40,800 bases of DNA from a virus, in the IMG/VR virus record IMGVR_UViG_3300030098_004294, positions 1 through 40,800 of that record; one strand, written 5' to 3'. Both the position numbers and the translations under genes were made by a program. A model generated the notes under the pieces. That model saw only the letters and a program-made list of their open reading frames with translations. It did not search any database and was not told the origin of the DNA. Shown one piece after another: positions 1-40,800 of this stretch. Position 1 is the first letter of the stretch; each line of letters opens with the position of its first letter.

Positions 1-281
1 CAATTCCAATCATACCAATTCTTATGTCCATATTTCTTTAAATTGATTTTTTCTTGTGCTTTTTCTTCATCTGTGTGTGCAGGTGAAGTTATATCTAACT
101 CCTTTGGCCTTGGTATTGCTGTTTGAAACGAAAATGCTCGTTCTTTATCTACATTTATATTTTCTTTATGAAACTTGATTAATTGCTTTCTCGCTTTTTG
201 TTCAGGTTTATCACATTTTGACAATTCGTAACCTCCAGTTCCATCTTGTACTTGTAAATCGTTGTATGTCCAATTTGGCAT
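1..281 (-). CDS. Api92-like small phage protein, 3' end beyond the window
   Basis: Reading leftward from an ATG at 279-281, the frame stays open to base 1 (93 codons visible), so the C-terminus lies outside the window. The N-terminus starts M-P-N-W-T-Y-N and is followed after about 60 residues by F-S-F-Q-T-A-I-P-R-P-K-E-L. That layout (MPNW start, FxF, then a P-x-P-x-E-L segment) is typical of the Api92/YubB ferredoxin-like fold family of phages and plasmids, whose molecular role is unknown. A near-perfect SD (AAAGGAGGTG) lies just upstream and fixes the start. The gene is the most downstream member of the leftward small-gene region. Family assignment is by motif recognition and fairly secure; function is not known. 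Confidence 0.75.
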   Translation of the reverse strand, partial: MPNWTYNDLQVQDGTGGYELSKCDKPEQKARKQLIKFHKENINVDKERAFSFQTAIPRPKELDITSPAHTDEEKAQEKINLKKYGHKNWYDWN

Positions 282-301
282 TACACCTCCTTTAAAGTTT
301 A

Positions 302-389
302 TGTGAGTGCTTGAGCTTTCTTGTTATACCATATAGGATTAGCATATAGTATTACTGGGAGATTAAATCCAGATCGCAAAGCACTCACA
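302..389 (-). other. Intergenic stem closed by an 11-bp inverted repeat
   Basis: The gap between the Api92-like gene and its upstream neighbour is bounded by a perfect 11-bp inverted repeat, TGTGAGTGCTT at 302-312 and AAGCACTCACA at 379-389, with 66 bases between. A smaller CTGG/CCAG stem can form inside. A leftward transcript would fold it into an RNA of about 88 nt directly upstream of the Api92-like SD. I tested it as a tRNA and found no anticodon arm or T-loop. It may be a structured leader or small RNA; there is no U-tract, so it is not a simple terminator. Confidence 0.45.
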
Positions 390-392
390 ATT

Positions 393-578
393 TTAAGTTA
401 ACAACCTTAGTCTATTTTTTGCATAGATAATATCAGATGCTAATTGGCTATCTTCTTTATTATATCTGCCACTTAGCAACTTTTGAAATGGTATTATCTT
501 TCCATTTTTCTTATGTTTCAATATGAATAACTGTAACTCATATTTTGACATATTTCTAATTAGTTCAACATTACTCAT
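393..578 (-). CDS. Hypothetical small basic protein (61 aa)
   Basis: Unrecognised 61-residue protein, rich in Lys, Leu and Asn, with no membrane segment and no cysteines. I chose the ATG at 576-578 rather than the one at 582-584. The AGGAG at about 585-589 would abut the upstream ATG but sits six bases from the chosen one. The chosen ATG also overlaps the stop of the preceding gene as ATGA, so translation is probably coupled. It is the last of three tightly packed genes (835-939, 575-838, 393-578) that form one leftward unit downstream of the terminator at 961-986. Likely an early or host-interaction protein from its position only. Confidence 0.6.
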   Translation of the reverse strand: MSNVELIRNMSKYELQLFILKHKKNGKIIPFQKLLSGRYNKEDSQLASDIIYAKNRLRLLT

Positions 579-838
579 TTGCATCTCCTAATTATTAGTG
601 TTACATGGTCTAGCGTTTTCATTGCTTTTAAGACGCAATTTACATCATTTAAGGACATATCTTCCTTTACCTCTACATGAGTATCGCCTACACGAATATC
701 TACCTCGTATTTAGCTTTATCTATAAGCACTTCATATCCCTTTTTTCCAACGAATCTTAATAATTTCAGAATTCTCTCAAACATCCATACAATATATCCG
801 ACATATTTTGCTCTTGTTGCTGCTGTTCTTAGACTCAT
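575..838 (-). CDS. Hypothetical protein, 87 aa
   Basis: Unrecognised 87-residue protein. The first 30 residues are mixed aromatic, hydrophobic and basic (Y-V-G-Y-I-V-W-M-F then R and K residues), which could be an amphipathic or membrane-associated helix. The rest alternates beta-like hydrophobic residues with charge (for example V-D-I-R-V-G-D-T-H-V-E-V-K), like a small alpha/beta domain. The start overlaps the stop of the AT-hook gene as ATGA, and its stop overlaps the next start the same way. The three genes are therefore translationally coupled. No function can be assigned. Confidence 0.6.
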   Translation of the reverse strand: MSLRTAATRAKYVGYIVWMFERILKLLRFVGKKGYEVLIDKAKYEVDIRVGDTHVEVKEDMSLNDVNCVLKAMKTLDHVTLIIRRCK

Positions 839-939
839 CTTTTCTTCTTTCTGGGTCTACCAACAGGCTTTCTTTTGGCAATATTTACTATAACAGACCT
901 CTTTATTTCACTTAACATTTTTCTTAACGCTTTTATCAT
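835..939 (-). CDS. 34-aa AT-hook-like peptide
   Basis: Short leftward ORF, M-I-K-A-L-R-K-M-L at the start and K-R-K-P-V-G-R-P-R-K-K-K-R at the end. G-R-P flanked by basic residues is the core of the AT-hook, which binds the minor groove of AT-rich DNA. The preceding 20 residues are a short basic amphipathic helix. A strong SD (AAAGGAG) lies five bases before the ATG at 937-939. Its stop overlaps the next start (ATGA), which supports real translation. A host nucleoid-binding or transcription-modulating role is plausible but inferred; a translated leader for the downstream genes is the alternative. Confidence 0.55.
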   Translation of the reverse strand: MIKALRKMLSEIKRSVIVNIAKRKPVGRPRKKKR

Positions 940-960
940 TACATCTCCTTTAATAGCTAT

Positions 961-986
961 AAAAAAAGGAGAGCCTGAGCTCTCCC
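961..986 (-). terminator. Intrinsic terminator after the coiled-coil gene
   Basis: In the leftward transcript, GGAGAGC and GCTCTCC pair around a TCAG loop (stem bases 968-974 and 979-985), followed by a run of seven U (961-967). It lies 24 bases beyond the stop of the gene at 1010-1255 and separates it from the AT-hook gene. The TCAG-type loop and GAGA stem recur in the terminators at 1276-1303 and 1966-1995. Confidence 0.85.
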
Positions 987-1009
987 TTGGGATTGAGGAT
1001 AAAGAAGTG

Positions 1010-1255
1010 CTATGAGCTCTTCTTTACTATCGGAGATTGTAATTTGTACTTATCTACAAATTCAATTATTGAGGACATTGTCTCTGAAAGTTTACTTTTT
1101 GAGCTTGATAGCTCTAATACTTTAGCTGTAAGCTTTTTATTTTCTTCTATAAGCTTTTTATTCTTTTCTTTAATAACATCATTTTTCACTTTAAGCTTTT
1201 CAACCTCTAGCTCTAAATCTGTTACTTTTTCTGTTTTATTTGGAAATATATCCAT
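1010..1255 (-). CDS. Small coiled-coil protein (81 aa)
   Basis: Unrecognised. From about residue 8 to 60 the sequence is a Lys/Glu/Leu-rich heptad pattern (L-E-L-E-V-E-K-L-K-V-K-N), predicting a parallel coiled coil. The C-terminal 20 residues leave the heptad pattern. An AGGAG lies five bases before the ATG. The gene is bracketed by its own terminator on each side (961-986 downstream, 1276-1303 upstream), so it must be transcribed from a promoter in the short gap or by read-through. Function unknown. Confidence 0.65.
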   Translation of the reverse strand: MDIFPNKTEKVTDLELEVEKLKVKNDVIKEKNKKLIEENKKLTAKVLELSSSKSKLSETMSSIIEFVDKYKLQSPIVKKSS

Positions 1256-1275
1256 TTATACTCCTATGATTAATC

Positions 1276-1303
1276 AAAAAAAAAGGAGAACCTGAGTTCT
1301 CCT
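1276..1303 (-). terminator. Intrinsic terminator, TCAG loop
   Basis: Stem AGGAGAAC/GTTCTCCT (1284-1291 with 1296-1303), four-base TCAG loop in the leftward RNA, then eight U (1276-1283). It lies immediately downstream of the stop of the gene at 1309-1479. Stem and loop are almost the same as at 1966-1995. Confidence 0.88.
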
Positions 1304-1308
1304 GAAAG

Positions 1309-1479
1309 CTATTTAACTTTTCTTGTAGTCAATCTTAAATTGTATACCTCTGCTACACCTTGCTCTACCATTCTTAGACCATTTAAATATATCTCGTGAT
1401 ATATACCATTTTTAGGTCTTTTTCTAACGATTCTATGACTACCTTCTTTTTGATAACCAATAATATCATATTTTCTCAT
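1309..1479 (-). CDS. Hypothetical basic protein (56 aa)
   Basis: ATG at 1477-1479 preceded by AAGGAG. The 56-residue product is rich in Arg, Lys and Tyr (starts M-R-K-Y-D-I-I-G-Y-Q; middle N-G-I-Y-H-E-I-Y-L-N-G-L-R), with alternating hydrophobic residues that suggest a small beta sheet. It has no similarity I recognise. The gene follows a 490-base non-coding leader full of hairpins and ends at a strong terminator. It is thus the only protein encoded between the terminators at 1966-1995 and 1276-1303. Confidence 0.6.
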   Translation of the reverse strand: MRKYDIIGYQKEGSHRIVRKRPKNGIYHEIYLNGLRMVEQGVAEVYNLRLTTRKVK

Positions 1480-1967
1480 GGAACTCCTTTTTTAATATTG
1501 TGGGAACTTGTGCAGGATTAGATTATCACCTGCAAGATACCGCTCTTATTTGTGCGACTAAACACTACATTATCTTTCCCAGAAACATGTCTTTCTACAC
1601 TTATAGGTGCTTGCAACACTCTACATCGTGCAAGTCTATCACAGACACTGGAAAATGTATACTACCATAGAGGATGGATTATAGTATACTTAATAACGGT
1701 AAAAGACTAATCGTCTCTATTTATAGTTTTTCTCGGGATCTACTAACAACGCTGATTAATGCTTCACTCCACCATTTGGCTTTGTGCGACTACAACGCCT
1801 GTTGCTATACCTGCATGCTATCTTCTTACACTACTTTACACAGGTTTACAAGTTCTATATGCTTAATAGCTGATATCTAAACTATTTAACATATTGCTCC
1901 ACAATAAATTAAAAACTTTTGTGACCTAAATAAGGGAGAAACTGTACTATACTTTATGAATGTACTA
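1480..1967 (-). other. Non-coding block with multiple hairpins
   Basis: About 490 bases with no convincing gene. The only long frame, 1674-1880 on the + strand, has AGAGG directly abutting its ATG and an atypical Cys/Ser/Thr-rich product. Several stems can form: TGGGAA/TTCCCA (1501-1506 with 1576-1581) enclosing CAGG/CCTG; CTTGCA/TGCAAG (1610-1615 with 1629-1634) extended by ATAG/CTAT; and GTATACTA/TAGTATAC (1657-1664 with 1682-1689) enclosing CCAT/ATGG. The string TGTGCGACTA occurs twice (1551 and about 1784). The block lies between a terminator and a gene, so it may be a long structured 5' leader or a processed RNA. I see no tRNA cloverleaf. Confidence 0.5.
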
Positions 1968-1995
1968 AAAAAGAGGAGAACCTGGGTTCTCCTCT
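1966..1995 (-). terminator. Strong intrinsic terminator
   Basis: A ten-base-pair stem AGAGGAGAAC/GTTCTCCTCT (1972-1981 with 1986-1995), CCAG loop in the leftward RNA, then a U-run at 1967-1971. It lies just past the stop of the gene at 2004-2306. Confidence 0.9.
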
Positions 1996-2003
1996 GTAGG
2001 ATG

Positions 2004-2306
2004 CTACTTAGATGATAAAACGCTCAAATCAAATGTATTATTGAGCTTGTTTCTATAAACTCTCCAAGATTCACCACTCTTTGATTCCCTAACATCTCCT
2101 CTAAACTGAAGATGATTCGCAATAGCTTGAGCTTTCTGTTCTGAAATCTCCTGCGTATTACCATCTGAATCTTCGAATGTCTTACGAATTGTAAAGTAAT
2201 CACAATCTGTAGGAGCTGAATTAGGTTCTGAACTATATAAAGGCTTATCCCAAGATTTGTCTGAGAATTGACCTTCTGTAGTTTTCCAATAAGAAATAGG
2301 TATCAT
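2004..2306 (-). CDS. Hypothetical protein, 100 aa
   Basis: Unrecognised soluble protein of 100 residues, acidic and rich in Ser, Thr, Asp and aromatic residues. It begins M-I-P-I-S-Y-W-K-T-T-E-G-Q-F-S and has no membrane segment. A full AGGAGG lies seven bases before the ATG. The promoter-proximal leader (about 2310-2420) contains an AAAGC/GCTTT stem and an ACTCCTTTAT string resembling the repeated inter-gene element. A ten-base-pair terminator follows the gene. Likely an early host-takeover protein by position only. Confidence 0.62.
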   Translation of the reverse strand: MIPISYWKTTEGQFSDKSWDKPLYSSEPNSAPTDCDYFTIRKTFEDSDGNTQEISEQKAQAIANHLQFRGDVRESKSGESWRVYRNKLNNTFDLSVLSSK

Positions 2307-2420
2307 AATGAATACCTCCTATGTTAGTTATAGATTAATTACTAAAAATAAAGGAGTAAAAGCTTGTAGTTCTCAGGCTTTAGTGAAAGTAGGCTCTATT
2401 GTGAGCAATAATAAGGGGGT

Positions 2421-2447
2421 TAAAAATAAAGGAGATTACTCTCCTTT
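2421..2447 (-). terminator. Terminator whose loop carries the stop codon
   Basis: AAAGGAGA and TCTCCTTT pair (2428-2435 with 2440-2447), followed by A-UUUUU in the leftward RNA. The loop GTAA (2436-2439) contains the UAA stop of the gene at 2436-2603, so its last codons build the stem. Confidence 0.85.
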
Positions 2448-2603
2448 ATCTGTTTTGAATTTTACATCTCTGAAGTGTGCTTTTGTATCTATATAAATAT
2501 CCTCTTCAATGTTGTCAATCTTTTCCTCAATCTTTTTTATTCTATCTAGTATTTGATTTATAAGAAAATATGCTGTATCTATTCTTTCCTCTTGTGAGCT
2601 CAT
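2436..2603 (-). CDS. Short acidic coiled-coil protein (55 aa)
   Basis: ATG at 2601-2603, preceded by AAAGGAGG. The product starts M-S-S-Q-E-E-R-I-D-T and carries a heptad-like stretch (I-L-D-R-I-K-K-I-E-E-K-I-D-N-I-E-E-D-I), a short coiled coil likely to oligomerise. The final residues D-K-G-E and the stop are encoded inside the terminator stem-loop. Function unknown. Confidence comes from the strong SD and the neat fit between two terminators. Confidence 0.62.
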   Translation of the reverse strand: MSSQEERIDTAYFLINQILDRIKKIEEKIDNIEEDIYIDTKAHFRDVKFKTDKGE

Positions 2604-2624
2604 TTTGCCTCCTTTTAATTGAAC

Positions 2625-2650
2625 TAAAAAAAAGGGAGACTAAGCTCCCT
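2625..2650 (-). terminator. Intrinsic terminator
   Basis: AGGGAG/CTCCCT stem (2633-2638 with 2645-2650), six-base loop, then at least seven U (2626-2632). It lies eight bases past the stop of the gene at 2658-2834. Confidence 0.85.
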
Positions 2651-2657
2651 AATTTGT

Positions 2658-2834
2658 TTAATGTTCTCTCATACCTGCTAATACTTGCATTTTATTACAT
2701 ACTTGAAATGCTTTATCCTCAGAATGAGTTTCTAAATATACTGTTCCCTTACTACCGACTACTCTATACTTAGTATGATATTCAGGGAATGTTGTTGTTT
2801 CATTAACCGATTTAACTTGTATAATATGATACAT
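2658..2834 (-). CDS. Hypothetical protein, 58 aa
   Basis: I chose the ATG at 2832-2834 (M-Y-H-I-I-Q-V-K) because GGAG sits upstream at good spacing. The region before it aligns with the repeated promoter-like element (CTCCT, ATGTATA, GGAG), so an ATG inside that element, giving eight more residues, is unlikely to be the start. The product alternates hydrophobic and charged residues (T-K-Y-R-V-V-G-S-K-G-T-V-Y-L-E-T) and then has a helix (D-K-A-F-Q-V-C-N-K-M), resembling a small beta-beta-alpha domain. No family recognised. Confidence 0.62.
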   Translation of the reverse strand: MYHIIQVKSVNETTTFPEYHTKYRVVGSKGTVYLETHSEDKAFQVCNKMQVLAGMREH

Positions 2835-2861
2835 TACCATCTCCATTTTGTTATACATAAA

Positions 2862-2893
2862 GGAGAGAAAAGAATAGGATTTACCTACTCTTT
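2862..2893 (-). terminator. Terminator overlapping the membrane-peptide stop
   Basis: AAAGAGTAGG pairs with CCTATTCTTT (2884-2893 with 2869-2878, one G-U pair), followed by U-rich bases. The five-base loop holds the UAA stop (2881-2883) of the 32-residue membrane peptide. Confidence 0.8.
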
Positions 2894-2979
2894 GCCCTTT
2901 TGTGAAATACTGCTACGCATATAGCAAAAATAGCTATATATATCATCAGACCTAAATAAACGAACAATATGTATTGCAT
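2881..2979 (-). CDS. 32-aa single-span membrane peptide
   Basis: ATG at 2977-2979 with AAGGA upstream. After M-Q-Y-I-L-F-V-Y-L the peptide continues through about 22 hydrophobic residues and ends H-K-R-A-K-S-R. One transmembrane helix with a basic cytoplasmic tail is expected by the positive-inside rule. Its stop codon sits in the terminator loop, and the promoter-like element precedes it, as for its neighbours. Small membrane peptides in phage early regions often modify the host envelope or exclude other phages, but no specific role can be read here. Confidence 0.55.
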   Translation of the reverse strand: MQYILFVYLGLMIYIAIFAICVAVFHKRAKSR

Positions 2980-3007
2980 ATTTTTTCCTTATTTATCTAT
3001 ATATAAA

Positions 3008-3036
3008 GGAGAAAAGAAGGCTTTTACACCTTCTTC
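3008..3036 (-). terminator. Terminator with stop codon in loop
   Basis: AAGAAGG/CCTTCTT stem (3029-3035 with 3014-3020 on the leftward RNA), eight-base loop including the UAA of the gene at 3024-3236 (3024-3026), then UUUUC. Confidence 0.75.
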
Positions 3037-3236
3037 TCTTTTGGTAGCATACTCTCTAAGTATTTATCATACTCTTCTTGTAGCATCTGTTCTATATCGA
3101 AATCTAGCTCTCTATCTGCTCCTGTTTCTGCCCACTTTATCTCTAACTCATCAATATTATCCTCACACCATTTAATAAATCGTCTCTCTTCTAGTTCTCG
3201 CATAAACTCACTGATTCCTACGCTGATATGTTCCAT
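3024..3236 (-). CDS. Acidic hypothetical protein, 70 aa
   Basis: Very acidic 70-residue protein (I-D-E-L-E-I-K-W-A-E-T-G-A-D-R-E-L-D-F-D-I-E), predicted mostly helical, with a basic end (P-K-E-K-K-V). GGAGG lies six bases upstream of the ATG. The promoter-like element at 3251-3266 precedes it. Small acidic early phage proteins can mimic DNA or bind basic host proteins; that is speculation here. The last codons and the stop form part of the downstream terminator. Confidence 0.62.
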   Translation of the reverse strand: MEHISVGISEFMRELEERRFIKWCEDNIDELEIKWAETGADRELDFDIEQMLQEEYDKYLESMLPKEKKV

Positions 3237-3265
3237 TATACCTCCATTTATTTATACATTAAGGA

Positions 3266-3290
3266 GAAAAAGAGAGCTATTACGCCCTCT
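3266..3290 (-). terminator. Terminator with stop codon in loop
   Basis: AGAGGGC pairs with GCTCTCT (one G-U pair), loop GTAATA containing the UAA of the gene at 3280-3570, followed by UUUUC. Its loop is identical to that of the terminator at 3611-3640. Confidence 0.82.
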
Positions 3291-3570
3291 TCTCTAGTTT
3301 AATGGACAATTTTGGTACCTTAAGCAATAGTTTACGATACCAAGGTATGTTTGCCTTAGCTCTGGATAACTTATACCTTAAATTAGCTATTTCATCACAA
3401 AGCTCATTTATCTTATCGTCTTTAGTATACAATTCCTTGGTTAAGTCATCATTTACTTTAGATAAAGAGCAAAGTAAACTATTAGCTATGCTTAAGTTAT
3501 CTTCAGGACTAAAAACATATGGCTTATCCATATCACATATTCTTACATCTTGATAGTGTTTATTATTCAT
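3280..3570 (-). CDS. Hypothetical coiled-coil-containing protein, 96 aa
   Basis: Unrecognised 96-residue protein. The N-terminal 35 residues are mixed; residues of about 38-75 form a charged heptad-rich helix (L-T-K-E-L-Y-T-K-D-D-K-I-N-E-L-C-D-E-I), followed by a basic tail. GAGG precedes the ATG at acceptable spacing, weaker than in its neighbours. Unlike them, its leader after the ATGTATA element is longer (about 40 bases) and the SD does not face the CTCCT. Its C-terminal E-K-R-A and stop codon are built into the terminator. Confidence 0.6.
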   Translation of the reverse strand: MNNKHYQDVRICDMDKPYVFSPEDNLSIANSLLCSLSKVNDDLTKELYTKDDKINELCDEIANLRYKLSRAKANIPWYRKLLLKVPKLSIKLEKRA

Positions 3571-3610
3571 TTGTTACCTCACTTGTTATTGAAATTTACT
3601 ATACATTTAG

Positions 3611-3640
3611 GAGAAAAAGAAGGCTATTACGCCCTCTTTC
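3611..3640 (-). terminator. Terminator with stop codon in loop
   Basis: GAAAGAGGGC pairs with GCCTTCTTTT-type bases including G-U pairs. The loop GTAATA holds the UAA (3627-3629) of the gene at 3627-3854, followed by U-rich sequence. Confidence 0.8.
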
Positions 3641-3854
3641 TCTTTAAAGTATCTTTCATATCATTAATATCCATTTTCATACTTTGTTCTAAATGCCTTA
3701 CTATTAAATCTAAAGCTTCATCTCTTTTGTGAAGCTCAGGACCATAGTATTGCATTAATACATTATGTACAATAGTTCTTATGTAAGATGTACTAAATAC
3801 AACAGGATTACTTAGATTATCTATAATCGCTTTCATTATTTCTTTATCATTCAT
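3627..3854 (-). CDS. Hypothetical helical protein, 75 aa
   Basis: Unrecognised. It begins M-N-D-K-E-I-M-K-A-I-I-D-N-L and ends K-R-K-R-A, and looks all-helical with a basic tail. TAGGAG lies five to six bases before the ATG. The upstream leader is the best copy of the repeated element (TGTATAAATAAAT), where CTCCTA faces TAGGAG and could hide the SD in a hairpin. Its stop is in the terminator loop. It is the first long protein gene of the leftward train from the divergent promoter. Confidence 0.62.
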   Translation of the reverse strand: MNDKEIMKAIIDNLSNPVVFSTSYIRTIVHNVLMQYYGPELHKRDEALDLIVRHLEQSMKMDINDMKDTLKRKRA

Positions 3855-3883
3855 AACAACTCCTATTTATTTATACATTTAGG

Positions 3884-3913
3884 AGAAAAAAAGAGGTAGG
3901 TTTACACCTCTTT
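3884..3913 (-). terminator. Terminator ending the hairpin-rich leader
   Basis: AAAGAGGT/ACCTCTTT stem (3906-3913 with 3890-3897), loop with the UAA of a six-codon ORF, then seven U (3886-3889 and beyond). It would end transcripts that start at the divergent promoter before they reach the first long gene. Confidence 0.85.
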
Positions 3914-3922
3914 CGTTATCAC
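3902..3922 (-). CDS. Possible 6-aa leader peptide (MITKEV)
   Basis: A GTG at 3920-3922 follows a perfect AGGAGG by eight bases and opens six codons (M-I-T-K-E-V) ending in a UAA within the loop of the adjacent terminator. Leader peptide followed by terminator is the layout of an attenuator, although no run of one amino acid points to a specific signal. It could equally be the remnant of a deleted gene, since neighbours end with the same stop-in-loop design. Confidence 0.3.
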   Translation of the reverse strand: MITKEV

Positions 3923-4159
3923 AAGGATAACCTCCTATGGTCGCTCTTGTTTTGTTATTATCAACCAACTAATACTTGTGTCACCACTACAAGCGTTACT
4001 CTGTTGGAATCACGAACTATACAAGTCGTCACCTGTATAGAAAATACTATCTTCAGAGTCCGATAGTATTATGGAATGTACGCAAGCATACAATCCATCT
4101 GTCTATACATAAAGGAGTATATGCTACTAACTAATAGTATGGATTTATGAATAATGTGT
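3923..4159 (-). other. Non-coding hairpin-rich leader
   Basis: No gene is visible here. The leftward transcript from the promoter at 4166-4194 would contain an eight-base-pair hairpin ATACTATC/GATAGTAT (4062-4069 with 4044-4051), a seven-base-pair hairpin CTATACA/TGTATAG (4034-4040 with 4017-4023), and a CCAAC/GTTGG stem enclosing CTTGT/ACAAG further on, before reaching AGGAGG and the terminator. It looks like a small structured RNA of about 250 nt or a long attenuator leader. I saw no tRNA features. Confidence 0.5.
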
Positions 4160-4165
4160 GTGTAT

Positions 4166-4194
4166 ATAGTATGATGTGTGGACAGTAGAGTCAA
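4166..4194 (-). promoter_or_regulatory. Sigma70-like leftward promoter
   Basis: In the leftward direction TTGACT (4189-4194), a 17-base spacer and TACTAT (4166-4171) fit a bacterial housekeeping promoter, with a start near 4159. It would drive the non-coding leader and, through terminator read-through, the small-gene train. The best -35 in the intergenic regions I examined. Confidence 0.65.
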
Positions 4195-4195
4195 T

Positions 4196-4386
4196 ACTCT
4201 TTGCTCATCTCTGCAGAGGGCAGTCCGTCAGGACTGGGGACTGCGAGCTATGAGCGGGGTGGGATTCTTCTGTCCTCTCGACTGGACTCGATGTCCAGGA
4301 GGGAGGACTTTGAATCAAATCGTTTGAACTCAACGGATTAAAGACCCGCCAACCCGATTCAACGGGGGGTAGGGTCTTAATCTACC
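4196..4386. other. GC-rich nested-hairpin element in the divergent region
   Basis: This block is clearly richer in G and C than its surroundings and contains no ORF with an SD. Nested stems: GCTCAT/ATGAGC (4203-4208 with 4250-4255) enclosing the palindrome CTCTGCAGAG and CAGTCC/GGACTG (4221-4226 with 4231-4236); GTCCTCTC/GGGAGGAC (4272-4279 with 4301-4308) enclosing CTGGAC/GTCCAG; TCAAA/TTTGA (4315-4319 with 4323-4327); and GATTAAAGACCC/GGGTCTTAATC (4336-4347 with 4372-4382, one bulge) enclosing CCCG/CGGG. It lies between two divergent promoters and adjacent to the terminase operon. Candidates: structured RNA with its own promoter, replication origin, or packaging site. Confidence 0.6.
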
Positions 4387-4423
4387 TCTCTCATACAATC
4401 TACAAATATTTTTCAGAATTAAT

Positions 4424-4453
4424 TTGGAATCAGGTATGCTGTAATATTATACT
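4424..4453 (+). promoter_or_regulatory. Rightward promoter, probably leaderless
   Basis: TTGGAA (4424-4429), an 18-base spacer and TATACT (4448-4453) make a reasonable housekeeping-type promoter. The -10 ends six bases before the ATG at 4460, so the predicted start falls on or next to the initiation codon. Confidence 0.5.
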
Positions 4454-4459
4454 TATAGT

Positions 4460-4675
4460 ATGCCAAAGTCCAAATTTGATATATTTAATCTACTTACAGG
4501 AAACTTCGAAGAAGAGGATGTAGATCCAGAGGAGTTTGTGAAGAGTATAACTAAAGCTTTGGTAAAAGAATCAGCCAAGTTGACCAGTTTGTATGAAGCT
4601 GAAAAAGAGATAGTATCAAATATCTTGGATAAAGCTTCAATAATTGAAGATAATAAAGATAGGAGTACGGATTAG
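4460..4675 (+). CDS. Small acidic helical protein (71 aa)
   Basis: Unrecognised. The product is acidic (N-F-E-E-E-D-V-D-P-E-E-F) in its first third and helical after that. No SD precedes the ATG, and the promoter -10 is so close that the mRNA is probably leaderless. The stop codon lies inside the first palindrome of the operator-like region downstream. As the first gene after the divergent promoter it could be an early regulator, perhaps binding those palindromes, but no helix-turn-helix is evident. Confidence 0.5.
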   Translation: MPKSKFDIFNLLTGNFEEEDVDPEEFVKSITKALVKESAKLTSLYEAEKEIVSNILDKASIIEDNKDRSTD

Positions 4676-4750
4676 TACTAGTACTATATGTAGAAGGTAT
4701 AAATATAAGAACTATATACTTTGTACAGTAGGTAGTACTACATATAGTAC
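4673..4750. promoter_or_regulatory. Operator-like palindrome cluster before the terminase operon
   Basis: Two nested levels of symmetry. TAGTACTAGTACTA (4673-4686) is a perfect 14-base palindrome and GTAGTACTAC (4732-4741) a perfect ten-base one, giving three TAGTACTA boxes. In addition GTACTATATGTAG (4681-4693) is repeated inverted as CTACATATAGTAC (4738-4750). Between them lie TATAAATA and TATACT, candidate -10 elements. This is the layout of a dimer-bound operator flanking a promoter, or of a large hairpin in RNA. It probably controls the late operon. Confidence 0.55.
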
Positions 4751-4777
4751 ATACTGAACTAGGAGGTAAGAAGGCTG

Positions 4778-5074
4778 ATGATTAAGATTATACTATTCGG
4801 TATGATTGTAATCATCGGTGAGTCTTATAAATTATATGAAAGAGTTATTGTTAAGTACAGTTGCCCCCTTATTTGTAATATTAATCATATACATGAGTAT
4901 CAAGTGGGTGTAAAAACATTAACAGATGGTTTAAAGACATGTTCTAAGTGTGGGTTATCTCACACATTAGAGTCATTCCAGAAGATAAAGAATACCTATC
5001 TGTCATGGTGTAAGGATTGCAGGACTGCTAAAGAGAAAGAAAAGTGGGCTGCAAAGAAAATGTTCGGTGGATAA
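4778..5074 (+). CDS. Zinc-ribbon protein upstream of terminase (98 aa)
   Basis: The C-terminal half carries C-S-K-C-G, then about 20 residues later W-C-K-D-C-R. This two-pair arrangement is typical of the small zinc ribbon found next to HNH or endonuclease VII-type enzymes in phages. There is no HNH catalytic motif, so only the zinc module is present. The first 30 residues are hydrophobic (I-I-L-F-G-M-I-V-I-I-G) and could be a membrane segment. AGGAGGT lies ten bases before the ATG. Position directly before the small terminase suggests a role in packaging or DNA processing (inferred). Confidence 0.6.
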   Translation: MIKIILFGMIVIIGESYKLYERVIVKYSCPLICNINHIHEYQVGVKTLTDGLKTCSKCGLSHTLESFQKIKNTYLSWCKDCRTAKEKEKWAAKKMFGG

Positions 5075-5861
5075 GCTTGTTAGGACCATAAATGGGATGA
5101 AGAGAACCTACTTTGTCTATAAGCAAGCAGAAGCTGATAATGAGGGATTAGACTACGAACATTGGAAAGAAGCATCACCTGGTCAGTATGCACTAACAGA
5201 TGATGGATATGTGGGTAGTTGTATCAGTAGGAAGGATTATACTGATAAACAGGGAAGGTCAAAGACCTTTGTAAAGCTATGTTGTGGAGTAGGATGGGCT
5301 AATAACAAGGCAAAGATACTATATGAACCTAATAAAGAGTTTGGATTGTATAGCCAAGTTAAGCCAGACTACTGGATTCGTAGAGAAATAAGAACAACTC
5401 GCTTTAAGAACGCTGTGACAGCGTATATTGAGCAGTTATTAAGCTCAAAAGCAATAGACTGGACTGTTATTGGTAATATATACAGGCCAGAACAACGGAT
5501 TCCAGAGGCAACCGTTAGAAGATTATTCAAACAACAAGAGGTAAAAGAGGTGATTGAAGAAAAATTAAAAAAAGTTCTACAAGAAAAGGGTATAACTCAA
5601 GATATGGTGCTAGATTTGCATCTTGAAGCTATTAATGTAGCTAGAGATAAGAAAGACCCTTCAAATATGCTACGAGCTACAGAGAATCTTATGGATCTGT
5701 TGGAAATGAAGCCAGGAAAGAAGGTTATTACAGAATCTGTAGAATTTGGACTATCTTCAAATATTACGGAGCAGATTGAATCAGAAGAAAAGAAATTAAA
5801 GCTATCTCAAAAAACAGAAGAACCAATAAAGAATGAGTCAACAGACAGCAGAGAAGAATAA
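5067..5861 (+). CDS. terS: Terminase small subunit (putative)
   Basis: The segment around residues 130-215 reads like a small terminase: a DNA-binding-like helical part (I-P-E-A-T-V-R-R-L-F-K-Q-Q-E-V) followed by oligomerisation-type helices with N-V-A-R-D-K-K-D-P-S-N-M-L-R-A, a pattern seen in small subunits of marine and P22-like phages. It recognises viral DNA and feeds it to the large subunit. The N-terminal 100 residues are unfamiliar, making it longer than most. The start is a GTG overlapping the zinc-ribbon stop by eight bases, without an SD, so coupling is likely; an ATG at 5098 is possible. The end overlaps the large terminase by 29 bases. Confidence 0.7.
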   Translation: MDKLVRTINGMKRTYFVYKQAEADNEGLDYEHWKEASPGQYALTDDGYVGSCISRKDYTDKQGRSKTFVKLCCGVGWANNKAKILYEPNKEFGLYSQVKPDYWIRREIRTTRFKNAVTAYIEQLLSSKAIDWTVIGNIYRPEQRIPEATVRRLFKQQEVKEVIEEKLKKVLQEKGITQDMVLDLHLEAINVARDKKDPSNMLRATENLMDLLEMKPGKKVITESVEFGLSSNITEQIESEEKKLKLSQKTEEPIKNESTDSREE

Positions 5862-7338
5862 AGCTCTAGAAAAATTAAAGGATAACATGATATTGTTTGG
5901 GAAAGTAGTGGTTCCCAATATGTTTTCCTCTGATTCTCCCGAATTCCATTATGATGTCACAAAACATCTAATGAATAAGTCTTTAAAGCAAATCAATATA
6001 ATTGCACCTAGGGGACATGCTAAGTCATCTATTGTTGGTGGTATATTCCCATTATGGCATATTATGTTTGAAAAGGGACCAAAGCTAATTGTGTTAATAT
6101 CAAGAACGCAGGACCATGCTGTCAAACTGTTAGGTACAATAAAAGATATATTGGACTATTCTACTAACTTTAGGCAGTTATTTGGTTATTGGGGAATGAA
6201 TTCAGCTAGGTCTTGGGCTAAATCTGAGGTAGAATTAAAAGACGGAACGATGATAATATGTAAAGGTACAGGCCAACAGCTTAGAGGAATAAAGCATGGG
6301 AACCAAAGACCTACATTAATTATACTAGATGACCCAGAAGATGAGAATAATACAAAAACAGCTGAAGCGATGGAAAGTAATCTAAGATGGTTACTGCAAT
6401 CAGCTATACCAAGTCTAGACCCAAACAAGGGTAGGATTGCTATTATTGGAACACCTATACATCAAAGATGTATTGTTGAAACATTAAAAGAAATGAGTGG
6501 ATGGAAAAATTTACTATACAAGCCAGATTTAGATAATAATGTAGCACTATGGGAATCTTGGCATCCGATATCAAAATTAAAGCAAAAGAAGAGAGAATTA
6601 GAATCAATTAACAGAGTTTCTGTATTTTATAGAGAATACATGTGTGAAGTAGTTGGTGATGAAGACCAGCTATTTAAAGAAGAATATATTAATTATTATG
6701 ATGGTAAGCTCATTCATGATAGTTCAGGAAATTCATTTTTAAAAATATCATATATCAACCACTCTGATACTAATGAAGAACGACCCGTAAATGTCTTCAT
6801 GGGAGTTGATCCAGCGTCCTCAACAAGACAAACCGCCGACTATTCAACAATCGTGCCAGTTGCAATAGATACCGAAGGAAATCGTTTTGTGCTGTCCTAT
6901 TACCGAAAACGGGCAACTCCCATGGCATTAGCAGAAGCTATACTGGAATATTTTAAGATATATAAACCTGAGAAAGTTCGAATAGAGTCAGTTGGATATC
7001 AGGAAATGCTACGAGAATATGTTAAAGTTAGATGTGAAGAACAGAATATGTTTATTCCAGGTCTTGAAATAAAAGAAAATCCAAGAACATCTAAATCTAT
7101 CAGACTTGAAACAATGGAACCCTACTTTGCTCAGAACAAATTCTACATGAGAAAAGATATGCGAGAGTTAAAAGATGAACTGTTATTATACCCAAGAGGT
7201 AAACATGATGACCTACTAGATGGACTATACTATGCGACTAAGAAGATATACCAACCATTTCACAAAAAACAAGATAAAGATGAGGCTTCTACAAAAAATT
7301 CAAGTAAAAAGCAAGATAATTCTTGGCTAACTGCCTGA
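5833..7338 (+). CDS. terL: Terminase large subunit
   Basis: DNA-packaging motor and nuclease. The ATPase part shows a Walker A of the form A-P-R-G-H-A-K-S-S (about residues 59-67) and a Walker B L-I-I-L-D-D-P-E-D (about 163-171). The C-terminal RNase H-like nuclease shows G-V-D-P-A-S-S (about residue 325) and K-H-D-D-L-L-D-G-L near residue 455, supplying the acidic metal ligands. At 501 residues it is of normal size. It pumps DNA through the portal encoded next and cuts concatemers. The gene overlaps the small subunit, the usual arrangement. Confidence 0.95.
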   Translation: MSQQTAEKNKALEKLKDNMILFGKVVVPNMFSSDSPEFHYDVTKHLMNKSLKQINIIAPRGHAKSSIVGGIFPLWHIMFEKGPKLIVLISRTQDHAVKLLGTIKDILDYSTNFRQLFGYWGMNSARSWAKSEVELKDGTMIICKGTGQQLRGIKHGNQRPTLIILDDPEDENNTKTAEAMESNLRWLLQSAIPSLDPNKGRIAIIGTPIHQRCIVETLKEMSGWKNLLYKPDLDNNVALWESWHPISKLKQKKRELESINRVSVFYREYMCEVVGDEDQLFKEEYINYYDGKLIHDSSGNSFLKISYINHSDTNEERPVNVFMGVDPASSTRQTADYSTIVPVAIDTEGNRFVLSYYRKRATPMALAEAILEYFKIYKPEKVRIESVGYQEMLREYVKVRCEEQNMFIPGLEIKENPRTSKSIRLETMEPYFAQNKFYMRKDMRELKDELLLYPRGKHDDLLDGLYYATKKIYQPFHKKQDKDEASTKNSSKKQDNSWLTA

Positions 7339-7402
7339 TTTTACTTATATTTATCCTAATTTATTTGAAGTAAAACTTTAAAGATAGGAATCAAGCCAGC
7401 CT

Positions 7403-9601
7403 ATGCCAGAAAAAGATCCGATGGTCCAAATGACCACAGACCTACTTCAAGAGTATGCATCTGCACGCTCTGAGTGGGCAAAACAATCTACCGAAGACAA
7501 TGAATTTAGAAATGGACTGCAATGGAAATCAGAGCAAGTTACTACTCTTAGAGAACGAGCTCAAGAACCAGTTGTTGTAAATGTAGTACATTCAGCAGTT
7601 GAGCAAGCAAAAGCAATGCTCACAACTAATAAACCAAGATTTCAATCTACTGGAAGAGAGACAAGTGATGCTAGAACGGGGAGAGTATTCTCAGATATTA
7701 TGGCTTGGATATGGGACAATTCGAATGGAAATACAGTATTAAAGCAAGTTGTTGATGATTATTATGTAAAAGGAATGGGTGTAATGTATACATATTACGA
7801 CCCTAATGCTGACCTTGGTAAAGGTGATGTTGTATTAAAATCGATTAATCCTCATGATTTATATATAGACCCAGCGTCTAAAGACCCATTCTGTAGTGAT
7901 GCTGCTCATTTGATCATTGCTAAAAAACATATGAAGTCACAACTTCTCCTCGAGTACCCTGATTATGCAGAAATCATTGAATCAGCAGTTCAAACAAGTT
8001 ATATCTCTCCCGAAACCACGACTCGATTTGGGCTGTACGATGAGCAGACCACTACAACAGTAGGAAACGATAGACGACTAGCAGATGATGATATAGAATT
8101 AGAAGTTATTGAAAGATATACAAAAATAAAAATGCCATATATAAGAGCATTTGATCCGACAGCTAATCAAGAAGAGATTATGACGGAAGAAGAGTTTAAG
8201 GTATATATACAGCAACCAGCATTTATAGTAACTACACCTAAAGAGAAAAAGATAATTACAGATAGAGGTGAGGTGGTAAACTATATGAATCTATATGAAG
8301 AGACTGATGGTATATATCACATGGTTCCAAACCCTACAACGGGTCAACCAATGATGCAGCCAGGAGATGTTAGTCCTAATATGATACCTGATTCTACTCA
8401 TGTTTTAGAAAAAACAAACTTTGAGCAGTTAATAAAAGAAGAAATTATTATTGTAAATAACATTATAGTAGATAGAGTTGAATGTTGTGTATCTGTAGGT
8501 GACCATAAGCTATATAGTGTTGTTTATCCAATAGAGCATTATCCTATTATTACTATAATGAATAGGCATAATAGAAATCCATATCCATTATCAGATGTAA
8601 GATTGGTAAAAGGATTGCAAGAGTATATAAACAAGATAAGAAGTCTAATAGTAGCCCATGCTTCTTCTTCAACAAATGTTAAATTATTAATACCTAGAGG
8701 TTCAATGAATAAGAGAGAGCTTGAATCTGAATGGGCTAGAGCTGGCACAGCTGTAATCGAATATGACCCTGAACTTGGACAGCCAATAGTGGCAGGTCCT
8801 GTTCCATTGCCAAATGAATTATATAAGAATGAAGCTGATGCTAAAGCAGATATTGAAAGAATTTTAGGAATTTATGCTTTAATGCAAGGAGATCAAGGCT
8901 CTGCACCACAAACTTACAAAGGTACAGTTGCGATGGATGAGTTTGGTCAAAGAAGAATTAAGTCAAAGAAAGATGATATTGAAGCTGGATTAAATCAAGT
9001 AGCTAAAGTTGTAGTTCAATTAATACAAGCGTACTACACAAGTGATAAAGTGATACGATTAATGCAGCCAAATGCTCTTCCAAAAGAAATTAGAATAAAT
9101 CAAGATATATATGACCCAGTTACTAATGCTTTTATTGAAAGGCTATATGATGTAACTGTAGGAAAATATGATGTAATTGTTGTATCTGGTTCAACTCTAC
9201 CATCAAATAGATGGGGAAGGTTTGAATACTATATGGAGCTATATCGAAATGGTATAGTAGACCAAGTTGAAGTATTGAAGCAAACTGATGTAGCTGATAT
9301 GGAAGGTGTTCTTGAGAGAGCTGACCAGAGAAATCAAATGTCAAGCCAGATACAAACATTAACACAAGAGCTAAAACGAATTAAAGGTGATTTACAGACT
9401 GCTCAAAGAGAATCTGTACATGACCGTAAGCGTGTTGAGCTAAAAGAATTTGAGAAAAAATTAGCTAAAGCCGAAGCTAAAATCGAGATGGCCTCTCAGT
9501 TATATAAGAGCAGAAGTGGTGATGAGCTCTCTAAATTGAAAGAAGCTGTTCGAGAAGTTCAAAAAGGCGAAAAAGAAAAAGGAATCGTACCGATTCCATA
9601 A
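7403..9601 (+). CDS. Portal protein (P22-like)
   Basis: The 732-residue protein begins with a segment containing N-G-L-Q-W, then R-A-Q-E-P-V-V-V-N-V and a long helical wing, features of P22-type portals. Its C-terminal 100 residues are a Lys/Glu-rich helix (from about Q-I-Q-T-L-T-Q-E-L-K), resembling the barrel or coiled-coil extension of podovirus portals. Twelve copies form the vertex ring through which DNA enters and leaves. The upstream SD is weak (TAGGAA); the 64-base gap holds an inverted repeat TTTTACTT/AAGTAAAA. Position after terminase and before scaffold supports the call. Confidence 0.9.
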   Translation: MPEKDPMVQMTTDLLQEYASARSEWAKQSTEDNEFRNGLQWKSEQVTTLRERAQEPVVVNVVHSAVEQAKAMLTTNKPRFQSTGRETSDARTGRVFSDIMAWIWDNSNGNTVLKQVVDDYYVKGMGVMYTYYDPNADLGKGDVVLKSINPHDLYIDPASKDPFCSDAAHLIIAKKHMKSQLLLEYPDYAEIIESAVQTSYISPETTTRFGLYDEQTTTTVGNDRRLADDDIELEVIERYTKIKMPYIRAFDPTANQEEIMTEEEFKVYIQQPAFIVTTPKEKKIITDRGEVVNYMNLYEETDGIYHMVPNPTTGQPMMQPGDVSPNMIPDSTHVLEKTNFEQLIKEEIIIVNNIIVDRVECCVSVGDHKLYSVVYPIEHYPIITIMNRHNRNPYPLSDVRLVKGLQEYINKIRSLIVAHASSSTNVKLLIPRGSMNKRELESEWARAGTAVIEYDPELGQPIVAGPVPLPNELYKNEADAKADIERILGIYALMQGDQGSAPQTYKGTVAMDEFGQRRIKSKKDDIEAGLNQVAKVVVQLIQAYYTSDKVIRLMQPNALPKEIRINQDIYDPVTNAFIERLYDVTVGKYDVIVVSGSTLPSNRWGRFEYYMELYRNGIVDQVEVLKQTDVADMEGVLERADQRNQMSSQIQTLTQELKRIKGDLQTAQRESVHDRKRVELKEFEKKLAKAEAKIEMASQLYKSRSGDELSKLKEAVREVQKGEKEKGIVPIP

Positions 9602-9642
9602 TGTTGTTGCTGACTTAGTCCAAACAACGAAAGGAAGTAATC

Positions 9643-10602
9643 GTGAATAACGAAATAATACAAACTCGTGATGCTGCGGATTTTCCACAAGCTGATGTTG
9701 GTGTTCCAGAAGGAACTCCTTCAGTTCAAGCTGATAGTGGACAAGAAGGAAACCTGTTCCCTCTTGGTGGAAATGAAACAATTACGAATGAAGGGTTACC
9801 GACAAATCAAACTGCACCTATTGAAACAGAAGCCCCTGTACAAGCTCAAGAGCCTGTACAAACTGAAGTTCCACTAAAGGAAGATCCTAGTCGTATGCAA
9901 TACTGGCAATCCCAGGCAGACATGGCTAAAAATGATAACTACAAGCTCCAAGAGGAGATTAACTATTACAAGAACACTTTGGGTCCTATTGCGAATGTTA
10001 TTGAAAACAATCCACAAGTACTTGATAATATAGAGTCATTAAATAATGGAAACCCCCAGGTACAGCAAACAGGTCCTGCTGTTCCAGGAAATTCATTAGA
10101 ACCGCCAGCTAAACCAGAGAAGCCACATTCTTACAACGAGGTCGATGCGTACAATGACCCTGAGAGCGTTTCTTTTAAATATAGGGTATCACATGATAAA
10201 TGGCGTGATGATATGTTTAGTCATATGCAAAATGTTGAAAATCATAGACTTGAAGTTCAACAACAGCAAATGAAACAACAACAAAAAATGCAAATGATGA
10301 ATGGTGCACATACCTATGCTATGAGTCAGCATGGATTTGATGCAAATACTGCAACTGACTTTGTTCGTTGGGCTCAGAATCCAAATAACATTACAATAGA
10401 TTCATTGATAAGTCTATATAAAGCAAAAAGCGCTCCAACACAATCGCAAGTGCAAGCTCAAAGTAAAGCTAATGCAATGAAAATTCAGCAAGAACGATTG
10501 AAGGTCCCTAGACCTACAGTAGTTCAATCTGGACAATCAGCTCCTCCAATAAGTGAGGAAGATGCTTTTAGCAATGCCTTGCTACAAAACGGAAGACGGT
10601 AG
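9643..10602 (+). CDS. Scaffolding protein (putative)
   Basis: Low-complexity protein between portal and capsid genes. The first 90 residues are Pro/Glu/Gln-rich (E-A-P-V-Q-A-Q-E-P-V-Q), the middle has coiled-coil stretches, and about residues 200-225 carry a run of Gln and Lys. Its C-terminal third is basic and helical. Location, composition and length of 319 residues are those of an assembly scaffold that is lost or cut during maturation. Initiation is at GTG with AAAGGAAG at good spacing. No protease gene is visible nearby. Confidence 0.72.
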   Translation: MNNEIIQTRDAADFPQADVGVPEGTPSVQADSGQEGNLFPLGGNETITNEGLPTNQTAPIETEAPVQAQEPVQTEVPLKEDPSRMQYWQSQADMAKNDNYKLQEEINYYKNTLGPIANVIENNPQVLDNIESLNNGNPQVQQTGPAVPGNSLEPPAKPEKPHSYNEVDAYNDPESVSFKYRVSHDKWRDDMFSHMQNVENHRLEVQQQQMKQQQKMQMMNGAHTYAMSQHGFDANTATDFVRWAQNPNNITIDSLISLYKAKSAPTQSQVQAQSKANAMKIQQERLKVPRPTVVQSGQSAPPISEEDAFSNALLQNGRR

Positions 10603-10625
10603 ATTCTTTCGGAAGGAGATAACAA

Positions 10626-11942
10626 ATGGCCGCTAAAAATTTAGCCGCAAGTGGTGTCCTTTATACTGACAGACGAGATTTCTACATCGACCCTCAAGTT
10701 GTTAAAGAACTTTGGACTGATGTAGCACCTTTCACGACTGTTATTTCTAATAAAGAAACACGACAAACTAATGACCCTGTATTTAAGATGTTTGAACATC
10801 GTAATCCATGGGTAAAACAAAAGTTCGTTAATGCAGGTGAGACTGAAACAATCGCTGCTGATGGAACTGAAAGCAATGCATTGAACATTGATGGTATAGT
10901 TGGACTAGACTCAGATGTTACAGATGCATGGGAAGGTTTAGTTTGTGAGATATGGAATTCAGCAGAAACAACTAAACAAGCAATCGTATTAATCACAGAC
11001 AAAGTAGATGCCGATGAAATTAAAGTTAAAGCTTTATGGACTAATGGTGGTGGTAATTATACTTTGGTTAATGATGATGTTTACCATGTAGTTGGTAATG
11101 CACAAGGTGAGGGTGAAACAGCTCCTGAAGCTTGGTCTGATGAGTTAAAAGTTGTTTATAATTCTTGTCAGATTTTCAAAACTCCTCTAGAAGTTACAGG
11201 TACATTATTACAAGCTTCACTTAGAGGTGAGTCATCTGAACTTGCTAGATTAAGACTGCAAAAAAACCAAGAACATAAAATGCAAAAAGAAAAAGCATTT
11301 TTATTTGGTGCTAGAGTTGGTGGTACTGGTTTAGGTGAGTCTTATGATGGCACTCCAGACGAAACTTTCGCTGATGGTGGAAGAACTGGTGCTGGTGGTG
11401 GATTAGTAAGAACTACTTATGGTATAGTTTCTGCTTTAGATTACTATGGTAATACAAGTGGGGATGACCAAAATGTATTTACTGTTGACTCATCATACAC
11501 ATATAGCAACTTTGTAGATGATATGGAAAAAGTATTTCAATATGTTCCAACATCTGGCGTTAAGCGTGCTTTTTGTGGTGCTGGTGCTTTAGGTTACTGG
11601 TCAAAAATGGCTGGTTCTGAAGGATTTGCTGGTGGTTCTGGTTGGACAGTTAATCTAAGTGATATGAAAAGAGATACACTTGGATTTAACTATAAAGTTC
11701 TAGAAACACCTCATGGCATGTTACAGTTAATACCAACGCCTGCATTAAGAGGTCCTTACAATAAGTATATGATGGCTATAGACGATGAGAACATGTTTCA
11801 TGCACAATATCGTTCGCCAATGTATCAAACTAATATCAAGACTGATAATGGTTATGATGGTGTTAAAGACCAGTACTTTTCTGATGAAGGAATAGGTATT
11901 TCACTAATCGAATCTCACAGTCTGTTTAAAATCACAGCATAA
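10626..11942 (+). CDS. Major capsid protein
   Basis: A 438-residue protein after the scaffold gene, with GGAAGGAGA before the ATG. The N-terminal arm includes V-F-K-M-F-E-H-R-N-P-W-V-K-Q-K-F, and a long-helix region contains Q-E-H-K-M-Q-K-E-K-A-F-L-F-G, features I associate with the capsid family of SU10-like podoviruses (HK97 fold). The Gly/Thr/Val-rich region between about residues 80 and 190 may be an inserted beta domain on the capsid surface. It forms the icosahedral shell. The identification rests mainly on position and size; the family link is tentative. Confidence 0.82.
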   Translation: MAAKNLAASGVLYTDRRDFYIDPQVVKELWTDVAPFTTVISNKETRQTNDPVFKMFEHRNPWVKQKFVNAGETETIAADGTESNALNIDGIVGLDSDVTDAWEGLVCEIWNSAETTKQAIVLITDKVDADEIKVKALWTNGGGNYTLVNDDVYHVVGNAQGEGETAPEAWSDELKVVYNSCQIFKTPLEVTGTLLQASLRGESSELARLRLQKNQEHKMQKEKAFLFGARVGGTGLGESYDGTPDETFADGGRTGAGGGLVRTTYGIVSALDYYGNTSGDDQNVFTVDSSYTYSNFVDDMEKVFQYVPTSGVKRAFCGAGALGYWSKMAGSEGFAGGSGWTVNLSDMKRDTLGFNYKVLETPHGMLQLIPTPALRGPYNKYMMAIDDENMFHAQYRSPMYQTNIKTDNGYDGVKDQYFSDEGIGISLIESHSLFKITA

Positions 11943-11955
11943 GGGGGGCTAAAAA

Positions 11956-12402
11956 ATGGCTAGACCTTATATTGGTGGTTCAAACGGAAGTGTTGTTGCT
12001 GTAGATGGAGCTAAAACCTTAAATAAATCTGATCATGGAAAAACTTTCATGATTACAGATACAGGTTCGGCTGGATATACTATAACACTACCTACACCTG
12101 CTAACGCTGGTATTGGATTCAGTTGTAAATTCATTGTGAATTGTGCAGTTGGTTCAACACTAAGCAATAGTGGAGGTGAAGATGTAGTTTTAAATGATGG
12201 TCAAACTGATGTAATGGTTGTTAATTATGTTGATGCAGCAGATGCTGGAGCTGTATCAGTTGTTCATGATAGACAAGCAGATACTGTTGGGTTTGACAAT
12301 ACATGTGTAAAAGGTGACTTTATAGACCTTTTTACAGATGGAACTACATGGTTTGCTTTCGGTATTAGTGGTGTTGATGGTGGTATATTAGTAGCAACAT
12401 AA
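11956..12402 (+). CDS. Head decoration or capsid-stabilising protein (putative)
   Basis: A beta-rich, Gly/Thr/Val/Asp protein of 148 residues directly after the capsid gene. It includes a D-H-G-K-T-F-M-I-T-D-T-G-S-A-G-Y-T-I-T-L-P-like segment common in small phage head or fibre domains that display a barrel. It starts after AAGGGGGG and is followed by a strong terminator. The position suggests a decoration protein made at high level with the capsid protein; a fibre-like attachment domain is the alternative. Confidence 0.55.
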   Translation: MARPYIGGSNGSVVAVDGAKTLNKSDHGKTFMITDTGSAGYTITLPTPANAGIGFSCKFIVNCAVGSTLSNSGGEDVVLNDGQTDVMVVNYVDAADAGAVSVVHDRQADTVGFDNTCVKGDFIDLFTDGTTWFAFGISGVDGGILVAT

Positions 12403-12413
12403 AAAAACAACTT

Positions 12414-12443
12414 GAGTGGGGGAGCAATCTCCCACTCATTTTT
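12414..12443 (+). terminator. Intra-operon terminator after the head genes
   Basis: Ten-base-pair stem GAGTGGGGGA/TCTCCCACTC (12414-12423 with 12428-12437, one G-U pair), GCAA tetraloop, then AUUUUU. It lies between the decoration and connector genes without a break in the operon. It probably lowers expression of downstream tail genes relative to the capsid. Confidence 0.9.
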
Positions 12444-12454
12444 AAAGGAATACA

Positions 12455-13222
12455 ATGGCTTGGAATTTTAAAGATAGAATTGAAGATTTAAGTGGAATAA
12501 TACCAACTACTGCAGATGGTTTACAATTTGTAGAGAATGCAGTAGTCGATGTTATTGACAAAACAAAACAATTTCAACCTGCAGACTTACCACTATTTGC
12601 ACAAGAGATAACTGTAAGTGATAGTGGTACTGCAATAGAGAATGCAACAATATTAGATGTAAAAGTAGGAGCAAAGAATTGTAGGTCAGTTGGTGCTGCA
12701 CAAAGACTTGCAGTATCTGATTCTACTTCAATAGATTATGCAACTACAACAGACCCAGCTTATTATATATTACATGGCAAACTATTCGTTTATCCTACAG
12801 GTGGAGTAAATAGAGCTAATGTTGTAAGACCTGGAGCAGTAAGTAGTTGGAATAGTGATACATCATCTATTGCAAACTTCCCTGATGATAAATATAGATT
12901 AGTAGTAATAAATGCTTCTATGCAGAATATACTGCATAAAATAGGAATTTTAGAATTAAATACCATGATTGATAGTGATTGGGGTGATACATTGGATTAT
13001 GACTTTGATGGAGAAAATATAGATTTCAATACATGGTATCAAACTTTAGGTGATATGATTCAGAAACAAGAAGATGTAGAATTAGCACAGGCTCAAATGA
13101 ATAAAATATCAACATTCACACAGAGTGATCAACAACAATTACAAAAGCATATAGCTTTATATAACACATTAAAAATGGAATATGAGAGTGCATTCGGCAT
13201 GAGAAATGCAACTCCACAATAG
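12455..13222 (+). CDS. Connector-like virion protein (255 aa)
   Basis: Contains G-I-I-P-T-T-A-D-G-L-Q-F near the N-terminus, then beta-rich sequence with a Y-Y-I-L-H-G-K-L-F-V-Y-P-T segment, and ends with long Gln-rich helices. The pattern (PTTADGLQF, later P-x-Y-Y-I) is one I associate with head-tail connector or virion proteins of marine podovirus-type phages. It is the first gene after the intra-operon terminator, with an AAAGGAA SD. It probably binds the portal; the exact role is inferred. Confidence 0.5.
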   Translation: MAWNFKDRIEDLSGIIPTTADGLQFVENAVVDVIDKTKQFQPADLPLFAQEITVSDSGTAIENATILDVKVGAKNCRSVGAAQRLAVSDSTSIDYATTTDPAYYILHGKLFVYPTGGVNRANVVRPGAVSSWNSDTSSIANFPDDKYRLVVINASMQNILHKIGILELNTMIDSDWGDTLDYDFDGENIDFNTWYQTLGDMIQKQEDVELAQAQMNKISTFTQSDQQQLQKHIALYNTLKMEYESAFGMRNATPQ

Positions 13223-13230
13223 GAGGTTAG

Positions 13231-14388
13231 ATGGCAGAATTAACAGGACAAACGATAGCTGCAAGTTATGGAAAACTACTAGTTACAGATAGTAATAGTG
13301 GTTTATCTGGTACTGCTACAAATATAGAAGATGGTGATGGTACTGGTAGTAAGCTGTATTTAAGCACAACAACTCTTGGAATAGGGTATAATTCGTTTAC
13401 TCCAGTTGCCGATACTCTATTAAATATAGAGACAGACCAAGAAGAAAATGCAACTTGTAAAACATTAATGATAACAAATACTCATGCTGGAGCAAATGCT
13501 GGTCCATTACTTGAATTATATAGAAATAGTGGTAGTCCAGCTGCAGCAGATGTTATGGGCAAGATTTCATTTACTGGTGAAGATGCAGGCGGTGCTAAAC
13601 ATACATACGCATCAATAGCAAGTAGTATAGCAGACCCAACTGCTAGTGGAGAAGATGGTTCATTAACTATTCAATGTGCAACAGCTGGTACAGATGCTAC
13701 AACAATAGCTACATTTAACTATGTAGGAGCTGATGGTGTGATACCTGTTGATATGCCAGGAGTTGGAGGATTAGTGGTAGCACAACATATATGGCAATCT
13801 GCTGCTAAGCAGGTATTAACACGAGATACAAATGATGGTTGGGAATTTATACATGACGAAATATATTTAGATTGGATACAGCCAACAAACGGAAAAATAA
13901 TAATTGAAGCATCTTTGTATTTTGGAGGTTTAGATGAAGATTATACTGAATTTTTAGGATTAGGTTTAGTAGGTGGTTTATATGGGGCTACCGATTCTGG
14001 AAGTACAAATAATTGGGAAGTTGCCACTGGTCATACTCATGGAGATGATGTTCTAGCTACTTCAGACTTTTTCAATGAAGGTTCAAGTGGTACTTTGCAA
14101 AATTACAATAGAGCTGGTTCTCATATTAGGGTTACGCAAACAGATAATGCAAATGATCAAATGACTACAGTTCAATTTTACTTCCAAGGATTAACTCCTG
14201 GAGAAAGATATATTGTTAGGCTTGTTGCTTGTGATTTAGAACGAGATCAGGGGTGGAGTGTATGTACAGGTGGTCAAGCAGCTCCAACCTTAGAACCAAA
14301 TCATTCTGGTAATGATTCAAATTTTCCTCCAGTTATCATGAAAGCAATAACAGTCCCTAATACTGTAACTTACAATGTAAATACATAA
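13231..14388 (+). CDS. Structural protein, fibre-like (385 aa)
   Basis: A Gly/Thr/Ser/Asp-rich, beta-repeat-like protein with low lysine content, common in fibres and appendages. The middle has a D-G-W-E-F-I-H-D-E-I segment and the C-terminal 120 residues look like a compact beta domain (T-P-G-E-R-Y-I-V-R-L-V-A-C-D-L). The SD is GGAGG just before the ATG. No enzymatic motif. Likely an external virion protein, perhaps a head fibre, since it lies between connector genes rather than with the main fibre gene. Confidence 0.5.
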   Translation: MAELTGQTIAASYGKLLVTDSNSGLSGTATNIEDGDGTGSKLYLSTTTLGIGYNSFTPVADTLLNIETDQEENATCKTLMITNTHAGANAGPLLELYRNSGSPAAADVMGKISFTGEDAGGAKHTYASIASSIADPTASGEDGSLTIQCATAGTDATTIATFNYVGADGVIPVDMPGVGGLVVAQHIWQSAAKQVLTRDTNDGWEFIHDEIYLDWIQPTNGKIIIEASLYFGGLDEDYTEFLGLGLVGGLYGATDSGSTNNWEVATGHTHGDDVLATSDFFNEGSSGTLQNYNRAGSHIRVTQTDNANDQMTTVQFYFQGLTPGERYIVRLVACDLERDQGWSVCTGGQAAPTLEPNHSGNDSNFPPVIMKAITVPNTVTYNVNT

Positions 14389-14412
14389 GATTTATTTAAT
14401 AAAGGAGTTGTA

Positions 14413-14607
14413 ATGAGTGACCAAAAAAACAATGTAAAAGAAAAGGCTAAAGAAGTTGCCAATAATATAAAAGGTAAAGACTTAAGCCAAGATGAAATAA
14501 AGAAAATGATTGAGAACTTAAATACACAGTTTCAAAACTACAACACTATGGCAATAAAAGCGTCTGGTGCATTAGAAGTTCTAAATCAAATGTTAGAAAA
14601 GGAGTAG
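14413..14607 (+). CDS. Small helical protein (64 aa)
   Basis: Lys/Asn/Glu-rich short protein, predicted helical, with AAAGGAG upstream. The N-terminus is basic (K-N-N-V-K-E-K-A-K-E) and the end is more hydrophobic (A-L-E-V-L-N-Q-M-L). No family recognised. Its place between structural genes suggests a virion or assembly cofactor. Confidence 0.55.
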   Translation: MSDQKNNVKEKAKEVANNIKGKDLSQDEIKKMIENLNTQFQNYNTMAIKASGALEVLNQMLEKE

Positions 14608-14610
14608 TAT

Positions 14611-14874
14611 ATGACTCAAGATCAGTTAATTGAAAGAATACGAAAGCATCACCCTAGAGTTAGTCAGATAGATATTCGTATGTTATTGAATGATGCGTTA
14701 GATGAATTTTGTACAAAGACAAGAATATTAACTGATACTGTTAGTATAACTACGGTAGCTGACCAGAGATACTATTCATTAGATGCTAAGATAGCAGAGG
14801 TATTATCAGTGGATTATGATGGATATGATATACCTCGCTTGACTGGCAGACCAGAAAAGAGGGATTTAACATAA
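14611..14874 (+). CDS. Connector protein, N-terminal part (87 aa)
   Basis: Contains R-M-L-L-N-D-A-L-D-E-F-C-T-K-T-R, then T-V-A-D-Q-R-Y-Y-S-L-D and V-D-Y-D-G-Y-D-I-P-R-L-T-G-R-P. This is the start of a known type of phage head-tail adaptor in which the same chain would continue with a W/Y-I-E-x-x-x-I-G-I segment. Here the chain stops after E-K-R-D-L-T and the continuation appears in the gene at 15231-15620. An AAGGAG precedes the ATG. The two parts are probably halves of one adaptor that binds the portal and forms the tail vertex. Confidence 0.6.
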   Translation: MTQDQLIERIRKHHPRVSQIDIRMLLNDALDEFCTKTRILTDTVSITTVADQRYYSLDAKIAEVLSVDYDGYDIPRLTGRPEKRDLT

Positions 14875-15227
14875 TGAATAGAGATAGATTCGGATATGGA
14901 ACATATCAAGAAGGTGGAGAAGTAAATAAAGAACAAGTTAAAAATCTTATGGAAATTGCTAAACAACATATGGCTACTGGTAAAGAAATGCCAAATCAAT
15001 TAAGAGAAATGATATATCAAATACCAATGAATAATGAAATATTAGGTGGATTTTTGAGTTTTGATGAAGATTTTGCTGAAGAATTGGATGCTATAAAATC
15101 ATATGTAGCGGGAGATTTTAAAAGAAGAAAAGATAATAGATATGTATGGAATTCTTTAAAACTTGACGAAGGTGAAACTCCTGAATCTTTTATTTTAAAA
15201 CATTTTCCTCCAAGAGAAAGGGAGTAA
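14874..15227 (+). CDS. Inserted ORF with Y-Q-E-G-G-E-V motif (117 aa)
   Basis: Sits exactly between two halves of the adaptor gene, with its ATG overlapping the upstream stop (TAATG). The first 19 residues include F-G-Y-G-T-Y-Q-E-G-G-E-V-N-K, almost identical to residues 62-75 of the protein at 36387-37436. The rest is helical and acidic (E-D-F-A-E-E-L-D-A-I) and ends F-P-P-R-E-R-E. No known nuclease or intein motif. It looks like an inserted or duplicated virion-associated module rather than a homing endonuclease. Confidence 0.6.
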   Translation: MNRDRFGYGTYQEGGEVNKEQVKNLMEIAKQHMATGKEMPNQLREMIYQIPMNNEILGGFLSFDEDFAEELDAIKSYVAGDFKRRKDNRYVWNSLKLDEGETPESFILKHFPPRERE

Positions 15228-15230
15228 TTA

Positions 15231-15620
15231 ATGGCTTATAAAGACGAAGTATATTGGATAGAGAGAGATAAGATTGGTATTGCAACTCTAGATAGAAGTG
15301 CAACATCAATCTCAAATGAATTTACAGGTCCTGTTGCTGGTAAGACTGTTACTCTTTTTGTTGTTAGTAAAGATGACAATTTTGATAGTACCTCTGGTTC
15401 AGGTAAGATAGATGTTGATGAAGCTCCTAATATTCCTAGTGAGTTTCATGAAGCATTAACATACAAGGTTATTGCAGACCTATACGCAAGAGACCCAAGA
15501 ACAATTCAATTAGCACAGTTCTGGGATCAAAAATTTCAAATGGCTATTAGAGATGGTAAGAAATACGCCAATACTGGAAGGGATGGTGCAGCTCCTAAGA
15601 TAAAGCCTGCAGAATATTAA
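15231..15620 (+). CDS. Connector protein, C-terminal part (129 aa)
   Basis: Begins M-A-Y-K-D-E-V-Y-W-I-E-R-D-K-I-G-I-A, which matches the expected middle of the adaptor family, then has P-N-I-P-S-E-F-H-E-A-L-T-Y-K-V-I-A-D-L-Y-A-R-D-P, the usual helical C-terminal region. Complete on its own SD (GGGAG). It presumably works with the 14611-14874 product. If both halves are needed, they would associate as separate chains in the connector ring. The inserted ORF at 14874-15227 is what separates them. Confidence 0.6.
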   Translation: MAYKDEVYWIERDKIGIATLDRSATSISNEFTGPVAGKTVTLFVVSKDDNFDSTSGSGKIDVDEAPNIPSEFHEALTYKVIADLYARDPRTIQLAQFWDQKFQMAIRDGKKYANTGRDGAAPKIKPAEY

Positions 15621-15676
15621 AAGTGCATTCATGCTCTGCCAAGAGCTTAAAGCACACTCAATAAAGGAGAATAAAT

Positions 15677-16018
15677 ATGGCAAATCAATTACATGAGTTC
15701 ACTGTTCAAGAGGCTCAGAATTTCAAAGCTTATACTACATATAAATTCGAAAAGAAAACCATGGATGGTAATGAAGTACCATATACCGATTGGAATGCAG
15801 CCGATTATGGTCCAGCTAAACATTTAGTAATATATGCCACTGGTGGTGAAGATGATGATATGTTAGTTTATTTACAAGTTGGTGGTTCATATGGACAAGG
15901 GATTGAATTAAATGCAAATGACCTTCCACTAACAATATCAGGATTACTTGTTGAGAGGGTTAAAATTGATACTACATCTGGAAATAACGATGTAATTTCT
16001 ATTCTTTCATTCCATTAA
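15677..16018 (+). CDS. Virion-like beta protein (113 aa)
   Basis: Unrecognised. It contains T-D-W-N-A-A-D-Y-G-P-A-K-H-L-V-I-Y-A-T-G-G-E-D-D-D-M-L and alternating hydrophobics, suggesting a beta sandwich. The SD is strong (AAAGGAG). The 57-base gap before it has a nested hairpin (GTGC...GCAC around GCTCT/AGAGC) without a U-run, possibly an RNA processing site. Probably a structural or decoration protein. Confidence 0.5.
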   Translation: MANQLHEFTVQEAQNFKAYTTYKFEKKTMDGNEVPYTDWNAADYGPAKHLVIYATGGEDDDMLVYLQVGGSYGQGIELNANDLPLTISGLLVERVKIDTTSGNNDVISILSFH

Positions 16019-16026
16019 GGAGATAT

Positions 16027-16947
16027 ATGGCTACTATTAGTAAGAGAAAAATACCTATAAAAAAGTCTGACTTAAACAAAGCTATTGTTAAAAAGAATGC
16101 ATCGCTTAAAAATCAAAATGAAGCAATTCAAAAAAACATCAAGGACTTGAAAGCTCAGGAAAAAGAAATGGGTGTTTTGATAAAGAATAATAATGCTGAA
16201 TTAGCATCATTATATGATTCTATTAAAACCTCTAAGGATGAGATAAAGTCTTTAAAAGCTAAAGAGAAGAAAGAAGCTTCTAAAATTGAAGATAATAGAT
16301 CTGCCTATACTCAAATAGCAAGACAGTACAATGATGTTAGTGATGCTCTATCTAAATTAAAAGATGAATCTAAGTCGATACAGGAAGAAGTATCTGTTTA
16401 TTTGAAATATCAGAAGGAGCTTTCTCCTTTATCTGCCAAGATAAATCAAATGAAAGAAGAAGAAAACTCTCTAAAGGAAAGTATTGACAAGCTAAAGAAA
16501 AACAAGAAGAATAATAAGAAGACAGCAGATGTTATTGAATCAAATCTATCTAAACTGAAAGAGAAGTCTGACTTAGAAGAGTTTAATTATGAAGCTACTA
16601 AAGAAGCTTATAGGGCGAAGATTGAAATGGAAACTAAAGAATATGATTCAAAGGTAAAAGACTTATCAAGCAAGATTGATGATTTAAACTCGTCATGTGC
16701 AGATAAGAATCTTCAGGTAGATGAACTTGATTCTATTATTAGAAAGGCTAAGGAAGACTTATCTAAAGTAGAAAAGAAAATAAGTATTGCAAAAAACAAT
16801 CTTATGGAAGAAGAACATATAATTGAAAAGAAGAAAGCAAGCTTTGATAAATGGAAAGTAAGTGCAGTAGAAGAGGTTGCTAGAATGAAATTAAGAGGTA
16901 GAATGGAAAATATAGATAAAGCAGGATTAAAAGATGTCCTCGGTTAA
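16027..16947 (+). CDS. Long coiled-coil virion protein (306 aa)
   Basis: Nearly the whole protein from residue 20 to 285 is Lys/Glu/Leu/Ser-rich heptad sequence (for example L-K-D-L-K-A-Q-E-K-E), predicting a very long coiled coil, about 40 nm if one continuous helix (inference from length). AAGGAG lies four bases before the ATG, the same close spacing as for the gene at 20519. The next gene overlaps its end by 14 bases. Candidates are a fibre stalk, a head fibre or a tail-length scaffold; sequence alone does not decide. Confidence 0.6.
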   Translation: MATISKRKIPIKKSDLNKAIVKKNASLKNQNEAIQKNIKDLKAQEKEMGVLIKNNNAELASLYDSIKTSKDEIKSLKAKEKKEASKIEDNRSAYTQIARQYNDVSDALSKLKDESKSIQEEVSVYLKYQKELSPLSAKINQMKEEENSLKESIDKLKKNKKNNKKTADVIESNLSKLKEKSDLEEFNYEATKEAYRAKIEMETKEYDSKVKDLSSKIDDLNSSCADKNLQVDELDSIIRKAKEDLSKVEKKISIAKNNLMEEEHIIEKKKASFDKWKVSAVEEVARMKLRGRMENIDKAGLKDVLG

Positions 16948-17350
16948 TAATCCACTAGTTGTCATACATGATAGAGATGGTGGGGATTCAGTAACCGTAA
17001 CCAATAGTAAGTTAGATGTTAATGCTACATTAGTTGCAGGAGCATCTATTGATATTGGTGATGTTGAAGTTAAAGGTCATGCTTCAGTAGGTCATTTTGC
17101 ATTAAATATAAGGACATCAGGAAGTGGTGGCCCTACACAATTAAGTGCTAATCCATGTAAGCATGCCGATATTATGGCTAATACATCTAATACAGGTATT
17201 GTATATATTGGTGCATCTGGAGTGTCTGCTACTACAGGTATTGCGTTATATCCTGGAGATGTATACAGCGTAGATGTAGAGAATACAAGCCTATTATATG
17301 CATTACCTACTGTTGACAATGAAGATATAAATGTAGTTTATTTTAATTAA
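16934..17350 (+). CDS. Phage virion surface-type protein (138 aa)
   Basis: The C-terminal half (D-I-M-A-N-T-S-N-T-G-I-V-Y-I-G-A-S-G-V, then T-G-I-A-L-Y-P-G-D-V-Y-S-V-D-V) is a beta-domain pattern common in small phage structural proteins, where an N-T-G-x-V-Y-I-G segment is followed by G-x-x-L-x-P-G. The N-terminal third has repeated V-x-V-x segments. It starts inside the 3' end of the coiled-coil gene (14-base overlap). Role: probably the tip or shaft of the appendage whose stalk the previous gene encodes (inferred). Confidence 0.5.
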   Translation: MSSVNNPLVVIHDRDGGDSVTVTNSKLDVNATLVAGASIDIGDVEVKGHASVGHFALNIRTSGSGGPTQLSANPCKHADIMANTSNTGIVYIGASGVSATTGIALYPGDVYSVDVENTSLLYALPTVDNEDINVVYFN

Positions 17351-17358
17351 AGGATAAT

Positions 17359-17601
17359 ATGTCAGATACAATCATATTTAAATCTAGCAGTGATAGTAAT
17401 TTAGATTCTAAAGAAAGAGTTGTTAAAAGAACTTACACTCAAGATGTAGAGGAAGAATATACAGTAAAAGAATTAGAAGCAAAGATTGCTTATATTGAAA
17501 GCAACATGAGTAAATGTTCTCAATGTCAATCTTTAAGTTCAAAATTAACCTCTTTAAAAACTATACTATCTAATACTAAGACGGAGTTAAGTATAAGTTA
17601 A
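17359..17601 (+). CDS. Small coiled-coil protein with C-x-x-C (80 aa)
   Basis: Helical protein with one C-S-Q-C pair near residue 53 and heptads on both sides (V-K-E-L-E-A-K-I-A-Y-I-E, then L-S-S-K-L-T-S-L-K-T-I-L). An AAGGA precedes the ATG. The stop overlaps the next start (TAATG). Possibly a chaperone or oligomeric cap for the following fibre; unknown. Confidence 0.5.
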   Translation: MSDTIIFKSSSDSNLDSKERVVKRTYTQDVEEEYTVKELEAKIAYIESNMSKCSQCQSLSSKLTSLKTILSNTKTELSIS

Positions 17602-19562
17602 TGTCTAGTAATGTAAAAAGAGATCATCATACCTTTACTAGGGATACTATTACCTCAAGGAATACATCTTCTGTAACCGTTGAAGCTCAAGACCATCTAA
17701 ATATACAAGTAGGAAAGAGTGATGGTGGTACAGCTCTTTCTCTCCTAACCTTAAAAGATGGTGCTGGGAATAATGTTTTTTTTGCTGGAAATCTTGTTGA
17801 TTCTGTTGTTCCTCTTCAAATAAATGAACCAGGTACAGGAACAGATAATTTTGCAATAACCGTATATGCTAATGGAGCTTCTGCCATTACAACATCAGAT
17901 GCTGCTGGGACTGATGCATATTTAAAGATAAATCCAGATGGCTATACTCAAATAGATGGTACAGATTTAAGGCTGGCTTATGACGATGATGATTATCATC
18001 AAATTACAGTTGGAAATAATGGAGATATAACTTTTAAAGCTTATGACGATGGAAGTCAAAATACTGGAGCAAACTTTTATTTTGATGAAGCTTCACAAGT
18101 AAGGTTTGGCAATAAAACTTCTAGTTCGACTCCTTCTTTGTTCCTAGACAATAATAAAAATGATGCAACTGGACCTAGAATAAGATTAAGAAATGCTAGG
18201 TTTGATAGTGGTGTTCAGCAAGCTGGACAAGATAATGATGTATGTGGTACTATATATTTTTCTGCTAATGATGATAGTCCTGCATATACTGATTTTGGAT
18301 CTATTGAAGGAATGGTTGTAGATGCTTCAAATGGTTCTGAAAGAGGCTCAATGTTTTTAAAAGTAGCAGAGTATGACGGGACATTAACTTACGGATTATG
18401 GTTAAAAGGTACAGATACAGATGGAGAGATAGATGTTAATATAGGAAATGGGACTGCTTCTGTTACTGAAGTTGAAGGTAATTTAAAAGTAGTTACTATT
18501 GCTGAAGTTGGTAGTGATACAGATAAAATATTAATGTCTGATAGTGGTACAATAAAATATGCAACAGGTGCAAACATTTTAAGTTATATAGGAGGGCAAG
18601 CTTCTTTAACATTCGGAATAGCAGATACCAATGCAGTTAAAATAGATAGTGGTAGTGTAGCTGATGATGAGTATGCTAGGTTTACAGCTAATGGGTTAGA
18701 GAGTAGAAGTACAGCAGAAGTTTTATCTGATATAGGTGCTCAAGCTACAGTAACAGCAGGTACTAATTGTACTTTCTCTGGAGCAACATTAAATGTAGAT
18801 GATGCTTTTATTAAAAATGATGCTGATGATACAACAAGTGGAACAATAACTGCAGGAGGATTTACAACTACAGGTACTTGGACATTTGATGATGCATCTA
18901 CTGGGACTGTAGGGATTACTACTGTTCATACAGGTAGTAGCTTTACAGACAATGATACCTCGCTAATGACTGCAGGTGCTATCAAAGAAAAGATAGAATC
19001 TTATAACTATGGAGATATTACAGGAGTTACTCTTACAGCTGATGATACCAACACAGCTTCTGACACATCAGGTAGCGCAGATTTTACTATTGCAGGTGGA
19101 GCAGGAATTGACACTTCTGTTTCAGGAACGACTGTAACTATTGCAGGGAAAATACAAATTGCTTCTGTAACTTTAGATCAAGACGATATGAATGATTTGA
19201 ATAGTACCGCTGTAAATATAGTAGCTGCTCAAGGATCTAATAAAGTAATTATACCTACAAGTGGTATGGTATTTATTACTAGAAATGCTACTACAGGACA
19301 AACCAATGGATTCTGCAATTTCTATATAGGATATAATGGCACTTCTTCATTAGCTAATACCGTATATTATATTAGAAGGTTTATGTACAATGAAGCTGGT
19401 AGCAGGATATGGCATTTACAACATTATTCAGGTGAATGTGGACAAAGTGTAACAGAAGGAGATAATGTGCCATTGACAGTTAAACTTGACAGTGCAGTAA
19501 CAAATGATAGTATAGATTCTATGAAAGTAGTAGTGTCATACTTTGTTTACGATAATAGTTAG
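17601..19562 (+). CDS. Tail fibre or spike-like protein (653 aa)
   Basis: A long beta-repeat protein rich in Gly, Thr, Ser, Asp and Ala, with segments such as Y-D-D-D-D-Y-H-Q-I-T-V-G-N-N-G-D-I-T-F and repeated V-x-I-x-G patterns. A compact C-terminal domain of about 120 residues includes V-V-I-P-T-S-G-M-V-F-I-T-like sequence and Y-S-G-E-C-G-Q-S, typical of trimeric receptor-binding tips. It probably binds the host surface. The start has no close SD and overlaps the previous stop, so coupling is likely. The first 60 residues likely anchor it to the virion. Confidence 0.65.
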   Translation: MSSNVKRDHHTFTRDTITSRNTSSVTVEAQDHLNIQVGKSDGGTALSLLTLKDGAGNNVFFAGNLVDSVVPLQINEPGTGTDNFAITVYANGASAITTSDAAGTDAYLKINPDGYTQIDGTDLRLAYDDDDYHQITVGNNGDITFKAYDDGSQNTGANFYFDEASQVRFGNKTSSSTPSLFLDNNKNDATGPRIRLRNARFDSGVQQAGQDNDVCGTIYFSANDDSPAYTDFGSIEGMVVDASNGSERGSMFLKVAEYDGTLTYGLWLKGTDTDGEIDVNIGNGTASVTEVEGNLKVVTIAEVGSDTDKILMSDSGTIKYATGANILSYIGGQASLTFGIADTNAVKIDSGSVADDEYARFTANGLESRSTAEVLSDIGAQATVTAGTNCTFSGATLNVDDAFIKNDADDTTSGTITAGGFTTTGTWTFDDASTGTVGITTVHTGSSFTDNDTSLMTAGAIKEKIESYNYGDITGVTLTADDTNTASDTSGSADFTIAGGAGIDTSVSGTTVTIAGKIQIASVTLDQDDMNDLNSTAVNIVAAQGSNKVIIPTSGMVFITRNATTGQTNGFCNFYIGYNGTSSLANTVYYIRRFMYNEAGSRIWHLQHYSGECGQSVTEGDNVPLTVKLDSAVTNDSIDSMKVVVSYFVYDNS

Positions 19563-19568
19563 ATAATT

Positions 19569-19721
19569 ATGGATATACAAGATACTTTAAGAACATCAGT
19601 AATAGGAGTAAGTGGTTCATTGTTTGGATGGATAGAATGGGCTCCTCCTTTATTTAGCGCACTAGCTGCGATTGCAACTTTAATATATATGTTAATAAAA
19701 ATAGTTAAGGAGATAAAATGA
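19569..19721 (+). CDS. Holin-like membrane peptide (50 aa)
   Basis: Starts six bases after the fibre stop. Residues of about 20-45 form one hydrophobic span (G-W-I-E-W-A-P-P-L-F-S-A-L-A-A-I-A-T-L-I-Y-M-L-I-K-I-V), ending K-E-I-K. The size, single span and basic tail, and position three genes before an endolysin, suggest a small holin or pinholin. No SD is obvious, and its stop overlaps the next ATG (AATGA). A fibre-assembly membrane peptide is less likely. Confidence 0.5.
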   Translation: MDIQDTLRTSVIGVSGSLFGWIEWAPPLFSALAAIATLIYMLIKIVKEIK

Positions 19722-19927
19722 GCTTATTAAGCACTATGCTAAAAAACAACAAAGAAGAAATAATTGATTCAATCTTCAATGATGAGTTAAAAGCGAAAGT
19801 AGTTAAGGCTTTAAATGACAATGTTGATATTCCATTTATATCTGAAAAGACAGAAGGTAAGATAATAGATTCAATGTATTCTTCTGTTGAGGATATAGTT
19901 AAGAAAGTAATGAAGGAGCAACTATAA
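19718..19927 (+). CDS. Hypothetical helical protein (69 aa)
   Basis: Charged and helical throughout, with no membrane segment (N-D-E-L-K-A-K-V-V-K-A-L-N-D-N-V-D-I-P). AAGGAG is inside the end of the preceding gene, so translation is coupled. Its stop overlaps the next ATG (TAATG). Located in the lysis segment; may be an accessory lysis or virion protein. No family recognised. Confidence 0.5.
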   Translation: MSLLSTMLKNNKEEIIDSIFNDELKAKVVKALNDNVDIPFISEKTEGKIIDSMYSSVEDIVKKVMKEQL

Positions 19928-20076
19928 TGGTAAGCATGTTTGTAGGTAAATTACTCAGAAAGCATGGTTTAAAGAAGCTTTTATTACTTGTTGGGGATTA
20001 TGCTGTAAAAGCTACAAAAACAAAGAAAGATGATAAGATTTGGAAAGAAGTTAAAAAAGTATTGAGGAAGTTCTAA
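19927..20076 (+). CDS. Small basic peptide (49 aa)
   Basis: M-V-S-M-F-V-G-K-L-L-R-K-H-G-L-K-K-L-L-L-L-V-G-D-Y then a Lys-rich tail: an amphipathic, strongly basic helix with a short hydrophobic patch, too short for a full span. Stop and start overlaps on both sides (TAATG) place it in a tightly coupled series of four genes ending in the endolysin. A membrane-active accessory (spanin-like or antiholin) is a guess from position. Confidence 0.45.
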   Translation: MVSMFVGKLLRKHGLKKLLLLVGDYAVKATKTKKDDKIWKEVKKVLRKF

Positions 20077-20468
20077 TGGCTAAATTCGGAAAAACATCAA
20101 GAAGGAACTTAGCTACATGTGATGAAAGGCTTCAAAAAGTTTTCAATGAAGTGATTAAACATGTGGATTGTTCTGTAATAGAAGGACATAGAAGTGAGGA
20201 AAGACAAAATAAACTATTTGAAGAGAATAAAACTAAAGTTAAATATCCAAATGGTCGTCATAATGCTGATCCAAGCAGGGCTGTGGATGTGGTTCCTTAT
20301 CCTATCGATTGGGATGATAGGGAGCGTTTTCACTTATTTGCAGGATTTGTTATTGGGATAGCTAAATCCATGGGGATTAACTTAAGATGGGGTGGAGATT
20401 GGAATCAAAACTTTGAAGTAGATGATAACCAATTCGATGATTTTCCACATTTTGAGTTGAGAGGTTAA
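20076..20468 (+). CDS. M15-type peptidase endolysin
   Basis: The motif order matches the VanY/L-alanyl-D-glutamate peptidase family: S-E-E-R-Q near residue 44, G-R-H-N-A-D-P-S-R-A-V-D-V-V-P-Y (His and Asp zinc ligands, about 66-81), then F-A-G-F-V-I-G-I-A-K-S-M-G-I-N-L-R-W-G-G-D-W, and D-F-P-H-F-E-L at the end with the second zinc His. These enzymes cut peptide cross-links of peptidoglycan. At 130 residues it is a single catalytic domain with no wall-binding part and no signal peptide, so it needs a holin to reach the wall. Confidence 0.88.
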   Translation: MAKFGKTSRRNLATCDERLQKVFNEVIKHVDCSVIEGHRSEERQNKLFEENKTKVKYPNGRHNADPSRAVDVVPYPIDWDDRERFHLFAGFVIGIAKSMGINLRWGGDWNQNFEVDDNQFDDFPHFELRG

Positions 20469-20518
20469 TATGTACTATTATAAAACACATACACCTATAT
20501 TTAAGTTTGAGGAGATAT

Positions 20519-21280
20519 ATGTCGGTTATCAAACGAGCTATTGTTATTCCAGACCAACACTTTCCTATAGAGGATAAAAAAGCTGTAAGTGTTGTTCTAA
20601 AAGCAATTAAAATAGTAAAACCAACACTCTTTATAAATTTAGGAGATGTTGGAGAATGGGCGAGTGTTTCGCCTTGGAAATGGAAAAGGAAAAAGAAGCC
20701 TCCTGTTGAGTATCAGCTTCCTATTATAGATAGGGAGATTATTGAGGTAAATAGAAGAATAGATATATTTGACGAGGCTTTAGATGAGGTAAAATGCAAA
20801 AAGAAAATAATATGTGCTGGAAATCATGATGAATGGCTTGATTCATTTGTTGGTGAGCATCCCTACTTATCTGATTACACATTTAAAGAAGCATGTGGAT
20901 GGAAGGAGCGTGGATATAAATACTACTCATTCAACCATCCAGTTAAGATTGGGAAGTTAACTTTTATTCATGGAGCTTATACAACTCAATATCATGCTAA
21001 GAAACATTTAGATTCTTATGGAGAAAATATTATATATGGACATACACATGACATACAGAGACATACTAAAACAGACCTTGGTGGTACTAAAGCCGCTTGG
21101 TCTTTGGGATGTTTAAAAGATATGTCTCCACAGAAGAACAAATGGTTAAGAGGTCGATTGCATAATTGGAACCATGCCTTTGCTATAATTGATTGGTTTA
21201 GGGGTGGAAATTTTAAAGTAGAAGTGAATGAAATAATAAATGGTAAAACTACCGTTTGGGGACATGAGATAAATGCCTAA
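20519..21280 (+). CDS. Calcineurin-like metallophosphoesterase
   Basis: The motifs run P-D-Q-H, L-G-D-V-G-E-W, C-A-G-N-H-D-E-W, I-H-G, Y-G-H-T-H-D: the full metal-binding set of calcineurin-like phosphoesterases (D-x-H, G-D, G-N-H-D/E, H, G-H-x-H). I start it at the ATG at 20519, with GAGGAG four bases upstream, rather than at the TTG at 20507. It lies between the endolysin and a nozzle-like gene. Such enzymes in phages cleave phosphodiesters in DNA, RNA or nucleotides; the substrate is not readable. It overlaps the next gene by eight bases. Confidence 0.85.
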   Translation: MSVIKRAIVIPDQHFPIEDKKAVSVVLKAIKIVKPTLFINLGDVGEWASVSPWKWKRKKKPPVEYQLPIIDREIIEVNRRIDIFDEALDEVKCKKKIICAGNHDEWLDSFVGEHPYLSDYTFKEACGWKERGYKYYSFNHPVKIGKLTFIHGAYTTQYHAKKHLDSYGENIIYGHTHDIQRHTKTDLGGTKAAWSLGCLKDMSPQKNKWLRGRLHNWNHAFAIIDWFRGGNFKVEVNEIINGKTTVWGHEINA

Positions 21281-24200
21281 AGAATTATACGAAATACGGA
21301 ACTTTAGCCAGGGAACTGTTACTAACTTAGCTCAGAGTGATATACACCCTGAAGCGGCATCAGCTAGTTTAGATATAGATCCAATAGCTGAAGATGGAAA
21401 ATTAGTTGGTATACCTGAAGATACAAAGATTGAAGACAATGTTGGTGGAAATGTAAATATACTATTAAACAATGTTACTGATTCATCGAAACATGATTTA
21501 ATATACTATAAGAATTCTGACAATACAGTGTATAAAGCTGAAGATATATATAGCGGAAGTGCTACTGGTTCTTCTATTGGAGTATTGACTGCATCAGGTG
21601 ATGATGTTTCTATGGAAGCAATTAATGGAGCAGTTCATTTAGGACAAGGTACAGGAACTAATGAAAATCCTCAATGGATTGGAAGAGCAGACCATAATCA
21701 ATGGGGTGTTACTCAAAGTGATGCTTTAATAATGGAAGATGACACATTATATGCTCCAAATACAATCAACGAAGCAACTACTGCATGTTCTGATGGAGTC
21801 TATTTATATATTGCTTATGCAGGATTAGATGGTACTAATGGATCACTATCAAGGCCATCTGATACAGATGAATTCTCTACAAATAGAGACTATAAATATT
21901 CAGCAGGTGAGATAACAAAGATTCGAGCCTATGGATATATAAATGGAATAACACTATCTACAAGCGAAGAAAGAATGTGGGTATTAACATCTAAACGATA
22001 TCCAGTTTCAAAGAATGATTCTACAGTAACAACTAATGAGCATATAATATATGAATTAGATACAAAAGATTTAAAGCAGATTGGTTCTTATACTACAAAT
22101 CTGCATACTTTAATAAGAGCTGATATCTACAATGTAGATGATAGCTTAACTTGGGCTGAATATACAGATGGATCTCTTGATTTATGGGAGAGTCTAAATA
22201 TCGCATGGAATGGTTCTACATTTCCATATCAAGGTGCGTTTAGTGATATAATTGAATTAACCAATAGTGCTAATGAGCGTGTATTATGGGTTTGTACTAC
22301 TGCTGGAGCTATATTTAATACCTATGGTACAGATATAACTACTGGAGGTTCATTAACATTTGCAAACAAAACCCCTAAAGGTTTAGGTTTTTATGAATCT
22401 TGCGACACTAGAACAATACCATATATAGGAAGACAAGATAGTGTAGTTAATGGTTCGTTTAATAATGGTGATGATGATGATTTAAACTGGTTAATTCCAG
22501 AGGTTCATTGTGCTTCTTTAATGCAATTATCGAATACAAATGATTCAGTAGGTATGTATTTTAGAATTGGAGATGACTATGCTGTTTATTACAGAGCTGC
22601 AGGTACTAATGTAGATGTTCGTGCAAGGTCTTTAATCGCTTTAATAAACCAAAATAATACTGGACATGATACAATATCTCAATCTGCAGCAGGAGTTTTA
22701 ATAAATAGGGTAAGTGATGCCACACCTTCATCTGAAGATAAACCTAGAAAACAACCTAATGTAATGTATAAATCTCCAAAGGATGTTAATAAATCTGCAT
22801 ATTCTCTTGTTAGAGCATCTAATTCATCAGTTGAAGATTGGAATATATATGAATTTGACAATCCTTCTACAGCTACTGCTGAATTGACTGATATTACAGT
22901 GTCAGCTGTAGAGTTAGACAATACATCATTAATTCCAATGAGAATATCTAATACTGAGATAATAGGTATTCCATCAGATGTATATAATACAGTAGGAGAT
23001 TGGAATGCTACTGATGCTGATACTGCAGCTGAAAGAAATTTATGGAGATCTTTGCGTAAGTTTACAGATGATAGTGGATGGACAGATACGCAATTAGGAG
23101 CTACTTTATACTTAAGTCAACGAGCTTTTAAAGTATATGAATCAGATATTGAATCAGATTACCATACATCAGGATTCGCTTATTCGTACAGATTTTCATT
23201 TGTCTATGATGGATATCAGGAATCACCATTAGGTGCCGCTAAACATGTCATTTCAAGCGGTAAAACAGTAAACCTTAGCTTTGTATTTACTACAGATAAC
23301 TTCCCTAAGAGAGTTACAGCACTTAGAGTATATAGAGCTCAAAGTATTTCAGCTACTGATACTACTATTGCAGGATTTCATAGTTTCTTAAAAGAGATTG
23401 ATATTGTTAATTATTCAAATGCAACTACCTCTGCATCAGGTACAGGTGATGATACAACAGATTATTTAGATGAAGGGAATGAGGTAATTGTTTCAAGCCA
23501 GAAGGTAATATCTATTGAAGATACAGGTGAAGTGGGAGCTACTTATGAAGTTATGTCTGGTGGTTTATTTGAAGGAATGGTTGATTCTAATGTTAAGTAT
23601 AAACTAAATACTCAATTAAATAACAGATTATTTGTTGCTGATATTAAACATGATACTATAGAAGGTGGTTCTAATTATATTGCAAAATCATTATCATATA
23701 GACCTTCTTTAATAAACCCACTTGATATACTTAAGCTTCCAGAAAAGCCTACAGCAATACAAGGATTTAATGGTAGGATCTATGCATTCTCTGAAAGTAG
23801 AACATATAAGATAGAACCTAATACATTCTTTATCGAAGATGTATTTGATGGAGCAGGATGTATTGGTCCAGATGCAGTAGCTGTATCAGATGCAGGGATG
23901 TGTTATTGTGATAATAACAATATCTATTTTCATACAGGACAAACGCCTGTAGCTATAGGAACTCCTATACTAAATGGTAATTCATCTGATGGATACTTAG
24001 ACCAATTAAATGTTTCTAATTTTAGTCCTAAGATTATATTTGAACCTAAAAGACAATCGTTTATAATATTCCATCATCTTACAAATGCATGGGTATTTAA
24101 CCTAACAAGGAAGGTGTGGAACTATTGGTCAACTACTAGACCTAATAATGTACTTAGTGGAAAACAAGGTGAGGTTTTATATGTTGATAATTCTGGAGAT

Positions 24201-24536
24201 GATTTGTATCACATGTTATCTTCAGGTACAAGAAAGAATTGGTCTTGGACTAGTGGAAAGTTAGGTATGGGGCAGAATACACAGAAGAAAAGATGGTATG
24301 ATGTAGTAACATCTTATGAAGGTGCAGCTCCTACTGTTGCAATAAGGTTTGATTATGATGGTAGTGATTATGGAACAGTAACAGCCGATACTAGTGTATC
24401 TAATATTAAGAAAGTAAATTTAAATAATCCCGACAATAAGAGGTTGATAAGAGTAAAACTAACAGGAGCTAGTAATACATCTAAAGTAGATGCTATTGGA
24501 TTTACATTTAGACGATTTGCTAAACTAATAGAGTAA
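21273..24536 (+). CDS. Tail nozzle-like protein (1087 aa)
   Basis: The N-terminus Y-E-I-R-N-F-S-Q-G-T-V-T-N-L, then D-I-H-P-E-A-A-S-A-S-L-D-I-D-P-I-A-E-D-G-K-L, is the usual N-terminal pattern of podovirus nozzle or tail tubular B proteins (f-x-G-G, a P-x-E-A stretch, N/D-V-D, G-x-L). The centre has a propeller-like repeat, with P-T-A-I-Q-G-F-N-G-R-I-Y-A-F-S and V-W-N-Y-W-S. It probably forms the tip of a short tail through which DNA and internal proteins pass. Length is larger than T7 gp12 but similar to nozzle proteins of other podovirus-like groups. Confidence 0.68.
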   Translation: MPKELYEIRNFSQGTVTNLAQSDIHPEAASASLDIDPIAEDGKLVGIPEDTKIEDNVGGNVNILLNNVTDSSKHDLIYYKNSDNTVYKAEDIYSGSATGSSIGVLTASGDDVSMEAINGAVHLGQGTGTNENPQWIGRADHNQWGVTQSDALIMEDDTLYAPNTINEATTACSDGVYLYIAYAGLDGTNGSLSRPSDTDEFSTNRDYKYSAGEITKIRAYGYINGITLSTSEERMWVLTSKRYPVSKNDSTVTTNEHIIYELDTKDLKQIGSYTTNLHTLIRADIYNVDDSLTWAEYTDGSLDLWESLNIAWNGSTFPYQGAFSDIIELTNSANERVLWVCTTAGAIFNTYGTDITTGGSLTFANKTPKGLGFYESCDTRTIPYIGRQDSVVNGSFNNGDDDDLNWLIPEVHCASLMQLSNTNDSVGMYFRIGDDYAVYYRAAGTNVDVRARSLIALINQNNTGHDTISQSAAGVLINRVSDATPSSEDKPRKQPNVMYKSPKDVNKSAYSLVRASNSSVEDWNIYEFDNPSTATAELTDITVSAVELDNTSLIPMRISNTEIIGIPSDVYNTVGDWNATDADTAAERNLWRSLRKFTDDSGWTDTQLGATLYLSQRAFKVYESDIESDYHTSGFAYSYRFSFVYDGYQESPLGAAKHVISSGKTVNLSFVFTTDNFPKRVTALRVYRAQSISATDTTIAGFHSFLKEIDIVNYSNATTSASGTGDDTTDYLDEGNEVIVSSQKVISIEDTGEVGATYEVMSGGLFEGMVDSNVKYKLNTQLNNRLFVADIKHDTIEGGSNYIAKSLSYRPSLINPLDILKLPEKPTAIQGFNGRIYAFSESRTYKIEPNTFFIEDVFDGAGCIGPDAVAVSDAGMCYCDNNNIYFHTGQTPVAIGTPILNGNSSDGYLDQLNVSNFSPKIIFEPKRQSFIIFHHLTNAWVFNLTRKVWNYWSTTRPNNVLSGKQGEVLYVDNSGDDLYHMLSSGTRKNWSWTSGKLGMGQNTQKKRWYDVVTSYEGAAPTVAIRFDYDGSDYGTVTADTSVSNIKKVNLNNPDNKRLIRVKLTGASNTSKVDAIGFTFRRFAKLIE

Positions 24537-25174
24537 TGCCAACAGAACTAAAAAGAAAACCTACAAGTGTACCATCAGATATGGATAGAGTTGTTCAGAC
24601 CATATATGATGATATTAATGATATAATCAAATCGGTTAATCAATTTGATGTATCTGGAGAAACACACCTAGGTGAGGTTGGTGATACTAGAGTAATACAA
24701 GAAGAACAAATAGATGGAACTACTAAGTACTTTATTGAGTTTAAATCTAGAGATGGATGGGCAAGAACAGAAGGTTCTTTATTAACAGATATAACAAATG
24801 TTAAAACACCAAATCCTTCTTTAGTAAATGAAATATCAAATGGAACTTATAGTTCTGAAAATTGGGGAAATTACAAGCTCATTGAATGTGATACAACTTC
24901 AGGTGATGTATTGATATATGGTATAAATCAGGGAGTGAAAGGACAAATTTTATATATAAGTAAAAAAGCAAGTGCAAATAATGTTAAATTATATAACGAT
25001 GCACAAACAGGAAGTACCACTGCACTAGTAAATAACAGATTGTTATTGCCCGATTGTACAGCAACAGATGGTACAGATTACATAACAATAGACACAGGTT
25101 ATGGTGGAGCAACATTCATTTACAACGGTTTAAATTGGATTTGCATTTCACATACTGGTGTAGTAACAGCTTAA
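24536..25174 (+). CDS. Virion-associated protein (212 aa)
   Basis: Follows the nozzle gene with a TAATG overlap. The N-terminal 60 residues are a basic/acidic helical region; the C-terminal 80 resemble a small beta fold (L-I-Y-G-I-N-Q-G-V-K-G-Q-I-L-Y-I, then G-A-T-F-I-Y-N-G-L-N-W-I-C-I-S), the pattern of fibre or nozzle tip domains. Probably binds the nozzle. No enzyme motif. Confidence 0.5.
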   Translation: MPTELKRKPTSVPSDMDRVVQTIYDDINDIIKSVNQFDVSGETHLGEVGDTRVIQEEQIDGTTKYFIEFKSRDGWARTEGSLLTDITNVKTPNPSLVNEISNGTYSSENWGNYKLIECDTTSGDVLIYGINQGVKGQILYISKKASANNVKLYNDAQTGSTTALVNNRLLLPDCTATDGTDYITIDTGYGGATFIYNGLNWICISHTGVVTA

Positions 25175-25183
25175 GGAGAATAT

Positions 25184-26041
25184 ATGGGTAATTTTTTTCA
25201 AGATGCTTGGAATGCAGTAACAGGTCAAGTAACAGAAGATGAAATACAAACGGTAGATTGGGAGAATCAAACATGGAATCCTGATTGGAATACAACTTTT
25301 CAAAATGCTACTGCTCAAGGATATACAGGTGAAGGGTATGATGCCACTCAAGCTGGATTCCAAACTGGTGAACAGTTTAAAAATATTTTAGAGCAAGCAT
25401 TAACTCAATCTGGACAATTCTTTGACCAGTCTCAACAATTTTTAGATCCATCAAGTGGGTTCTATAGAAATGCACAAGGACAACTAGTTAGAGCTGGTGG
25501 TCAAATGGCAGGACAGCAAAGTGCACAGCAAAGTGCAGAGCTTGCTGCTAGAGGAATTGGTGGAGGTGGATTAAGAAGTTTATTAGGTGGACAGAATTAT
25601 ACATCTGCCATGGATACTATAGGTGGTAATATGACCAATATGTATATGCAAGGAGCTGGTATAGGTACAGGATTAGCAAATGTTGGTTCAGGACTTTTAG
25701 GTCAAGCTGGTACAATGTCTACATCTCAAGAGGCAAACATTCTACAAACTGCTTTGGCAAATCAACAAGCTACAAATCAAGCATCTGCATTTACAGCTGA
25801 TGCAACAAATGTAGCCAATCAATTTACTGCAAATGCTAGAAATCAAATGGCGCAATTTAATGCACAGCAAAATTTACAAAATCAACAATTTAATGCAAGC
25901 AATCAAATGAACTTTACTACTTGGAATGCAGCTCAAGACTTTGCAGCTGACCAATTCAATGCAAGTCAACATAATGCAGCAACAATGGCTAATGCAGAGA
26001 ACGAAGCTAACTTTTGGCAAAGTTGGATTCCAGGTTCATAA
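25184..26041 (+). CDS. Ejection-type internal virion protein (285 aa)
   Basis: Strongly Asn/Gln/Ala-rich, with the last 140 residues a regular helical run of repeated N-Q-F-x-A-type units (for example N-Q-Q-A-T-N-Q-A-S-A-F-T-A-D-A-T). The N-terminus is short and polar. Composition and place between nozzle and giant protein match the small gp14-type internal proteins that are ejected and form a channel across the cell envelope. A long ejectable helix bundle fits this role. AAGGAG precedes the ATG. Confidence 0.55.
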   Translation: MGNFFQDAWNAVTGQVTEDEIQTVDWENQTWNPDWNTTFQNATAQGYTGEGYDATQAGFQTGEQFKNILEQALTQSGQFFDQSQQFLDPSSGFYRNAQGQLVRAGGQMAGQQSAQQSAELAARGIGGGGLRSLLGGQNYTSAMDTIGGNMTNMYMQGAGIGTGLANVGSGLLGQAGTMSTSQEANILQTALANQQATNQASAFTADATNVANQFTANARNQMAQFNAQQNLQNQQFNASNQMNFTTWNAAQDFAADQFNASQHNAATMANAENEANFWQSWIPGS

Positions 26042-26060
26042 TTAAAATAGAGAGGTAAGT

Positions 26061-27422
26061 ATGTCAAACGGATTCAGAGCACCTGGTATAGTTGGTGGTG
26101 GAAGGATTATACAAGGTCCAAAAGTGGATTATTCACCAATAGTTAGAGCTAAAGAAAGATGGGATGAGTCTCTTCATAAAACAAAAGATAGAAAGTTAAA
26201 GGATAAGGCTTTAGAACTAGAGGCTATTAATTTAATGTTTCAACAATTTAGCCCTGTTGGTGAAGATGGAAATGTTGACCCTAAATTTGCAGAGCTAATG
26301 GATAACTTTCTAACTGATAGAGGAGTTACAAAGCATAGAAGAAATAATCTAATTTCTAATGTTTCTAATTTATATTCAGATTGGAAGAATAAAAACAACC
26401 AAGATAACAATCAAGTAACTGATAATAACCAAGTAACTGATAATAATCAAGTTACCAATCTTAACAATCAAGTACCTGATAACAATCAAGTAACTAATGT
26501 TAACAATCAGCCAACTAACATTAACAATCAGCCTAATGTTAACAATCAAACTAATGTTAATAATCAGCAGACTAATCAACAGACCAATCAATTTAAAAGC
26601 GAAATAAATGAAATTGATGACACTTCAGGGTGGTTTAGGGATGATAAATCTACAGATCCAAATAAGCCAGAAGGTGCAAGCCACTATAATCAATTACTTG
26701 GAAAATGGGTAGACTCACAAGGTTATCCTATTCAAGGTTTAAAAGGTGGAGGATATATGCCAGGAAATGAAACTGGTGATAAGAATCTAATTAGAACAGA
26801 GGATGGTGAATATGTTTTAAATAGAAACGCTGTTGATGCTATAGGTAAAGGTTATTTGGATTGGATAAATTTTGAAGAACATCCAAGACATGAAAAACCT
26901 AAAGGCTATCAACAAGGTGGAGGTGTTGGTTGGAGATTAAAGCCTGGTCTTGAGAAAGGATATAAAGACTTAAAGACTGATGATTGGTTTTCTGACCAAA
27001 TGGAAAGAAGATTAGATTATGACAGAGATAGAAATAAACTAACTAGAGATTATCAACATCAATATGAAGACCAATGGTTACCATGGATGGCTTCATTCTT
27101 ACCTGATTTCTTAGAGAAGCCTTTATTCAACATGATGGTTGAAGAAACTCCAGAAATGAATTGGAGAGCAGGTGATACTTATGAAGATTGGGCTGAGTTT
27201 AAAGCAAAGCAAAGTGCTTTAAATAAGCTTGGAGAATTTACTCCAGAAAGTGTACCTGAAGGTGTAAATCTAAGACCTGAGCATTATCAAGCAATGTATC
27301 AGTTGTATGATATGCCACAAGCAAACTTAAAACACCAATGGTCTAATGAGTCCTTGAAGAACGAGATGGCAAGGTCTCTATTTGATTCTGGCTCATGGAT
27401 AGACCAGTGGTTTGGACAATAA
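26061..27422 (+). CDS. Ejection-type protein with tape-measure-like motif (453 aa)
   Basis: Residues of about 112-176 are repeats of N-N-Q-V-T and N-N-Q-type units. After that comes a segment found at the C-termini of many tape-measure proteins: G-Y-M-P-G-N-E-T-G-D, G-E-Y-V-L-N-R-N-A-V-D-A-I-G (249-262), L-D-W-I-N and then G-Y-Q-Q-G-G-G-V (282-289). The last 165 residues are helical. It lies between the gp14-like gene and the giant gene, so I read it as a second internal/ejection protein. Function of the motif is unknown; in other phages it is often near the end of a long structural chain. Confidence 0.55.
   Translation: MSNGFRAPGIVGGGRIIQGPKVDYSPIVRAKERWDESLHKTKDRKLKDKALELEAINLMFQQFSPVGEDGNVDPKFAELMDNFLTDRGVTKHRRNNLISNVSNLYSDWKNKNNQDNNQVTDNNQVTDNNQVTNLNNQVPDNNQVTNVNNQPTNINNQPNVNNQTNVNNQQTNQQTNQFKSEINEIDDTSGWFRDDKSTDPNKPEGASHYNQLLGKWVDSQGYPIQGLKGGGYMPGNETGDKNLIRTEDGEYVLNRNAVDAIGKGYLDWINFEEHPRHEKPKGYQQGGGVGWRLKPGLEKGYKDLKTDDWFSDQMERRLDYDRDRNKLTRDYQHQYEDQWLPWMASFLPDFLEKPLFNMMVEETPEMNWRAGDTYEDWAEFKAKQSALNKLGEFTPESVPEGVNLRPEHYQAMYQLYDMPQANLKHQWSNESLKNEMARSLFDSGSWIDQWFGQ
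26391..26592 (+). repeat. N-N-Q-V-T coding tandem repeat
   Basis: About 200 bases of short repeats (units such as AATAACCAAGTAACTGAT with variation) coding for N-N-Q-V-T-D and N-N-Q-P-type units, residues of about 112-176 of the 453-residue protein. Variation between units looks like slippage plus drift; the result is an unstructured linker. Confidence 0.8.
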
Positions 27423-27431
27423 GGAGATTCT

Positions 27432-28094
27432 ATGGATTATGATATACTAAAAGAAACATTAAATAGATATAACACAGATAGATTGAATTTAAAACCTTCT
27501 AGAGCTATGCAACTTGCTAGATTAGCAAAATCTACAGGTGAAGATTTTAATGTTCGTTCTCAACCTTTAGAGAAGGGTTTGTTTGATTTTGGAGATATGG
27601 CTTTATTTGGATTATTGCCTAATACATGGAGACCTGAATCTCCAGGAGAAGATATCTTTGGAGAGACTGACATTGATAGATTGTCTGGAAATATTGGTGC
27701 ATTAACAGGGTTAGTTGCAGGTGGAGCTGGTCTTGTTAAAGGTGCTAAATATGGATGGGGAGCTTTAAAAGGAATGCTTGCAAGAAAGAAATCCCAAGAT
27801 ATTGCATCTAAGTTATTAAAAGGTAATGTAATGGAAACTCCTGTTCTACAATTAGGACAAGGAACTCCTTTACAACTAGGTCAAGGTCCATTAAGAATAG
27901 GTCAAGGAACTATAGCTTTAGCTGACCCTAGAAGACCTAATCCATTATTAGATGTTTATGGTAGAAATAGATATCCTATGAACTTACCATCAATAAGTCC
28001 AGCTAGAGGTTCTTTTGGAGCGGATAGTTTTGAAGATGCTCTCTCATATAATCAATGGCTAACAGGTGGAATACCTACACGAAGAATAGGATAA
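27432..28094 (+). CDS. Virion protein with an N-terminal module like that of the giant protein (220 aa)
   Basis: The first 105 residues follow the same pattern as the first 120 of the 2674-residue protein next door. Both have a helix with L-A-x-x-(S/T)-G-x-x-F, then G-x-L-T/F positions and a D/H-x-L-S/G-G-x-x-G-A-L-x-G stretch rich in Gly and Leu that could touch membrane. After that comes a basic linker, three copies of L-Q/R-L/I-G-Q-G (139-159) and a Pro-rich tail. The shared module suggests a common virion-loading or docking signal for internal proteins. It ends one base before the giant gene starts. Confidence 0.5.
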   Translation: MDYDILKETLNRYNTDRLNLKPSRAMQLARLAKSTGEDFNVRSQPLEKGLFDFGDMALFGLLPNTWRPESPGEDIFGETDIDRLSGNIGALTGLVAGGAGLVKGAKYGWGALKGMLARKKSQDIASKLLKGNVMETPVLQLGQGTPLQLGQGPLRIGQGTIALADPRRPNPLLDVYGRNRYPMNLPSISPARGSFGADSFEDALSYNQWLTGGIPTRRIG

Positions 28095-31000
28095 ATGACC
28101 AATCCTTATGCAAACAGGGTAAATTCTCTAATAAATACTTATAGAGCTAATCCTCATTTATTTAATGATGACCAGTTAGATGAGTTACAAGAATTAGCTG
28201 ACCAATCTGGGATAAATTTTTCTCCCATTAGGCAAGAGTTTCGATTAAGAGATGTTGTTGAACAAGCCTCAGCAGGTTTCTTTGAAGGCTTGACTACAAT
28301 CCCTATAGGTGAGAAACCTAGAACAACTTACGAAAGCATTGCCCACTCCCTTGGTCACTTGGCAGGCTTCGCTCCTGGAATACTTGCATCCCCTTTAAAA
28401 CTCGCTGCCAAAGGTGTAAGGAAACTAGGAGCTGAAGCCTTGGGTGAGGGAATAGAATATGGAGCTCAAGTAGCTAGTAGAAACATATCAGCACCAATGT
28501 TATTTGGTGATTGGGTTACTCAGAAAGGATTTGAAGCTGGTTTAAAGAAATCCAAAATGGAAACTTTAGACTTTATGAAGAAAGGTGCAGCTACACGATC
28601 CATTGCACAGCAATCTGTTCATCTAGCATCTGCCTCAGCAATGTCTGCTATATGGAAAGGTCCTGATGAAATAATGAATTCATTTATATATGGTGGGGCT
28701 GCAGGTGCTATGTTTGGTGGTTTAGGTGAATTCACAGCTGTTGGTAATCTATTAAAAAGCAACAATGTTATTCATCATAAGAAAGCAGAACAGCGTATTA
28801 AATCAGCTATAGGTGCTTCAATGTTAGGTGGTCCTGCTGCAATTAGAGGTGAACCTATTGAATCAATCTTATACGAAACTTTACTTGGTGGATATTTCGG
28901 ATATAAATCAAGACCTGCACATGAAGCTGAAGGTGGTAAGTTTATACAAGATTTAGCTTATTATCCAGAGCGTGATATAATATTTAGACCTGAGAAGCAT
29001 CCTAATTATAAAGACTATTCTAAGAAAACTAAAGAGTATATTATGGATACTTCTGTAGAGCAATCAAAAACATATCTTATAAATCAATATCCTGATATAT
29101 CTAAGGCAGATTGGGATAAACATTTCAGGTTAATTGCAGAGCAAGATTATGGTAAGAATCCAACACAAGAACAAATTAATAATGTTGCTAGACAAGAAGC
29201 TAATCAACACTACTATGGAAATTTTGAATATGTTAAAAATCAATTTGAAACCCCAAATCCGTCCGTAGAGGACCCTTATGCTAGACAAGAGGATATGGAC
29301 CACTCAGTGGAGATCCCTCCTAAAACAAGCAATTTAGACGCTCAAAAGGCTAGATTGAAGGATAATCCTGTGTTCATAGTAGATGTTAGTGGTGAAATGG
29401 TCCTTATTCAAGGTAAAGTTGGAAACTTTAAAGGTAAGAACTTAGGGGATAAAAGAGTTGATAGACCTTTAACCAATTTACAAGGTCAAAATTTTACAGA
29501 ATTACAATATGTATACTTACCATCTAAAGGTTTATTTCAAAAAGGTGTAAAGCCATTAAAAGTACAGATGGAATATGACAAGGTAACAAAAACTACCAAA
29601 TTAGTACCTGTTATGAAAGCTAATGACTGGTTTAGATTGGGTAACAATTTAGACAGACAGAATTACTATATATATGGTGGTGTAAAAGATAAAGGTACTT
29701 TAACTGTAAAGCAGTATCATCTTGATTATGGACAACATTCAGTTGAATCTTTAATTAAAGAATTAGCCAGAACACCACAAGAAGCTAGAGAATTAACACA
29801 ATCCTACAAAGATAGTTTACAATTAGAAGCTGAATGGTACAATAGAAGCATTGATGAAGTTAGAGGCTTACATGATAGGAAGTGGGTTTCTAATGTACTA
29901 TCTGACGGTACTGAACAAGGATTGTATAGAACTGGCAGTGGAGATTTAAGTCAGATAAATAGATTGATGAACACTGATTACTTTATTAAGAATGTTGTTG
30001 ATTTTAACAAACGACAACAACTACCTAATGATAAAGGAATACCATTACCTGCTGATACTTTTCCTGGTCCATTAAAAACTATCATACTAAATGATTATAT
30101 TGATGTAAAGTCAGATGCGTATAAAGTAAAAGACTCTAAAGGAAATATTGAAACAAAATATAATGAAAGTAATACTGATGGTACTATACTATTTACTCCT
30201 GACAAATTCAATACAATGATGAAGAAGATGGGTTTACCAACTAAAAATGTTAGTATGAATAAACCTGTTATTGTATGGAGGCATGGTAATGGTGTCTTGC
30301 AAGTTAAAGCAGCTGGAGCTGTAGCAGATGGACCTATGTTAGATTTGATGAAACAAAAAGGTGTTGATGTTGCAATATTTAAGAGTGCTGCTAAACAAAC
30401 AGGTGAGTTAAAATCTCACGACTATTGGTATGTAGAAGGTAATAAAAAGTATGGTTCCGATTTTGAAGCTCAAGATATATTAAACTTAGACCCTACATCT
30501 ATTAGAATAAATACAAATACATTTGAAAATCCAAAGAGAATGTATGGTACACATTTTGTAAGACAATTCTTTGGAAATTTAAACGAAGTTCAAAATCCAA
30601 AAGTCTTAGATATGGTATTCAATGAGTACTTTGTTAAGTCCTATGAAGGTACTACAAAAGCTAAAGAATCTATAGATAAATACTTTGAAGGATTACAACA
30701 AGGGAAGGATATAGAATTAAAGAATATAAATATAGATGACATTCCTTTGAGTTATATACATAGAATATATGATGCACATTTTAATACTAAAGCTGGAAAA
30801 ATGCTTAGAGATCAAATCTTCAAGTTAGAGAAAGAAGGTAAATTAGAACTCGTAGATGATTTTACTCAATCGGAATACAGAGATTGGTTAGCAAGAAATG
30901 ATAGGATGATAGAGATATCTGAAGCAAGTGAATCTGTTGTTAAACTATTTAAGCATACTAGGAACTATGCAGATAAAGTATATAAGAAGTATTTAATAAA

Positions 31001-34000
31001 GAGATTACTATCTCCTAAGTATAAATACTCTGCTAAATCTTGGTTATCACCTAAGATGCCTCACTATGAAGTAAAAGAAGGCACATTTAAGGCTTTAAAA
31101 GATTTTAATCCAACAGTCCGTGTTGGTGAAAAGGATATGAAACTACAAGAACTATGGAGTTTATATGAAAAAAACCCTAAACAATATCAAGAGTATCTTA
31201 AGTTCGCTGTCATTCGTGTTCCTGCTGATAGTGTTAGTGGTGCTCGGAGCCTTATATTTGATGGTTATCTTGCTGAAAGAGGGACTGGTGTTGTTACTAA
31301 AAACAATGACAACACTTATCTGGGCGGTGCAGACAAAGATAGTGACACTGTATTTCTCTACCAAGGATTAGATAAATCAATTCATAAAACTTTAAAAAAG
31401 AATAGTAAGGAATGGCAGGATAAGAATGATGTTTGGGTTGATAGTGCTCCAAGCGAATCATTAACAGGTAAGCCTGACCCAAGATTTAAAACAACTGGTA
31501 GTAAGTTCTCTCCTTCTATGAGAATGATAGTAGCTTCAACTGCAGCTAAAGGTAATGAAGGTCTTGGATATTCAATGACTGCTCGTAATACAATGCAGAC
31601 TTGGATTGATATTCTAAATAAGAACAATGGGGAATTAAAAGGTAATGTTAATTGGACTACAAGTAAAGGTTCTAATATTACAGGAACATATACTTTAAAG
31701 CTAAAGAATAATGGTGCGGAACTTAGAAGGTTAGCACGAGAAATGATTAATACAAGTGCTGACGCTTCTAATTATCCTAATATTACAGATTATATTAAAT
31801 GGCGTGATATGATGTTTAATAGTGCTTTTGAAGGTACATTCAAAGATACTATTGAGAAGACACCTAGAAAGATTACATTTAAAGATTTAAAGAATAAAAC
31901 TGATTTAGGCGTTACTCATTCTCTTCAAAATACTTTAGACCCTAAAGGTGTTTATTATAATAAGTATTCAAAAGAGCAAAGAGGATATACATTAGGTGAA
32001 TTTCAATCTCAATTAAGAAATGAAGCCTCTAGATTACATAAAGATTCTAATAATAATTACAGCAAGATAGCTAAGAAGGCAGTTGAATATGGATTAACTA
32101 AGCCATTAAGAATGGATGCTATAGAGAATTACCATAAACTTCTTGTTGAGGGCTCTAAAACAGTTATAAATGCATCAGGTAAAGATAGAGATTTTATTAG
32201 AAAACATCTAACTAAACTAGTGAGAATACCAATTTTTAAACTTGATAAAGCTATTGAAAAAGCAAAAAGAACAGGTGATTGGGAACAAGTTATGGAATTT
32301 GTTAGCAACGATACCTTTCTTGTCGCTAGTAATAATGCTTTATCTAAAAAAGGATTTAAAATATATAGAGAATTTATTGAAAATGGAGTTAAAGATCCAA
32401 TCAAAGAGGGAATTTTTGATAAGATGTTAAACCATATTTCAGATAGAGCTTTTAAGATAAAAGATAGATATAGAAGATTAGATTTAACTGAAACTGGGCC
32501 TAAAGATTCAGTTTTTAAAGGCTATGACAAGGAAATAAGAGACTATAAAACTCAACTTATTCAAGCTGCAGTTCGAAATGAAATCGATCCAAAGCTATTA
32601 ACTGAGTACTTTGATTTATGGCTTATAAGTCCATTTAAACCTTATAAAACCTATATACAAGAAGGTAAATCAAAAGGTAAGTTTGTTCTCACAAAAGAAC
32701 CATATGAAACTACTAGTGGTCCAAGTAGACATGCAATACAATCTCAAGAGATAACAAATAAATCTTGGAAGGAAGTATTGACTGAGTATGAGAATATATA
32801 TCAGAATATCAAAGAGAAAGCTATTACAGGGCAGGTTAAAGAACCTGTGTTATTTAGTTTACCTAAAGATTATAATACTCCTTTAAGTAAGCCTGAACAA
32901 GCTAATACAGTAAAAGATTTAGTCGTCGTAAATACAACGAAACAATCTCCTTTGAAAAAGCAGGAAACTTTAGATAGAGTTTATACTCGTAAAGCTTTAG
33001 GTCCAAAAGATTTCAAAGAGCTTGAAACATTTAAGAAAAATTTAGAATCCTATTCTCCTGAACCCAATAGATTGGTAAATGAATTTACATTAGAACAATT
33101 AGGTAGACCAAAAGATTTAAGCCAGTTAAACATGAATGATGTAAAAGCTATGAATCTATACTTTAAGGACATGGATGGTAGGTTTGGTGGTGATGGAATA
33201 CCTAGTTGGGTATATTGGGCAGACCCAAAATATGTTGATGAATATATGTGGAATAAAGAGAAGAGTTATTTCCAAGCTGGATATAATCTCAAGACAGCAT
33301 CTGGTCCTAATAAAGCTATGTTCAAAGGTGTTGGAACATTAGGTACTCTTCGTAGTTGGTTCAGACAAACCAATAGACAGATGGATGTATATACTGATGC
33401 AATTCCTGACATTAACAATGATAAATATAATTACAGGTTAGAACTTACTCCTAATGAATCATTAGCTGTTGATAAGGGAATTGTCAATAAGATTGAAAGT
33501 AAGAACTTTAAAGTTGAGAAGAAATATACAGATAAGACATATACAGTACAGAATAAGAAATATACATACCAAGAATTAGTAGATAAGTATTCTGATATTA
33601 TGTCTAAAGATTTAGAACAGTTTGGTAATGAATGGTTATTTGCTAAAAGCAAAGATGGTAAATCTATTGATTGGAAAACTGTAGATGAAGTTAAGAAATG
33701 GAATAACCCTTTAGAGATAAATGAATATCTAAAATATGATTCTAAAGGTAGATTTGATGAAATGAACTTTATTAAAAAGTCAGTTATTCCTGGAGATCGT
33801 GGTGGTAGAGTTCCTATTATACATTTAGAGAATATCTATAGGTTTCAGTATGAGTATAAACTAAATAGAATCGTAGAAGATAAAGGACTGAAAGGTCAGT
33901 CTGCTATTAAGTTTAGACAAGATTATAGGAAGAAAAACAAATTTGAAGGATTAGATAGAATCCCTACTGGTGAGTATTTCCCTCATATGAACTTTGGTTG

Positions 34001-36119
34001 GAATAAGGGAGCAAGGCGTGAGATAGCAAGCCATATTGAAATGAGAGGTGAGCAAGTATATAAAGAAGCTATTGCTCAAGGGCTCTCTGAAAGAAAAGCA
34101 TTACAAGCTAAAGCAGGCAAGATTGCTGAGTTAGAAGCTAAATGGCAAGCATCTGAAGCTGAAGCTGGTGGTATGGATAAACATGCTATTGATGATATGC
34201 TTTCTAGGATTAACTATAAAGAACTTAGTATAAATGAGATTGCAAACAATCCTAAACAGATTGCATTTAATACTAGACCTGAGAATGTTTTATCTCGTAG
34301 TGAGAACCTTCCAGGATATGATATTCGTTCATCTGTTATTGATACATATAAAGAGAAAGTCATTAGAGCTCATTATCGTAATCTAGGCTCTGTAATGGCT
34401 AACTATAGAATTGATACAATGATAAAAGAAAATCCTTTTGGAGATTTTACTAAGCAACAATTTAAGAAATTCAACCCAGACCCTAATAGCCCATTATTTA
34501 AGAATTGGTCTGAGGTTTGGGGAGATTATTTAAGATTCTATGTAAGAGATTCTTTTGGACATATGACTACATTTCCAGAAAGAATAGTTCAGTCTATGAA
34601 GCATGGAGATCCATTAAAATTGAAGAATACTTTATACCATGGTATGAGCGACCAAAAGGTAATAAAGGGCTTAGAATGGATGGATAAACGATTTCGGAAG
34701 TTAGGTATGAAAATGCCTTTCATGGCCGATTTGCCACAAATTACAGCCAAAAAAGGCACTCCTGAGTATTTTAAGCAGGTTAACAACCGTAAAGAGTATC
34801 TATCTGACGCTATCCATAAGTTTGGTAAGCTTGAAGCTAGATATGAGCTGTTAACCTTATTAGCAAATACAGGTACCTTAACTGCTAATTTATTTGGTGG
34901 TACTACTATGACACTATCATCTGCAGGATTTAGAAATTATAGAAGAGCTCGTAGTTTTAAATGGATGAAAGACAATGTGTTATTTGATAAAGCAGGAAAT
35001 CCTTTATTAACCTATGTGAACAATCAAGGTAAAAAGATTTCTGTTAAGACCAAGAAAGATTTATATAAGTGGGTACAAGACCAAGGTGTTATTGATAATT
35101 TCATAGCTGATGAATTAAATACTAATGTTAGATTGAAGTCTGCTATGGCTAAGAATGCTAAGGCATCTAGAGATTTTATGAGAGATTTAAGAAAACTACT
35201 TAAAGAAAATCCTGAAGTTAAAGATGAAACAGTATTTGAGTTAGCTGATAGATATGGCATGAAAGATGCAATGCTAAAAGCTGGTGGATGGTTTATGCAA
35301 GCATCTGAGCGTACATTAAGAAGAGACTCTTTCTTGGCTCATGCCTTACAAGCTAAAGATAGATTAGGTATGGCAGGTAGAAATATGTCATTAAATGATC
35401 CTTATCTTATAGATGCAGGTTTAAAAGGTGTAGAAGCTACACAATTCCTATATCATAGTGCATTCAGACCTGCATTTATGAGAACATCTTTAGGGAAAGT
35501 TGCAACTAGATTTAAGCTCTTTGCATTTCAATCTGTTAGAACTAGAAAAGAATTATTAAGAAGAGCTAAATATTATGGATACAAGCCAGGAACTAAGGCT
35601 TATGAAAATATGAAGAATTTATTTATGATGGATATGTTGACATTAGCATTAGGTTCGTTATTGCCATATAGTCTATTTGATACTGCATTACCTCCTCCGT
35701 ATGATTGGTTACAAGAAACATCTGAATTGTTATTTGGTGATAAAACTCAACGAGAAAGAGCATTCTTTGGAACATACCCAAGAGCTATTGCTCCTTTACA
35801 GATAGTAACACCTCCTTCTGCAAGAGTTGTTATTGCTCCTATAAAGGCGTTATTCAATTCAGATTGGGATAGATTTATGGATTATCATCTACATACTATG
35901 TATCCATTTGGAAGGATTCTTAGACAAGTTGATAAAACAATATATGACCCTGATGCTGGAAAGTTTGAAATAATTAATGAACAAAGATATGGAACTACCT
36001 TTGGTAGATTTATGCAACAATTTTTTAGACTACCAACTGATAAAGTAAAGCGACTATATGATAGAGCTCAGTTGGAAGATGAGAGAGAAGAAATAATCCG
36101 TAAGGCATTAGGAGATTAA
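28095..36119 (+). CDS. Giant virion protein with RNA polymerase-like double-psi beta-barrel motifs (2674 aa)
   Basis: Domains in order. Residues 1-250: membrane-active-looking, Gly/Leu-rich. About 695-770: N-T-D-G-T-I-L-F-T-P, K-P-V-I-V-W, V-L-Q-V-K (K738), then F-K-S-A-A-K-Q-T-G (K763, K767). 1041-1084: R-V-P-A-D-S-V-S-G-A, then G-G-A-D-K-D-S-D (D1080, D1082, D1084). 1150-1235: E-G-L-G-Y-S, then I-N-T-S-A-D-A-S-N-Y-P. In single-chain RNA polymerases of crAss-like phages the order is a lysine barrel, then R-(I/V)-P-x, G-A-D-F-D-I-D, G-x-G-I-A, and V-D-A-x-K-x-P. Residues 1900-2674 are helical and resemble the C-terminal part of other very large phage virion proteins. Predicted role: a DNA-dependent RNA polymerase packed in the capsid and ejected with the genome. 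The D-x-D-x-D is D-K-D-S-D here, unlike D-F-D-G-D or D-F-D-I-D. AGGA and the ATG immediately follow the previous stop. Confidence 0.7.
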   Translation: MTNPYANRVNSLINTYRANPHLFNDDQLDELQELADQSGINFSPIRQEFRLRDVVEQASAGFFEGLTTIPIGEKPRTTYESIAHSLGHLAGFAPGILASPLKLAAKGVRKLGAEALGEGIEYGAQVASRNISAPMLFGDWVTQKGFEAGLKKSKMETLDFMKKGAATRSIAQQSVHLASASAMSAIWKGPDEIMNSFIYGGAAGAMFGGLGEFTAVGNLLKSNNVIHHKKAEQRIKSAIGASMLGGPAAIRGEPIESILYETLLGGYFGYKSRPAHEAEGGKFIQDLAYYPERDIIFRPEKHPNYKDYSKKTKEYIMDTSVEQSKTYLINQYPDISKADWDKHFRLIAEQDYGKNPTQEQINNVARQEANQHYYGNFEYVKNQFETPNPSVEDPYARQEDMDHSVEIPPKTSNLDAQKARLKDNPVFIVDVSGEMVLIQGKVGNFKGKNLGDKRVDRPLTNLQGQNFTELQYVYLPSKGLFQKGVKPLKVQMEYDKVTKTTKLVPVMKANDWFRLGNNLDRQNYYIYGGVKDKGTLTVKQYHLDYGQHSVESLIKELARTPQEARELTQSYKDSLQLEAEWYNRSIDEVRGLHDRKWVSNVLSDGTEQGLYRTGSGDLSQINRLMNTDYFIKNVVDFNKRQQLPNDKGIPLPADTFPGPLKTIILNDYIDVKSDAYKVKDSKGNIETKYNESNTDGTILFTPDKFNTMMKKMGLPTKNVSMNKPVIVWRHGNGVLQVKAAGAVADGPMLDLMKQKGVDVAIFKSAAKQTGELKSHDYWYVEGNKKYGSDFEAQDILNLDPTSIRINTNTFENPKRMYGTHFVRQFFGNLNEVQNPKVLDMVFNEYFVKSYEGTTKAKESIDKYFEGLQQGKDIELKNINIDDIPLSYIHRIYDAHFNTKAGKMLRDQIFKLEKEGKLELVDDFTQSEYRDWLARNDRMIEISEASESVVKLFKHTRNYADKVYKKYLIKRLLSPKYKYSAKSWLSPKMPHYEVKEGTFKALKDFNPTVRVGEKDMKLQELWSLYEKNPKQYQEYLKFAVIRVPADSVSGARSLIFDGYLAERGTGVVTKNNDNTYLGGADKDSDTVFLYQGLDKSIHKTLKKNSKEWQDKNDVWVDSAPSESLTGKPDPRFKTTGSKFSPSMRMIVASTAAKGNEGLGYSMTARNTMQTWIDILNKNNGELKGNVNWTTSKGSNITGTYTLKLKNNGAELRRLAREMINTSADASNYPNITDYIKWRDMMFNSAFEGTFKDTIEKTPRKITFKDLKNKTDLGVTHSLQNTLDPKGVYYNKYSKEQRGYTLGEFQSQLRNEASRLHKDSNNNYSKIAKKAVEYGLTKPLRMDAIENYHKLLVEGSKTVINASGKDRDFIRKHLTKLVRIPIFKLDKAIEKAKRTGDWEQVMEFVSNDTFLVASNNALSKKGFKIYREFIENGVKDPIKEGIFDKMLNHISDRAFKIKDRYRRLDLTETGPKDSVFKGYDKEIRDYKTQLIQAAVRNEIDPKLLTEYFDLWLISPFKPYKTYIQEGKSKGKFVLTKEPYETTSGPSRHAIQSQEITNKSWKEVLTEYENIYQNIKEKAITGQVKEPVLFSLPKDYNTPLSKPEQANTVKDLVVVNTTKQSPLKKQETLDRVYTRKALGPKDFKELETFKKNLESYSPEPNRLVNEFTLEQLGRPKDLSQLNMNDVKAMNLYFKDMDGRFGGDGIPSWVYWADPKYVDEYMWNKEKSYFQAGYNLKTASGPNKAMFKGVGTLGTLRSWFRQTNRQMDVYTDAIPDINNDKYNYRLELTPNESLAVDKGIVNKIESKNFKVEKKYTDKTYTVQNKKYTYQELVDKYSDIMSKDLEQFGNEWLFAKSKDGKSIDWKTVDEVKKWNNPLEINEYLKYDSKGRFDEMNFIKKSVIPGDRGGRVPIIHLENIYRFQYEYKLNRIVEDKGLKGQSAIKFRQDYRKKNKFEGLDRIPTGEYFPHMNFGWNKGARREIASHIEMRGEQVYKEAIAQGLSERKALQAKAGKIAELEAKWQASEAEAGGMDKHAIDDMLSRINYKELSINEIANNPKQIAFNTRPENVLSRSENLPGYDIRSSVIDTYKEKVIRAHYRNLGSVMANYRIDTMIKENPFGDFTKQQFKKFNPDPNSPLFKNWSEVWGDYLRFYVRDSFGHMTTFPERIVQSMKHGDPLKLKNTLYHGMSDQKVIKGLEWMDKRFRKLGMKMPFMADLPQITAKKGTPEYFKQVNNRKEYLSDAIHKFGKLEARYELLTLLANTGTLTANLFGGTTMTLSSAGFRNYRRARSFKWMKDNVLFDKAGNPLLTYVNNQGKKISVKTKKDLYKWVQDQGVIDNFIADELNTNVRLKSAMAKNAKASRDFMRDLRKLLKENPEVKDETVFELADRYGMKDAMLKAGGWFMQASERTLRRDSFLAHALQAKDRLGMAGRNMSLNDPYLIDAGLKGVEATQFLYHSAFRPAFMRTSLGKVATRFKLFAFQSVRTRKELLRRAKYYGYKPGTKAYENMKNLFMMDMLTLALGSLLPYSLFDTALPPPYDWLQETSELLFGDKTQRERAFFGTYPRAIAPLQIVTPPSARVVIAPIKALFNSDWDRFMDYHLHTMYPFGRILRQVDKTIYDPDAGKFEIINEQRYGTTFGRFMQQFFRLPTDKVKRLYDRAQLEDEREEIIRKALGD

Positions 36120-36377
36120 ATGGAGCCAATAGCTTTTTTAGAACAATTTGGAATACCATTGACTGTCGCTGCAGCCTTCGGTTATTTCATATGGAAACAA
36201 AATCAGTTCATACAGAAAGAACTGATGGAAGAATTAGATGAACGATTTAAACGATTAGAAGGAATAGTAATTAAATTAATAGACCAAATCAAAGCAACAC
36301 AGTTGGATTTTCAAGCCTTAAAAGGTTATGTAGAGGGAATTGAAGATATCCTAAAACGGTTGTTTAACAAAAAATAG
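36120..36377 (+). CDS. One-span membrane protein with coiled coil (85 aa)
   Basis: Residues of about 10-27 (F-G-I-P-L-T-V-A-A-A-F-G-Y-F-I-W-K) form one transmembrane span, followed by an acidic/basic heptad stretch (E-E-L-D-E-R-F-K-R-L-E-G-I-V-I) and K-R-L-F-N-K-K. The layout resembles the BhlA/YvrJ type of small phage membrane proteins, some of which are holin-like. It is at the end of the ejection block, far from the endolysin. A role in lysis, superinfection exclusion or membrane docking of ejected proteins is possible. GGAG precedes the ATG. Confidence 0.55.
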   Translation: MEPIAFLEQFGIPLTVAAAFGYFIWKQNQFIQKELMEELDERFKRLEGIVIKLIDQIKATQLDFQALKGYVEGIEDILKRLFNKK

Positions 36378-36386
36378 GAGGTTATC

Positions 36387-37436
36387 ATGCCTAAAGTAGG
36401 AAACTATAAATTCCCTTACAATGAAAAAGGGATTCGAGATGCACAGAAATATGCTGAAGCTACAGGACAGGAAATAAAATACGATGAAATTTCTCCTGGA
36501 GGCTTCATCATGATTGATCCAGAAACTCAGATGCCAATACAATCTACTATGTCTAAGATGAAAGATGCTTTTGGCTATGGAAGTTACCAAGAAGGTGGTG
36601 AGGTGAATAAATGGACAGACGATAAAGGTCTGTTTCAAGGTGGAATGCATAAACGACTTTTTGGTAGAAGTAGAGATGCTTTGCAGAATCTATTTGGTGG
36701 TGGATTGAAAAAAAGAGCTAGAAGATTTGCTGAAAAGTTTGACCCTGAAAGTAATAAAGATGTATTAAAACTTCAGCAAATGATGAACAAGCTAGGAATA
36801 ACAGATTCATCTGGTGAAGCATTAGAAGAAGACGCAATGTTAGGGAATAAAACACTTTCTGCATTAAGAAAGTTACAAGGTGTTGAACAAGAAGCACCTG
36901 TTCAAGACACTCCAGTTCCTGAACAATCTCCTATCTATGACAAACCTGAACTATCATGGACTCAAGGTGATAATTATTTAAGTCAAGACTTTCATAAAGA
37001 TACTCCAATGAGCTTTCCAAGATATCAAGAAGGTGGTTCTGTAGATGAAGGTATAGATTGGAGCTCTTATGGTAAGGGGAATGCATGGGTTTGGGGAAAG
37101 ATAAAAGGAGAAGATGATTTAATGGGTATTGGAAAGAGAGTTTTTGATATGCAAGGTGATGTTGATAGATATTCAGAAGACCCTGGATTTAAGGAATTTG
37201 TAAATGCCACTACTACTCAAGAAAAATTAGAAGTTCTGAAAAAATACTTTCCAGAAGGTCCAAAAAGTGTATCTCTTTTTGGTTATAATCCAGAAGGAAG
37301 TGATACTTGGGATTGGGATGGATCTGCAAGTTCTTTTGATGAACTTTTTAAAAGACATAATGCAGTAATTCCAACTCAACAAGACAATCCTGAAGGAATG
37401 CAGCGTGGTGGTAGAGTTAAAAAGTTTGGGTATTAA
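36387..37436 (+). CDS. Virion-like protein with peptidoglycan-binding domain (349 aa)
   Basis: The N-terminus (M-P-K-V-G-N-Y-K-F-P-Y-N-E-K-G) is a small-virion-protein start I recognise from other aquatic phages. Residues 62-75 (F-G-Y-G-S-Y-Q-E-G-G-E-V-N-K) match the inserted ORF at 14874. Residues of about 124-164 (D-V-L-K-L-Q-Q-M-M-N-K-L-G, then G-N-K-T-L-S-A-L-R-K-L-Q) fit a peptidoglycan-binding-1 domain. A second Y-Q-E-G-G-S-V lies at 213-219, and Q-R-G-G-R-V-K near the end. Likely a wall-associating virion protein. AGGAGG lies five bases before the ATG. Its stop overlaps the convergent gene's stop by four bases. Confidence 0.62.
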   Translation: MPKVGNYKFPYNEKGIRDAQKYAEATGQEIKYDEISPGGFIMIDPETQMPIQSTMSKMKDAFGYGSYQEGGEVNKWTDDKGLFQGGMHKRLFGRSRDALQNLFGGGLKKRARRFAEKFDPESNKDVLKLQQMMNKLGITDSSGEALEEDAMLGNKTLSALRKLQGVEQEAPVQDTPVPEQSPIYDKPELSWTQGDNYLSQDFHKDTPMSFPRYQEGGSVDEGIDWSSYGKGNAWVWGKIKGEDDLMGIGKRVFDMQGDVDRYSEDPGFKEFVNATTTQEKLEVLKKYFPEGPKSVSLFGYNPEGSDTWDWDGSASSFDELFKRHNAVIPTQQDNPEGMQRGGRVKKFGY

Positions 37437-37651
37437 ATACCTTCTTTTAAATTCTTGTTATTGATTTTATCGGCTATTACAGATGCTATATAATCGTTAT
37501 TGATAGGATGTACGCAGAGTATACCATTAGATGTATGTAGGTAGCTCTGCTTTCCTACAATAACATATCCCATAGCTTGTAATTCTTCTAAAGCTTGAGC
37601 AATCAGTTGCTCATCTTTATTCTTATGTTCTAATATATCATTTATTTCCAT
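37433..37651 (-). CDS. Hypothetical protein (72 aa)
   Basis: Unrecognised small protein with an acidic helix (N-K-D-E-Q-L-I-A-Q-A-L-E-E-L) and beta-like strands (Y-V-I-V-G-K-Q-S-Y-L). I start it at the ATG at 37649-37651, which overlaps the upstream gene's end by 14 bases; AAGGAG is 13 bases away, so initiation is partly by coupling. An earlier ATG would overlap by 56 bases and is less likely. It is the end of the right leftward block and converges on the virion gene at 36387. Confidence 0.55.
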   Translation of the reverse strand: MEINDILEHKNKDEQLIAQALEELQAMGYVIVGKQSYLHTSNGILCVHPINNDYIASVIADKINNKNLKEGI

Positions 37652-37826
37652 GAATTTTCTTCCACTCCTTTTTACTTGTTTCTCTTTTTGCACAATTCTT
37701 ACAAATTTTTAACATATTCCAATCTACTAAATCAGGAAGATATGGTTTTGCCATATATGTTCCTTTTGCATAGCTACTACATATTTCACACTTTATTGTG
37801 TGATTATCAATATAGGATATTTTCAA
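37638..37826 (-). CDS. Zinc-binding small protein (62 aa)
   Basis: Two C-x-x-C pairs, C-E-I-C near residue 13 and C-K-N-C near residue 43, with charged helices after. This spacing suggests one zinc knuckle. The only in-frame start that includes both pairs is TTG at 37826, preceded by a stop codon and without an SD. An ATG at about codon 25 has AAGGA upstream but would drop the first pair. Both cysteine pairs argue for the longer form. Function unknown. Confidence 0.45.
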   Translation of the reverse strand: MKISYIDNHTIKCEICSSYAKGTYMAKPYLPDLVDWNMLKICKNCAKRETSKKEWKKIHGNK

Positions 37827-37923
37827 CTAAAAAAACAAATAAGAAGTTATGCCTTAAAAGAAGGAGTTGATAGATAATCATATATCCACCAACACCTACC
37901 TTCATCAGAAATGAACCAAGCGG

Positions 37924-38121
37924 CTAATCTCCTTTTAATGCTTTCTTCACTAGTTTCCTGAACCCTAGAGACTTGAGCTGTTTCCATTTTTTATTCAGTT
38001 CCTTTTCATCATTTATTGTTTCAAGCAAATCTTTATACTCTACAGCTTCTGATTTTGTTAGAAATCTTTTGCCATTATAAATATAAACCTTTGCAAGTTC
38101 ATGTTCAATTACTTTTCGCAT
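37924..38121 (-). CDS. Hypothetical basic protein (65 aa)
   Basis: Helical and Lys/Glu-rich, ending K-K-A-L-K-G-D. The start with AGGAGG six bases upstream is at 38119-38121; longer starts are possible but lack an SD. Within the leftward replication-side block, so perhaps an accessory DNA-binding protein. Not recognised. Confidence 0.52.
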   Translation of the reverse strand: MRKVIEHELAKVYIYNGKRFLTKSEAVEYKDLLETINDEKELNKKWKQLKSLGFRKLVKKALKGD

Positions 38122-38161
38122 ATATTTCCTCCTCATATATAGCTTTAATTTTAACTCGGCA

Positions 38162-38452
38162 CTAAGCTTGTCCTGCATCGTCATCCGTTAGTATATCATC
38201 ACTATCGTATTCTATACTATCAATAAGTGGGCCTTGTGTACTAAATACATCAATGATTACTCCACCTTTTTCTTTTTCTTTAACTGTTAATGCAAACAGA
38301 TCTGTTGCAAATACGAATTCACTTGAATTGATTTCATCAATAACATCGGTCAATGCAGACAAATATTTATTCTTAACATGACCATCGGCCATTATCTTAC
38401 CTAATACTGCTTTTAAGTTCTGCAGTATATCAGGTGTTGTGCTTGATATCAT
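38162..38452 (-). CDS. Hypothetical protein, 96 aa
   Basis: Initiation with AAGGAG at 38450-38452. The first half is helical (T-T-P-D-I-L-Q-N-L-K-A-V-L-G-K-I), the second beta-like with an acidic end (D-S-D-D-I-L-T-D-D-D-A). No cysteines and no membrane segment. An acidic C-terminal tail of this kind is common in single-stranded DNA-binding proteins; the position in the replication block makes that a possibility, but I see no OB-fold signature. Confidence 0.5.
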   Translation of the reverse strand: MISSTTPDILQNLKAVLGKIMADGHVKNKYLSALTDVIDEINSSEFVFATDLFALTVKEKEKGGVIIDVFSTQGPLIDSIEYDSDDILTDDDAGQA

Positions 38453-38496
38453 ACTATCTCCTTGTTTATAAATCTTTTTCACTCTGATATAACAAG

Positions 38497-38528
38497 GTGT
38501 AAAACAAGGGAGCCTCCTCAAGCTCCCC
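38497..38528 (-). terminator. Intrinsic terminator after the PDDEXK gene
   Basis: GGGAGC/GCTCCC stem (38522-38527 with 38508-38513), eight-base loop, then UUGUUUU in the leftward RNA. It follows the stop of the gene at 38533 by five bases and separates the replication genes from the small genes to the left. Confidence 0.85.
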
Positions 38529-38532
38529 CATC

Positions 38533-38865
38533 TTATATTAAATCAAGCCATTTATCTAGTGGCATAGCAATATATGGTGCTTTACCATTCTTTTTTACAA
38601 CAACTATAGGTGTTCTGTCTTCACAATTCTTTTCTGCTTGTTCTATAGAGCTCCAGAATTGTATTCGTTCTACATTCTTGCATTCAAATGAATATGGGAT
38701 TTCTCTTTTAGCTGCAGGGGAGAGAACGATGTCCTCCCCCTGAGTTCCCATTATAGCTGATTTGATATCATCATCTTCAAGATTACTATACTTATCTCTA
38801 AGTAAATCTCTTAATAAGTTTTGCAATCTTCTTCCTTTTGCTTTTGATGACCTTCCACTCTTCAT
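38533..38865 (-). CDS. PDDEXK-family endonuclease, resolvase-like (110 aa)
   Basis: The sequence K-A-K-G-R-R-L-Q, then D-I-K-S-A-I-M-G-T-Q-G-E-D-I-V-L-S-P-A-A-K-R-E-I-P-Y-S-F-E-C-K-N, then an A-P-Y-I-A-M-P end has the order of small phage PDDEXK nucleases (E/D-x-x followed by E-C-K). These act as Holliday-junction or structure-specific nucleases. The ATG at 38863-38865 overlaps the upstream stop (ATGA). The enzyme probably resolves branched DNA before packaging. It lies two genes downstream of the primase-helicase. Confidence 0.8.
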   Translation of the reverse strand: MKSGRSSKAKGRRLQNLLRDLLRDKYSNLEDDDIKSAIMGTQGEDIVLSPAAKREIPYSFECKNVERIQFWSSIEQAEKNCEDRTPIVVVKKNGKAPYIAMPLDKWLDLI

Positions 38866-39047
38866 GGTAGTAACTTTCTCCATAATGATACACTAAAACT
38901 TACCTCAAAAGGGCCAATACCAGCACTAAGCTGAATGTGATCTCCTTTTTCTATGGTAAATATAACTGATATTGAGAACAACCACAAGATAACTAATGTA
39001 TAGCCATACACATTCACTTTATTGTTTATTTCTTTTATCTTAAACAT
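38862..39047 (-). CDS. Single-span membrane protein (61 aa)
   Basis: Residues of about 13-32 (V-Y-G-Y-T-L-V-I-L-W-L-F-S-I-S-V-I-F-T) form one transmembrane helix after a basic N-terminus. The C-terminal part is beta-like. Start at 39045-39047 overlaps the primase-helicase stop by eight bases with GGAGG upstream, and its stop overlaps the next start. It is part of the replication unit. Role unknown; membrane attachment of replication proteins is one idea. Confidence 0.55.
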   Translation of the reverse strand: MFKIKEINNKVNVYGYTLVILWLFSISVIFTIEKGDHIQLSAGIGPFEVSFSVSLWRKLLP

Positions 39048-40800
39048 TCTTAACCTCCATGAATCTAAAGGTTTCATAATCAAATGATAACGCTACTTGA
39101 AATCTTGCTTCATCTCTTGACTTTAAAGACCTTATTATTCTTTTCTTTGTGTCTCTTTCGCCCATAATACCTATTATTTTATCTGCTTTCTGCTCTATTA
39201 CTGAATTACCTTTTGCACTATGAACAGATAGTCTAGAATCAAATGATGCACCTTTACTTATATGGCTTACACCAATAACTATGATTCCTTCTTGTACTGC
39301 AAGCTGTTTTAATTCGTTAATAATCTTCTCCATCTTATTAAATGGGTCATTATTATATTCAGCTCTAATACCATCAACAGTATCAATAACTACTATTTTA
39401 GGGCTAATATCAGTGATTAATTGCTTCATTGAACCTATTTCAGGTGATGCTGTCATTATGTTTATGTGTTCTATTGGTAGTAATGCATCTTTTAACTTAT
39501 CATTCATATCTATTGAGTGCAAGTCTACAACTTTCTCTTTCTTTATTCCATTTGCTATTTGCACAAATCTCCTATAGATTAAATGGTCATGTACCTCTAA
39601 AGATAGGTACAAACAACTTAATCCAGGATTAGATACAATCAAGTTCTGTATCCATGCAGTCTTACCAAGACCTGTATCACCTATTAATATAGCTAGTTCT
39701 CCAGGATAGAATGTGTAATTGGTTCCGATATTGTACATATCCTTTAGATTGAATGAGTTTGTACTAAAGTCCTTATTTACAAATTCTGTAAATCTCTTAC
39801 TCATATCATCTGGAGTTATTACATCTAATGTATAGTCTTTTCTCTTATAAAACATACATTTAGAATCGCAAAACTCTGCCATTATTGGATCTATACAGCT
39901 ATATCTATAACCTTTTTCTACAACATAATCTACTATTCTGACTATTTCATGATATTCTAAAGTATTTACATATGTTGATGCTAAAGCGTAACAACCTTGT
40001 ACGCTAATACCTTTACGAATCCATGCACTAACCATCCTAAGTAACATATTATGTCTTCTACCTTGTACAACATTATCTGACATCTTTTGAACACAAGTTA
40101 CATGTCCATTATATTTGTTAGATGTCGTTTTTGGTTTCTTATCTAACACAATTTTAGTATCTAATGATACAATGTTACTATTCCATATTGCTGGAGTATC
40201 TTCTATTTCATTGTGTTTGAATTCCTTTCTTATAAAACTTTTAGATAAATCTACTATATCATCATAGTTTAAATTATGAATCTCCCATATTTGCAATGGA
40301 GTTTTATATAACTTAGATTTCATATTATAAGAATAACCAACTCTAATAAGCCTAGCGTAATCATATATACTATCTGCTACACTGCCAAATTCCTTTTGTA
40401 TTGTTCTTTTTACAACTTCTGGAGTTTGTTTACTTACTTCAAATCCATATAAATCAGGTATTTCAACATGAAAACCTCTTCCACTGAACCATATTCTGAA
40501 AAATGCTGGGTCAGCTCCTTTATCTTCTAGTAAATGCAAGAAATATCTAATATCAGTCATTACCTTGTCTTTACTATTAGTACCTTTATCTATATCGAAA
40601 GTAAGTCTATCAAGCTCAAAAGTTCCATCATAAGAACGGATTGTTTTATTTGCTTGGAAATGGTCTACTGCAGAGTTATCTAATCTATATAAACTTCTAT
40701 ATAGTTCAATATCAGGTTTTAGATATCTCGCTAGCTCATTAACTTTACAGATGTTCCCTCTATTGGAAACACCTCCTACTGCAACTTCTATGTACTGGTT
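39040..40800 (-). CDS. Primase-helicase fusion, 5' end beyond the window
   Basis: The frame is open to the right end, so 586 residues are seen and the start is missing; an internal ATG at 40558-40560 is not the real start. Visible residues 65-115 carry F-D-I-D (68-71) and F-S-G-R-G-F-H-V (105-112), the h-D-h-D and s-x-H motifs of archaeo-eukaryotic primases. A cysteine cluster follows (C-I-D-P and C-D-S-K-C, about residues 302-315). The RecA-like helicase part has Walker A G-D-T-G-L-G-K-T (374-381) and a Walker B ending V-V-I-D-T (about 470-474). It primes and unwinds DNA during replication, leftward from upstream replication genes outside the window. Confidence 0.82.
   Translation of the reverse strand, partial: NQYIEVAVGGVSNRGNICKVNELARYLKPDIELYRSLYRLDNSAVDHFQANKTIRSYDGTFELDRLTFDIDKGTNSKDKVMTDIRYFLHLLEDKGADPAFFRIWFSGRGFHVEIPDLYGFEVSKQTPEVVKRTIQKEFGSVADSIYDYARLIRVGYSYNMKSKLYKTPLQIWEIHNLNYDDIVDLSKSFIRKEFKHNEIEDTPAIWNSNIVSLDTKIVLDKKPKTTSNKYNGHVTCVQKMSDNVVQGRRHNMLLRMVSAWIRKGISVQGCYALASTYVNTLEYHEIVRIVDYVVEKGYRYSCIDPIMAEFCDSKCMFYKRKDYTLDVITPDDMSKRFTEFVNKDFSTNSFNLKDMYNIGTNYTFYPGELAILIGDTGLGKTAWIQNLIVSNPGLSCLYLSLEVHDHLIYRRFVQIANGIKKEKVVDLHSIDMNDKLKDALLPIEHINIMTASPEIGSMKQLITDISPKIVVIDTVDGIRAEYNNDPFNKMEKIINELKQLAVQEGIIVIGVSHISKGASFDSRLSVHSAKGNSVIEQKADKIIGIMGERDTKKRIIRSLKSRDEARFQVALSFDYETFRFMEVKNV

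Follow-up and report, generated by a model that had tools for sequence, protein, structure and literature searches.

What does a giant open reading frame (ORF) near one end of a viral contig encode, and might its product be an RNA polymerase that travels in the virus particle? We examined 40,800 nucleotides of IMG/VR virus record IMGVR_UViG_3300030098_004294 (hereafter the window). An earlier note, made without database searches, had read the ORF as a virion-packaged single-chain RNA polymerase of the double-psi beta-barrel type. This overall reading is supported and appears largely right. The ORF likely encodes a single-chain two-barrel RNA polymerase, with a fold closest to that of gp66 of crAss-like phages, inside a giant late virion protein. 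We place the probability of this reading at about 0.84; activity and packaging are inferred. The features discussed are collected in Table 1.

Table 1. Positions of the features discussed, numbered from the first nucleotide of the window
Feature	Position	Strand	Remarks
Early region, hairpin and CTCCYTTWTKTATRA-like element before most minus-strand genes	958..4119	-	
Terminase large subunit	5833..7338	+	
P22-type portal protein	7403..9601	+	
SU10-type major capsid protein	10626..11942	+	
Giant ORF, 2674 aa, ATG start	28095..36119	+	predicted central single-chain two-barrel RNA polymerase
Conserved N-terminal region, aa about 12-285	28128..28949	+	Gly-rich; 34-36% identity in distant relatives
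Polymerase core as modelled, aa 480-1540	29532..32714	+	AlphaFold pLDDT 86.8, pTM 0.83; Foldseek top PDB match 6vr4
KNVVDFNKR, aa 632-640	29988..30014	+	matches YKNMVDFFKR of gp66
Lysine-bearing barrel (DPBB-B), predicted: D695, K723, K738, SAAK767	30165..30395	+	all four residues invariant, 55 rows
Aspartate-bearing barrel (DPBB-A), predicted: RVP 1041-1043 to GADKDSD 1078-1084	31215..31346	+	
Long helix with AAKGNEGLGYS, aa 1140-1176	31512..31622	+	putative bridge-helix counterpart; helix in model
EMINTSADASNYP, aa 1216-1228	31740..31778	+	D1223 invariant; trigger-loop candidate
Conserved C-terminal region, aa about 2053-2621	34251..35957	+	mostly helical; 32-44% identity in relatives
DnaB-like helicase, primase-like N-terminus	39040..40800	-	runs off window

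Motifs, predicted fold and likeness to gp66

Every motif named in the earlier note was found at the residues it gave. NTDG lies at 693-696 and includes D695, K738 and FKSAAK (762-767) follow, and both RVP and GADKDSD are in place; EGLGYS falls inside 1150-1167 and INTSADASNYP inside 1216-1228. The pattern D.D.D is present only once in the protein.

An AlphaFold model of the core, built from a 55-row alignment, is confident. Its top match in the PDB is the virion RNA polymerase gp66 of the crAss-like phage phi14:2 (6vr4; E 7.4e-9, probability 1.00). P23-45 gp64 (8f72) also matches with a probability of 1.00, AR9 nvRNAP and E. coli RNAP stand lower in the list, and the other listed matches are RNA polymerases as well. 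A viral structure library returned unnamed proteins as the best matches, followed by crAss-like proteins. The whole-chain TM-score against 6vr4 is low (0.33 of the query), and the match is therefore one of a shared core, as expected across divergent inserts. According to the model the overall two-barrel fold is present, while the placement of the aspartates relative to the lysines is inferred. The earlier note had held that a structure without two double-psi barrels would refute it; at the level of the predicted fold match, this is not what was found. The long helix (1140-1176) and the conserved segment at 1216-1228 stand in the order of a bridge helix and a trigger loop.

Sequence searches of Pfam, PHROG and PDB with the whole protein and with the core gave no polymerase match, and tblastn of the window protein against named phages gave nothing useful and found no crAss phage. 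The earlier note had proposed a profile search against gp66-type polymerases and YonO. Comparison by hhalign with single sequences of gp66, gp96 and YonO gave no match, in line with the published remark that, outside the DxDxD region, two-barrel polymerase families have little in common (PMC10770324). Whereas the single gp66 sequence gave nothing, a gp66-family profile of nine proteins aligned in register: RVP-GADKDSD is paired with RIP-GSDFDID, and the three aspartates with D1361/1363/1365. This alignment scored 49.6 (P 2.4e-4) with a probability of only 44%; 40 column shuffles scored no more than 21.8 and the reversed profile 19.1. Significant alignment to the family profile extends over about 80 columns only. 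A second, weaker segment, not significant alone, pairs KNVVDFNKR-NTDG-KP-K-SAAK with the corresponding part of gp66.

Residues conserved across the gp66 family (K893-R894, D962, K1012, K1027, K1065, R1322, P1324, G1359, D1361/1363/1365 and GGKSGVGI) occur in the same order as their counterparts in the window protein. K723, K738 and K767 are collinear with gp66 K1012, K1027 and K1065, and GGKSGVGIT of gp66 resembles AAKGNEGLGYS in the long helix. The polymerase would work as gp66 does, yet we do not file the window family in the Crassvirales gp66 family, because its core lacks extended sequence similarity to that family and its loop departs from D-[FY]-D-[IV]-D. No description of this polymerase family was found in the literature searched, and its inclusion among the 23 families of PMC10770324 is not excluded.

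Relatives and conservation

Scans of IMG/VR with the giant protein alone found no relative. With the terminase gene of the window as query, many related contigs were recovered, and their records carry homologous giant ORFs of 2650-3700 aa. Two relatives are alike over nearly the full length (56% and 38% identity); the others match mainly at the N-terminus (34-36%), in the core (about 25%) and at the C-terminus (32-44%). We aligned 11 full-length ORFs obtained through the terminase with the window protein, without selection for the motif. D1080, D1082, D1084, D695, K723, K738 and K767 are invariant in all of them, as are R1041, P1043, G1078, A1079 and D1223. Such invariance in relatives not selected for the motif places it beyond chance.

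When IMG/VR was scanned with the core alignment, 99 places were returned and 80 of them kept. One of the two patterns used contains GAD[VK]D, and the enlarged set is therefore no independent test of the first two aspartates. Only fifteen columns are invariant in the 55 non-redundant rows, the residues listed above among them. The catalytic loop reads DKD[S/A/I]D in 39 of the 55 rows (DKDSD in 18, DKDAD in 16 and DKDID in 5) and DVDGD in the remaining 16. A branch with full support sets the DVDGD rows apart as one clade, and the window falls together with L112. Two of the 12 cores in one alignment (A1) weakly match the endolysin profile phrog_938 (E 0.0013) and one matches a POTRA domain (E 1e-4); both may reflect inserts.

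One relative, with 34% core identity, comes from the single-cell genome Prochlorococcus sp. AG-436-M02, on a contig of 46 kb (QCPL01000010.1, 46,061 bases; L208 and L125 in our set), and another was found in a Flavobacteriaceae MAG. Finding a virus in a sorted cell or in a bin hints at the host without proving it. We infer that the phage group is marine from the Prochlorococcus and Flavobacteriaceae records only. On contig QCPL01000010.1 there are further genes for ERF, a helicase of the DnaB/AAA type and two 2OG-Fe(II) oxygenases.

Gene neighbourhood and early region

The polymerase gene closes a plus-strand block that holds the terminase, portal and capsid genes. In nearly all complete relatives the core and the C-terminal region are joined in one ORF. 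Several relatives have weakly hydrophobic, Gly-rich stretches at the N-terminus, and this region may be a membrane or ejection part. The C-terminal region weakly matches phrog_11358, a phage profile of 3431 positions with unknown function, which the C-terminal stretch matches in 18 of 44 members; a fold search of this region gave no significant PDB match.

Several side observations concern these genes. The giant gene of one relative (L195:6448-16179) is split into ORFs of 2456 and 600 aa, through a frameshift, a sequencing error or a true split. Among the 44 C-terminal members (alignment A3), two have a match to an AlkB-like domain of the 2OG-Fe(II) oxygenase type (E 3e-13), suggesting a repair enzyme within the giant protein; a residue-pattern search for the carriers did not pinpoint them. 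A metallophosphoesterase gene (phrog_221) lies inside the virion block at 20507-21280, and phi14:2 likewise carries one close to its tail genes. The ORF shortly downstream of the polymerase gene (36387-37436) weakly matches a peptidoglycan-binding domain (E 0.042) and is a possible lysin.

A T7-type polymerase was rejected as a candidate, as profile PF00940 is silent in the window and in six relatives and matches the positive control P-SSP7. The claim in the earlier note that the window contains no other polymerase thus held for the T7 type; the window is only part of the genome. Its phrase "podovirus-like" rests on the P22-type portal alone, and the support for "virion-packaged" consists of where the gene lies, its fusion to conserved flanks and analogy, without particle data. 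Because of the virion-block setting, the fusion, the lack of a T7-type polymerase, and the precedent of the crAss001 polymerase proteins and P23-45 gp96 as known virion cargo (PMC10172136, PMC10770324), packaging and injection are the likeliest role. That the polymerase is packaged and injected to transcribe early genes is thus likely by inference and analogy; neither packaging nor activity is supported by proteomic or biochemical data.

The early genes lie on the opposite strand, and most are preceded by a hairpin and an element resembling CTCCYTTWTKTATRA. Sites of the element are near 958, 1275, 2625, 2852, 2998, 3253, 3600, 3872 and 4104; most follow a predicted hairpin, and most lie about 15-28 bases upstream of a start codon. 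Allowing up to two mismatches, TTCTCCTWWATGTATA-like sites occur six times between 2852 and 4119 and once at 20632, with 0.36 expected in all. The nearest relative has 15 copies of CTCCCTTNTKTATRA with at most one mismatch, all on one strand (0.07 expected). In this relative (L003, 1288-7340), a hairpin and a CTCCYTTWTKTATRA-like element also precede most early genes. Counts of upstream 9-mers in seven other relatives revealed a clear element in the nearest only and none in the more distant ones; the element is therefore not a family-wide mark. It could be an intrinsic terminator of the preceding gene, a promoter of the following gene, or both.

Competing explanations and known systems

Sequence and prediction together show the fold, the correctly ordered invariant aspartates and lysines, and, across a large phage group, the joining of the core to conserved flanks. 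We consider it likely that they define a new family of single-chain two-barrel RNA polymerase, probably virion-borne, in phage records of about 40-50 kb. In the proposed mechanism, the polymerase would be packaged in the particle and ejected through the tail together with the DNA; the N-terminal region, rich in Gly, and the helical C-terminal region would help with packing or with crossing the envelope. Once ejected, it would refold and transcribe the opposite-strand early genes while no new phage protein has yet been made. Two magnesium ions would be coordinated by the three aspartates; the lysines would touch the phosphates of the NTP and the RNA.

Against this reading stand a loop, DKD[SAI]D, that is not the usual catalytic one and the absence of proteomic or biochemical data. 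The protein could be a two-barrel RNA polymerase that stays out of the virion, either made late for late genes or cleaved and retained in the cell. Particle data are lacking, and non-virion two-barrel polymerases exist in other phages, for example P23-45 gp64 (PMC10770324). However, almost every complete relative has the polymerase in one ORF with conserved flanks, where the virion block ends, and the giant fused polymerases characterised so far (the gp66 group and P23-45 gp96) are virion proteins, which makes this alternative unlikely. We regard as very unlikely that the barrels are kept without catalysis, in a structural ejection protein with an old polymerase fold. A lysine within the catalytic loop (DKDSD) is indeed unusual, and subgroups resemble each other more in the C-terminal region than in the core. 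However, across 55 divergent rows nearly every other position changes, and the three aspartates, the lysines, R1041 and P1043 do not.

Another two-barrel enzyme, such as a PolD-type DNA polymerase or a primase, is also very unlikely. PolD has the two barrels too (PMC10770324), but the fold search returns RNA polymerases with crAss gp66 on top, a bridge-like long helix and a trigger-loop-like segment are present, and a DnaB/primase-like gene is separate in the window. A chance motif in an unrelated giant protein is all but excluded. D.D.D is short and common; conservation in unselected relatives, the fold match and a profile score far above the shuffles refute this explanation, unless the model is wrong.

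Returning to the preferred reading of a virion-borne polymerase, a bolder version can be framed: a separate injected two-barrel branch with a lysine-bearing DKD[SAI]D loop would transcribe the early genes of a large group of small marine phages, of which some might have Prochlorococcus as host. Its members in the subgroup of the window would recognise the hairpin and the CTCCYTTWTKTATRA-like element ahead of each early gene. Taken jointly, we would lean against all of these parts being correct.

Virion-carried two-barrel polymerases are found in crAss-like phages, a Thermus phage and jumbo phages. If packaging is true, a second, large virus group may begin infection with an injected polymerase. 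The family is large (99 IMG/VR places in one scan), with records roughly half as long as crAss-like genomes. It brings new sequence diversity to the two-barrel polymerase clade that includes the RNA-interference polymerases, as well as a natural change in the catalytic loop that is directly testable. If a member infects Prochlorococcus, as hinted by one single-cell genome, a major primary producer of the ocean would have a phage that does not use the T7-type polymerase of known cyanopodoviruses.

YonO of SPbeta is likewise a single-chain two-barrel polymerase. However, it has 839 aa, is not a virion protein, carries DNDGD and gives no profile match. The N4 virion RNA polymerase is a giant injected polymerase, and the window polymerase would work alike. 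However, the N4 enzyme is of the T7 type, for which the window gives no profile match. P23-45 gp96 unites a two-barrel polymerase and a virion (tail-tape) protein in one chain, and AT-rich early promoters have been reported for P23-45, which the candidate element of the window may resemble. In gp96 the polymerase is N-terminal with a DFDGD loop, whereas that of the window is central; there is no sequence match, and the tail type of P23-45 differs from that of the window phage as far as can be told.

Crass-like gp66 differs in its loop, D[FY]D[IV]D as opposed to DKD[SAI]D or DVDGD, and in its N- and C-terminal regions, and full-length sequence similarity is not detectable. Genomes of crAss-like phages measure about 90-100 kb, compared with about 40-50 kb for the phage records of the window family, and no partner proteins of the gp65/gp67 type were identified for the window polymerase. 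In both families, however, the two barrels lie in a single chain within a giant protein whose gene adjoins structural genes, and the conserved elements follow the same order, KR...TD...K...K...K...R-P...G-x-DxDxD...GG/AxxGxGI.
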